Virus record (IMG/VR): IMGVR_UViG_3300021197_001511
Span: 1-42,794 of that record
DNA from: a virus
Length of the DNA stretch: 42,794 bases
Reading direction: 5' to 3' (one strand)
In this document: piece after piece, positions 1-42,794 of the stretch
Layout of the letters: each line of letters starts with the position of its first letter
Position numbering within the stretch: the first letter of the stretch is position 1
Notes under the pieces: model-generated
Seen by the model: the letters and a program-made list of their open reading frames with translations, nothing else
What the model was told of the DNA's origin: nothing
Databases searched by the model: none
Made by a program: the position numbers and the translations under genes

Positions 1-730
1 TTTTGCGTCCTGTAACGCCAGCGTCACCATCAGGACCACCAATGACAAAATTGCCAGTTGGATTAAGATGGAATATAGTCTTGTCATCTATTAAATCTCC
101 TAGTACTTCTTCGCATGCTGATCTTGTGGCCATACGTGCAGGTTCATAAAAGCTCTCATCTTTGTGTTGTTGACTTACCACAACTTGATCAATACGTTTT
201 ACCTTGCCGCCGTCATACTCCACACTAACTTGACTCTTAGCATCAGGACCAAGATATTTGTATCCATCTACACGTTTTTCTTTTATATTTTTTAATATCT
301 CATGTGAATAGTAAATTGGAGCGGGCAGATACGCATCATTGTCATTACATGCGTAACCAAACATAATACCTTGATCACCTGCACCAAAATCATCTGTGCC
401 CAGTGCAATGTCGGCACTTTGTGAGTGCAATTGATTGTTGATTGTTTTGTTATCAACTGTCAGTTTATCCCAGTGAAAGCCTTCTTGCTCGTAGCCAATC
501 TCTTTGACTTTATCTCTTATAATTTGTTCAACTTGTTCATCAGTTATATTAAAGTTTTTCACTTCGCCTGCTAGTACAACGTAGTTTGTTGTTACCATTG
601 TTTCAACTGCTACTCTGGTTGATTCGTCACCGGCTTTAAGTCCAGCATCAACTAAAGCATCTGAAATTTGGTCTGCTATTTTGTCAGGATGGCCTTCGCT
701 CACTGACTCTGATGTAAAAATATAACTCAT
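1..730 (-). CDS. metK: S-adenosylmethionine synthetase (partial, 3' end outside window)
   Basis: This is the N-terminal 243 residues of a methionine adenosyltransferase, which makes SAM from ATP and methionine in the cytoplasm. Visible family motifs are FTSESVSEGHPDKIADQ near the start (the ATP-binding His and Asp lie in EGHPDK), GAGDQGIMFGYA near residue 120, and GGPDGDAGVTGRK at the window edge. MetK is normally about 385-400 aa, so roughly the last 140 residues lie to the left of the window. The ATG at 728-730 gives the canonical MetK N-terminus. A GAGGGA sequence lies rather far upstream, so the ribosome site is weak. It is the last visible gene of a long minus-strand operon rich in radical SAM enzymes, which suggests that it feeds them SAM. 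The family call is secure; the role in the operon is inferred. Confidence 0.96.
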   Translation of the reverse strand, partial: MSYIFTSESVSEGHPDKIADQISDALVDAGLKAGDESTRVAVETMVTTNYVVLAGEVKNFNITDEQVEQIIRDKVKEIGYEQEGFHWDKLTVDNKTINNQLHSQSADIALGTDDFGAGDQGIMFGYACNDNDAYLPAPIYYSHEILKNIKEKRVDGYKYLGPDAKSQVSVEYDGGKVKRIDQVVVSQQHKDESFYEPARMATRSACEEVLGDLIDDKTIFHLNPTGNFVIGGPDGDAGVTGRK

Positions 731-814
731 TTGTATATAAAAGGATCCCTCTTCCGTAGTTCTTTAAGTTTCTTACGATATCTAATTTCTAGTTTTATCT
801 TATTAAAAAGATTC

Positions 815-1501
815 TTAATCCATGTTATCATTATACACGCCTTTTGTTTGTTTGTCAAGTAGTTCTGGATCAAATAACGGAACTGCACAAAAAGTTAAAG
901 TACCTTTGTTTATCTTTGATACCGAACGCTTATAAGCAATTACAGTTTCTAAGTTATAGTAATTATACTCAGGATCAATGGGGGTTGTCCATTTTAAACT
1001 GCTTCCAATCTGTGTTCCGTGTTGAACATCATAGTTTGGTTCAACAGTACCTGCAAATTCATTGAAGTCAGTGTTCCAGTCTAGTAGATACGGAAGTATA
1101 AGCAGTCGCCAGCCTTTTGCCATTTTAGCACGCCAAGGATAGTTAAGAATTTTAAATCTATATTCATATAAACTGTAATCATCATCTGCCCAAGGTTTAT
1201 CTCCTTTGTTACCAAATAGTGTACCGTCAACCATTGGTGCTGATACTCTGCCTCTTGCAAAATATGTGTCGTATCCATCTAAGTCTTCTGGTAATGGAAT
1301 AGTATAACCAATACTTGCAAGTCCTCTAAAACCTAAACAATTTCTTATTGTTTGTTGTTCAGCAAATGTAACTTCATCTCTTTTTCCTTTAAGTTTCTTA
1401 AACCATTCAGGCATGTGGTTACGCATAGGTGTAGGTGCTGGACATTCAAGGTACTGTATTTCTGGATCATCACAGTATTCCCACTCAAGAAAATTATTCA
1501 T
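815..1501 (-). CDS. Uncharacterised phage protein, 228 aa
   Basis: I do not recognise a function. The protein is soluble, rich in aromatic residues, and has no signal peptide or membrane segment. The N-terminal third has MPEWFKKLKG, then TIRNCLGF and GYTIPLPEDL. From memory, this pattern recalls an uncharacterised family in T4-like marine phages, but I could not check that. Two cysteines lie in the first 20 residues (YCDD and ECPAP), with further ones in RNCLGF and FCAVP. The ATG at 1501 overlaps the stop of the upstream 350-aa gene by 4 bases, so the two are probably translationally coupled. It lies directly before metK and after the radical SAM genes, so it may be a partner or substrate of those enzymes; that is speculation. 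Confidence 0.7.
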   Translation of the reverse strand: MNNFLEWEYCDDPEIQYLECPAPTPMRNHMPEWFKKLKGKRDEVTFAEQQTIRNCLGFRGLASIGYTIPLPEDLDGYDTYFARGRVSAPMVDGTLFGNKGDKPWADDDYSLYEYRFKILNYPWRAKMAKGWRLLILPYLLDWNTDFNEFAGTVEPNYDVQHGTQIGSSLKWTTPIDPEYNYYNLETVIAYKRSVSKINKGTLTFCAVPLFDPELLDKQTKGVYNDNMD

Positions 1502-2550
1502 ATCAAAGGTACCTGTAGTTGTTTACTATCTGCCCAAGTGTATTCATATTCAGCATATGAATCACTGGTTTTAATACTATATACATCAAGATGTTTAGTT
1601 AATATACTTAAAACTCCTTGAAAATCTTTACAAGCAAAACTTTTCTCTAGATCAACCTGTCCAATTTTTGGGTGTCCTATTGTTAAACTTGGATCTTCAG
1701 GATCAAAATTGTTAGCAACTAGCCATTTCCTAAACTGGTTTAGTTTAGTTTGCATAAAAGGCCTGTCACGTGTTGCTTGTCCCCATTCTATATCAAAGTC
1801 ACCAGCAGCCTCTGTTTGTGGCTTAAGTGTTGTGGTTGTAAGTTCATCAAGGCGACTGTCTGCACCTTCATCCTGAAATACTTCATAATGATGCTTTCCA
1901 ACTGCTTTGTTTACACCTACATACACACCTCCGTGATCACGTGCTATAGAATCAATTCCAAACAAGTTATAGTCTTCATCATCTAATATGAATCTTGGTG
2001 CATGTAACCAACACATTACATTGCTAGGACGCACCCATTCTGGAGCACTGGTTACTTTACCTAAGCTCATAATTAAACATTCTGCCTCATGACATAGTAA
2101 ATTCAGTTGTCTTATGTGCCACCGTGTTTCTGCATCTGCATTTGTGTAATGTTTGCTCATTGCACCACTTACTCCTTGTGTTTCTTCGAAGTATAAATGC
2201 AACTGGTTAAGTTTGTCATGATTGAGGCCAATAATTTCGCAATTTCCTAATTTGCTCCAACGCTTAGTTGTCATGTTTGCAACAGTGAAATGGTCTTTAA
2301 TAAAATAGTCTATGCTACTACCGTTTATAGCCGCAATGGTTTGATTTATTTGCGTTACAATCACATCAAGATCACGTTCACAATTTGGAAAGCCCATAAA
2401 ACAGTAATTTTTTTCTAGATGTAGTTTATTATCTAAAACATCATTGAATGCATTTAACCATTTTTTACTTAGACTGTTATCATAAACATCAAAATATATG
2501 TGTAATAAACCATCGTTTCCACGCAGTTTCATTTCTATTCTATCCAGCAT
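1498..2550 (-). CDS. Uncharacterised phage protein, 350 aa
   Basis: No family is recognised. It is a soluble, mixed alpha/beta-looking protein with no signal peptide or membrane segment. It contains scattered cysteines and histidines, for example NYCFMGFPNCERD near residue 48 and a His/Cys pair in LLCHEAECLIM near residue 150, but no clear catalytic signature. The frame extends to a TTG at 2553. The ATG at 2550 was chosen, and it overlaps the end of radical SAM gene E by 11 bases. A second ATG at 2532 (MKLRGNDG) is also possible. The 3' end overlaps the following 228-aa gene by 4 bases. Its position between a radical SAM enzyme and metK suggests a role in the same pathway, as partner, scaffold or substrate. 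Confidence 0.68.
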   Translation of the reverse strand: MLDRIEMKLRGNDGLLHIYFDVYDNSLSKKWLNAFNDVLDNKLHLEKNYCFMGFPNCERDLDVIVTQINQTIAAINGSSIDYFIKDHFTVANMTTKRWSKLGNCEIIGLNHDKLNQLHLYFEETQGVSGAMSKHYTNADAETRWHIRQLNLLCHEAECLIMSLGKVTSAPEWVRPSNVMCWLHAPRFILDDEDYNLFGIDSIARDHGGVYVGVNKAVGKHHYEVFQDEGADSRLDELTTTTLKPQTEAAGDFDIEWGQATRDRPFMQTKLNQFRKWLVANNFDPEDPSLTIGHPKIGQVDLEKSFACKDFQGVLSILTKHLDVYSIKTSDSYAEYEYTWADSKQLQVPLI

Positions 2551-3868
2551 CAATTCTATCCCACCATTCTAATGTTTCTTCACATCCTTGCGGACCAGCA
2601 AATATATCTCTCATGCATAGTGCATTAGGACGTATATTTTCTAATGTAAGTATTCTGCGTTTACCTTTACGCATACCTCTCTGGTATTCTTCTTCGCTAT
2701 ACTGCTCTTGTAAGGTAGGTCGATTTTTAAGTTGTAGTAGTACATCACGCAGTGCGTTTCCAAGTATGAATTTATTTAATATGCTATCAATCTTGCGGTC
2801 AAGTAAATCACGTGGCAGTGCAAGTGGCGACATTATAACATCAGGCGTAAAAGTGAATATTACTTTTGCTAATATATCAACATTCAAATCATCAGCTAGT
2901 GCCTGCATATTACTTACGTCTTGCATACCTGGCAGTGTAAGAGTGTAGTCTAAACGCATCATACGTCTATTATGAGCTAATGGTAAAAGCACTTTAAAAT
3001 TATCAACAAATTCTTTATACTTCAATCCTGTACGTATGTATTCGCCGATTGCACCTGTACCATCTAAACTAGCACATATTTGCCAGTCACGTATATTTTT
3101 TAGTATATCATGGCCTAAGTGTATACCTTTGTATTTTATTCTACTCAAGTTTGTATTATACCTTGCATACAACTTTGGACCATCACCAAGTTCCACTATA
3201 CGTTTCATATACCGCCAATGTTGTTCGTACATGAGAGGCTCGCCACCTACCCAATAGATTTCTTCAATTCTATGTTCTTCAACTGCATCTGAAAACTCTT
3301 TTTCAATTTGTGTATCTTGAAATTTGCTTATTTCTTTACGAACCTCTGGACGCATCCAGTTATTTTTTGGGTTGTCTAAATTAACCATGTTGTGTTTACG
3401 TTGTTCTGTTTCCCACGAACTGCTCAGCATATCCCCACAGGTTCTACACTTAAAGTTGCATAAGTTTGAAAATCTGTAATCCCAGCTGATTGGCTTCATG
3501 CTGGTCCAGCCAGTATCATCTGTCGAGGTCCACAGTTCATCATAACGGTGTTGAAACAAGTGCCAAAAGTAAGTTCTATATACATCAGTGTTTAACAGTT
3601 TGTCTGTACAAACTTCGCACTCGCTAAGTGTCTCACCAGCCATCATTCTACGTCTAACACTACGCATGTGATCACTGTTCCAATGTTCTTCTAATGTATT
3701 TGGGTTGTACTTTCCTGTTCCTGATGCAGTATCAATGTACTGTTCAAAACTCTGTGCTGGTTCACGTGATGCACAACACATACGACGTTCTGTTTGTGGA
3801 CTAAGGTATGTGTGCGTCCAAGGAGCCATACATAAGGTTTCTGGCTTGTTGTCAGGTTTGTTTACCAT
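2540..3868 (-). CDS. Radical SAM enzyme E, N-terminal twitch/SPASM-like type
   Basis: 442 aa. The radical SAM CxxxCxxC motif is C137-C141-C144 (CNFKCRTC), preceded by RFSNL, and the SAM-binding GGEP is at 208-211. Upstream of the core, the first 90 residues carry CMAPW (C13), CC at 31-32, and a CxxC at 84-87. Their spacing resembles the auxiliary Fe-S region of SPASM/twitch domains, here placed before the core. This matches the N-terminal-twitch radical SAM family known from marine phages, whose function is not known. Such enzymes cleave SAM to a 5'-deoxyadenosyl radical, which then modifies a substrate, often a peptide. The gene starts within the end of the nucleosidase gene (7-base overlap), so coupling with MTAN is likely. 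It is the last of five paralogues here. Confidence 0.93.
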   Translation of the reverse strand: MVNKPDNKPETLCMAPWTHTYLSPQTERRMCCASREPAQSFEQYIDTASGTGKYNPNTLEEHWNSDHMRSVRRRMMAGETLSECEVCTDKLLNTDVYRTYFWHLFQHRYDELWTSTDDTGWTSMKPISWDYRFSNLCNFKCRTCGDMLSSSWETEQRKHNMVNLDNPKNNWMRPEVRKEISKFQDTQIEKEFSDAVEEHRIEEIYWVGGEPLMYEQHWRYMKRIVELGDGPKLYARYNTNLSRIKYKGIHLGHDILKNIRDWQICASLDGTGAIGEYIRTGLKYKEFVDNFKVLLPLAHNRRMMRLDYTLTLPGMQDVSNMQALADDLNVDILAKVIFTFTPDVIMSPLALPRDLLDRKIDSILNKFILGNALRDVLLQLKNRPTLQEQYSEEEYQRGMRKGKRRILTLENIRPNALCMRDIFAGPQGCEETLEWWDRIDAG

Positions 3869-4428
3869 ACAAATGAAAACTGTTCTTGTTCAGTAAGTAT
3901 TGTTTTTCTAAACAGTTCAGCACCCTTATGAACATTCTCACGCCATTGGTCTCCTTGATCTTCACCGTCTGCATCACTATCTGAAATATACTTGTAACAG
4001 TCAAAAGGAATACCAAACTTGGTTGCAACTTTTGCAAGTGCATATGCTTCCATTTCACAAATCTGATAGTTAATATGTGGTACACTAAAACTATCACCTG
4101 TGCCACAAACAAATAAACTGTCGTGCTTTGTTTGGCAAACAATCATCTGTTCTTCGTCTCCTGGTGAAACATACAGTGGCAAGCCAAGTGGAGTACAATC
4201 CATATCACGTTCAATAACTGCACTTACGCCTACCAGTTCGCCTTTAATTTCTTTACTACCGCCTGCTGAACCATAATTTATTATCTTGCTATATCTATCA
4301 TTATAACACAATTCTGCAGTAAGAGCAACACTAGCGTTTACTTTTCCTACACCTGTGACTAGTTTTTTATAACCAGCGGGTAATGATCCAGGTAATTCTT
4401 CTTCTAATGCTATAACAACTAATATCAT
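3862..4428 (-). CDS. mtnN: MTA/SAH/5'-deoxyadenosine nucleosidase (MTAN/Pfs family), short form
   Basis: 188 aa against about 230 for bacterial MTAN. Family hallmarks are ALEEEL at 7-12 (acid matching E. coli Glu12), GVGKVNAS at 26-33, NYGSAGG at 51-57, CEMEA at 124-128 (E125 and E127 matching the ribose-binding and catalytic acids), and ISDSD at 148-152 (D150 matching Asp197). The arginine before ISD in E. coli (Arg193) appears as Lys146. MTAN cleaves adenine from SAH, MTA and 5'-deoxyadenosine. The last is the by-product of radical SAM enzymes and inhibits several of them. The gene is embedded between radical SAM genes D and E, with ATGA-type overlaps on both sides, which supports that role. 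The shortened region between residues 80 and 112 makes activity likely but unproven. Confidence 0.85.
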   Translation of the reverse strand: MILVVIALEEELPGSLPAGYKKLVTGVGKVNASVALTAELCYNDRYSKIINYGSAGGSKEIKGELVGVSAVIERDMDCTPLGLPLYVSPGDEEQMIVCQTKHDSLFVCGTGDSFSVPHINYQICEMEAYALAKVATKFGIPFDCYKYISDSDADGEDQGDQWRENVHKGAELFRKTILTEQEQFSFVW

Positions 4429-5630
4429 GTGTTTGGTCCTTTGTATTCTATAGCTTCTGCTAATTCAGCATGATGTGTACATAAATCTTGTTTCCTACGC
4501 CAATCTACATCAGCAACTTTCATGCGTAAGATGTTTCCATCTAAACTTGCACCACCATTTATAAAGTCAATTATGTTGTTGAATTCTTTTCTGTGATATT
4601 CTGTTACTTTTGCATTTTTTAATTTTCCTATTGCAACTTTTTTTGCACGGTCTGGAAGTGTGCCCACACTATGATAGTATGCCTCATGCAACATGTTCCA
4701 GTATACAAAATCAAAATTGCGTTTATCAATCCAGTTTGCAAGTCCTTCTAAATACATTACATTAAAAACGTTTACTGTGGAGCAAACCTGTAACTGTATG
4801 TTTGTATTACGATCACGCATCGCCTCAAACCGATCCATGTTAGTGTTCACTTCGTTCCATACTGCGTTAGCACGTTGGTATTCAAAACGTTCACCAACAT
4901 CATCAATTGAAAATGCTATTTCAATTAATTTAAAGTGTTTCCATATCTCTTCAGCGTGTACTGGAAAATGTGTTCCATTAGTATTATAGTGTATTTCTAC
5001 ATTATGTGCAATACCTTTGTCAACCATTCTTTGTAACAGTTGAAAGTGTTCTTGTATCATAAACGGTTCACCACCAGTAAACTCTAAGTACCGGACTTGC
5101 TCCATCAGTTTATCGATCTCCGTCCAAAACTTTTGATTGCGTCTTGGCCATGCTCCATCTTTAAGCATCTGGTAATGAAAGCTGTCTTTGCCCTCAAACT
5201 TAACTTCTTCGGCTGCAAACGTACTTGAACTCCAACTACCGCATATACGGCATTTTAGGTTACAAATATTGCCCAGTTTGAAATCTATAAACACCAATGG
5301 TTTTGCATCAGCAGTCCATTCAGTGTCTGTAACAATATGTTCTAATCTATTTAAAGTGTGCATACGTTTTGATGTTCGTCCTGAACGTTCTTCATTCCAG
5401 CACTTACGACAAGTTTGTGGCTTCTTGCCATCTAAAAATTCTTGACGTAGTTTTTGCATGTATTCGCTAGTATGAACTTCGTTGAGATCTGTTGTTAATA
5501 GACTATATTTGTTTCCATCTGTATCTGTAATCTCATCCTCTGCTAAACAACAAGGCCTAGTAGTGCCAATAGGTGACGTTTCTAAACTTACCCAAGGCAA
5601 GACACAAAATGTTTTGTGTGGCAATTTCAC
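4425..5630 (-). CDS. Radical SAM enzyme D, N-terminal twitch/SPASM-like type
   Basis: 401 aa, the shortest of the five paralogues. The core cluster motif is C123-C127-C130 (CNLKCRIC) and GGEP is at 186-189. The N-terminal auxiliary region has FCVLPW (C9), CC at 27-28 and CRKC at 74-77. The start is GTG at 5628-5630, with an AGGAG ribosome site 7 bases upstream. This GTG overlaps the TGA stop of the preceding gene (GTGA), so the two are coupled. Its 3' end overlaps the nucleosidase gene by 4 bases (ATGA). No C-terminal SPASM cysteine cluster follows the core. Radical SAM chemistry is secure; the substrate is unknown. Confidence 0.93.
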   Translation of the reverse strand: MKLPHKTFCVLPWVSLETSPIGTTRPCCLAEDEITDTDGNKYSLLTTDLNEVHTSEYMQKLRQEFLDGKKPQTCRKCWNEERSGRTSKRMHTLNRLEHIVTDTEWTADAKPLVFIDFKLGNICNLKCRICGSWSSSTFAAEEVKFEGKDSFHYQMLKDGAWPRRNQKFWTEIDKLMEQVRYLEFTGGEPFMIQEHFQLLQRMVDKGIAHNVEIHYNTNGTHFPVHAEEIWKHFKLIEIAFSIDDVGERFEYQRANAVWNEVNTNMDRFEAMRDRNTNIQLQVCSTVNVFNVMYLEGLANWIDKRNFDFVYWNMLHEAYYHSVGTLPDRAKKVAIGKLKNAKVTEYHRKEFNNIIDFINGGASLDGNILRMKVADVDWRRKQDLCTHHAELAEAIEYKGPNT

Positions 5631-6910
5631 TTTAATGCTCCTAGTTCAGGTATTATATCTAGTACGTTTTCATTGCGTATACCGTCAAGTTGATTGGTCT
5701 TTTGCCAAAACTTTTCTAGCAAGTGTGTGTTGTCAGTTTTAAGATACTGTAATGCACTTTCAAAACCAACAGTTGCTCTATTCAAATGATCCAATGGACG
5801 TAACCATTCAAGATGTTTCTCATACACATCAACAATTTGATCTTTGTATGCTTGTGGTGCTATGTCAATTCTATAGTAGTCAGGATCTTGTAGTATGTTA
5901 ACATTCAAATCTTGTGCCTTTATAAGTCCTTTTTCTACCCAGTCTCTGTGAAACCCAGGTATGTGTAGTGCATTCATTATGCTAAGTGTAGGGCTAATGT
6001 AAAAGTCAACTCGTGGACATATCTCCATCATCTGTCGTCTGTTCTCTTCAACCACACTCCACTTTGTACCTTTACGTATGTATTCAGCACGTGGACCCAT
6101 TGCATCTAAACTAGCACCGACTGCAACACTTTCAAACTTTTTCCAGTAGTCAAACACTAATCTGTTTTTCAGTTTCACATGTGTAAAGTTTGTATTGTAA
6201 ATTAAACGCACATCAAATCTGCCTCTACGTTCTAGTTCTTCTAGTATAACATAGTGTTCATCCATCATGCAAGGTTCGCCGCCGGCAAAGTATATCTGCT
6301 CAACATGATCTAAATGTTCCATTAGTTGGTCCATCATGTCAGTTTCAAAACGTCCTGCATAGTTTAAAACACTGTTGTTCTTTGCCCATTCTGGACCTGC
6401 TAGTGCAGTTTGATCTTTGTACCAACTACTGGAAAATATATGTCCACAACTTCTGCAACTAAGATTACACAAGTTTGAGAAACGTATGTCCCAATAGGTC
6501 ATCGCAAAGTCTTTGTATTCGCCATCCTCTGCGGTGTCTTGTGTTCTATGTATATGGTGTCCATGATGCTTGTTTGCACTTTGTCTTCCTGAGAAGAATC
6601 CTGACTTCTCCTGTTCATAACAACGTCCACATGCTGAATTTTCTGTTTCAGTTAGCATGTCTTTACGCAGTTGCTTTTGTTCTGCACTATTCCATATTTC
6701 AGACATGGTATTTGTTTTACAGTTGCCTACCTGTCCTACGCCCATTTCAGCATGGCAACATGGATATGCTTCGCCTGTTGGATATGCGTGTAGATGTATC
6801 CATGGATACATACAAAATGTTTTGCTTTCGCTTAACAGGTTACGCTCTCGTTCTTCTAAGTCACTGAGTTTTATTTTTATTGGATCGCTACTGTTATAGT
6901 TGTAACTCAT
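5627..6910 (-). CDS. Radical SAM enzyme C, N-terminal twitch/SPASM-like type
   Basis: 427 aa. This member shows the permuted architecture most clearly. A SPASM-like stretch at residues 31-100 reads CMYPW (C33), PTGEAYPCC (C51, C52), SEIWNS, and CGRC at 94-97. The radical SAM core follows, with RFSNLCNLSCRSC (C148, C152, C155) and GGEP at 210-213. In classical SPASM enzymes the PW...CC...IW...CxxC block comes after the core. About 30 residues precede the block, more than in D and E. The ATG at 6910 overlaps the upstream radical SAM gene by 17 bases. There is no strong ribosome site, so coupling is likely. With D and E it forms one subgroup (CC pair and RFSNLCN). Confidence 0.93.
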   Translation of the reverse strand: MSYNYNSSDPIKIKLSDLEERERNLLSESKTFCMYPWIHLHAYPTGEAYPCCHAEMGVGQVGNCKTNTMSEIWNSAEQKQLRKDMLTETENSACGRCYEQEKSGFFSGRQSANKHHGHHIHRTQDTAEDGEYKDFAMTYWDIRFSNLCNLSCRSCGHIFSSSWYKDQTALAGPEWAKNNSVLNYAGRFETDMMDQLMEHLDHVEQIYFAGGEPCMMDEHYVILEELERRGRFDVRLIYNTNFTHVKLKNRLVFDYWKKFESVAVGASLDAMGPRAEYIRKGTKWSVVEENRRQMMEICPRVDFYISPTLSIMNALHIPGFHRDWVEKGLIKAQDLNVNILQDPDYYRIDIAPQAYKDQIVDVYEKHLEWLRPLDHLNRATVGFESALQYLKTDNTHLLEKFWQKTNQLDGIRNENVLDIIPELGALK

Positions 6911-8252
6911 TGAACCATTCTTTCATGCTTGGAAATGCTTTATTAAAATTTTTATTACGTCTAATATCATACTGTGTGTAAAATTTTACAAAGTCGTTGT
7001 GTAGTTTTGGTGTTTCAAATGCTTCACTGTGTGGCGTTTTAACAACATCTAAGTAATCTAACAAACGTTGTGTTTGATTAAGTTCATGTTCATGTAAAAA
7101 TTCATTGTCTACATTTTTATCAAACCATTTTTGCAATCTGTCTTTATGTGCAGAACGGATCTTATCAGGCAATGCCAATGCACTTTGAAAACTTGGAAAA
7201 CGCAAAATATTAAGTGTAAAACTAGGGTAATCTCTGCCATACATTTGTTTAAAGTGTAGTAGATATGTTAGGAACTCTGGTAGTGTTTCCAAACATAATG
7301 CATTTATGGTACACATATTATGCAAACCACGTAACTTTCCACTAGCGGCTAGCAGGTGCATATTTCGTGACCATGTAGGCCAATCCAATCCATCGCGTAT
7401 ATATTCAGATTGATGAACTAGACTTTCGTTTGATGTGTATATATCCAACGGAGCACTGTCAGCTCTGTCGAGTAGTTTTGTTATATCCTCAATACTGCAT
7501 TGTAGATTACTGTTAATAGCAATACGTGTTTTACTAGCACCTTTGTTCGCTTTGAACCAATCTAACAGTTTCCACAAGTGACCACTCATCATTGGTTCAC
7601 CGCCAGTAATGCGTAATTCGTCAAGTGTGTGGTGCAAGTCTGATTCCCACCATTTAAAAAATGCTTCGATATAAGGGTTTGTTTCGTTGAATCTATACAG
7701 TTGCGAGCTGTCATGTGGATGTGTAAAATGATTTCTTCCATCGCTGATCAAACCTTCATATGCACCATTTTTCTTAATGTCTTTTACCCATGTGGTTGAG
7801 AAAGCAGGATTGCAATAACTACATGCTAGTTGACAAGTTCTATCAAAAGCAATTTCGAGTGTCTTTAAGTTAACATCCGTTTGCCAATCTCTTTCATGTG
7901 CAACATGCAGGTCTTTGTCTTTGTAAATTACACTTTTATATACTCTGTCGCTGATGTTGTCTCGGCCTATGTCTTCAACTTTCCAACAGTATTCACAACC
8001 TTCTGGACGCTCGCCGCATTGCATTTGTCGTCGTTCTTCTTTTTTCTGTGGTGTATTGTGCAGTGCTTTTGGATTGGCAATCACATCTTCCACACTTACT
8101 TTATGAGGTAGAGGATGATGGCAACTGGTGGTCATGCCACTGCCTAACCATATAGTAGCATTGTACCATTTGGCTCCACACATACTTGAACTAAGTGGAT
8201 CAAGCACTCGTTGTTTATAATTTAGGTCAGTTTCATTTGGTTGTTTGGGCAT
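6894..8252 (-). CDS. Radical SAM enzyme B, divergent N-terminal-cysteine type
   Basis: 452 aa. The radical SAM motif is C140-C144-C147 (CQLACSYC) and ITGGEP ends at 220. The N-terminal auxiliary cysteines are C25 (MCGAKW), C44 (SCHHP) and CEYC at 86-89, followed by KVEDIG and SDR. It lacks the CC pair of enzymes C-E and shares PxALHNT, the HP after the second cysteine, and CxYCWxxED with enzyme A, so A and B form a second subgroup. An 18-base gap separates it from gene A. No Shine-Dalgarno sequence is seen there, only the palindrome GTATAATTATAC directly before the ATG, which is unusual in an operon where most genes overlap. The substrate is unknown. Confidence 0.92.
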   Translation of the reverse strand: MPKQPNETDLNYKQRVLDPLSSSMCGAKWYNATIWLGSGMTTSCHHPLPHKVSVEDVIANPKALHNTPQKKEERRQMQCGERPEGCEYCWKVEDIGRDNISDRVYKSVIYKDKDLHVAHERDWQTDVNLKTLEIAFDRTCQLACSYCNPAFSTTWVKDIKKNGAYEGLISDGRNHFTHPHDSSQLYRFNETNPYIEAFFKWWESDLHHTLDELRITGGEPMMSGHLWKLLDWFKANKGASKTRIAINSNLQCSIEDITKLLDRADSAPLDIYTSNESLVHQSEYIRDGLDWPTWSRNMHLLAASGKLRGLHNMCTINALCLETLPEFLTYLLHFKQMYGRDYPSFTLNILRFPSFQSALALPDKIRSAHKDRLQKWFDKNVDNEFLHEHELNQTQRLLDYLDVVKTPHSEAFETPKLHNDFVKFYTQYDIRRNKNFNKAFPSMKEWFNELQL

Positions 8253-8254
8253 AT

Positions 8255-8266
8255 GTATAATTATAC
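8255..8266. other. 12-bp perfect palindrome GTATAATTATAC before radical SAM gene B
   Basis: It fills most of the 18-base gap between radical SAM genes A and B and ends two bases before the ATG of B. It contains TATAAT on either strand, but no -35 match is seen 17 bases upstream on the minus strand. It could be an operator, an internal promoter giving a nearly leaderless transcript, or chance in AT-rich DNA. Confidence 0.3.
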
Positions 8267-8270
8267 AGAT

Positions 8271-9701
8271 CTAAATACTAGCACGATATTTGCACTCTTC
8301 CCACCATGTGCTCATTTTAGGAAATGTTTTTAAGAAGTCTGTGCCTCTACGTCTATCATGTTCGTTAAAGAACCTGTAGAAGTCTGCTTTGTTTTTATTG
8401 ATATATTCAGGATCTAGTTTTTGTCCATCACGCATCCATGCAATGTCTCTGTCTAGTCTTGCTACTTCATAATCTTTAAATCCTTTAAAACGTGTTTGTT
8501 CAGATTCTAAATTTTCTTGCATCCAGTCTTTTATCACTTCAAGTTCATGTACATAACTTTCTGGTAACAGTTGTAGACTCTGCCAAGTAGGTGTACGCAG
8601 TACAGGAGTATCAAACCAAACTCTTTGATAGGTGTTACTGTATATTTGTCTTAGTCCAAGGATAGCCACAAATAACTGTTGCAAACTGGTAATGCTTAGG
8701 TTATTCATTGTTATAATAAAAGTTATACTATTACGTTCCGGTATGTCGTTTAGAAACTGATTTACTCTGTCCCATAATAGGTTGAAGTTCAATCCGTGTC
8801 GCATGTATTCTGCTGGTTCAAACATACCGTCCAGGCTTACATACTGCATAAAGTGTTCAACACGATCAGGAACTTCACATAGCATAGTAACATAACCTTT
8901 GTAGCGTTGCCATAGTTTTTCTTCAACACTGAAGTTTGAAGTTGTGCTTAGGTGTAGTTTTGAACTTGGATTCATTAATACATAATCAAATACACGGTAT
9001 GTATTCTTATCCATCATTGGTTCACCACCAGTCATTCTAAAATGCTCAAGCTCAGGATACAGTGTAGGCCACCATTTCCAAAATGCTTCCACATAAGGAT
9101 TGTGTTCTCTTGCTGGTATAGGACGTCTTTTGCCTGTAAAGTGTGCTGGATCATTGTGCGGTGTTGACGTTGGCCATGCACCATGTTTTTCTGTTTCAGC
9201 CATCCACGTTGAACTATACTGCGGTGAACAGTAACTACAACTAAGGTTACATGCACTGTTGAAATCTACTTCAACATAACTAGGCGTAATATCTTGATCC
9301 CAAGGAGAATTTTTAATTGTTTCAAAGTCCTTAATTGCCCAAGGCTCGCCTGAACGAAAGTGTCTATCACTTAATTTGCCATTGTCTTCCATTGCCCAAC
9401 AATAACTACACTCAGGTGGTCGTGTGCCTTCTAACATCAATTTGCGTTGTTGCTTTTTGTGTTCTGTATTGTGTAATGCACTAGGATTGACTTTGATTAA
9501 TTCTGCATCTGCACTATGAAGTGGTGGATGATAACAACTGTTGTTCATACCAGTTGTCAAATGTAAACTAAGTTGCTTCCATTTAGCCAAACAGAAACTT
9601 GGGCTTACTGTGTCTAACTTCTGTTGGGCACGTTCTGCGTCAGATAAGAAGTCGCTTTTAAAGTTCTCATCAACGCCATCGCCTTTGTTTTGAGCTACCA
9701 A
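8271..9701 (-). CDS. Radical SAM enzyme A, divergent N-terminal-cysteine type
   Basis: 476 aa, the largest paralogue and the first of the five to be transcribed. The motif is C151-C155-C158 (CNLSCSYC) and MTGGEP ends at 228. Auxiliary N-terminal cysteines are C37 (FCLAKW), C56 (SCYHPP) and CSYC at 98-101, in a context nearly the same as in enzyme B, so the two are probably tandem duplicates. The only upstream start with a good ribosome site is TTG at 9699-9701, with AGGAG 9 bases before it. No ATG occurs before the first conserved cysteine. The start overlaps the end of the upstream glycosyltransferase-like gene by 7 bases. Function beyond radical SAM chemistry is unknown. Confidence 0.92.
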   Translation of the reverse strand: MVAQNKGDGVDENFKSDFLSDAERAQQKLDTVSPSFCLAKWKQLSLHLTTGMNNSCYHPPLHSADAELIKVNPSALHNTEHKKQQRKLMLEGTRPPECSYCWAMEDNGKLSDRHFRSGEPWAIKDFETIKNSPWDQDITPSYVEVDFNSACNLSCSYCSPQYSSTWMAETEKHGAWPTSTPHNDPAHFTGKRRPIPAREHNPYVEAFWKWWPTLYPELEHFRMTGGEPMMDKNTYRVFDYVLMNPSSKLHLSTTSNFSVEEKLWQRYKGYVTMLCEVPDRVEHFMQYVSLDGMFEPAEYMRHGLNFNLLWDRVNQFLNDIPERNSITFIITMNNLSITSLQQLFVAILGLRQIYSNTYQRVWFDTPVLRTPTWQSLQLLPESYVHELEVIKDWMQENLESEQTRFKGFKDYEVARLDRDIAWMRDGQKLDPEYINKNKADFYRFFNEHDRRRGTDFLKTFPKMSTWWEECKYRASI

Positions 9702-10618
9702 CCTTCTTGACTCCTAATCACATCAATTTCGCGAGTCATAATAGATTTATTGTGCCAGTTGCTACGATAATGATGTTTAAAAAATTTACTTTGTACAGGT
9801 GTAAGGATATTCATGGGTAAAGAAAGTTGTCTAGCAAGATCATCAGCTTTTATGCTTACTAATTCACCAGGTGCTAAGTGTTTTACATCTTCCCAGATAG
9901 CATCCAACTTTGCAAAGTCCTGTACGTCTTTATAGTTCCAATCCTTCTGCAACATTGTTTTATATGTTCCAAGTCTTGATCCTGCAATAGCCCATAGTCC
10001 GTGTTCTGTATCTGCACCTATATTGTGCCATATGGTTAAATGATCTAAGTTTCTATTATGTACACTTTCCTTAAACGCACTTGCACTGGGCTTGGTACCT
10101 TTATCAAGGCACATCTTTACGCCTTCTCTAAAGCCTGCACGGAAAGCATGTTTTGCACTTTCTCCAGGATAGGTAGTTGAATAGCAGTTGTACATTGGCC
10201 AGTATAGGTCATCAAAGCAAAACTCCACATCAGTTTCATCTGCACCTTCTGATGCTTCGTGTGTACGCATGTTTTGTACAAATGTTTTAGTCCATGAACT
10301 TATACCTCCGTTGCCATACATAAGTCCGTTTATATCGTTGCGGGCACGCCATCTGTACACTGCTTGTTCGTACTGATCTGTTTTGTATTCGATCGTTTCG
10401 TTGAAAAAACTTTCTTGTGGCAAGTTATCGCCATCAATTAGTATAAAACGTTCTGTATCGCTTGCGTCAGCAGCCGCTTTGTGTGCCGCATCTGATCCAT
10501 GTACTCCATCTACACGTTTAGCCCATGGCACCATGTTGCGTATCTTTACCCAGAATTCTTCTTTCTTGGGCTCGTCATAGCTCAAATATATGCAATCTAA
10601 ATCAGCAACATCAATCAT
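9695..10618 (-). CDS. Glycosyltransferase-like protein (GT-A fold), 307 aa
   Basis: The segment RFILIDGDNLP, with DGD at residues 62-64 after a hydrophobic strand, resembles the metal- and sugar-nucleotide-binding DxD of GT-A glycosyltransferases. YGNGGISSWTK near 101-111 resembles an acceptor-side loop seen in such enzymes. The frame opens at a TTG (10666), but the ATG at 10618 is preferred because it follows a GGAG and overlaps the stop of the secreted-protein gene by only 8 bases. The N-terminal strand is then short, so a longer form from the TTG cannot be excluded. No signal peptide is seen. It lies between the small secreted protein and the radical SAM genes. The donor and acceptor are unknown, and the fold call rests on motif reading only. 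Confidence 0.65.
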   Translation of the reverse strand: MIDVADLDCIYLSYDEPKKEEFWVKIRNMVPWAKRVDGVHGSDAAHKAAADASDTERFILIDGDNLPQESFFNETIEYKTDQYEQAVYRWRARNDINGLMYGNGGISSWTKTFVQNMRTHEASEGADETDVEFCFDDLYWPMYNCYSTTYPGESAKHAFRAGFREGVKMCLDKGTKPSASAFKESVHNRNLDHLTIWHNIGADTEHGLWAIAGSRLGTYKTMLQKDWNYKDVQDFAKLDAIWEDVKHLAPGELVSIKADDLARQLSLPMNILTPVQSKFFKHHYRSNWHNKSIMTREIDVIRSQEGW

Positions 10619-10991
10619 TCTTTCTATACTCTCCTGAGAATGGTGTAAAATCTGTACCACCAGCAATTACACATGCAACATTATATTCACCAACTTTTTG
10701 ATAACTGAAAATTGTAAATGTACTGGTTTTAGGATTCACATACATAAGCAAATCAACAGTGACCATATCTGGTTTCATCAATGGCTTGATTTTGAATACT
10801 CCACTTGCAAACTCTTGTTCGCCATGCTTGTTTACTATATCTGAAAGGTAGTCAATGCCTTGTTCACTGCATGGTACCTGCATGTTTAACAGTAGCTGTG
10901 TTCTGTCTGGCTTTGATTCTGGTTTTGGTATTTCTTGAGCGTGTGTGTTAAATGCGGTAAGCAGTAACACCAGTATAATTAGGTGTTTCAT
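10611..10991 (-). CDS. Small exported protein, 126 aa
   Basis: The N-terminus MKHLIILVLLLTAFNTHAQE is a textbook Sec signal peptide: a Lys, a hydrophobic run, then likely cleavage after THA at residue 18, so the mature part of about 108 aa should reach the periplasm. The mature region has two cysteines (VPCSEQ and VACVIAGG) that could form a disulfide. The frame can start at 11018, but the ATG at 10991 was chosen because it follows a GGAAA and gives an uninterrupted signal peptide. I recognise no domain. It is the only clearly exported product of the operon. It could act on the host envelope or be a substrate of the neighbouring enzymes; both are guesses. Confidence 0.78.
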   Translation of the reverse strand: MKHLIILVLLLTAFNTHAQEIPKPESKPDRTQLLLNMQVPCSEQGIDYLSDIVNKHGEQEFASGVFKIKPLMKPDMVTVDLLMYVNPKTSTFTIFSYQKVGEYNVACVIAGGTDFTPFSGEYRKND

Positions 10992-11007
10992 TGTTTTTCC
11001 AATCTGT

Positions 11008-11355
11008 TTAATCAGCATAATAGGTTTTAACTTTCCATTTTACTGAACTATTTGTATCGACAATCATGACATTGTCAACTGCACAAGCAACTCCTTCATT
11101 TCCAGGAACTAACTTTCGCCATCGAACTGCCTCTACAATGCTTGTTAACTTACCATTTAGTACAATACTATCGTAACGACTTTCAGCATACTGTTGTTTG
11201 GTAATCTCAATATAATCACCGTCTAGATCCTCAGTTGAATATTGTAAGGCCTTACCTGTTTGTTTATTATAGTATAATTTATATTTTTTGTCAACCTGTT
11301 TTACTGGTTTTACATGCTCTTCAAAGATTTTGAAAAAGTCTACTGTCTCAGTCAT
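11008..11355 (-). CDS. Uncharacterised phage protein, 115 aa
   Basis: A small soluble protein. The middle reads YKLYYNKQTGKAL, then DGDYIEITKQQYAES and a C-terminal half with RKLVPG and GVACAVDNVMIV. From memory this arrangement recurs in small conserved proteins of T4-like marine phages, but I cannot give a function. The ATG at 11355 overlaps the upstream glycosyltransferase stop by 8 bases. Its own stop lies inside the alternative start region of the secreted-protein gene. No signal peptide or membrane segment is visible. Confidence 0.68.
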   Translation of the reverse strand: MTETVDFFKIFEEHVKPVKQVDKKYKLYYNKQTGKALQYSTEDLDGDYIEITKQQYAESRYDSIVLNGKLTSIVEAVRWRKLVPGNEGVACAVDNVMIVDTNSSVKWKVKTYYAD

Positions 11356-12112
11356 AGCAATTCCCTAGTTCTGTTGCAAGATATTTTTGATGATAATGCA
11401 CAAACCCATATTGATTATGCCCATTTATACGTATCACACCATTGACAATTTCCCAGATCAGTTCCTTGTTCCAATCTTCTGCAGTAGTTCCAAGTATTGC
11501 TGATTTCATATGGACAATCTGTGGGCCATAACCAGGTGTACAATAATTATCTTCGCATAAAGCATAGATTAGATCAGTGTTAGCTGCCTCATCGTGTCCA
11601 CCTTGTATTGTATCTTTTGCACTGTCCCAGTTTTCAAACGTTTTTTGTACTTCAGTAAAAAACTGTTTTGCTTCAATACTCATACGCCAATACGTAATAG
11701 CATTATAAACATCTGTTAATTTATTTTTATCAAATATCTTTCTGTACTTTCTTACTTTGCTAGGAATATTATGAAAGTCTCTACAACCAGTCGAGATCCA
11801 AACTGGCTTTGTTCTATACAAGTTCCACCAATGATCCACCGGACCGCTTACAATCATATCTGCTTCTAACTTTACAGTTTCGTGAAACGGACTAGCATGA
11901 AAAACTTGCCAATCAGTTGTCCATCCACCTGTATTACCATAAGGAAACTGTTTGACATAATCAAATAATGGATTGTTGTATTCAACATCAGTGAGTAAAC
12001 ATATTTTTACATCTGGATGCCAATAACGCAGACTTTTTGCTAGTGTTTCAGCACATGCAATATAATCTTTACTACCAACTATTAAGTACCCTCTACCTGC
12101 TTCATACGGCAT
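11348..12112 (-). CDS. Glycosyltransferase, GT8-like, 254 aa
   Basis: The N-terminus GRGYLIVGSKDYIACAETLAKSL followed by DVKICLLTD matches the opening of GT8-type transferases (first strand, helix, then a donor-binding TD). KLEADMIVSG at 82-90 supplies an ExD version of the DxD metal motif, where Glu replaces the usual first Asp. The C-terminal IVHMKSAILG and the GHNQYGFVHYHQ stretch offer possible metal-binding histidines. The frame opens at 12163, but the ATG at 12112 is chosen because a GGAG lies 8 bases upstream. It overlaps the preceding glycosyltransferase gene by 11 bases. Two GT8-like genes in tandem suggest stepwise sugar addition. The acceptor is unknown. Confidence 0.72.
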   Translation of the reverse strand: MPYEAGRGYLIVGSKDYIACAETLAKSLRYWHPDVKICLLTDVEYNNPLFDYVKQFPYGNTGGWTTDWQVFHASPFHETVKLEADMIVSGPVDHWWNLYRTKPVWISTGCRDFHNIPSKVRKYRKIFDKNKLTDVYNAITYWRMSIEAKQFFTEVQKTFENWDSAKDTIQGGHDEAANTDLIYALCEDNYCTPGYGPQIVHMKSAILGTTAEDWNKELIWEIVNGVIRINGHNQYGFVHYHQKYLATELGNCYD

Positions 12113-12848
12113 AGAGCTTCTCCAGATATTCTTTGCCCATAATATGCAGGTCGTTGTGTTCAATACATAAACGTCTGGTAGTGTGTTCTAACCACCATTT
12201 TCCGTCATATGCAACTTTGATTTTTGGATCAACATTAAATAATGGCCAAGGTATATCACATTGTTCAGTGCCTGTACCATTGCATATGAGTAATGCAATA
12301 CTCAAAGCAAAATCGTTACGAAACTGTCTTACGTCAAATTCAAATATATTTGCATAATGGTAGTAATTTTGCTCAACCATTTTCCAACAGTCAAATACAT
12401 CATTGCTAAATGTACTTTTGTCAAAAACAACAACAGTAGCCCACCACATGTGAGTATTTTTCATACCAAATTTTTCAATATGTTTATTCTTAAACACAGG
12501 TTGAACAGTTTTATGTGCAAAAAAAGACTGGGTAGAGTTAATACAAGTTAATAAATTACTACTATTCAACATATAATCGGTATCTAGTATTATAGTTCTT
12601 TGATATGGTGTATAATCAAATGCATGACTACGTCTGCCATTATACCATATTCGTGATTGGTGACGATTTTTATTAGTTGGTTTCTCAACAATTACTTGTT
12701 GGTCGTATAAATCTGTGTCTAGTTTAATATCAGTTACAAGGCTAACTGGAATATTGAGATACCTTTTAATTCTTTTTGCACATTCATTTGCGAGTAATGT
12801 ATATTTTACTTCGCTATCAAATGCAAATAGTAAAGCACCAGTGGTCAT
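12102..12848 (-). CDS. Glycosyltransferase, GT8-like, 248 aa
   Basis: The GT-A features are LLFAFDSEVKYTLLANECAKRI at the N-terminus, PVSLVTD near residue 40, and RTIILDTDYML with DTD at 89-91, the expected DxD. Residues 110-150 (FFAHKTV through WWATVVVFDKS) fit the GT8 middle region. HNDLHIMG near the C-terminus matches the HxxG-type metal-binding end common in GT8. The gene starts with an ATG inside the stop of the 105-aa gene (ATGA) and overlaps the next glycosyltransferase by 11 bases. It shares an operon with the radical SAM genes. Whether it decorates the phage, the host envelope or a modified peptide cannot be told from sequence. Confidence 0.75.
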   Translation of the reverse strand: MTTGALLFAFDSEVKYTLLANECAKRIKRYLNIPVSLVTDIKLDTDLYDQQVIVEKPTNKNRHQSRIWYNGRRSHAFDYTPYQRTIILDTDYMLNSSNLLTCINSTQSFFAHKTVQPVFKNKHIEKFGMKNTHMWWATVVVFDKSTFSNDVFDCWKMVEQNYYHYANIFEFDVRQFRNDFALSIALLICNGTGTEQCDIPWPLFNVDPKIKVAYDGKWWLEHTTRRLCIEHNDLHIMGKEYLEKLYAV

Positions 12849-13162
12849 CTGTTTTTAGACACTGCTTCGTATTCATCTAGCCAAGCGTTCATTTGTTCTT
12901 GCCATAGTTGCATTGCATGATTATACAAAAGTTCTGTGTCTACTTTCACGGGCGTATCATAGATATCTTGTAATACTGCTTCACCGTCACATAGTTTACA
13001 TATGTTTAATATATCTGGGCCAGCACGCCACATACCACCGTTAAAAGCAAAAATCATTTTTGCTTGATAGGTTTCTTTCAACACAAGCCTTGCCTGTTTA
13101 TGGTCAAATCTTGTACGGATTCTTTGTCTCAAGGATTCTGTGTTCATATTGTACTTAGTCAT
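12845..13162 (-). CDS. Uncharacterised phage protein, 105 aa, first gene of the left operon
   Basis: A small, largely helical-looking protein with MIFAFNGGMWRAGPDIL at 36-52 and a charged, Trp-containing C-terminus. Similar small proteins with an FNGG(M/L)W core are familiar from T4-like marine phages, but I know no function. The ATG at 13162 comes immediately after the T-tract of a terminator-like hairpin. The only Shine-Dalgarno candidate (AGGG, 7 bases upstream) lies inside the right arm of that hairpin. A second ATG at 13147 has no ribosome site. Expression may therefore depend on hairpin opening or read-through. Confidence 0.7.
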   Translation of the reverse strand: MTKYNMNTESLRQRIRTRFDHKQARLVLKETYQAKMIFAFNGGMWRAGPDILNICKLCDGEAVLQDIYDTPVKVDTELLYNHAMQLWQEQMNAWLDEYEAVSKNR

Positions 13163-13194
13163 AAAAAAACCCTAGTTAATAAAAACCAGGGTTT
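13163..13194 (-). terminator. Intrinsic terminator after the virion gene block
   Basis: On the minus strand AAACCCT (13194-13188) pairs with AGGGTTT (13173-13167) across a 14-base AT-rich loop and is followed by a run of seven T in total (13169-13163). It lies 19 bases past the stop of the last tail gene and directly before the first gene of the glycosyltransferase/radical SAM operon, so it would separate the two transcription units. The AGGG in the stem may also be the ribosome site of the next gene. Confidence 0.75.
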
Positions 13195-13212
13195 GTAGTA
13201 TTTGTTATATTA

Positions 13213-14166
13213 TTATGACTGTGACCAACTTGGTGTGTTTTGTGTAATTGTTCCCCAAGTGTCTGAAATATTTGATGTGCTTGGTGGACGTACAGTAGTA
13301 ATTTGTGATAATGTTCCGTCAACGTTGTCTGGTGATGCTGGATCTGGCGGAGTATAGTCATCTGATAAGTCTGTGTAAATTGTTAACACTGCACCTGACA
13401 CGCTATATGAAACTTCAATTTCGTTAGCACCATATGTGCCTGATGGTACCTGTTTAAAGTTTAAACTTGGTGTTGCATTCAGTGCATAGTAACCTTCGGT
13501 TGTTGTGAGCGTAGTTGGTGTGCCTGACCCACCAATCTTTGTTAATCCTGTGTACGCAACACTGTTTATGGTTTTACTTGCGGCTGCACCTGTAAGTACC
13601 AATGTACCAGCGGCAGTTAACAAGTCAGACCATGTGGTATTCTGTGTACTTGTAGTACCACCTGTTCTACTCCATGACAAACGTATTTGTCCTCCTGCAT
13701 TAAAAAAGTATCTAGCGGCGTTAGCACTGGCAAAAGTAATTGTTTTTGATACTGTTGAACTAGTGTTCCAACCTGATGTTGAACTTGTTGTTACAGATGC
13801 GTCACTTCCTTCTGCGGCTGCATTGTTTCTGTTTGTGTTAACTGCGGTAATGTTTGCACTTAATGCCGCATAAGCCGCAATAGTGTCACCTGCTGATGGT
13901 GCTGAAATTCCTGTAATTGTTGTTCCTTGATGTGATGCTAATGAAGCATTTCTAGCAACTAGGTTTGCCCAACTTGTAGCTGTAACTGTTGCTCCAGCGG
14001 CTACTGCTGGTAATGTAGATGTTTGCCCGTAGCCTTTATCGCCTGTGCCCGAACCCCATATTGAGTTTATATTGTTTACGGAGTTGTCGCCAGAGCCGGC
14101 TGCGTTACCTGTAGCGAAAATATTGTAGTCATCGTCTACAATGGTGTTGCCTGCTGAATATGTCAT
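13213..14166 (-). CDS. Putative tail fibre or virion surface protein, 317 aa
   Basis: The protein is extremely rich in Ala, Ser, Thr, Gly and Asn and nearly free of Cys, typical of beta-structured phage fibres. The N-terminus MTYSAGNTIVDDDYNIFATG is followed by a helical Ala-rich middle (SWANLVARNASLASHQ, AAYAALSANI), a beta-rich region with ARYFFNAGGQIRLSW, and a C-terminus ending in TVRPP...WGTITQNTPSW. The ARYFFNAGGQIR segment recurs, from memory, in structural proteins of marine phages. A purine-rich AAGGAAAAG precedes the ATG. It is the last gene of the late block, followed by a terminator and preceded by its own late promoter candidate and a leader of about 120 bases. Receptor binding is possible but not shown. 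Confidence 0.62.
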   Translation of the reverse strand: MTYSAGNTIVDDDYNIFATGNAAGSGDNSVNNINSIWGSGTGDKGYGQTSTLPAVAAGATVTATSWANLVARNASLASHQGTTITGISAPSAGDTIAAYAALSANITAVNTNRNNAAAEGSDASVTTSSTSGWNTSSTVSKTITFASANAARYFFNAGGQIRLSWSRTGGTTSTQNTTWSDLLTAAGTLVLTGAAASKTINSVAYTGLTKIGGSGTPTTLTTTEGYYALNATPSLNFKQVPSGTYGANEIEVSYSVSGAVLTIYTDLSDDYTPPDPASPDNVDGTLSQITTVRPPSTSNISDTWGTITQNTPSWSQS

Positions 14167-14304
14167 TTCTTTTACTTTTCCTTTGTATTAGTATTTCTAC
14201 GCTATAGTTTACGGCGTTCCCTTTCGAGTCAGTTTTTACACCTTAGTTGCCCACGTCGTGTACTTTTACCATAGCTGGTTATTTTATAGTCATATTTATT
14301 TTAC
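14167..14304 (-). other. 138-base untranslated leader of the last fibre gene
   Basis: This is the longest gap between genes in the window. It holds a late-promoter-like AATAAATA at its upstream end and then about 120 bases without a convincing open frame. GCTATGG (14275-14269) can pair with CTATAGC (14207-14201) through seven base pairs including one G-U, which could close a leader structure. No known riboswitch or tRNA is recognised. Confidence 0.35.
14293..14300 (-). promoter_or_regulatory. Candidate T4-type late promoter AATAAATA (last fibre gene)
   Basis: The minus-strand sequence AATAAATA fits the TATAAATA/NATAAATA core of T4-like late promoters. It sits at the start of the leader of the 317-aa fibre gene. 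It differs from the three CATAAATACA copies in this window by its flanks, so support is moderate. Confidence 0.45.
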
Positions 14305-15657
14305 TTAGACGATCTTCACAATCGCTTCTATGCTACCAAAACCCTCGTCTGTTTTGCTTTCTAGAGCACGTCCAATTACATTGAAACTTGTAATCTCATC
14401 TAAGTTTGCGGCTCTTGCAGTTCCGTTTCCGGCACTTACAAGTCTGTCACCTTTTGTAACAAATCCCATTACGTTTACAGGTACTCTTCCACTCATTGCA
14501 ATTGGTGGATGTGTAGCATTTGATCCTGCATTGCCGTTCATCAAGTATGCTGGTTGTGTTGATACAACACCAAATACTTTGGCACTTAATTCCTCAACGC
14601 AAAGTGTAATCTCGTTCACACCGCCTAGTTCAACTATTGTTCCTGGAGCATATTCTGCATCTGCATGAAAACGCTCAGCCATATCAGCATATTGTGCTGA
14701 TGTTGCCTTAGCATGTACTGTGTTAAATGCTAAACTAGCGGTACCAATGTTTCCTACACCGTCTGCTTGTAGGTTTGTTATGTCTCTTACGCCTACAGTT
14801 GCAGTTGCACCGTCAATCTGTATACAGGTAGTTGTTACACCACCATCGTTTACAGTTAAAATTGTATCACCATCAGATGTTTGGTTGGCTATAGTTACAT
14901 CTGATCCTGAAACAAACATTCTTCCGTCACTGTCTGCGCCTACATATAAACCTGTATCAGCAAGTACGCTTATGCTGGTATTGTTACTTGTGGCGGCATC
15001 TGATCTCATAAATGATGTTGAGTTTAATGTATCAAGTGTATCAGCGTTTGTTGCGGTTCCGTTAAACACTGCGTTTGATACAGTTGTACTCATGTTCAAA
15101 CCTGGACCAATTGTAGCAAATCCTGAAATTGCAGATGCCGGAGTAAAAGTTGCATCTTTTGAGAATATGCTTACAATAGTATTGTTTACAAACATCTGTA
15201 CAACAACGTGATCACTTGCCGCGTTATCTGTGATAGTTGTTACAATAGCACCTGATGTTCCTTCACCTGATGTAAAAGCAGGACCAATAGTAATAAAACT
15301 GGATCCATTATAAACTTTAAGTTGGTCGTTTGTTGTATCAAACCATAAGTCACCAGCTATATTTGAAGTTGGTTGGCTAGTGGATGCAGTCGCTGCAGAA
15401 ATAACTTTAAAAGTTGTTCCGTTGTACACTTTCATCACGTTATTTGTTTTATCGTACCAAAGTTGACCTGTTAATGGTGCACCCGGTGCAGATGTGTTTG
15501 CGGCATTTTCAAGCAAACGAATGAAGTTCTCATCTAAGAACTCACCGTAACCAGCGTAGTTTTTTCCAACTAGCGTTTGGCTCGAATCATTGTTGATAGT
15601 ACCATCCGCAACTACTGCAAAAATTGTACCATCTGTTAGGTTAATGGTATATGACAT
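14305..15657 (-). CDS. Tail fibre-like protein with C-terminal G2-peptidase/chaperone-like domain, 450 aa
   Basis: The N-terminal 90 residues are compatible with a virion-attachment domain (LTDGTIFAVVADGTINNDSSQTLVGKNY, then TGQLWYD). It is followed by a second copy of the LWYD/LWFD-type motif (GDLWFDTTNDQLKVYNG after GQLWYDKTNNVMKVYNG), an internal duplication near residues 64-120. The C-terminal third begins with SAQYADMAERFHADAEYAPG and contains GRVPVNVMGFVTKGDRL. This resembles the end domain of many marine phage fibres and recalls the peptidase G2 intramolecular chaperone family, though the catalytic residues cannot be assigned. CGGAG precedes the ATG, and a CATAAATACA late promoter candidate lies 25 bases upstream. 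The likely role is host recognition. Confidence 0.7.
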   Translation of the reverse strand: MSYTINLTDGTIFAVVADGTINNDSSQTLVGKNYAGYGEFLDENFIRLLENAANTSAPGAPLTGQLWYDKTNNVMKVYNGTTFKVISAATASTSQPTSNIAGDLWFDTTNDQLKVYNGSSFITIGPAFTSGEGTSGAIVTTITDNAASDHVVVQMFVNNTIVSIFSKDATFTPASAISGFATIGPGLNMSTTVSNAVFNGTATNADTLDTLNSTSFMRSDAATSNNTSISVLADTGLYVGADSDGRMFVSGSDVTIANQTSDGDTILTVNDGGVTTTCIQIDGATATVGVRDITNLQADGVGNIGTASLAFNTVHAKATSAQYADMAERFHADAEYAPGTIVELGGVNEITLCVEELSAKVFGVVSTQPAYLMNGNAGSNATHPPIAMSGRVPVNVMGFVTKGDRLVSAGNGTARAANLDEITSFNVIGRALESKTDEGFGSIEAIVKIV

Positions 15658-15680
15658 TTTGTTTTACTCCGTTTTCTAAG

Positions 15681-15690
15681 TGTATTTATG
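15681..15690 (-). promoter_or_regulatory. Candidate T4-type late promoter CATAAATACA (450-aa fibre gene)
   Basis: One of three identical 10-base copies found on the minus strand before virion genes in this window. It overlaps the last codons of the 219-aa gene and is followed after a suitable distance by CGGAG and the ATG at 15657. Confidence 0.65.
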
Positions 15691-16345
15691 TTGCACTAAG
15701 ATTAGTTAATGTTTGTATACGAACTGTATAATCAATTTGTATTTGTCTGTTCAATGATTTTTGAACAGGGTGAAAGATAACATGCGTTATCAGTCTGAGG
15801 TCAGTTGCACTTCCGTTCCAAGTTTTTAATCCTAGTTCATCAAATACATAATCACCGTTAAAGTCTGTTGAATTATCAAATGCTTGTTGTCCTGATGGCT
15901 CGCCATAATCTAATAAACAACTTACAAGTATATCAGTATAAACTTTACCTGTTGAATGAGTGACCGTTAAATTATTTCTGCTCGTATCAGTATTTGCTGA
16001 GCTATTGTCGTCTACTACCTTTGAGTAGGTTGGATTGTACAAGTTAGCATTCTGTCCAGTTGTGTTTGGTGGCAAGTATGTAATAACACCTGTAGGGTCT
16101 ACACTGCTACCGCCGTTACCAAATGCCATTTCATAAATTTGCCCGATCGTTTTATTAGCCAAGCTGTTTGCCAATGCTTCACTGATATTTTCATAATGGA
16201 TAGCGTTTCTTTTATCAACAATCACTTCTTCAGTGTTTGGATCAAAGATTTTTATGTGCCCACTTATAGCAAGTTGTCCAGCTTCATTTGGACGTTTTTC
16301 TTCTTCTTGATCCACTATGGCCTCATTGTTTGTTTTTTGTTCCAT
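15686..16345 (-). CDS. Putative virion structural protein, 219 aa
   Basis: An acidic, Lys/Glu-rich N-terminal tail (residues 1-20, EQKTNNEAIVDQEEEKRP) precedes a beta-rich body with SGHIKIFDPNTEEVIVDKRNAI, a central QIYEMAFGNGG loop, and a C-terminal strand region (THVIFHPVQKSLNRQIQIDYTVRI). No membrane segment or signal peptide is seen. I do not recognise a named T4 equivalent. Its place between the giant structural protein and the fibre gene suggests a baseplate or fibre-connector role. An AAGG lies about 10 bases before the ATG. The bases around the start (TAAATACAGTATGG) are identical over 14 positions to those around the start of gene 25. Confidence 0.6.
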   Translation of the reverse strand: MEQKTNNEAIVDQEEEKRPNEAGQLAISGHIKIFDPNTEEVIVDKRNAIHYENISEALANSLANKTIGQIYEMAFGNGGSSVDPTGVITYLPPNTTGQNANLYNPTYSKVVDDNSSANTDTSRNNLTVTHSTGKVYTDILVSCLLDYGEPSGQQAFDNSTDFNGDYVFDELGLKTWNGSATDLRLITHVIFHPVQKSLNRQIQIDYTVRIQTLTNLSAT

Positions 16346-16376
16346 ACTGTATTTACCTTATTACTTAACCTGGGTT

Positions 16377-19300
16377 TTAACTCTTTAAGAATTTTACTGC
16401 CGGGGTAGTTTGGTCTTGTAATGCAATGCCGTTACTTGCAGTACCACTGCCTTGTGCATACATTACTTTAGCAGTTACTTGACTGAACCAAACTTCCACA
16501 TTTGCAAGTGGTGGTGTTGTAAGTGTTACTTCTGTAAACGCACTATCTGTTGCAGTGATTGTGTAATCTGTGTCTGGCACAAGCACTGTACCAGCAACTG
16601 TGACTGTGATTGATTCAGCAAGTTCTGTACTGTCTAAGCCAGTTGGTACTATTATACTTGTTGTAAATCTAGTAGTTGTACCATCACCAACATTTGTTTT
16701 ATCAGTTGTTGTTTTTTGCTGATATGTATTTGGCAACTGCTCGCCTGGACCAACGTCACTTGCCTGTGTAGAAATCACATGTGACATTGCACTTGTTCCA
16801 GCAACACCCCTACGTAATCCACTAATTGAATTACTACCGGTATCTCTTGTTCTATATGTAATTCTTTCTGCACCCACCATTACTTGGCCAAACAGGTTAG
16901 CAGATAGATTTGGTTCACTGAGCTTTGTTACATCTTTAAAGTAGATTGTATCTGCATCAGCAGTTATATCTTGTAATAATTCTGTTGTATTATTTGAATT
17001 CAGCCTTAGTAATTTTTGATTTCCTAACATGTCTTGAAATATTCGGAAGTTTAAACTATTAGGAACTATTGTGTTAGTAAACATTGTAACTGCTAAAACA
17101 TCAGACGCATTTATTGTATTTCTGTCTAAAGTTAATGTTGTAATGTTGTTTGTAGAAGTACTTAAATTATATTCTGTTTGTTGTATGTACACTCCGTTAA
17201 GTGTTACAATCAGTCTTTCTGGACTTGTTATAAGTCTACCGAGATTAAAGTCATTTGTATCAATAGTTGTTCCAATTGTTTTATCGAACTCCGCACTATC
17301 GTATGGTACCTCATCATATGCGTCTCCAGTTGTAACACCACTGGTTGTTGGACCAACAAATACTTTTGTTAATATATTCTGCTGAGCAGTATCGTTGTAG
17401 GTAAACACTCCAAAAACTGCATTGGCAACCGCACCAACACGAAGTTCAATTTGATCTCCCATAACAATATAATCTGCTTCAGTTGTTGTGAAAATCTTAA
17501 TATCGCTATTAGCAGGAGGCATACTACCTACAGTAAATTCAATGTATCTATCGCTTGATCCATCCCATGCACTTAGGTTATAATCAACTGCGAGGTTTTG
17601 TTTTACATTATCAACATATACTAGCATATCGTTATCAGATACAAGAGCCTGATTGCTTATGCCAGTTGTGCTTATATAATATGGCCCTGCACTCGATCCA
17701 TCACCTGTGTATTCAATACCTTCTGGCGGACGTAATCTTAGTCCTTCGCGATTAACAACCAGGTTAGCAATGTTTGTACCTTGCAAACTATTTGTCAGAG
17801 GATCGAGTAGACTCGATCCATCATATGTCATATATTGTACTAGAGGGGTACTCCAACTATACTGTGTTGGTGTTGTTGTTCCTAAAGCAACTATTGTTAT
17901 CCATGCAGTACTCGGAATTGTTGAACCAAATGTTACTTTAGTAAAAAAACTGCCGCTAGCCGCATAAGTGTAATCTGTTGTAACAACACCATTATTAAAA
18001 ATAACCATTTCATTGATTTCACTAAATGTAACAGGAATGGTTTGTGTGTTAGATGCAATTTCTGTACCAGCAAAACTTTCTTTATAAAGTTGCGAACCTC
18101 CACCTAATCCAAAAACCTTAACTCCAATTGTATTCCCAACTGCACTAGGCATTGTTGCTCCGAGAGTTACAATTTTGCTAACCCAATCAATTGTATACGC
18201 AGTGTTTACTATGGCTTGTCCTGTAGTAAAATCGACAATTTCAATACCAACTGGATGTAGTATTGTGTTTGTAAAATCTATTGTTGTGCCAGCACCAATG
18301 AACTCAATTGTTGTAGTAGCAATATCAAATCCGTGTCCGTCACTGCTCCAATCACTTCCAGGGCGTGTGTATACTTTTAGATCAAGTGTGTCAAATTCAC
18401 TGCCTGGAATTAATTCTTCAGGAGCATGCGAACTATATAGGTCTATAAATTCTCCGCCTTCAACGTTGATGTCTGTTGACCTTGTGCCTAAGTAGGTGTC
18501 GGAAAATGCACTTTCATATATTACATCTAATATTCCTGGATCATAAGTTGGCAATCCTTCTGGGCCAAAATCAATATTATCAAATGGATTGATATCAAAG
18601 TTGCCAACATCATATCCGGTATTTTGATTGAAATCTGGACCTTGTACTTGTACACCAGGATAGTCTATTCCGCTCATTACTTGAGCAAGTTCTCTTCCTG
18701 GCTCGTTTGGTTCAGGAGTGTATAGGCCAATTGTTCGGTCAGCACCATCAAGAGTACTTTGATTAACTTTTGTATAACCTTCAGGGTCAAATGTTGCACC
18801 ACTTGTTAAATTTGTGTCAGCACTGTATACTTCAGGTAGCGTTGCTGAAACCACACCAACAGTTGGAACCGGAAATCTAATTAATTGTCCTGCGGTATAA
18901 AACGTATCCGCAGTCCAATCCACTACCTTACTAGTATATGTAATTCTGTCGTATGCTATAGTTGTTGTAAAATCACGCACCTGTTGCGGTTCTAGAACAG
19001 CTATTGCAGTTGCTCCTGTACCATTGCCACCTGTAATACTGATTGTTGGAGTGGTCATATATCCACTTCCTTGTGTGATTAAGTTTACTCTTACTAGCAC
19101 ACCAGCAGTATTGACGGTTGCAGTCATTGTTGCTTGTGTTGTTGCATCGCCGGTGACAGTAACTTGCGGTGGCACTGTGTACCCTGAACCGCCATTGGTA
19201 ACTGTTACACTTTTAATTTGTAATTTATAATTGTTAAACCACTGACTCCAAGGAAACGTTTGCCACACAACACTTGTGCTTGGCAATGCACTTTGCGATT

Positions 19301-22300
19301 TAGGATTTTCGCTATCGTCAAGTATTGGAGAAACAAATTGCCCACGTAGACTATCATAGTATGCTGGAAGATCAAAGTCTGTAATACTACCGTTATAGGT
19401 ATCCTCGCCTTCATAGCGTAAATTAAATTCTCTTACCTGTACATGATATGGTTTGACTTCTTGTATGTATTGACTTACAAAATCCTGATTGTCTCTTCTA
19501 AAAATTGGATATTCTATTAGGTCACGTATTTTATGATTTACATCAATAAGACTTGTTTTGAACAACCAATCTGGAGCAGCTTGTTCAGTCATAATAAATT
19601 CAAACGTCAGTATCAGCAATTCATTTCTGAATTTTTGTAGATCAGTGGTAAAAATTTCTTCGTTCAGAGCTTTAAGTATTTGACGGGTTTCAATATTTGG
19701 TGCTTGATCAAAACGTTGTGCATCAAATACTTCAACATCAAATCCAAAATTTCCATCTGCATAATTGTAGACTGTGCTATCAATTGCTATTGTACCATCT
19801 TGAAGAAATACTCTTGTCCATTCTGTAGTAGATGCACTATACTGATAAACTTCTTGCTTGCCAAAACTGTTTGCTTCCACAGTTGCCCATTCACCATTTT
19901 TTACATTTGGTAAGGCTAATAGATCACTATAAACTTTTACATCATATGAACTTTCATTTACACTACTATAAGTGGTAAAATCAGCATTTGTTCCGTTCCA
20001 ATCAATATAACTCCAATAGAGTCTTGTATCATAGTTTTGTACTCTTGATAACATTAGTGTTTGATCTGCTTGGACTGTATAGATTGTCCATAATCCTTCT
20101 TGTGTACTATCACTAGCAACAAGATATTTGTAACCGACCGTTACCAGTTTCAAGTCTTGATAGGTAAGCTCAGCATACGTTAAGACACGCTTGTCCCATT
20201 CTCCACTTGCTGAAGTTGGCTCAGGCTCTTGGCTGTTCAATAACTTTAAACTTTTGCTATCAGATATAGGATATAGTTTCATTATTGCATTTGCACGTTT
20301 TATGTAATTTTCAAGTGCTAGAAATCTGTTTGTGAAGAAACTCTGTCTAGGTCGAAAACTAACTCCATACTTGTCTGCAATACTCAATGTTGCATCTGGT
20401 ACTAGATTTCCAAGAGTATCCTCGCCACAAAAACTATCTAAAAATTTTCTATAGAGTCCAGCACCTAAGAAGCTCTTATTATCGCCCACAGTAATTAAAT
20501 CATATTCACTGTGAACATTGTCATTGTTAGCAATCTTATCAAATTCTATGTGTAAGATTGTATCAGTAGCTGAAAACAAATTTCTACAATTATACAAACT
20601 TACTGTGCTTTGACTTATGGCAGCACTATAGGCAACTCCACTTGAACGAGGACTTTCAATGTATTGTGCAATTCCACTTGCACTCAAGGTCTTACCAGAA
20701 CTTACCGCCGTTAATCCTTTAACCCAATAGTAATAATAGGTAACAAATGTTCCTGCACTATCAAGCTCACTGGTGATTACATAACTTGTAGTATTGAATA
20801 CAGTACCGTTGCCTGTATAACTTGCTGGTGCAACTGTGTTCTTAGTCCATTGATAGACGTCAACTGACGAACCTGGAAACAGTTGCCCCCAACGTCTGGC
20901 TTTGTACTCTATTGTGTCTTGATGATAATCAATAAATCTTACTGTGCTTAGATCCCACCATATTTTGCCAAGATAGCTTGATGTCCATTGTGTCCCATAA
21001 TTATTCACATCTCCAGTGTTGTATGCCGCTGGATCAATTCCACCTGTGTAGTCAATGTTTGCCTGTGCGGCTCCTAGTATTTTTCCTTGTAATGGATCTA
21101 TAAAGTCAAGATAGGTTGTTACTTCGTTGTTAATTTTATTATATGTAAATACACTGTTTAATAGAGAAGCATCAACTATTGGTTGCTGATTGTATTTTAT
21201 CTTCCATGCTGATTCTTTATTTGGATTTACAAGTTGTGTGACTCTTCCAAAATCACCTGAACTATCATTTAAATCATCGTTAGGAGCACCAACTAATAGT
21301 ACACCGTCATAATAGTCAACTGCACTACCAAACTTATCAAAGCTCATTATACTTGTATCAAAAATCTGTTGTCCAAACGCAAACTTTCCTGGATTTGTTG
21401 CACTTGCATTTGCACTTGGTAGGAAGTCATACGTGTACGCTACACCAGACTGATCCAATGGATCTGTAAGAGAAGTACTCTTACTATCAAAGTAAGTTGT
21501 ATTGCTATCAAAAGTTGTTGGCAAATTAGCAGTGGAATCAGGTGCACCTACGACCAATGTATTAGCAGTATCATCAATTTTAATACTTGTTCCAAAGTGT
21601 CCATAATCGTTTGGAATAGGTGCAACAATAGTTTGTGCATATACAATTGGTTTTAATCCAAGATCTGCAAACGCAGACCCAGCTCCAGGTGCTACTTGTA
21701 GTTTTATAAATGCTTCACCTGCTTGTACATCAACAAGTGTAATTTGTAATGCTCCGCCTACGTTGGTTGCTGTAATGTTTGGTATATCAGCAGTTGTAAT
21801 ATCTGTAACTAGACTATCAACAGTTGTTCCTGTTAATGTAATATAATAATTGTTTATTCTTATACTATCAGTGGCTGTTAGAACTGGATTAGTTACAGTG
21901 CCTGTAATTGTGCCAAATAATCTTGATTGGTTTATCCATCTGTCAACACTTCCGCCCTCTGGAACAAGTAAACTATCATTTGGTTCTGAAATATATATGC
22001 TACAATTTGTTGAACAAACATCAACTACACTTCCAAATTTATAATTTCCGCCAACTGTTGTAGCATTTACTGTTTGTACCGATCTAAAGGTGTTTGTTTC
22101 AATCTCCACTATATCACCAACATTTAGTGTATATGGATTAGTAGAAGTTCCAATTGTAATTGTAGTTCCACTGCTTGTAAACTGTGCGTCATTTGCATTA
22201 TCAGTTGGTATCAAGTAAATGCCATTGACAGTTACAGTTGGCATACCAACTGGGGTATCTGTTGTAGTAAAACTTTGTGTAGTTGTTGACGCAGTTGTAA

Positions 22301-25300
22301 CCTGGAAACGCTCAACACTTCTATCATAGATATGAACGCTACCTGCATCTGTTGAAGTGACAGAACCAACAGTAACCTCGGCATGAGGAGCACCAATCAC
22401 TAATTGTCGACCATCTGTTGTAGTACTGATACTTTGTCCTGCTAAGTCACCTGCACTTGCGCCTGATACTGCTATGCTAGATACAAAGTCCCAATGATCT
22501 TTTGAATCAATGAGTAGTGTACCGCTGTTAATGCTTGATAATAAGGTGACTGTGGAACCTGCAAAGGTGTAATCAAATGTAGGACGCAAAAGAGCACCAT
22601 TATAAAACACTGAAAAACTATATATGTCGTTCACTGTAAAAAGTTTAGCAGTACTAAATGCTGTTGTTGGTACACTTGGTAGATAGGTAATGCCTTGACG
22701 TCTTGTAATAACAATAGTATCATTTTCATTTGGTGCAGTTGCAAATCTTACAACTTGATTTGTACCCGAAGTTTGTACTGTAAAATCACCACCATCAGTT
22801 TGTGAGACATTATTTCTTGTAACTGCAAGTTGTGTTTGTGCAGTAGCATTTACACCACTAACAACAATAGTTCCGGTAATAATAAAATCTTTTGTTGAAG
22901 CATCGCCAGTAAATTTAAGTGTTTGGCTTTGTACACTAGTTTTATTATAGGCGTAAATTCTATTATCTTCAGGAGCACTAATGTACAACCAACGCTCGTC
23001 GTTGCTGACTGCAACATCTTGTCCGAACTTATCAGCATCAACAGTTCCTGTATTAAAAAGTTGTGTTTGTCGGAATTGGCCATTACTACTATTACGATTG
23101 ATTGCTACTGCATAACCTTTGTTACTATCACTAGCTGGTGCACCACTGACAACCCATTCAGTGTTTCCAACGCTTAAACTTGTACCAACACCAGAAAACC
23201 CAGTTGCAGTTGGTGACATTATTGAAACTTGTTTGTAAGTGTTAACATCAGATTTACCAAAACAGTACACAGCACCTGCTCCACTTAAATGACCTGGAGC
23301 ACCAACTGCTAAGCCTTGTCCAAGTAATCCTTGTTCAACTGTTGTGCCAAAAAGATCATTTTCTAAAGGTTGATCAGCATCAAGTTCTGTTGCAGTTCCA
23401 AAAGGATTTACTTTTTCAAGAACGGCCCAGTTTCCATCACCATAATCATCAACCCATACTTGGTTACCTGAAGCTATATTATTTGCAAAACTTAGACTTG
23501 CAACATCACTGGCTTGAGCTAGACGTACGCTTTCAAGCGTAAAACATCTTCCGTCACCGGTAAGTGAGACTGTCTCTCCTGGAAGACTCAATGATATAGT
23601 CAAGGTTTTAAGGCTAGGTACTGTGCTTACTATATAAGATCCGTCTACTAGTGTGTTAAAGAATTTTATTATTATTCTAGCATTAGCTAACAATCCATGA
23701 CTGGTATCAAAAGTCACTGTTAGCGTGTCGTTTAGATTATCAGTTACTGAAATTATCGTTGCATTTACTAAATTAGTACGATAAATGTTCCAATCATAGC
23801 TGTTTGCTTTTGCAACCCAGATATTTGTACCCAAAGAAATATCATCAAGATTAGCAAGGACATTTGTTAGGTCATCATAATTAAAAACCTTAATATTTAC
23901 ATCGTCGTAATTTACATATCCTGCACTTGGTAATGCTACATCCTCTGGAATCTGCCCAACTGTTGGCAAAATATTTTTGTTTGTAATTTTATAACTTTGT
24001 TTCCATATGTCATCAACTAAAACAGTTTGATTAGCAGTTGATACTTCTTGTGTATCAATTACTGCAATTGTGCTTGGATTAGATAAAAGTTTGCTTTCAT
24101 CCGTTCTTAATTCAAAATAACTTCTATTTGCATTAGCACCATAGATACCACGTTGTATTGCCCAGTTTTCTCTGATTTCGTATTCAGCTTCTTCTTTGCC
24201 GAGGTTAGCAGATTTAAATTGTTCCGCTGCACCTAATGTGCCTTTTGTGCCTAGAAACTGTGAATACAATCCTGCTTGTGAAATGTCATCTAAGTTTAGA
24301 TTCTGCATGTACTGTCTTGGACGGAAACCAATTAGTCCTAATCCTAGTAGTGTTCCATCGCTTTCTAAATTAGCAGTATGTATATCATAGTTCTCACGTA
24401 GTGCATTTGCTTTAGTAGCAAGGTTTGGTAACAAGCCAGTTTGTATTTGTGCATAATCACTCTTGATCCAGTCTGCAAATACAAATGTTCCGCTTGGAGC
24501 TAGTAGTGTGGTAGCACTCCAATATGCATTTTTGTAAAGAACTATCTGTCCTTTTGTATAAGATTGATTTGGCACCCATTCTTTAATGTTATCTTGGTTT
24601 AGTATAAAACCTTGAGCGTCTAAGGTACCATTCCAGTCAAAAACAGTATTGCCATTCATTAAAAGTCTATTTTGCCTTGCTCCTGTGATTGGCTGATATA
24701 TTAAATCGTTGAATATACTTACATTGTCAAATACAATTATATGTTCATATGCAGTAAATCTTGCTAAAAGCAAACTGAAAGTATTATTATTCAATCCAAT
24801 TAGTTTTAATTCGTTGCCTAGCCTTTCAACTGCATAATCTTTAATTGTCATTGGAAGAAAGTTTTGATTTAGAATAATATCATTGATATTTTCATTTGTT
24901 AAACTTTCTACAACTGTATTTGGTTGTTCTAATTTTAGGATATTAGCGGCTGGATTTAAGTTTATAATACTTCCTTCAGTCCAACTCTGGTTTACCCAGT
25001 ATAGAAACTCTGACGACATCTGTGTCCAATTCATGATATATTCATTTTCTACAGTGTCAAAAGTTAAGCCTTTCTTAGTCAGTAATGCACCATAGCTAAC
25101 TAAAAAGTCAACCACAGCACTTGCATTTGTAAAAACATAACCATACGGTACTTGTCTCACATTCTCAGTAAAACTTTCGGCTATACGAGTTGTTTGTCCA
25201 GCAACTGTTATTGTGCTAAATGTACCAGCATTGGTGCTTTCTAGTATTTCAAAATAAGGCTTTGCAGTTGAGTACCCTGCTACTGCATAACCACCAGTGA

Positions 25301-28300
25301 CTCTTTGAACTGTAACTGCTGAATATTGTAATTCAGATATACTAGGATTTTTATAGAGAAATAGTTCATAACTTTCATCAGGTAATAGAAGACTGCTGTT
25401 TAGACTGTTAGGAGAAGATTTTTCAGAAAATATTTTTAAATAGTTTTGGTCACTAAATGCCGCCATTCTGTAACATAATCTAACATCCATGTTGGACAAA
25501 GTATCACTTAACAATGTTGTACTATCTAAACCTGTTACTCTATTATAATCAATTATAAAATTTATGTAACTTTTCTTAATTGTATTGTTGCCATAAACTT
25601 CTATAGTATCAGGATCAATACGGAATCTATTGTTATACAAATATTGACTAAAATCGCTATTGTACTTGTATAAATCTCTATCAGCAAATAAACTAAAATA
25701 TTGTGCAGGTTTTGTTAACGCTAATAATCTTTGTATAGCAAAAGGATATGCACTGCTTCTGCGCCACGCAGTTTCGGTTGGTCCCATATCGCCTGCTACC
25801 CAAGATTTAACAAAACTATTTCTGTCATAAGATCCAACTATTGAATCCATCGGCGGTAGCAAATTGCCTTGAGAGTCTGTTGGTAGTGCGTCGAGTAATT
25901 GTGGTCTTACGTATTCTTTTCTTGTTACATTGCCTGTTGGGTATGCTACAATACCATTGGCCATATCGCTCCATAGTACTGTATTACCTGATGTATATGG
26001 TGCCGGACCATACGTTGTTTGCCACCAGGAAGGTTCTTCGGTCAACCCAACCATTTCCCATGGGCGAGTGTGCGGCGAATCAGTATCGTAGAGGTCAAAG
26101 TATATGCCTCTCCAAAATCCAAGCAAGGGTTTTTCAGATAATTTGTTTTCACTTTGACTATAGTTCCATGTAAATTCGTTATCTGCAATATAGGTTTGAT
26201 CTTTATATGGAACTCTATTTTCACCAACCCACGTTAGAAAACTTGTATTGAGTATTGTCGTTACTTCACCTGATGTATAATCTGTAGTTCGAAACTGCCC
26301 AGGTATAACATCAACGGCTTGTAATGGTAATGCATATCGATCATCTGCACTTACCTTGATATTGTTATAAATTCTTTTTTCAAATTCTAAGAGAACTGCG
26401 TTTCGATAATCACCTTGTTCGAAAGCAACTGTTAAACTTCCATCATGCCCTTGAATCACGTTAGTTGGCGTCACATAGGTGTTATCTAAAAATTCGTATG
26501 GACGATATACACCATACAGTCCCATCATACTAGGAGTAGCAGGTACATAACTTCCATAGGTAGTTGCGTACTCATTGATTGTGATAATATCACCATCAGC
26601 TAGTGTTATTCGATTTGTATTAATTGTAATACGTGGACCATCTGTAGCAACAGTGTACTCATACCCGTCACCGGTAAGAATTGTTTGTACTCCAGTGCTT
26701 ATAGGTGTATAATAAACAAGTATGCCTTTATAGTTTGCAGTTGTTAAATCGTAACTGAACAGTGTATCAAAAACTTCAGTTGTAATTGGCGAAACTGTGT
26801 AACTAGTCGTTTGGAATGTTGTTCCGTTAGGGATTGCATCTGTCCAATAGAAAGGACTAATATCATTTTTCCCTGCATTAATAGCAAGAAGTGTTTCATC
26901 AAGTATTTGTGCAGTAGTTTTATTTTCCCAGTCGTTGCTGCCAACATAATCAAGAATTTTCTGTTTTGTTTTTGAATATTCAGTAGAGTTGAACTCTATT
27001 GCACGAAAAAATTCGTAGTCTCTACCATTGATAAAATTTGTCATCATGGTAAATGGTGAACTGTGTTGCAGTACCAAATCACCATAGGGCACAACGTTTC
27101 CAAGATCTCTTACATTATTATTTCCGTGTATCTTTCCACGGAAGTTTTCTAAGTTCTCGCAAATGCTTTCGTAATGTGTACGTAGAGTACCAAGTGTAAA
27201 ACTTGGACTATTTGCATTCATTGCGTTAGATTCAAGATTACTTGGTATTGTGTAAAAAGCGATACTACTGGCGTTGTCACTTAGTACTTGTATTTCAACA
27301 ATAGAACCAGTAACTGGTTGTGTTGCAGGTTGTCCAACAATGTTTTCATTAAAAGTTATAACAGTAACATTGTCGCTATTTGTTGCATATGTATAGCTGG
27401 TAGGAAGTATAAACTGTCCTTCTACATACACCTTTACAGGAATTTTCGATGCATCATTGATTACTTCTATATCCAAAACCAAAGCAGTACCTTGATAGGT
27501 AAAACTAAAACTTTGTCTTTGAACACTAGTCTCAAAAGATGTTTGCCATCCAAGAAGTTTATCAAATGTGTCTATACTATTATACTGTCTAACTGTGCCT
27601 GTGTCAATCTTTTTATTTTCACTTACAGTACCATTGACATACACAAAGGAATCAGTATACAAGTTATTGTCAAATACAATGTCACCAACATTATTAATTG
27701 AAAGATATTTTAATGGTTGATCTATTACAGTATCAGTTGTACCTGTACCAATTGCATAACTAAAAAGTTTTGATCCTTGAAAAGTAGTACTTGGATATAC
27801 TGTCGTGTCGCTAAAACTATAGCCACTACTATCAAATATATCAAACAGTGGTGGTTGGTTTACACTTGTTTTTTGTTGTGCAGATTGCCAGGTGGTTCCG
27901 TCGAACCAGTAGACTTTTCCTTGTTGTGTAGTTCCCGAAGTGACTACCACTGTGGTATTAGTAAGTATGTCAGGTGTTGTAAGACTTGCTGGTTGCAAAT
28001 CAATAACCTGTGTAGTGCTATCGCCAAAATTAATAAAACTTACAGTATAGATTTTATTACGTACTTCACTATCTAAATCGTTAGCAAAAATTACTCTTGA
28101 CCCTGAAATAAAATTATACCCATCAACACTATAACCAATGGTACCATTTATATTTGAAAATGCATCAGTTTCAGTAAAATCAATTATATCAATTGGTGCA
28201 GTAGCAATGGTTCCATAGTTAAAAAGTTTTAAATTTTTACGGAATTCAAGTATTGGACGTTTTGCTCTGTTATCATTGTTGATAACCAAAGGAACTTGAT

Positions 28301-29945
28301 TATAATTTGCAGTTTGTTCCAATACACCAATATGGAACCATCTGTTTCCCCTTGTCCAAGCATTCTGATCAATACTTGCACGATTAATTGTCATATAATC
28401 CTGTGAGGTTGGTGCGTTGTTAGTAGCGTCAAAGTTTCCTTCATCAAAAGGTTTACTATCATACGGAACAGTAGTGGACACAGTAAAAGTTTCTGGCGTA
28501 ATAAAGTCTGTTACTGGTAATAATTCGATTGCAGTTCCAACGCCCTCAATATAGTATTCATTATTTTCATAACTAGAAGGAACAACAGTGCCTATAAATT
28601 GTACTTTTAATCCATTTGTGAACACAACACCATTTGGTGAAGTATATGATGCTTTACCAACTATATCTTCAATGTTTAAATCTGCTGAATTTGCTTGTTC
28701 AACAAGACGTATGATACCAAAGTTAGTCTCATCGTTTCCGTCTTGGTAATATAGAGTATCAAGGTTTGCAGTTATTAATGGTTGAAGTTTAAATTTTCCA
28801 GTTGCATCCTTATACCATGTTTTTCCAGCATTGTCTGTACCGTATTCAATTTGAGTTTTGTTTAAATTAGCTATACTCTGTACTTTTGTAAGTTCCATAA
28901 AAGGACGAAGAGGATCTGCATAGTTAAAGTTTATTATCCATTGTACTAATTGATTCGCATCTCCAGTTATGGGATCAGTATCACTAAAGACACTATCATC
29001 AAATCCTTGACTGTCAAAAGGTTCTTCGTTGGCCCAACCTGTAGATTGTCCTCCAACAAAAATTAATGTGCGATTTTGTAAATCAGTGATACCGTCAATT
29101 CCATCAGGATTATCCTCAAGGAACACATCAACATACTGATTATTAATTTGATTAAAGTTAAGTGTACTCTCAACTAAATCAGTAGATCCAATATCTGCTA
29201 GTGTAAAGAAAAAGTTTTGATCAGTTTTACTTGGCACTGTAAATTTTACAGTACCTACATCGTCGCCATTGTTAGTTACGCCAAGAACATCTCGAGAACT
29301 CTGATTTGGTTGTTGTGGTAGCGTACCTGATGTGCCGGGCACACTTTGTATAAAATATGGATGTCCACTTGCGTTTACATTAAATGTATACTGTCCTTGC
29401 CTTACAAGAGTAAGAGTTGGTAATGCACCTGCTTCTCCTGAAAACGTGTATCCATCTTGCGTATAAGCAACATCAAAAATATCTGTTAATGGAACTGCAT
29501 TAGAAAACACATCAACGCTGTTAGGTCCTTCGGGCACCCAATAATATTGGCTAAAATTTATATATTTGTCGTAATCTACAAAAGGATCAAAACTATAGTG
29601 TTCGCTATCAAATAACCTGTTATCTTTGATTGTGTTTGCACCTTGTAGGTTCAAACTATCAATAATTCCAGGATAGGTTATTGCATCTACGACTTTACCT
29701 GTATCAGGAGATACTTGAACTACACCAGGTTCTAATTGGTAATTAGCACGAGTAGCAGTTGGTTCTAAGATATAATTGTCAGAGGCTGTTACGCCAGGAC
29801 CAATCTTTCGACCAATATATCCTTCTGTTGGTTTTAATTTAGGATTTTGTGTAAGTTGGTCTAATGTACTACGTAACAACTGCTTGTTTGCAGGTGTTTG
29901 AAAAACTTCAGGTAAAAAATCTTCTGAGCGTATACGCTTCGCCAT
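16377..29945 (-). CDS. Giant virion structural protein, 4522 aa
   Basis: A single open frame of 13.6 kb with no interruption. Visible parts: a charged N-terminus (residues 1-60); a cupredoxin-like GQYTFNVNASGHPYFIQ segment at 184-200; six FG-GAP-like repeats (AVGAPG, VSGAPA, ISAPED, VIGAPH, VVGAPD, LVGAPN) spread over residues about 2205-2895, suggesting a beta-propeller; two GSGY...P...ITG glycine repeats at about 3582-3642; and a module of the form vxVNGxxxxPxxDYT that recurs along the chain and is dense in the last 600 residues. GGAGTGATC precedes the ATG, and the start overlaps the gp6-like stop region. Position after gene 6 suggests a baseplate-attached fibre or wedge extension. Very large structural proteins occur in T4-like marine phages; the exact role is unknown. 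Confidence 0.82.
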   Translation of the reverse strand: MAKRIRSEDFLPEVFQTPANKQLLRSTLDQLTQNPKLKPTEGYIGRKIGPGVTASDNYILEPTATRANYQLEPGVVQVSPDTGKVVDAITYPGIIDSLNLQGANTIKDNRLFDSEHYSFDPFVDYDKYINFSQYYWVPEGPNSVDVFSNAVPLTDIFDVAYTQDGYTFSGEAGALPTLTLVRQGQYTFNVNASGHPYFIQSVPGTSGTLPQQPNQSSRDVLGVTNNGDDVGTVKFTVPSKTDQNFFFTLADIGSTDLVESTLNFNQINNQYVDVFLEDNPDGIDGITDLQNRTLIFVGGQSTGWANEEPFDSQGFDDSVFSDTDPITGDANQLVQWIINFNYADPLRPFMELTKVQSIANLNKTQIEYGTDNAGKTWYKDATGKFKLQPLITANLDTLYYQDGNDETNFGIIRLVEQANSADLNIEDIVGKASYTSPNGVVFTNGLKVQFIGTVVPSSYENNEYYIEGVGTAIELLPVTDFITPETFTVSTTVPYDSKPFDEGNFDATNNAPTSQDYMTINRASIDQNAWTRGNRWFHIGVLEQTANYNQVPLVINNDNRAKRPILEFRKNLKLFNYGTIATAPIDIIDFTETDAFSNINGTIGYSVDGYNFISGSRVIFANDLDSEVRNKIYTVSFINFGDSTTQVIDLQPASLTTPDILTNTTVVVTSGTTQQGKVYWFDGTTWQSAQQKTSVNQPPLFDIFDSSGYSFSDTTVYPSTTFQGSKLFSYAIGTGTTDTVIDQPLKYLSINNVGDIVFDNNLYTDSFVYVNGTVSENKKIDTGTVRQYNSIDTFDKLLGWQTSFETSVQRQSFSFTYQGTALVLDIEVINDASKIPVKVYVEGQFILPTSYTYATNSDNVTVITFNENIVGQPATQPVTGSIVEIQVLSDNASSIAFYTIPSNLESNAMNANSPSFTLGTLRTHYESICENLENFRGKIHGNNNVRDLGNVVPYGDLVLQHSSPFTMMTNFINGRDYEFFRAIEFNSTEYSKTKQKILDYVGSNDWENKTTAQILDETLLAINAGKNDISPFYWTDAIPNGTTFQTTSYTVSPITTEVFDTLFSYDLTTANYKGILVYYTPISTGVQTILTGDGYEYTVATDGPRITINTNRITLADGDIITINEYATTYGSYVPATPSMMGLYGVYRPYEFLDNTYVTPTNVIQGHDGSLTVAFEQGDYRNAVLLEFEKRIYNNIKVSADDRYALPLQAVDVIPGQFRTTDYTSGEVTTILNTSFLTWVGENRVPYKDQTYIADNEFTWNYSQSENKLSEKPLLGFWRGIYFDLYDTDSPHTRPWEMVGLTEEPSWWQTTYGPAPYTSGNTVLWSDMANGIVAYPTGNVTRKEYVRPQLLDALPTDSQGNLLPPMDSIVGSYDRNSFVKSWVAGDMGPTETAWRRSSAYPFAIQRLLALTKPAQYFSLFADRDLYKYNSDFSQYLYNNRFRIDPDTIEVYGNNTIKKSYINFIIDYNRVTGLDSTTLLSDTLSNMDVRLCYRMAAFSDQNYLKIFSEKSSPNSLNSSLLLPDESYELFLYKNPSISELQYSAVTVQRVTGGYAVAGYSTAKPYFEILESTNAGTFSTITVAGQTTRIAESFTENVRQVPYGYVFTNASAVVDFLVSYGALLTKKGLTFDTVENEYIMNWTQMSSEFLYWVNQSWTEGSIINLNPAANILKLEQPNTVVESLTNENINDIILNQNFLPMTIKDYAVERLGNELKLIGLNNNTFSLLLARFTAYEHIIVFDNVSIFNDLIYQPITGARQNRLLMNGNTVFDWNGTLDAQGFILNQDNIKEWVPNQSYTKGQIVLYKNAYWSATTLLAPSGTFVFADWIKSDYAQIQTGLLPNLATKANALRENYDIHTANLESDGTLLGLGLIGFRPRQYMQNLNLDDISQAGLYSQFLGTKGTLGAAEQFKSANLGKEEAEYEIRENWAIQRGIYGANANRSYFELRTDESKLLSNPSTIAVIDTQEVSTANQTVLVDDIWKQSYKITNKNILPTVGQIPEDVALPSAGYVNYDDVNIKVFNYDDLTNVLANLDDISLGTNIWVAKANSYDWNIYRTNLVNATIISVTDNLNDTLTVTFDTSHGLLANARIIIKFFNTLVDGSYIVSTVPSLKTLTISLSLPGETVSLTGDGRCFTLESVRLAQASDVASLSFANNIASGNQVWVDDYGDGNWAVLEKVNPFGTATELDADQPLENDLFGTTVEQGLLGQGLAVGAPGHLSGAGAVYCFGKSDVNTYKQVSIMSPTATGFSGVGTSLSVGNTEWVVSGAPASDSNKGYAVAINRNSSNGQFRQTQLFNTGTVDADKFGQDVAVSNDERWLYISAPEDNRIYAYNKTSVQSQTLKFTGDASTKDFIITGTIVVSGVNATAQTQLAVTRNNVSQTDGGDFTVQTSGTNQVVRFATAPNENDTIVITRRQGITYLPSVPTTAFSTAKLFTVNDIYSFSVFYNGALLRPTFDYTFAGSTVTLLSSINSGTLLIDSKDHWDFVSSIAVSGASAGDLAGQSISTTTDGRQLVIGAPHAEVTVGSVTSTDAGSVHIYDRSVERFQVTTASTTTQSFTTTDTPVGMPTVTVNGIYLIPTDNANDAQFTSSGTTITIGTSTNPYTLNVGDIVEIETNTFRSVQTVNATTVGGNYKFGSVVDVCSTNCSIYISEPNDSLLVPEGGSVDRWINQSRLFGTITGTVTNPVLTATDSIRINNYYITLTGTTVDSLVTDITTADIPNITATNVGGALQITLVDVQAGEAFIKLQVAPGAGSAFADLGLKPIVYAQTIVAPIPNDYGHFGTSIKIDDTANTLVVGAPDSTANLPTTFDSNTTYFDSKSTSLTDPLDQSGVAYTYDFLPSANASATNPGKFAFGQQIFDTSIMSFDKFGSAVDYYDGVLLVGAPNDDLNDSSGDFGRVTQLVNPNKESAWKIKYNQQPIVDASLLNSVFTYNKINNEVTTYLDFIDPLQGKILGAAQANIDYTGGIDPAAYNTGDVNNYGTQWTSSYLGKIWWDLSTVRFIDYHQDTIEYKARRWGQLFPGSSVDVYQWTKNTVAPASYTGNGTVFNTTSYVITSELDSAGTFVTYYYYWVKGLTAVSSGKTLSASGIAQYIESPRSSGVAYSAAISQSTVSLYNCRNLFSATDTILHIEFDKIANNDNVHSEYDLITVGDNKSFLGAGLYRKFLDSFCGEDTLGNLVPDATLSIADKYGVSFRPRQSFFTNRFLALENYIKRANAIMKLYPISDSKSLKLLNSQEPEPTSASGEWDKRVLTYAELTYQDLKLVTVGYKYLVASDSTQEGLWTIYTVQADQTLMLSRVQNYDTRLYWSYIDWNGTNADFTTYSSVNESSYDVKVYSDLLALPNVKNGEWATVEANSFGKQEVYQYSASTTEWTRVFLQDGTIAIDSTVYNYADGNFGFDVEVFDAQRFDQAPNIETRQILKALNEEIFTTDLQKFRNELLILTFEFIMTEQAAPDWLFKTSLIDVNHKIRDLIEYPIFRRDNQDFVSQYIQEVKPYHVQVREFNLRYEGEDTYNGSITDFDLPAYYDSLRGQFVSPILDDSENPKSQSALPSTSVVWQTFPWSQWFNNYKLQIKSVTVTNGGSGYTVPPQVTVTGDATTQATMTATVNTAGVLVRVNLITQGSGYMTTPTISITGGNGTGATAIAVLEPQQVRDFTTTIAYDRITYTSKVVDWTADTFYTAGQLIRFPVPTVGVVSATLPEVYSADTNLTSGATFDPEGYTKVNQSTLDGADRTIGLYTPEPNEPGRELAQVMSGIDYPGVQVQGPDFNQNTGYDVGNFDINPFDNIDFGPEGLPTYDPGILDVIYESAFSDTYLGTRSTDINVEGGEFIDLYSSHAPEELIPGSEFDTLDLKVYTRPGSDWSSDGHGFDIATTTIEFIGAGTTIDFTNTILHPVGIEIVDFTTGQAIVNTAYTIDWVSKIVTLGATMPSAVGNTIGVKVFGLGGGSQLYKESFAGTEIASNTQTIPVTFSEINEMVIFNNGVVTTDYTYAASGSFFTKVTFGSTIPSTAWITIVALGTTTPTQYSWSTPLVQYMTYDGSSLLDPLTNSLQGTNIANLVVNREGLRLRPPEGIEYTGDGSSAGPYYISTTGISNQALVSDNDMLVYVDNVKQNLAVDYNLSAWDGSSDRYIEFTVGSMPPANSDIKIFTTTEADYIVMGDQIELRVGAVANAVFGVFTYNDTAQQNILTKVFVGPTTSGVTTGDAYDEVPYDSAEFDKTIGTTIDTNDFNLGRLITSPERLIVTLNGVYIQQTEYNLSTSTNNITTLTLDRNTINASDVLAVTMFTNTIVPNSLNFRIFQDMLGNQKLLRLNSNNTTELLQDITADADTIYFKDVTKLSEPNLSANLFGQVMVGAERITYRTRDTGSNSISGLRRGVAGTSAMSHVISTQASDVGPGEQLPNTYQQKTTTDKTNVGDGTTTRFTTSIIVPTGLDSTELAESITVTVAGTVLVPDTDYTITATDSAFTEVTLTTPPLANVEVWFSQVTAKVMYAQGSGTASNGIALQDQTTPAVKFLKS

Positions 29946-29946
29946 A

Positions 29947-32900
29947 CTAGATCACTCCGCTATTTGATGCTGTACGTAGTTGACTACTTGTTAATGCATC
30001 TATAACTTCTATATCATTAACTGTGGCAGCATTTACAAAAATTTCATTTGATTGTGAACGTATTTCGTATAGGTCACCAAAAGATTTAAGAGGATCAGTT
30101 GGTACAAGTACAACTGTGCTTATAATGCTTCCTAGCTGATCATGTAAATATGCACTAAGTTCAGAGAAAAAGAAAGTATCTCCAAAATCCCAATTTTCAA
30201 TTGTAAAGTAGGAATTCATTGCAGACACGACCTGGCTTTTTATCTCGCTTATACTTGCGGTGCTCTGAGGATTCTTCACACATTTTATTGTTGCTCTTAA
30301 CTCTTCAGATGCTTTTGTACCAAATAACGGTTTGAATGTCACACTATTAAGAATAATATTATCACTTATCATTTTGTACTTGTTAAGTGTACTATATGCA
30401 GTAGTAAGTTCGTCAATTGTAGGTTGTGCAGGCTGAACTACAGTTCCGGTACTATCTCTTGCATAGTTTTGATAAGCAATATAGTAGGATTGGGTTACAA
30501 GAAAAATATCAATAATATTTGTTGTTCCTGGATCTATACGTCTGCTTAAAGGTGCGTTATGTCGATACTGAAAATATAGTCCTTGTCTGCCAACATATGT
30601 TTGATATCCTGCAACTTCAGTAATAGTTCGTACTCCATCATATGCAACTGTTAACTGATAAAATTTCTTATCAGTGTATGCATAAAATACTTGTTTGTCT
30701 GGATATTCACTTTTTACCAATTCAATTGAGTCTTTAGTGGCAAGTGAACCAATTACTACTCCAGCCGCAAGTGGCAAATATCTTTCCAAGTTGTCAAAGT
30801 CGATTGTTTGTTGTAAGTATATTCTTTTTGTATTCGGGTTTACGATTGGAGCAACCAATGTTTGAAAATAATCTGGATTGTCAGGTATGCCATCATTGTC
30901 AGAATCTTTATAACTTATTCTTACTTTAAAGTCGTCAATAAAACCATCAGTTTCAACAGGTTGATCAATGATATCTAACACTTCATCGCTGTTAAGTGTA
31001 GAACTTGTATCTGGTTTATTATTAGTTTTTAGTACATTTATAAAATCGTTTATTACTGTGCCTGTTTTTGGATCATAAACTTTTTGTGTTCCATCATAAA
31101 AGAAACGTGTTTCTAATACACTAGCCCAGAAACGTTGTAAACTACGAGAACTAACTGTATATGTTACACCATCAGTTTCAAATGCAACCAACCATGAATT
31201 ATCTAAGCCTGTTCCTGTGGTATTCTGTGCATATGCAAGACTAAATGTAGTGGCAGAATTTAAATTAGTTGATGTAATCACATACCAAGTACCTGTAAGA
31301 TTATTGTAACCTAACCCAAAGTTTCTATATAGTTCAATGTTTTCACGCATTGTGGTCTCAATTGAAGTTGGCAAATCTGTAACAAAGTTTGGAATAACTT
31401 CAGTTGGTACTGCATTAGTTGGAATAAAATTGTTTAGTGTAACTGGTCCAGTACCGTCAGCGTTGTTTCCAGTTCCAAAGTTTGTACCGTCAAGTTCTAA
31501 TGCAGTTACAGTTGCCCATAGTACTGTTTTATCTCCAGGCAACGTTGGTGATCCAACTGCTAGTCTATTTGTGGCAGTAAAATATTGTCCTGCAGGCGGT
31601 GTAAATTTAACTAGTCCACCATTTGCAATATACTTTTTGTTATCACTTGCTTGCGGTCCTACTGGTGCAGGCGCTCCGCTAGCGACAAATCTAAAAAATC
31701 CTGTGGTTTCGTTGTTGCTGGTTGTACTTTGACTCCAGTCTAAATTCAATACTGCTAGGTCTGGTCGAGTAAAGTTTTCATAATAAAACTCTTGCATACC
31801 ACGACTTGACAATACCGGCTCAACTTGATTTACAATCACGTCTGTAATATCATTTTGATCAATATAGGTAAATGTAAAACTTGGCACTGCGGTATTTTCA
31901 TAAATCATACCATCTGATGCAAAAACATTTGTACTTGAATATTTTCCAGTGATATCTACAAGATCCAAGTATCTACTAGTACCAATCGAGCTGCGATTAA
32001 GAGCCTTGGACTTGATTATAGTTGAATAAAGTGTATATGGAAAATTGTTGTAGTCTTCACCGTTGACCATTCTGTCTTGTGTGTAATATCTTGCAGGAGC
32101 ACGTTGCTTTATGTCATTGATATTTTCTCTATTGGTGGCATTGCTTATTGGTGTAGTTAATGCACATGTAAGACTAAGTGTTTCGTTTCTGCCTGATCTA
32201 CTTACATAACCAATACTAATGGTTACGTTTTGCATTTGGTCTGGGTTAATAATATATGCTAACCCGTTTGATGAACGAACATATGTTCTAAAATTACCAA
32301 CTGGAATAGCACTGAAAACTCCATCTCCAAAGTTTAAATTAATTTGATCATTGGTTCGTGAACTAATACTATAATACCTACGTTGTTCTGGCGTTAATTC
32401 TTCTACTGCACCAGTATAGATATTATCAACTTTTGACCATTCGTTTTGTATATTGCCGTCGGCATCTAGTTGATATAACCATGTATCTGTATTATTGACA
32501 CCTTCAATATTAACATTTACTACTCTGTTAGAAATTCTCTCGCCTAAATTAAAATCTAAGTCTTGCAAACTTCCTTGCTTGAACAAGAAAAAGTATCCAG
32601 TATTTGCACTAGCATACCCTTGATAGTCGTTACGATAAAGAATATTTAAAGGACCATTTGGTTGTGGTGACGGTTCGTATATAAAATCTTCGTTTTGAGA
32701 GGTTCCACTTACGGCTTCAAACGCCATGCTAGTACCATTAACTGTATTAGTAAAAGGTATTACTGGTAAAAACCCTTGTATTAAATTAAGTGTGTATTCA
32801 TCGGTTTTTACACCAAGAAGTGTTTGCGTATTGCCCGGTACTCCAAACCGTTGACTATTTGTAAGTGTACTGTTGACAATAACTGTAAATTGTTCTAACC

Positions 32901-33354
32901 AGTTTGCGTTTGTTGTATCATTCCAGTTAACTGTAATATTTGAAAGATTTGCACCAGTAAAATCTACCACACCTTCAGTTGTACTAATACTTTGTACTTT
33001 TAAAAATCCTTCTGCGGCGGTATTTCGTTTTGGTGTGTAACTTACTAGTTCCGCTAATCTGTTGACACTATCTCTTCTTTCAGCAGTGTCTATAAAATTT
33101 TCTCTAGTGTTTAAATCATTTCTGAAACTACCTGCTTGGCCCATAAATGCCATAACATCAAGCAGTGCTATGAATTCACTTGACTCTATATAGTCGTTGA
33201 AACTTTCTGGGTAGTACAAACGAATATAATCAATAAAAGTTTTACGCAGTGTTTCAAAATCGTAACTTTGAAAGTCTGCTTCACGATAGGTTTGATAGAT
33301 TCTTTTCCAATCTTCAACACCAAATATACTAGTTTGTCGTGTAGTTTTAGCCAT
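29947..33354 (-). CDS. 6: Baseplate wedge protein gp6-like, 1135 aa
   Basis: The N-terminal 120 residues carry the gp6 signature: YIRLYYPESFNDYIESSEF, LLDVMAFMGQ, FRNDLNTRENFIDTA and a VNRLAELVSYTPKR-type stretch. A second gp6 block follows at about 418-455 (APARYYTQDRMVNGEDYNNFPY). T4 gp6 has 660 residues, so this version has a long extra C-terminal half. That half includes a calcium-type DSDNDGIPDNPD motif at 817-828. gp6 dimers form the ring that ties baseplate wedges together. AAGGAAAA precedes the ATG and a late promoter candidate lies in the gap to gene 25. The gene ends one base from the start of the giant structural protein, so the two are probably coupled. Confidence 0.88.
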   Translation of the reverse strand: MAKTTRQTSIFGVEDWKRIYQTYREADFQSYDFETLRKTFIDYIRLYYPESFNDYIESSEFIALLDVMAFMGQAGSFRNDLNTRENFIDTAERRDSVNRLAELVSYTPKRNTAAEGFLKVQSISTTEGVVDFTGANLSNITVNWNDTTNANWLEQFTVIVNSTLTNSQRFGVPGNTQTLLGVKTDEYTLNLIQGFLPVIPFTNTVNGTSMAFEAVSGTSQNEDFIYEPSPQPNGPLNILYRNDYQGYASANTGYFFLFKQGSLQDLDFNLGERISNRVVNVNIEGVNNTDTWLYQLDADGNIQNEWSKVDNIYTGAVEELTPEQRRYYSISSRTNDQINLNFGDGVFSAIPVGNFRTYVRSSNGLAYIINPDQMQNVTISIGYVSRSGRNETLSLTCALTTPISNATNRENINDIKQRAPARYYTQDRMVNGEDYNNFPYTLYSTIIKSKALNRSSIGTSRYLDLVDITGKYSSTNVFASDGMIYENTAVPSFTFTYIDQNDITDVIVNQVEPVLSSRGMQEFYYENFTRPDLAVLNLDWSQSTTSNNETTGFFRFVASGAPAPVGPQASDNKKYIANGGLVKFTPPAGQYFTATNRLAVGSPTLPGDKTVLWATVTALELDGTNFGTGNNADGTGPVTLNNFIPTNAVPTEVIPNFVTDLPTSIETTMRENIELYRNFGLGYNNLTGTWYVITSTNLNSATTFSLAYAQNTTGTGLDNSWLVAFETDGVTYTVSSRSLQRFWASVLETRFFYDGTQKVYDPKTGTVINDFINVLKTNNKPDTSSTLNSDEVLDIIDQPVETDGFIDDFKVRISYKDSDNDGIPDNPDYFQTLVAPIVNPNTKRIYLQQTIDFDNLERYLPLAAGVVIGSLATKDSIELVKSEYPDKQVFYAYTDKKFYQLTVAYDGVRTITEVAGYQTYVGRQGLYFQYRHNAPLSRRIDPGTTNIIDIFLVTQSYYIAYQNYARDSTGTVVQPAQPTIDELTTAYSTLNKYKMISDNIILNSVTFKPLFGTKASEELRATIKCVKNPQSTASISEIKSQVVSAMNSYFTIENWDFGDTFFFSELSAYLHDQLGSIISTVVLVPTDPLKSFGDLYEIRSQSNEIFVNAATVNDIEVIDALTSSQLRTASNSGVI

Positions 33355-33370
33355 AGTATTTTCCTTACCA

Positions 33371-33380
33371 TGTATTTATG
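33371..33380 (-). promoter_or_regulatory. Candidate T4-type late promoter CATAAATACA (gene 6)
   Basis: This lies in the 51-base gap between genes 25 and 6. It is identical over 10 bases to the sites at 33789 and 15681. A start about 7 bases downstream would give a short leader containing AAGGAAAA before the ATG at 33354, a normal late-gene layout. Confidence 0.68.
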
Positions 33381-33405
33381 AAAAGAATTAACTGGGTAGT
33401 TTATA

Positions 33406-33786
33406 CTAAACGTCTGAAAACGCTGCTCTTTGTTTTTGTTGATCAAAGAAGACTCGTAGTAGTTCAGAATCTTGTCCTTGAACAGTTTGTAATTCAAGCT
33501 CAAGAAGGATGCCATTTTCTTGTGGAAATACATCTAGTTCAACTATTTCAACTCTTGGATCTTGTGCAATAATTCTTTGAATTTCTTCTGTGATTGCTCG
33601 AGTTGTTGTAGCACTTTGTGGTTCGTATATAAGACTCCACATGCTTGTGCCTACATTAGGACGGCCTGGCATTTCACCTTGACGTATGTTTAACGCATTA
33701 AGAGTGTCACGTTTAATTAGATCAAAATCAGTTACTGTGTAACTTTTATATTTGTCTATAGTGCTGTATCCGATAAATGTTGCCAT
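33406..33786 (-). CDS. 25: Baseplate wedge protein gp25
   Basis: 126 aa, close to the 132 aa of T4 gp25. It has the gp25/GpW-type pattern: N-terminal DFDLIKRDTLNALNIRQGE, PGRPNVGTSMWSLIYEP near residue 40-56, then ITEEIQRIIAQDPRVEIVELDV and a final beta hairpin. gp25 belongs to the sheath-initiator family found in all contractile injection systems and joins the baseplate to the first sheath ring. The ATG at 33786 has no Shine-Dalgarno sequence. Instead a CATAAATACA late promoter motif ends 2 bases upstream of it, which would give a leaderless or almost leaderless message unless the gene is read from the upstream gp5-like transcript. Confidence 0.9.
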   Translation of the reverse strand: MATFIGYSTIDKYKSYTVTDFDLIKRDTLNALNIRQGEMPGRPNVGTSMWSLIYEPQSATTTRAITEEIQRIIAQDPRVEIVELDVFPQENGILLELELQTVQGQDSELLRVFFDQQKQRAAFSDV

Positions 33787-33788
33787 AC

Positions 33789-33798
33789 TGTATTTATG
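33789..33798 (-). promoter_or_regulatory. Candidate T4-type late promoter CATAAATACA abutting gene 25
   Basis: Identical over 10 bases to two other sites in the window, but it lies only 2 bases from the ATG of gene 25 and overlaps the end of the gp5-like gene. If used, transcription would begin at or just inside the start codon. Confidence 0.5.
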
Positions 33799-36025
33799 TA
33801 CTTAATCCAGTGACTTTTTGGCTGGCTATTCCAGACTGCACTGCACTATCAATTGAGTTTCTGATTGTAGTGTTTACCACACCGCCAGTGCCAGTTGAAA
33901 ATCCTTGTACGGCATTGCTAAGTTTATCAGAGGCTAAATCAATTGCATATTGTCCACCTCTTACTACTGCATTCATATCTGCACTTGTAATCTTTGTGCT
34001 AAAAGATCCTGCTAGAGTCTGACCAATATCCTCTGCGCCTTGTGTCCACTTTTTTACTGCATCCACACCAAATTTACTAGCACCACTTACCAATCCAGCC
34101 AACGAAGACTCGTTTTCTAAACCAGTTACTATTCCTGCATTTTGTAATTTGCTAAGTCCTTTGTTAAAAAGATCTGTTTTTGTTATATCTTGTATAGACT
34201 CATTGTTTAAAAAATCACTTACACCGTTGATACCTTGTGCTCCACTCCACACACTTGAACTGCTTAAAACAGTATTCAAATCAGCAGTTGAATCCTTAAG
34301 AAAAAATTCACTAGTACCTGGCTTTAAAAATCCAGCATCTTCAAGTTCAGGCGCACTAAAACCAAATTTGCCAACGCCTAATGTATTAGATATTTCATTT
34401 GTTCCTTGTGTAACTAATTTACTTGATTGTGCTACCATACCTGTCACTTTTTCAGGTGGTATCTTGCCAACTGAAGTGGTTGAATCTGATTGTGCTTCGT
34501 AGTCACCTGAGTTAATTTTTTTAATGTCTGTAGTCTCTGCCTTTGTTACTGCTTCTTGTGTTTTTTCATCAAGTGGTACATCAGTCGAACTAGTAGTTAA
34601 ATTAGTTGTTGTATTAACTCCAGTGCCACGTTCTGCAAACGGTTCATGTGTTGGTGCTCGTGTTACAATAGTTTCGATACTTGCTGGTTCTGGGACCCAC
34701 CCTACGTTGTTTTCAAATTTTGTATCTGCTAAACGTTTCTTTGGAATTGTTTGAGCTTTTGGCACATCACTAGCTGACCCACTGTTTAGTTTAATACAAC
34801 CTGCTTCGAGTGTAAGGTTACTACCAGCACCCCAACTACCAGTCGTACTTTTAAGCATTAGAGATCCGTCACTTTTGAGTCCAATCATACTTTTACTATA
34901 TGCCAATAAACTGTTTGTGCCTATCAATGAAAGGCTTGCACTTTCAAGAGTCATTGCCGCTTTGGAATGCATGTTAATAGTACCGTTTTCAGCATTCATG
35001 TTTATACTTCTATCAGCATGCATATTAATCTCGCCAGCACTCCTTATGTTAAGACTGTTTGAAGCGTACACATCTATTGTACCTTCTTTACCAAGTTCTA
35101 CCCAACTTTGTCCATTAGCATGCATTATGTGTATTGTTGATTCTGCAACAGTATCGTTCATCATAATTTGATGTCCAGAACTGGTTCTTATTCTCACTAG
35201 GTTGTCTTCGCCGGCTTGGTTACCGTCATCCATGACAACACTATGCCCACCTTTACGCCCAATCACTGTTGTTTCGTTTGCTTGTAAAGTGCTACTAGCA
35301 AGTTTTGCCTGTAACTGTGCATCTGTAAGTCCGCCGGAGTATATAGGACGACCTGGTGTGCTGATGCCGAAGCAAGAGCTAGGTGATTCTCTTTGACTAT
35401 TAGAACTTATTGGTCCTAAGAGAGGATCTGCTATTACCCCTTGCGAAAGTAGTTGTCCTGCAAGGACACTATGCACTGGTTTAGTTTCATCAAAAAATCT
35501 AGGATTATCTGTTATAGCAGGATTAGCATTGTTTATTTCTACAACTGGTAACTTAGGTTTGCCTGTATAGTACGGTGATCCTGAATCATCGACATATTTT
35601 TTACTACTACCAATGGCAGGAATCATGTGATTTATTCCTGGTTCAATTGGCATACCTATATAGTAACCTTGACTAGGGTCACCATTTGCGAAGAAACAGA
35701 TTACCTTAGTACCAACATCAGGTGGAGTACCCCAAAATCCATAACTTTGATTGTTACCAGTAAAGGTACCAGGTCCAGTTGGGTTTGGTGCACTCTGTTG
35801 TGTATAGCCGTAAAATGGAGTGATATAACTTACAGTGCGCCAAAGACTACTAACATTTTTGTCTGGACCTGCTAAATCTTCTATGAATACCTCAAGACGT
35901 CCAGCCCGGATTGGATCAATGTTATTCATTACTTCACCAATAAACGGTCCAGTTTCAGCTGGCATACCGCCTTTGTCTAATTTATAGTTTCTAGGTTGTC
36001 CTGTGGTTCTTTGAATATTTTGCAT
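33794..36025 (-). CDS. 5: Baseplate hub/spike protein gp5-like, without lysozyme domain
   Basis: 743 aa. Residues about 25-130 look like the gp5/VgrG OB-fold: FIGEVMNNIDPIRAGRLEVFI, then the GTPPDVGTKVICFFANGDPSQGYYIG end strand. Residues about 285-415 form the beta-helix spike, with short repeating strands such as INMHADRSINMNAENGTINM and LTLEAGCIKLN. Where T4 gp5 carries a lysozyme domain between OB-fold and spike, here there is about 130 residues of proline- and serine-rich sequence with no lysozyme motif. The C-terminal 300 residues are low in complexity and Ser/Thr/Lys rich, possibly a flexible extension. GAGGAGAA precedes the ATG. The trimeric spike would pierce the outer membrane. Confidence 0.85.
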   Translation of the reverse strand: MQNIQRTTGQPRNYKLDKGGMPAETGPFIGEVMNNIDPIRAGRLEVFIEDLAGPDKNVSSLWRTVSYITPFYGYTQQSAPNPTGPGTFTGNNQSYGFWGTPPDVGTKVICFFANGDPSQGYYIGMPIEPGINHMIPAIGSSKKYVDDSGSPYYTGKPKLPVVEINNANPAITDNPRFFDETKPVHSVLAGQLLSQGVIADPLLGPISSNSQRESPSSCFGISTPGRPIYSGGLTDAQLQAKLASSTLQANETTVIGRKGGHSVVMDDGNQAGEDNLVRIRTSSGHQIMMNDTVAESTIHIMHANGQSWVELGKEGTIDVYASNSLNIRSAGEINMHADRSINMNAENGTINMHSKAAMTLESASLSLIGTNSLLAYSKSMIGLKSDGSLMLKSTTGSWGAGSNLTLEAGCIKLNSGSASDVPKAQTIPKKRLADTKFENNVGWVPEPASIETIVTRAPTHEPFAERGTGVNTTTNLTTSSTDVPLDEKTQEAVTKAETTDIKKINSGDYEAQSDSTTSVGKIPPEKVTGMVAQSSKLVTQGTNEISNTLGVGKFGFSAPELEDAGFLKPGTSEFFLKDSTADLNTVLSSSSVWSGAQGINGVSDFLNNESIQDITKTDLFNKGLSKLQNAGIVTGLENESSLAGLVSGASKFGVDAVKKWTQGAEDIGQTLAGSFSTKITSADMNAVVRGGQYAIDLASDKLSNAVQGFSTGTGGVVNTTIRNSIDSAVQSGIASQKVTGLST

Positions 36026-36035
36026 CTATTCTCCT

Positions 36036-39000
36036 CTATCGAAAAGCTGATGAGTTTGTGCCACCACCTTGTCCACCAACTACTTTGGCTCCATTTGCTA
36101 CTGCACGTTGAGACTTTTCGGCTCTTAATCTATTCCTTTTGGCTAACAATGATTCACTAAATTTCAAATCCTTGCCTGCGTCGTCGCTTACTGTATTGCT
36201 ACCTGGTTTTGGTACTACAGTAGGCAGATGGTTTGCTTTGTTAATTATAGGGTCTACATAGTTAGTACTATTGTTCTGCAAGGTTGCAATTCTTTGGTTC
36301 CGCATAATCGAATCATCGTAATTTTGCGGTGGCACAATTGCACTCTTTTTCGTATTACTTGTATTTGGTTTTGCGCCACTGCTCAACGGAACTCCTCCGG
36401 TAATTACATCTGGTCCTGGCCGCCTATTAATTCCTTTATTATCTGGTGTTCCCCGCTTGTCTAAGAACTGTCCACTTCCTCTGCTTCCTACAGGAACATT
36501 GCTTTTTCTTACTGCTGATGGAGTTGTTTTTTTAATTGGTGGACTAGCGTGTCCAAAAGCATCTAGGCCTGGGTCAGCAATTTGATTTTTTTCTTTGGCT
36601 TTTTGTTCAGGCGAATTAACAGCGGCATCAAAGGTACGCACAGTACCTTCTAGCTTTTGTGTAAACTTTCCTTCTTTAAAGTAACTTGTTACTTCAAAAC
36701 ATGTGAACACAATAGCTTCTTGTGCTAGGTTCTTTTCGCCAGTTATTCTACTAATCTCGAGGTTATTTTCAAACACTGGAGTAAGTCCTGTGGCTAGATC
36801 GTAATCAGAGACTCTGTTAAATCTTACTTCATAAAGTGTTTCACCTGAATTAGCATTGATACTTCCATCTGGTTCAAATGCTCCAAGATTTGATGCATTA
36901 TAAAAGAGTTCACTTTGTAGTATCCAGTCTGGGTCACCAACAATTTCAATTAAACTTTTGGACACATCTGCAGGATCGTACAACCGCGATGCAAGTTGTG
37001 CTGCTGGTCGCGTGCTTTGACCAGCTCCTCCTTGTGTACTAGTACCTACACCGCTTTGAAAAAACTTTTTCTCAACGTATCTAGCATCTCCAGTGGTATC
37101 ATTGTTCAATCCGTCATTACCAATCGAAGTAATATAATTTGAATTATTTTCAATTTCAAAATTGATAACTTCAGTATTTTGTCCAGTAAACCAATATTCG
37201 TATAATTTATGGGCACCACGATACATTGCCTCTGGAAAGTATGGTGACCTTGGTGTGTTAATTTGGTATCTGCTTATTCTGTAGGTGATACGATAAGCTA
37301 TGTCTTGACGTTTCTCGTCAAACTTTATAGGCTCTGCTCGTTGTGTTATGCGATACCATTGCACAGTTTTCACTGGTGGATTTTGAATCTTTGCGCCAGT
37401 GATCTCGTCAAAAGCCACTGTTTGCTGAGCAGTAACATACGTACTATTTTTCATTACTTGATCAATTAGTTGAACAATTTGTGTACCTGCACTGATACTA
37501 AAACTTTTTGTTTCAACATCTAGTGCTTGTTTGTCCTGATTAAGTTTCTCGTTTGGATTAGTAGATTTCTGTAGAGGAGCACGTGCTTTATTTACTGTGC
37601 CTTGTTTTTTCATCTTGGCGTCACTAAGACCAGCTACTTCTTCAACTTCAATAATGTATTCATCAGGTATACTATATGCACCAGCATCAACGAGTTGTTT
37701 CTGGTGCTGATTTAGAGCCTGAGCCAAACCAGCAGTTACAGTTCTTCCTGCAAGTCCTTGTACCTTCTTACCTGCAGGTGGTGGTTTTCCGTTTGAAGCT
37801 GCTGTAGCTTCTTGCAACTGTGTATCACCGTTCAATAAAGTTTTAATATCCGGAGCATTCAGTTGAAAGTTAAATGGTATACTGCCTCGTGCAGTTGAAT
37901 AACCAATCTGTGTTTGTGGTACAACACCAGACACACTGTAAGTTACTGCTTTATCTGTAAGTTTATAAGTGATATCATTGAACTGAAACGGAATAAACTT
38001 CTCAACCAAAGCATTCGGATCGCTTGTGGTTTCTCCCTCATTAGCAGAGGCATTACTAACAAGATTGCCAAATTCATCATATCCATAAAAACGTATAACC
38101 ATTAGAAAGTTTTGTGCGTTAACTTGCGTTTCTGGTCCAGAATGAGCTTTCACTGCGGCAGTTAATCTTGGTAATAAAGTTATGCCTTGAGGCTCTATGA
38201 TTTCAAATTTTAAGTCAACTACATTGTGCGGTCCGCCAGCGCCTTGTGAACCAATAACACTATCAAGTTCTAAGTTTTCAATGTAAAAATCAAGATCAAA
38301 AAATTCATTACGTTCACCAAATGGGGCTCCACCGCTTTGCATAATTAGTTGATTGGTTGGCAAGACCTTTTGATCGGATGCTATGAGACTTTTATATTCG
38401 TCAATGTTCATTAAATAGATTGACAAACTATAGGTTTGACTTGCTAGACCGCTTAATCGATTAGGCGTAGCAATAATTGGTTTACTAAACTCATCAGCAA
38501 CAGAAACACGTCCTTCAACATCTTGACTTGCAGTTCCTATACTATTTGAAGCTGATATGCTTTGATCGTCGTCTGTAGCGACTATAGTTGATGCATTCGC
38601 TGAACCATTGATAGCCTGATTTTTCCTAACAGGCACATCTCCTCCGACTGTAGACTGTACACCACTGCCTTTATTGTTTCCAAAAGATTCAGAACTACGT
38701 AGTGGTGTTGTTATAGCATTAGTTGGCTTACTACGACTAGAGACTACAGGAACTACTTCGCCGTTTTCAAAGATTTCATTGCCTTGTACCGGAGATTGTG
38801 TACGTGCAAATTCATTTGCAGATATTTGAGCAATTGTTATTTCTAAACCAGTAGAGGTTTTACCAACGTTTTCTGCGACACTTTGACTATTTAGACTAGC
38901 ATAGGCTTGTGTTTGTATAGTTTTTAAATCTCCTACCATTACAGTAGTTTCTGTAATATTTGACGTAAGTTTAACTTTTGTACTTACATACCCAGGTTGG

Positions 39001-39212
39001 TTTTTAAAACCTTCGTTCTGCCCATTTAAATTTTGTAAAATACTCCGTGTGGAAGTTACTCTGTTGTTTAAACTATCCCAGGTGTTGTTTATCTGATTCC
39101 AGTTAGCACCATTTGCTACTGAACTTCCAAGGTCACGAACTAATGGTTTAAGTTTGTTTATTTCAAGTTGTTGACTTAGTCTTGCAGTATTCAGTAGTTC
39201 CGGTGACGACAT
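36036..39212 (-). CDS. Large baseplate (hub-region) structural protein, 1058 aa
   Basis: A multidomain virion protein. The N-terminal 130 residues look helical (LSQQLEINKLKPLVRDLGSS). After a Ser/Asn/Thr-rich linker, a folded region runs from about 265 to 880: QTYSLSIYLMNIDEYKSL, DLDFYIENLELDSVIGSQG, FLMVIRFYGYDEFG, then YRITYRISRYQINTPRSPYF and YEVRFNRVSDYDLATG. The C-terminal 170 residues are disordered-looking, basic and proline-rich, and hold motifs shared with the neighbouring gp48-like protein (DPGLDAFG and VPVGSRGSGQFLDKR). Between gene 53 and gene 5 it may fill the hub role of T4 gp27, but I see no direct gp27 signature. A weak AGG precedes the ATG, and its stop is 10 bases before gene 5. 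Confidence 0.68.
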   Translation of the reverse strand: MSSPELLNTARLSQQLEINKLKPLVRDLGSSVANGANWNQINNTWDSLNNRVTSTRSILQNLNGQNEGFKNQPGYVSTKVKLTSNITETTVMVGDLKTIQTQAYASLNSQSVAENVGKTSTGLEITIAQISANEFARTQSPVQGNEIFENGEVVPVVSSRSKPTNAITTPLRSSESFGNNKGSGVQSTVGGDVPVRKNQAINGSANASTIVATDDDQSISASNSIGTASQDVEGRVSVADEFSKPIIATPNRLSGLASQTYSLSIYLMNIDEYKSLIASDQKVLPTNQLIMQSGGAPFGERNEFFDLDFYIENLELDSVIGSQGAGGPHNVVDLKFEIIEPQGITLLPRLTAAVKAHSGPETQVNAQNFLMVIRFYGYDEFGNLVSNASANEGETTSDPNALVEKFIPFQFNDITYKLTDKAVTYSVSGVVPQTQIGYSTARGSIPFNFQLNAPDIKTLLNGDTQLQEATAASNGKPPPAGKKVQGLAGRTVTAGLAQALNQHQKQLVDAGAYSIPDEYIIEVEEVAGLSDAKMKKQGTVNKARAPLQKSTNPNEKLNQDKQALDVETKSFSISAGTQIVQLIDQVMKNSTYVTAQQTVAFDEITGAKIQNPPVKTVQWYRITQRAEPIKFDEKRQDIAYRITYRISRYQINTPRSPYFPEAMYRGAHKLYEYWFTGQNTEVINFEIENNSNYITSIGNDGLNNDTTGDARYVEKKFFQSGVGTSTQGGAGQSTRPAAQLASRLYDPADVSKSLIEIVGDPDWILQSELFYNASNLGAFEPDGSINANSGETLYEVRFNRVSDYDLATGLTPVFENNLEISRITGEKNLAQEAIVFTCFEVTSYFKEGKFTQKLEGTVRTFDAAVNSPEQKAKEKNQIADPGLDAFGHASPPIKKTTPSAVRKSNVPVGSRGSGQFLDKRGTPDNKGINRRPGPDVITGGVPLSSGAKPNTSNTKKSAIVPPQNYDDSIMRNQRIATLQNNSTNYVDPIINKANHLPTVVPKPGSNTVSDDAGKDLKFSESLLAKRNRLRAEKSQRAVANGAKVVGGQGGGTNSSAFR

Positions 39213-39213
39213 A

Positions 39214-39510
39214 TTAGATACCTAAGACTGTTTTCAATGTTGGTAGCTGCGGCAGATAGATTGTTGTTCCTGTTTGAAAATCAAACAAAGGATCCTGAAG
39301 TTGATTTGGATTACGTTGTGCAAACACCCACCAAAGATTTGGATCTTCGTAAAGGTCAAATGCTAATAGGTCTGGACGTAAGTGATAAGTTTCATTAATC
39401 GTCATTGACAGATCATCAATTAGTTTAGGAATTGGCCTGTCAACCATAACACCAAGATACTGCGAATTTATAACCGGCGTATCAAATAAAAAACTTGACG
39501 GAGTATACAT
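39214..39510 (-). CDS. 53: Baseplate wedge protein gp53-like, 98 aa
   Basis: A short protein with LRPDLLAFDLYEDPNLWWVFAQRNPN at about 45-70, the pattern shared by gp53 and related LysM-like baseplate wedge proteins (T4 gp53 has a matching NPQLYWVL). T4 gp53 is about twice as long, so this is a reduced form. A GTG at 39516 opens the frame, but the ATG at 39510 is preferred: it overlaps the upstream stop as TAATG, and AAGGA lies 9 bases before it. The gene ends one base before the 1058-aa gene's ATG. gp53 locks adjacent wedges during baseplate assembly. Confidence 0.75.
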   Translation of the reverse strand: MYTPSSFLFDTPVINSQYLGVMVDRPIPKLIDDLSMTINETYHLRPDLLAFDLYEDPNLWWVFAQRNPNQLQDPLFDFQTGTTIYLPQLPTLKTVLGI

Positions 39511-41711
39511 TACCACATTCCTTTCTTAATTAAGCTACCATTAGCGTAGTCTTTAAGACTAAACTGTTGACTCGCTTGTTGTCTGCTGATTACTGGTAAC
39601 ATATTAATAGTCATGGCCATCTTTGTCGGCACATAGGTTGCACCCTTTGATCCTAACTTACCAGGTGTAATCCTTGTTGGTTTTGCTCCAGGAGCTAGAG
39701 TTGGTCCTTGTCCGCCACTTAACGCATTTGTCACTGCGGTTTTTAATCTATTTAACGCACTAAAGTTTCCATTGGATACTGTTGATGCTAAAGGTTTTGT
39801 ATATTGCAATTGGTCGTCTCTATTAATATGCCTGCTCCTTGCACGTATATAATTGACATCACTAGGTAGGTTGTAGTTAAATTCTGTTACAACACAAGGC
39901 GCCTCGTTAAATTGATATTCACCTAATCCAGTAAGATATAACAATGGTGGTGGCGAACCTCTTTCTGCATCTTGTCCGTAAAACATTTTGCTTGCACTTT
40001 TTAAAAAATGTATAACTGCTAGTAGATATTCTGCTTCAATTGTGTCTTGAGCAGTAAAGTCTGCTTGTAGTTGCACAGTTTGTACACTTGAATTTTTATA
40101 AAAGTAATGTTGATAGTTACTATGTGTTGGCGAATAATTTTGGTATTCAGCTCTGTATTGTACATCAATAGTTGGCGTATATGGAAATATTATTCCGTCG
40201 GTCACTGCCAGAGGTGCTAGTATACCCGGCTCAGGTGCTTTGTATAGATACGTAGCCTGCGGAGCTAATCGGAGCTTAACACGCCAATCACCATCTGCAT
40301 TTTTAACACCTGATGCTTCACGCATTTCACTGACACTTTGTTGTTGTTGTGCTTTTTGTTTAAGTGCTTGTGCTTGTATAGCCGCTTGTTGTGCTTCGGT
40401 TATTGCCGCTTGTTCAACTCCGTCTATGCCATCACCTTCTGCACCATCTCCTATATCAGCAACTGGATCATCACCAACTAGACTTTCTCCATCATTTTCT
40501 ACACGATCTGCTGGTGCTAGTATTGGATCACCAAATTCATCAAACTGAGCCGCTTCTGGATCGCCAAAGTCGTCAACTCCAAAAGGATTTACTTCACTTG
40601 GTGAATCATAATCAGCAAAGTCGTCAACCTGTCCTAGTGCATTGTTATCACCAAAGTCATCTACGCCAAATGTGTTTACTTGATTTGGAGTTGCAAAGTC
40701 ACTAAAGTCCTGTTCATCTGCAATTCCAAAGTCATTGTCACTGTATTCATCAAAACTATCAACTTGTGGTTGTGGTTCTACTACATCACCAAATGCATCA
40801 AACTGTTGGTACTCTTGTACGTTAGCAGGCGGAGGTGGTGTTGGTCCAGGGCCAAATGCATCTAAACCTGGGTCTTCTGTGCCAAAGTTATTGTTGCTAT
40901 AAGCACTGAAATCGTCTACCTGTGCTGGTGCTGGTATATCACCAAAATCATCTACTGGTGTTACCGGCGGAGAATATTCACTAAAACTATCTACTTGTGT
41001 AATATTTCGACTAGGTCCACCAAAGTCATCTACTTGTGTAACTGGATATCCACTGAAGTCGTCAACTGGTGCATCAAAACTTTCAACTGGTCTTGCTGGC
41101 GGTGGTGCTGGAAACGGATCTGGTTGCGGAGTCGCATTTCTATTATCAAGAAATTCTCCAGTACCTCTACTTCCTACAGGTACAGTAGCTTGTTCTACTC
41201 CTGGACGCCTTGTGCTGGCAGGAATTGGTGTAACTTCTCTAAAACTTTCACCATAGGCATCAGTAAAATCTACATCATCATCTTGTGATTGAACAACCGG
41301 TGTTGGTATCGGTGTTGCTTGTCTAAAATCTTCACCATACGCATCAGTAAAATCTACATCACTATCTTGTGCTTGCACTGGTCTTGGTGGCGGAGGTGCT
41401 GGTGGTTCTGGTGGAGTTGTTTGTGGTCTAATACCAAATGCCTGACTTGCAATAGTACCGCCGCCTTGAAATGCAGTTCCTGATCCAGGAGTGTTACGTG
41501 CCGTGTCGGTTGATTGTGTGTTTTCTGATGCCCTACTTGTTACTGTACCAAAAGCGGCGTTCTTGGCTGGAGTTGCAGTGGTGTTAATCACATAGTTTGG
41601 CACATCTTCTTTTGGTATACCTGCTAATGCGGCCAACTTATTAAGATCAGCACCAGGAAACTGTCTCTGATATGCTGACATTAAGGCGGCATCTTTTATG
41701 TTATAACCCAT
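39510..41711 (-). CDS. 48: Baseplate protein, gp48-like tail-tube cap region with long disordered insert, 733 aa
   Basis: The start is the ATG at 41711 (MGYNIKDAAL), 5 bases after GGAGA. Frames reaching 41795 run into the control region. The N-terminal 60 residues are compact (MSAYQRQFPGADLNKLAALAG). Residues about 80-430 are low complexity: proline stretches, a 28-residue tandem duplication (DVDFTDAYGExFR) at about 109-163, and about ten VDDFG/VDSF-type repeats at 205-400. The folded C-terminal part, about 490-650, has TYLYKAPEPGILAPL, SVQTVQLQADFTAQ, LLAVIHFLKSASKMFYG and a final APCVVTEFNYNLPSDVNYI, which matches my memory of gp48/gp54-type tube-cap proteins of marine T4-like phages. The assignment to gp48 rather than gp54 is uncertain. 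Confidence 0.62.
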   Translation of the reverse strand: MGYNIKDAALMSAYQRQFPGADLNKLAALAGIPKEDVPNYVINTTATPAKNAAFGTVTSRASENTQSTDTARNTPGSGTAFQGGGTIASQAFGIRPQTTPPEPPAPPPPRPVQAQDSDVDFTDAYGEDFRQATPIPTPVVQSQDDDVDFTDAYGESFREVTPIPASTRRPGVEQATVPVGSRGTGEFLDNRNATPQPDPFPAPPPARPVESFDAPVDDFSGYPVTQVDDFGGPSRNITQVDSFSEYSPPVTPVDDFGDIPAPAQVDDFSAYSNNNFGTEDPGLDAFGPGPTPPPPANVQEYQQFDAFGDVVEPQPQVDSFDEYSDNDFGIADEQDFSDFATPNQVNTFGVDDFGDNNALGQVDDFADYDSPSEVNPFGVDDFGDPEAAQFDEFGDPILAPADRVENDGESLVGDDPVADIGDGAEGDGIDGVEQAAITEAQQAAIQAQALKQKAQQQQSVSEMREASGVKNADGDWRVKLRLAPQATYLYKAPEPGILAPLAVTDGIIFPYTPTIDVQYRAEYQNYSPTHSNYQHYFYKNSSVQTVQLQADFTAQDTIEAEYLLAVIHFLKSASKMFYGQDAERGSPPPLLYLTGLGEYQFNEAPCVVTEFNYNLPSDVNYIRARSRHINRDDQLQYTKPLASTVSNGNFSALNRLKTAVTNALSGGQGPTLAPGAKPTRITPGKLGSKGATYVPTKMAMTINMLPVISRQQASQQFSLKDYANGSLIKKGMW
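41221..41384 (-). repeat. 84-base tandem repeat encoding a 28-residue duplication
   Basis: Two adjacent near-copies, 84 bases apart, share CATCAGTAAAATCTACATCA (plus strand) and encode DVDFTDAYGE followed by a TPIP stretch. The period is a whole number of codons, so the reading frame of the gp48-like gene is kept. Confidence 0.7.
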
Positions 41712-41727
41712 ATTATCTCCTATAGTC

Positions 41728-41736
41728 TTATTTATG
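41728..41736 (-). promoter_or_regulatory. Candidate T4-type late promoter CATAAATAA (baseplate operon)
   Basis: It shares the CATAAATA core with the three CATAAATACA sites and lies 16 bases before the ATG of the gp48-like gene. GGAGATAAT lies between them, giving a short leader with a good ribosome site. It would drive the leftward baseplate block. Confidence 0.62.
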
Positions 41737-41762
41737 CTCACCAAAAAGTGCGTAGTTAATGA

Positions 41763-41791
41763 TTGACTTTTGATAAGTAATGTTGTATAAT
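41763..41791 (+). promoter_or_regulatory. Sigma-70 promoter for gene 55
   Basis: TTGACT at 41763-41768 and TATAAT at 41786-41791 are separated by 17 bases, a near-consensus host promoter. Transcription would begin near 41798 and run into the strong AAGGAG at 41810-41815, 6 bases before the ATG of gene 55. This fits early or middle expression by host RNA polymerase. Confidence 0.85.
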
Positions 41792-41821
41792 ACACAATGT
41801 ATTAAGGCAAAGGAGAATCGT

Positions 41822-42712
41822 ATGCCACCGGTGAAAGCACCTAGAAAAGTAAACTATCTAAACAACAGAGATATACTCAAGGAAATACACAAAAGCAAGA
41901 GTACTTACTGTTCTTATTTAGAAAGAGAATATGCACAGTTTGATATTATTTTGCCAAGCGTAGATAAAATTAACCAGCGTAGTGTTGCAGAAGCAAGACG
42001 CAACAAAGCAGATCGAATCAAAAGAGAAACTGGCGAGATAGTTGATCCTGTAAAACTAAACAATCAAGAACTGGTATTCCGTATTATTTGTTGGGATCAT
42101 ATTCCAATGGTGCCAAAGAAACTTACCAAAGCACAAGAAAAGAAAAAGTCCAAACTAGAAGAACTGTTAGAGATGGACGATGTTGATACTGAAGATGATG
42201 GATTGCAAGAACTGATGAGTGATGTTGAACAAGATCTCAACTATGTTAAACTTAACTTTCCTCCATTTTGGCACTACATGATTGATGAAGATAAAGTTCC
42301 TTATGTTGTTGGTAAATCACATTGGATTGGTGGCATGGAAAACGGATACTTTTCCAAAGAACATGGCAAGATGACTGACAAACTTGCACACATGTTTATT
42401 AAATTGTGTGAACGATATGCTACAAGATCAAACTGGCGTGGATATACCTACAATGAAGAGATGCGTGGACAAGCATTGCTACAACTGAGCCAAATTGGAC
42501 TACAGTTTGACGAAAGTAAAAGCCAAAATCCATTTGCATACTACACTGCTGCTATTACTAATAGTTTTACAAGAGTGTTAAACATTGAGAAAAAGAATCA
42601 AAACATACGTGATGATATACTTGAACAAAACGGATTGAATCCAAGTTGGACAAGACAGTTTAATAACTCACCAGAAGCAAAAGTATTACAACCAGACGTC
42701 GCTAAAAAATAG
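41822..42712 (+). CDS. 55: Late-transcription sigma factor gp55
   Basis: 296 aa; T4 gp55 has 185, and the phage forms from the sea are often longer. The C-terminal half is diagnostic: LAHMFIKLCERYATRSNWRGY, MRGQALLQLSQIG, then NPFAYYTAAITNSFTRVLN and IEKKNQ. This corresponds to sigma region 2, which recognises the late TATAAATA element. The N-terminal part has an unusual basic and acidic stretch (KKLTKAQEKKKSKLEEL, then MDDVDTEDDG). The ATG at 41822 (MPPVKAPRK) is chosen because AAGGAG lies 6 bases upstream; an in-frame upstream extension to 41780 crosses the -10 box. gp55 works with host core polymerase and the sliding clamp; no gp33 is in the window. The gene faces away from the late genes it would control. 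Confidence 0.9.
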   Translation: MPPVKAPRKVNYLNNRDILKEIHKSKSTYCSYLEREYAQFDIILPSVDKINQRSVAEARRNKADRIKRETGEIVDPVKLNNQELVFRIICWDHIPMVPKKLTKAQEKKKSKLEELLEMDDVDTEDDGLQELMSDVEQDLNYVKLNFPPFWHYMIDEDKVPYVVGKSHWIGGMENGYFSKEHGKMTDKLAHMFIKLCERYATRSNWRGYTYNEEMRGQALLQLSQIGLQFDESKSQNPFAYYTAAITNSFTRVLNIEKKNQNIRDDILEQNGLNPSWTRQFNNSPEAKVLQPDVAKK

Positions 42713-42722
42713 GAATACACAC

Positions 42723-42794
42723 ATGGGTTTGTTTAAGAAAGCTCTGGTGTTCACAGACATCCATTTTGGCATGAAAAGCAATAGCATCATGCAT
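42723..42794 (+). CDS. 47: Recombination endonuclease subunit gp47 (partial, 5' end only)
   Basis: Only 24 codons are in the window. After a short start, LVFTDIHFGMKSNS contains the DxH metal-binding motif that opens SbcD/Mre11-type phosphoesterases. In T4-like phages gp47 pairs with gp46 for DNA end processing in recombination-dependent replication. An AGGA lies about 8 bases before the ATG, and the gap to the gene 55 stop is 10 bases, so the two are likely co-transcribed. The rest lies to the right of the window. Confidence 0.75.
   Translation, partial: MGLFKKALVFTDIHFGMKSNSIMH

Follow-up and report, generated by a model that had tools for sequence, protein, structure and literature searches.

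Gene content of the locus

The window, i.e. the whole stretch of DNA analysed here, is a linear record of 42.8 kb in IMG/VR and derives from a marine bacteriophage. Because it encodes a late sigma factor, a baseplate hub/tail lysozyme and tail-fibre-type proteins, we assign it to a T4-like myovirus. All ORFs of a preliminary description of this DNA are present where it had placed them, and the minus-strand genes that it named as a SAM synthetase, five radical SAM (rSAM) enzymes and an MTA/SAH-type nucleosidase are borne out by ORF position and profile score, the last as MTAN-like only. The features of this region are as follows.

2–730, minus: metK, methionine adenosyltransferase, truncated after 243 aa at the edge of the window (PF00438, PF02772, TIGR01034 at 242 bits)
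830–858, minus: sigma-70 type promoter TTGACA-17-TATAAT, 5' of metK; perfect match, same site in L006, L012 and L013
815–1501, minus: ORF228, phrog_7084, function unassigned; in some relatives only
1498–2553, minus: ORF351, conserved array partner with a phage-only fold; 59 viral loci
2540–3868, minus: RS1, N-twitch rSAM, NF033640 at 282.5 bits; orthologous group 1
3862–4428, minus: MTAN-like nucleosidase, 188 aa, PF01048; PRK05634 below cut-off; E11, E127 and D150 conserved
4425–5630, minus: RS2, N-twitch rSAM, NF033640 at 338 bits; orthologous group 2
5627–6910, minus: RS3, N-twitch rSAM, NF033640 at 401 bits; orthologous group 3
6894–8252, minus: RS4, N-twitch rSAM, NF033640 at 281 bits; orthologous group 4
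8271–9701, minus: RS5, N-twitch rSAM, NF033640 at 300 bits; orthologous group 5
9695–10666, minus: ORF323, first gene of the coupled block, strongly conserved (61–78% identity over array phages)
10611–12848, minus: ORF135 (signal-peptide-like), ORF115, ORF271 and ORF248, between the tail-fibre genes and the array; conserved in many array phages
11266–11294, minus: sigma-70 type promoter TTGACA-17-TATAAT, 5' of the array; counterparts in six relatives

The genes from ORF323 through RS5, RS4, RS3, RS2, the nucleosidase, RS1 and ORF351 to ORF228 are coupled, each overlapping the next or separated from it by no more than 18 nt. As described previously, the nucleosidase gene lies between two rSAM genes with translational overlaps (4 nt with RS2, 7 nt with RS1). 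The window's metK comprises the first 243 of about 367 codons and matches TIGR01034 over profile positions 1–242; the complete metK of the nearest relative reaches 431 bits, where the cut-off is 309.4.

Promoters

A single operon had been proposed for all of these genes. This applies to the coupled block from ORF323 to ORF228 but not to metK, which begins 84 nt beyond ORF228 and has its own perfect TTGACA-17-TATAAT. In L006, L012 and L013, the same promoter is found 100 bp 5' of metK, and two of these relatives have no ORF228. Retention of the site even there indicates that the promoter travels with metK. The site upstream of the array occurs, as TTGACA or TTGACT, before ORF135/ORF323 in L006, L009, L012, L013, L016 and L020. 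Across the window there are four TTGACA-17-TATAAT sites, compared to 0.17 expected under a first-order model, and the T4 late promoter TATAAATA has no occurrence. A terminator-like hairpin (13194–13167, minus strand) follows the tail-fibre-type genes, with the caveat that the number of hairpins in this region is not above chance. From the sigma-70 type sites, together with this hairpin, we infer that the array is probably expressed by a host-type RNA polymerase, separately from the late genes.

The five radical SAM enzymes

RS1–RS5 all exceed the curated cut-off (170 bits) of NF033640, the N-terminal-twitch-domain radical SAM family, with scores of 281–401 bits. The other four are 20–28% identical to RS3. 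Invariant in all five are C148, C152 and C155 of the radical SAM motif CxxxCxxC, as well as C33, C52, C94 and C97 (RS3 numbering); the cysteines of the N-terminal auxiliary cluster are likewise kept. The CxxxCxxC motif is present in 139/139 rSAM sequences from the window and its relatives. In a tree of these 139 sequences (the window plus 24 loci), the enzymes fall into five orthologous groups, each of which matches a position in the array. This correspondence, together with the kept gene order, shows that none of the five is a redundant copy of another. Against the prokaryotic viperin model NF038283, the best score is 38 bits, compared to a cut-off of 180.

A single profile built from all five enzymes for scanning the collection was dropped, as they are too divergent. 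A first scan of genome contigs returned no relatives, and a second one returned bacterial RS3 relatives at 24–43% identity. Some bacterial arrays contain a carbamoyltransferase (L178/L179) or an amidinotransferase (L188). Pfam searches of the remaining neighbours on the contigs with RS3 relatives showed no common theme and no clear sugar context.

A conserved array within a plastic island

Using ORF351 as query, we recovered 59 viral loci, with a recurrent block RS5-RS4-RS3-RS2-RS1-ORF351-carbamoyltransferase. ORF271, ORF115 and ORF323 commonly lie ahead of this block, and amidinotransferase and U0-type genes behind it. The order 5-4-3-2-1-ORF351-carbamoyltransferase is kept in about 40 aquatic phage contigs. 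Departures from it are sporadic duplications, arrays broken off where the contig ends and a single fusion of RS3 with RS2 (L151; G034). Genes inserted between array members include those for an epimerase, a cytidylyltransferase-like protein, methyltransferases (e.g. in L009), Asn-synthetase-like and SGNH-like proteins and extra rSAMs, as well as KdsA/KdsB-like proteins assigned by sequence inspection. Sugar-nucleotide genes are often found near the arrays. The carbamoyltransferase is of the NodU/TobZ type by Pfam and corresponds to phrog_1601 ('Nol-like'), and the amidinotransferase matches AGAT, SxtG and inosamine-phosphate amidinotransferase. Estimates of dN/dS range from 0.06 to 0.11 for the nucleosidase, metK, RS1–RS5, ORF351 and ORF323, indicative of strong purifying selection.

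The array is thus a stable unit within a plastic island, and what is conserved is the row of five rSAM genes with ORF351 and the carbamoyltransferase gene rather than the combination of metK, rSAM and MTAN genes. The carbamoyltransferase end of the array, like the amidinotransferase gene of the nearest relatives, falls beyond the window, and hence this more conserved unit was not visible in the preliminary description.

ORF351 gives a good AF2 model (pLDDT 90) with no fold match in the PDB; its structural relatives in BFVD are unnamed phage proteins. The gene also occurs in L140 beside a QueD-like gene and without rSAM genes, and so is not specific to the array. ORF323 has a glycosyltransferase-like DGDN motif, a weak AF2 model and no fold match. 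As the assignment of ORF323 and ORF271 as glycosyltransferases could not be confirmed, we do not claim it. Searches with ORF135, ORF115, ORF271 and ORF248 confirmed no function.

The MTAN-like nucleosidase

With 47.8 bits against a cut-off of 25.1, the nucleosidase belongs to PF01048 (PNP_UDP_1). It falls below the cut-off of every MTAN equivalog model, the best being PRK05634 (83.4 versus 129 bits), with TIGR01704 at 30 versus 74. Given this, and its short length, we call it MTAN-like. Residues E11, E127 and D150 are invariant in 12 phage nucleosidases and align to solved MTANs; from what is known of E. coli MTAN, we take them to be the catalytic Glu/Glu/Asp.

Within the window's branch, the gene invariably lies between RS2 and RS1, while amino acid identity ranges from 77 to 94% and dN/dS is about 0.1. 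A search with the nucleosidase matched 18 IMG/VR viral loci, all of which share the island and have the nucleosidase gene within this rSAM array, and most of which carry metK where the contig extends far enough. The gene set is therefore no accident of one contig. Outside this branch, a nucleosidase of another kind, with 36% identity, lies between ORF351 and the carbamoyltransferase in the L124 array. Nucleosidases of the L124 type are also found in about ten further phage loci without an rSAM array, some of them beside a carbamoyltransferase.

Radical SAM enzymes are inhibited by the 5'-deoxyadenosine that they release, and it must be removed (PMC8102628). As the nucleosidase gene lies within the coupled rSAM block, its likeliest role is to remove 5'-deoxyadenosine, and SAH and MTA may plausibly be served too.

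Support genes across the arrays

To place these genes in context, we consider the 41 array records that were searched whole, some of which are near-duplicates and many of which are incomplete. In this set, a nucleosidase is present in 8/41 records and metK in 9/41, six times in the array and three times elsewhere. PF01883, an Fe-S assembly gene, is present in 8/41, comprising 7/7 records of the window's branch and 1/34 of the others; in the sole case outside the branch (G024:145064–145252), it again lies among rSAM genes. Arrays with both nucleosidase and metK form one clade that includes the window (SH-aLRT 99 in the ORF351 tree), and all six array metK genes are in this branch. One member of the clade, L022, has no metK anywhere in its 316-kb record. 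Viral metK stretches numbered 311, and among the best 80 of these loci only those of the window's own branch adjoin an rSAM array.

Judged from these sequences, the combination of metK and MTAN in arrays goes back to what is essentially a single evolutionary event, and we therefore did not take simple co-occurrence counts as proof. Arrays of rSAM genes seem to have gained metK once, and a nucleosidase and PF01883 on at least two occasions each. As MTAN and metK are missing from most arrays, the array does not need them. Supply and cleanup are plausible functions, but they are confined to one branch.

These data bear on the idea, put forward earlier, of a cassette for SAM supply, use and cleanup. 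It fares well within the window's branch, where metK, MTAN and the five rSAM genes stay together over large divergence, the predicted catalytic residues of MTAN are kept and PF01883 has been added, and a second nucleosidase in L124 also speaks for it. As a general system, it does not hold: across related phages the three gene types are rarely adjacent outside this one clade.

Relation to known systems

T4-like phages rich in rSAM genes are already known, and three sets have been described. The Campylobacter phages CP220 and CPt10 (PMC2853527) are T4-like and carry five rSAM genes, a glycine amidinotransferase gene and genes with NDP-sugar-transferase domains beside baseplate genes. This five-rSAM/amidinotransferase content near baseplate and tail genes is matched in the window's relatives, and the CP220 amidinotransferase is homologous to those of the array phages. 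The CP220 rSAMs, by comparison, are only distantly related (best match to the array profile 1e-8, marginal, with at most 26 bits). Since homology of the rSAM subfamily was not found in this test, we regard the array as analogous to the CP220 module and not as a member of it. The CP220/CPt10 clusters comprise 10–12 genes and are interchangeable between phages, with no metK, nucleosidase or PF01883 annotated there. Similarly, pelagimyophages have rSAM cassettes in a tail-fibre/LPS host-recognition island (PMC7029224), and a T4-like TARA phage has 12 rSAM genes with genes for an A-type carrier and paaD Fe-S assembly (PMC5332604). The passages considered from these two papers mention neither metK nor a nucleosidase, nor five enzymes in a fixed order.

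Isolate records of Vibrio phages K566 and K567 also show five N-twitch-like rSAM genes, here among GT8 and GT4-like genes. These enzymes are about 25% identical to those of the array, the order and strands are different, and neither ORF351 nor ORF323 has a match. In bacteria, Pfs/MTAN serves biotin synthase and further rSAM enzymes by the same logic of 5'-deoxyadenosine removal (PMC8102628 and references there), but as a housekeeping gene and not as a partner of an rSAM array. In the open-licence full-text literature, we found no description of the invariant order of five groups, the partners ORF351 and ORF323, or the branch-specific set of metK, nucleosidase and PF01883.

Possible functions of the array

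Our best guess is that the array serves sugar or surface modification in the tail-fibre (host-recognition) region. Several lines of evidence point this way: the neighbouring genes (carbamoyltransferase, amidinotransferase, sugar-nucleotide genes), the location in the tail-fibre region, the interleaving of N-twitch rSAM genes with two GT8 genes in Vibrio phage K566, and the published view of this region as an LPS/host-recognition cluster with rSAM cassettes (PMC7029224). On this reading, to which we give a probability of roughly 50% as a whole, the window region would be the end of the host-recognition island of a T4-like aquatic phage. RS1–RS5, being non-interchangeable, would each in turn carry out a step on a single product. 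This product, which would most likely be a sugar, a glycan or a glycosylated component of the surface or virion, would then be carbamoylated and, in many phages, also amidinated. In the window's branch, the array would once have been fitted with a support kit. Here, SAM would come from MetK, expressed from a promoter of its own, 5'-deoxyadenosine (and SAH/MTA) would be removed by the MTAN-like nucleosidase, made within the coupled rSAM block, and the PF01883 protein would help to mature Fe-S clusters.

Several observations count against this reading. The nucleosidase is short and scores under the MTAN cut-offs; most arrays lack MTAN and metK; L124-type nucleosidases can lie beside a carbamoyltransferase with no rSAM array; ORF323 and ORF271 are not confirmed glycosyltransferases; and the bacterial contigs with RS3 relatives lack a clear sugar context.

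How far metK and the nucleosidase belong with the rSAM enzymes can be disputed. They could be general SAM/SAH/MTA housekeeping or host-takeover genes that adjoin the rSAM genes by happenstance, as most of the best 80 of 311 viral metK loci lie outside rSAM arrays, nucleosidases occur without arrays, some array inserts are methyltransferases (as in L009) and metK has its own promoter. We consider this doubtful, since MTAN stays inside the coupled block across 77–94% identity, a different nucleosidase is present in the L124 array and PF01883 joins the same arrays. It is less likely that the rSAM enzymes modify proteins or peptides, such as a small peptide in a RiPP-like maturation or the tail fibre of the phage itself. 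N-twitch/SPASM rSAMs weakly resemble peptide maturases, and the array adjoins tail-fibre and baseplate genes, but the matches to maturase models are weak and far under the cut-offs, and the accessory genes are of the sugar type. Moreover, no precursor-like ORF is present among the array genes, which are separated by 84 nt at most where they do not overlap, and this argues against RiPP-type maturation.

Modification of nucleotides or DNA appears more improbable still. Here, the carbamoyltransferase would act on 5-hydroxymethylcytosine, as in phages with 5-carbamoyloxymethylcytosine, and the rSAM enzymes would add further base decorations. Phage enzymes of the 'Nol-like' phrog_1601, which the array carbamoyltransferase matches, can indeed carbamoylate 5hmC (PMC8670742). 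The sigma-70 promoters suggest expression by the host polymerase, and genes that resemble those for primase and helicase adjoin the L124-type nucleosidase and the carbamoyltransferase in some other phages. However, DNA-acting carbamoyltransferases co-occur with PF00303 (thymidylate synthase/dCMP hydroxymethylase; PMC8670742), and PF00303 is absent from 14/17 array virus records, including those of 316–343 kb and all those of the window's branch, although contigs among the 17 may be partial. This mostly missing partner argues against DNA modification. In addition, a search that had no positive control gave no TET/JBP match, carbamoyltransferases outside modified contigs are reported to be flanked by glycosyltransferases (PMC8670742), and the array sits in the tail-fibre region.

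Returning to sugar or surface modification, a bolder form of this proposal is that the array represents an undescribed phage pathway, in which five successive radical steps would lead to a new carbamoylated, often guanidinylated, sugar or small molecule, with the window's branch self-sufficient in SAM, Fe-S maturation and 5'-deoxyadenosine removal. We put this forward tentatively, as a possibility with the odds against it.

These phages keep five radical SAM enzymes in a fixed order, despite the cost, slowness and oxygen sensitivity of such enzymes. The array recurs in environmental contigs, yet neither ORF351 nor ORF323 has a match among 50,697 GenBank phage records (tblastn), and hence it would be missed by isolate-based work. 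One branch adds genes that would feed the rSAM enzymes and clear up after them. If true, this would provide a test case for viral upkeep of radical chemistry during infection and would point to a product made in five steps.

Upstream of the radical SAM (rSAM) array, between the tail-fibre genes and RS5, lies ORF135 (10611-11018, minus strand), whose N-terminus resembles a signal peptide and which may thus encode a small exported protein. The 4522-aa structural product is encoded by one ORF (16377-29945, minus strand) that is uncommonly big for a tail region and adjoins an ORF of 1135 aa. A third perfect match to TTGACA-17-TATAAT falls within this structural gene (27579-27607, minus strand).

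For ORF351 (1498-2553), the array partner that follows RS1, a fold was predicted with high confidence, and comparison of this fold with the PDB revealed no relative. In another phage (L140, 9959-11104), ORF351 takes its place after a QueD/6-pyruvoyl-tetrahydropterin-synthase-like gene, in place of the rSAM genes.

A nucleosidase of a second type is encoded immediately ahead of the carbamoyltransferase at L124 (11250-11816) and at L163, L165 and L167-L169. The latter loci lack rSAM arrays; there the nucleosidase gene lies between primase-like and helicase-like genes, accompanied by KdsA/KdsB-like genes.

Among the rSAM genes of G024, the record containing locus L133, there is a PF01883 (Fe-S assembly) gene (G024:C1:145064-145252). 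This phage does not belong to the window's branch, and its PF01883 gene was apparently recruited independently.

The phage island ORF271-ORF323-rSAMs is present on L181, L183 and L184, titled as Rhodobacteraceae and Rickettsiales MAGs, which are probably phage contigs placed in bacterial bins. A Bacteriovoracaceae MAG contains eight N-twitch rSAM genes in a single stretch (L177, 4040-16033), and an Elusimicrobia MAG contig (L192) four consecutive big rSAM ORFs of 685-939 aa.

At L151 (G034:C1:55538-57943), RS3 and RS2 are fused in a single 849-aa ORF, which suggests that these two enzymes act jointly.

Follow-up and report, generated by a model that had tools for sequence, protein, structure and literature searches.

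What does a phage do with five radical SAM genes lying behind its tail-fibre genes? The question is raised by IMG/VR record IMGVR_UViG_3300021197_001511, of which positions 1 to 42,794 were analysed (42,794 nucleotides, hereafter the window). The window covers part of the genome of a T4-like jumbo phage and has matches to a gp55-type sigma factor and to fibre PHROGs. The five genes, enzymes A to E, are complete minus-strand ORFs between 2540 and 9701, and they form part of an operon that giant phages of a large uncultured family carry directly behind their tail-fibre genes (Table 1). The reading preferred here, to which we give a probability of roughly 45%, is that this operon carries out radical tailoring and glycosylation of virion fibres; both substrate and chemistry are inferred.

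Table 1. Features of the operon and the adjoining fibre region, in window positions.
Feature	Position	Strand	Remarks
S-adenosylmethionine synthetase (metK), accessory	2..730	-	cut by window edge
phrog_7084 protein, accessory, no function assigned	815..1501	-	PHROGs
Conserved protein, no function assigned, last core operon gene	1498..2553	-	
Radical SAM enzyme E	2540..3868	-	442 aa; NF033640 282 bits; twitch C13/C31-32/C84/C87; core from 137
MTA/SAH-type nucleosidase, putative, between D and E	3862..4428	-	PF01048 47.8 bits
Radical SAM enzyme D	4425..5630	-	401 aa, GTG start; NF033640 338 bits; twitch C9/C27-28/C74/C77; core from 123
Radical SAM enzyme C	5627..6910	-	427 aa; NF033640 401 bits; twitch C33/C51-52/C94/C97; core from 148; N-terminus homologous to BtrN C-terminal twitch
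Radical SAM enzyme B	6894..8252	-	452 aa; subgroup with A; NF033640 281 bits; twitch C25/C44/C86/C89; core from 140
Radical SAM enzyme A	8271..9701	-	476 aa, TTG start; subgroup with B; NF033640 300 bits; twitch C37/C56/C98/C101; core C151/C155/C158; GGEP at 225
Putative glycosyltransferase, immediately upstream of enzyme A	9695..10666	-	GT-A-like DGDN motif
Small protein, N-terminal hydrophobic stretch resembling a signal peptide	10611..11018	-	some relatives only
Small conserved operon protein, no function assigned	11008..11355	-	
Putative GT8-type glycosyltransferase	11348..12163	-	profile search: glycogenin E 5e-4 over N-terminal third (weak)
Putative glycosyltransferase, related to 11348..12163	12102..12848	-	DTDY motif, alignment, profile cross-matches
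Small first gene of coupled operon, no function assigned	12845..13162	-	
Intrinsic-terminator-like hairpin and T-tract, between fibre-like gene and operon	13167..13194	-	
Ser/Thr-rich (30%) fibre-like protein, candidate substrate	13213..14166	-	
Tail-fibre-like protein, common to Atu_ph07 and Phosso	14305..15657	-	PHROGs tail-fibre matches
Conserved virion-region protein, phrog_11259	15686..16345	-	
Giant structural protein, 4522 aa	16377..29945	-	Atu_ph07 and Phosso homologues annotated virion structural protein

The first-pass annotation had placed the five enzymes in a known but functionally uncharacterised family with an N-terminal twitch, and this was confirmed. The curated cut-off of the family model NF033640 (N_Twi_rSAM) is a whole-protein HMM score of 170 bits; all five enzymes exceed it, far beyond chance (281–401 bits, E 1.9e-83 to 6.1e-120), and they also match the model in the N-terminal twitch, the CxxxCxxC core and the GGEP motif, which follows the core in each. 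Whereas canonical SPASM/twitch enzymes carry the auxiliary-cluster domain C-terminal to the core, the four-cysteine block of A–E precedes it, at residues 9–101, as had been noticed from the sequence. Twitch and core cysteine positions are 97–100% conserved within each orthologue group (84–106 sequences each), and a C-terminal cysteine of enzyme A, C470, is 94% conserved. The Pfam SPASM model scores above its cut-off in C and E. Two motifs described as common to A and B, SC(H/Y)HP and CxYCWxxED, are indeed shared. The CC pair ascribed to C, D and E is present in all three, but RFSNLCN occurs only in C and E, with D reading LGNICN. No paper assigning a reaction to any N_Twi_rSAM enzyme was found in the literature.

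BtrN, the 2-deoxy-scyllo-inosamine dehydrogenase of butirosin biosynthesis, is an aminocyclitol dehydrogenase and a twitch radical SAM enzyme. The N-terminus of enzyme C matches its C-terminal twitch in a PDB profile search (4m7t, E 5.9e-6), which supports the view that the N-terminal block is a genuine twitch and indicates that the domain order has been swapped: the twitch follows the core in BtrN and precedes it in A–E. Cysteine spacing is 18, 45 and 3 in BtrN (PDB 4M7S/4M7T) against 18–19, 42–43 and 3 in enzyme C. When BtrN was compared with the profile of C, significant alignment was confined to the twitch, with the BtrN core at 3.4 bits or less. Judged by core similarity and domain order, A–E would not be BtrN-type aminocyclitol dehydrogenases. 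AlphaFold2 predicts confident folds for C (pLDDT 94.5, pTM 0.91) and A (pLDDT 91.8, pTM 0.90). Their Foldseek neighbours (anSME, SkfB, Tes, BlsE, viperin and NifB) cover the core only; because Foldseek is order-dependent, the moved twitch is not revealed.

A tree of the enzymes with their homologues resolves five nearly pure orthologue clades in two subgroups, A+B and C+D+E, the same division that the motifs had suggested. Five unrelated acquisitions are ruled out, as all five enzymes fall within the NF033640 family. The idea of local duplication fared less well: with pairwise identities of 23–33% and a separate orthologue clade for each enzyme across the phage group, the duplications must be ancient, and recent duplication is ruled out. 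The enzymes are under strong purifying selection (dN/dS 0.02–0.13) and the neighbouring fibre-like protein evolves fast (0.12–0.38). Between the window and related loci L010, L018 and L022, enzymes A–C are 81–90% identical where the fibre-like protein is 48–56% identical.

The order A-B-C-D-E is kept in 94 of 99 related loci. Five copies are present, as first described, although they do not all abut, since the putative nucleosidase gene separates D from E and the arrangement is four plus one. Operon genes overlap, most median gaps across relatives being -4 to -20, and the run is apparently translationally coupled. A terminator separates the fibre-like gene from the operon in 74 of 115 relatives and is far rarer at other positions. 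For the T4-type late promoter TATAAATA, 4.7 matches would be expected in the window and none is present; the motif was therefore not used to infer timing. Linkage within the operon is tight. In 53 loci seeded with the 9695 gene, both other glycosyltransferase-like genes were always present, the fibre-like gene in 52 and radical SAM genes downstream in 52; in 73 loci seeded with the 1498 gene, B, C and E lay upstream in all, D in 72 and A in 68. The 1498..2553 protein has no Pfam or PDB relative.

Other genes come and go. The nucleosidase gene is present at 31 of about 160 loci and metK at 19, and both are thus regarded as accessory, being restricted to a subgroup; their place in the operon run speaks for the fibre reading, their patchy distribution against it. 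The nucleosidase reaches 83 bits against an NCBIfam nucleosidase model, with all NCBIfam equivalog scores under cut-off, and has the catalytic-type motifs EEE (9–11), MEA (from 126) and SD (149–150). The truncated metK scores 242 bits against TIGR01034 (cut-off 309) and has Pfam S-AdoMet_synt domains. Inserted genes are of sugar-tailoring types by Pfam (carbamoyltransferase, NAD epimerase, DegT aminotransferase and cytidylyltransferase), and further inserts are amidinotransferase-like and GT-B-like by motif. The 9695..10666 product has invariant D78, D80 and N81; it has no PDB relative by sequence, so its assignment stands at motif level. That the calls for 9695 and 12102 are motif-based, with a weak fold match for 11348 alone, counts against the fibre reading. 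No Pfam or PHROGs family was found for 12845..13162 and the other small operon ORFs.

Beside the operon, the 13213..14166 protein has no relative in Pfam or in phage records, and a suspected occurrence of this gene and its small neighbour in cyanophages is not supported, there being no match among 50,697 phage records. The main text of the Atu_ph07 paper states no virion status for the fibre homologue.

The strongest new clue to function is that A–E and glycosyltransferase-like genes share an operon beside fibre genes. An operon conserved this faithfully probably produces a single, defined chemical decoration, and the likeliest carrier of that decoration is either the fibres of the phage itself or the surface of the host. 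Each enzyme would bind two [4Fe-4S] clusters, one at CxxxCxxC that cleaves SAM and another in the N-terminal twitch that is ligated entirely by cysteines, and would use the 5'-deoxyadenosyl radical to carry out a single reaction on a sugar or on a side chain; oxidation, epimerisation, deoxygenation and cross-linking are candidates. The multi-step or multi-substrate modification proposed at first is plausible. The putative glycosyltransferases would build or attach the glycan, and accessory epimerases, aminotransferases, carbamoyl- and amidinotransferases would vary its outer part. Fibre proteins of the phage itself are the most likely targets, with the 13213..14166 product foremost among them. 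In the window phage, MetK would supply SAM and the nucleosidase would remove 5'-deoxyadenosine, an inhibitor of radical SAM enzymes (PMC8102628).

Partial prior art exists. The pelagimyophage host recognition cluster unites, within the structural region, genes for tail fibres and GT8 enzymes with radical SAM cassettes and is described in passages of Zaragoza-Solas et al. (2020, PMC7029224) as hypervariable and non-syntenic, between VrlC and gp14. The window resembles it in its fibre PHROGs, weak glycogenin-like glycosyltransferase, radical SAM genes and T4-like phage background, but its core order is fixed and variable genes occur as inserts only; the passages of that paper on the cluster name neither an N-twitch family nor an ordered paralogue set. 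In the T4-like marine virus TARA_ERS488813_N000010, 12 radical SAM genes accompany an A-type Fe-S carrier, and these were read as Fe-S auxiliary metabolism (Nishimura et al. 2017, PMC5332604). It is alike in its high radical SAM count and Fe-S assembly genes, but the account mentions neither an operon nor the position of a twitch nor a link to glycosyltransferases.

A distantly similar counterpart is the cluster of Vibrio phages K566 and K567 (OZ196521, OZ196593), where a stretch of 18 kb holds five N-twitch-type radical SAM genes; two Pfam GT8 genes are interspersed among four of these, and a G/S/T/Y-rich protein is encoded ahead of them. Since identity to the window is 23–25%, genes lie on both strands and none of the window's operon families other than radical SAM is present, this cluster is, by sequence comparison, a separately assembled version of the operon. 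Agrobacterium phage Atu_ph07 and Sinorhizobium phage Phosso have a homologous giant protein, wedge and fibre-like gene with a radical SAM-containing block at the equivalent place; their radical SAM genes match the window family weakly (at most 29 bits), and glycosyltransferase-like genes are absent.

The most serious competitor is that the operon modifies host surface polysaccharide (LPS core or O-chain), with glycosyltransferases adding sugars and radical SAM enzymes tailoring them, and that the altered receptor blocks superinfection. This is possible, though we consider it unlikely on balance. It is the authors' own reading of the pelagimyophage cluster, the closest described arrangement, in the passages concerned (PMC7029224); moreover, the variable sugar-modifying inserts resemble O-antigen cassettes and GT8 is a common LPS family. 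However, the operon encodes neither a flippase or polymerase nor a membrane-anchored transferase, the radical SAM core, given the identities above, varies unusually little for one that serves a host-specific polysaccharide, and operon and fibre-like gene are almost always found together (52 of 53 loci). In favour of the fibre reading, the enzymes have no membrane segment, which fits modification in the cytosol. LPS-core GT8 enzymes are also soluble, so this absence is compatible with host-surface targets too.

A second rival is that the enzymes make a small molecule or modified peptide, RiPP- or aminoglycoside-like, acting on the host or on rival phages, which appears improbable. Twitch/SPASM enzymes often mature peptides or aminocyclitols, anSME, SkfB and BlsE are among the core neighbours, and the inserted carbamoyl- and amidinotransferase genes are reminiscent of aminoglycoside pathways. 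Yet the small ORFs contain no recognisable RiPP precursor or recognition element among the known families of Pfam and PHROGs, no export gene was seen, and the candidate target next door is the fibre-like gene.

Radical SAM steps occur in some thymidine hypermodification pathways, and the product of viperin is a modified CTP. A third rival is a role for the enzymes in hypermodifying DNA, or in nucleotide chemistry, directed against host defences; the cores distantly resemble viperin and QueE, a few relatives have thymidylate synthase and DHFR genes close to the operon, and one other N-twitch copy is flanked by gp46- and gp47-like genes. We regard this as very improbable, as viperin scores are at most 38 bits (cut-off 180), QueE is likewise far under family level, and the operon lies among structural genes and is coupled to those for fibres and glycosyltransferase-like proteins.

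N-twitch genes also occur outside the operon. The 20 longest related contigs hold 7–17 copies each, many isolated, and 11 of them carry A-type Fe-S carriers. Contexts of the isolated phage copies are mixed: between gp46- and gp47-like recombination genes in three genomes, near sugar genes or c0-type glycosyltransferase-like genes in some, and next to S-adenosylhomocysteine hydrolase once. Tandem arrays are found in Bacteriovoracaceae, Oligoflexia and Elusimicrobia genomes. Chromosomal members showed no recurrent partner by Pfam among 102 neighbours, the best being glycosyltransferase family 2 (n=4). Such copies in unrelated places, and cellular members with no common glycan neighbourhood, are a further point against the fibre reading. 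That the genes spread selfishly or incidentally as free-standing cassettes in large phages, with no joint pathway, as the many isolated copies and bacterial arrays might suggest, is barely credible and largely refuted for the five-gene operon, where fixed order, overlaps, five orthologue lines and low dN/dS indicate selection on the whole set, although it may apply to some isolated copies.

Fibre tailoring remains the preferred reading. In a bolder and more doubtful version, a fixed series of five N-twitch enzymes and three glycosyltransferases would use radical chemistry to give Ser/Thr-rich fibres an unvarying modification of a sugar or side chain. This would be a class of protein modification new to phages, and two or more groups of jumbo phages would have assembled it separately.

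The NF033640 model comes without a function. In the operon described here, five of its members, which diverged long ago, stand in a set order together with putative glycosyltransferases. N_Twi_rSAM in many aquatic jumbo phages can be described as five defined enzymes with fixed partners, and an 'unknown radical SAM protein' becomes a concrete hypothesis with named candidate substrates. As Vibrio phage K566 is cultured and has an analogous cluster, this hypothesis is testable. It also offers a possible explanation for phage Fe-S carrier and SAM-metabolism genes, hitherto classed as general auxiliary metabolism. Multi-step radical chemistry is normally the province of antibiotic and cofactor biosynthesis; if the hypothesis is true, phages would run it to decorate virions or hosts.

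The five radical SAM enzymes A to E all exceed the cut-off of NF033640, the NCBIfam N_Twi_rSAM family, and within each orthologue group the four N-terminal cysteines and the three of the core are 97-100% conserved, bearing out the proposal of the first-pass annotation that an auxiliary cysteine block precedes the core in all five. A profile built from C and its relatives matched the PDB entry for BtrN. Because the N-terminus of C aligns with the BtrN C-terminal twitch (E 5.9e-6), across all four cysteines, the N-terminal block is a twitch domain that has changed place. Confident AlphaFold2 models were obtained for C and A. The RFSNLCN motif, previously ascribed to C, D and E, is, among the five, present in C and E only. 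Other related loci (L-numbers, from similarity searches: L143 17695-18831, L157 18502-19755, L020 6036-7148 and relatives) encode a second type of radical SAM protein that also has a cysteine block at the N-terminus; GGEP is altered in several of its members (GDGE, GDGD).

Radical SAM genes and associated features of the window
Feature	Position	Strand
Radical SAM gene A	8271-9701	minus
Radical SAM gene B	6894-8252	minus
Radical SAM gene C	5627-6910	minus
Radical SAM gene D	4425-5630	minus
Radical SAM gene E	2540-3868	minus
MTA/SAH-type nucleosidase gene	between D and E	
gp55-type late sigma gene	41780-42712	

In a tree of 230 sequences (FastTree local supports), the enzymes form five nearly pure orthologue clades. 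The two suggested subgroups were recovered, with A and B as sisters (0.98) and C, D and E together (0.84); the C clade on its own has weak support (0.52). The duplication behind the tandem is old: paralogues share 23-33% identity, and orthologues about 60 to >90% in most relatives. Every enzyme has been retained, and dN/dS against close relatives is 0.02-0.13, indicating selection. Compared with the closest relative, L006, synonymous divergence across 2540-12848 is 0.13-0.2 in genes 11008-12848, 1.0-1.6 in gene 9695 (9695..10666, a putative glycosyltransferase upstream of A), A and B, and about 0.3 again in D and E, a sign of mosaic recombination within the operon.

Gene order is strongly preserved. 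Of 99 loci that extend from gene 9695 to gene 1498 (1498..2553, the last core gene), a sample retrieved with radical SAM queries, 94 keep A-B-C-D-E. Loci from marine bins (L165, L167, L168) carry the same cassette as A-B-C-E-D. Seeding with gene 9695 recovered the fibre-like gene and radical SAM genes in 52/53 loci each, while B, C and E were present in all 73 loci seeded with gene 1498. These loci were fetched by similarity (80 best per scan) and are non-independent, many contigs being fragments. Remoter members of the gene 9695 family accompany different enzyme sets, such as A-C-C-C, so the exact five-gene set is a property of part of the phage group. From gene 12845 (12845..13162) down to gene 1498, most neighbouring genes overlap, with median gaps of -4 to -20 (A-B +14). 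Simple home-made scans placed a terminator between the operon and the Ser/Thr-rich fibre-like gene 13213-14166 in 74/115 loci; the remaining frequent gene junctions of the operon and fibre block had one in at most 18/94.

The partner genes are putative glycosyltransferases, assigned partly on motifs. Gene 11348 (11348..12163) weakly matches the profile of glycogenin, a GT8 enzyme (E 5e-4), and cross-hits between profiles show gene 12102 (12102..12848) to be its relative; gene 9695 gave no match despite an invariant DGDN motif. Inserted genes encode, by Pfam, a carbamoyltransferase, NAD epimerase, DegT aminotransferase, cytidylyltransferase, B12-type radical SAM enzyme and DUF59 Fe-S assembly protein, and, by motif, amidinotransferase-like and GT-B-like proteins. 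MetK and the nucleosidase are accessory, since they occur in 19 and 31 loci, respectively, among the matches listed. When the 20 longest relatives were searched over their whole contigs, each proved to hold 7-17 N-twitch enzymes; 11 also encode an A-type Fe-S carrier, and three have a nucleosidase of the phosphorylase superfamily. An Fe-S assembly gene of the DUF59/MIP18 type (PF01883) is found repeatedly close to metK or radical SAM genes (L155 12482-12817 and ten relatives), in agreement with the paaD that Nishimura et al. 2017 recorded (PMC5332604).

Genes for a baseplate wedge, hub and lysozyme and a gp55-type late sigma factor identify the 42,794-base IMG/VR virus record as a T4-like myovirus. 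The closest matches of the wedge and of gene 15686 (15686..16345, a conserved virion-region protein) are in jumbo phages, including Atu_ph07, Phosso, SCTP-2, CBB and RaK2 (32-58% identity), and related contigs reach 344 kb. Despite the late sigma gene, the whole window contains no copy of the T4-type late promoter motif TATAAATA (4.7 expected). Atu_ph07 and Phosso carry another radical SAM block at the same position behind the fibre gene (L162 14871-27396, L163 20909-27070), which in Atu_ph07 includes a cupin/JmjC-like protein. In three related phages (L243 4373-9640, L249 4301-10072, L250 4458-9873), an N-twitch gene flanked by gp46-like (SMC_N/AAA_23) and gp47-like (metallophosphatase) genes adjoins gp55; the window ends 82 bases beyond gp55, barely before that position.

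N-twitch genes also occur elsewhere. In Vibrio phage K566, where identity is only 23-25% and the other operon families are lacking, five radical SAM genes of the N-twitch type lie together in a single region. Two Pfam GT8 genes and a gene weakly resembling GT4 are interspersed among four of the five, and the region adjoins a G/S/T/Y-rich protein; association with glycosyltransferases therefore recurs in this enzyme family. Tandem arrays are also found in bacterial genome bins, with up to seven in a row in Elusimicrobia MAG CAIRTQ01 (L174; also L178, L182, L183), eight in one 21-kb Bacteriovoracaceae locus (L172), and a further array in Oligoflexia (L170).

Previous work on Tara data describes a T4-like virus that carries 12 radical SAM genes together with an Fe-S carrier (PMC5332604), while a jumbo-phage survey leaves radical SAM enzymes unmentioned (PMC7824862). 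In the part of the literature covered, neither the ordered five-enzyme operon nor its N-twitch nature was found to be described. A pelagimyophage study reports radical SAM cassettes alongside GT8 genes and tail fibres, and reads a similar cluster as host LPS modification (PMC7029224). This is the main rival here, at a somewhat lower probability than the preferred reading: the operon is tied to the Ser/Thr-rich gene (30% Ser+Thr), and a simple home-made scan found no multi-pass membrane protein within it, which together favour the phage's own fibre proteins as the target. Metabolite production is less likely than either reading, DNA or nucleotide chemistry is more doubtful still, and incidental spread is the least credible.

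Modification of the phage's own fibre proteins is thus tentatively preferred, at a probability of roughly 0.45. Each enzyme would hold two [4Fe-4S] clusters and direct radical chemistry at a sugar or side chain, with the partner enzymes carrying out glycosylation.
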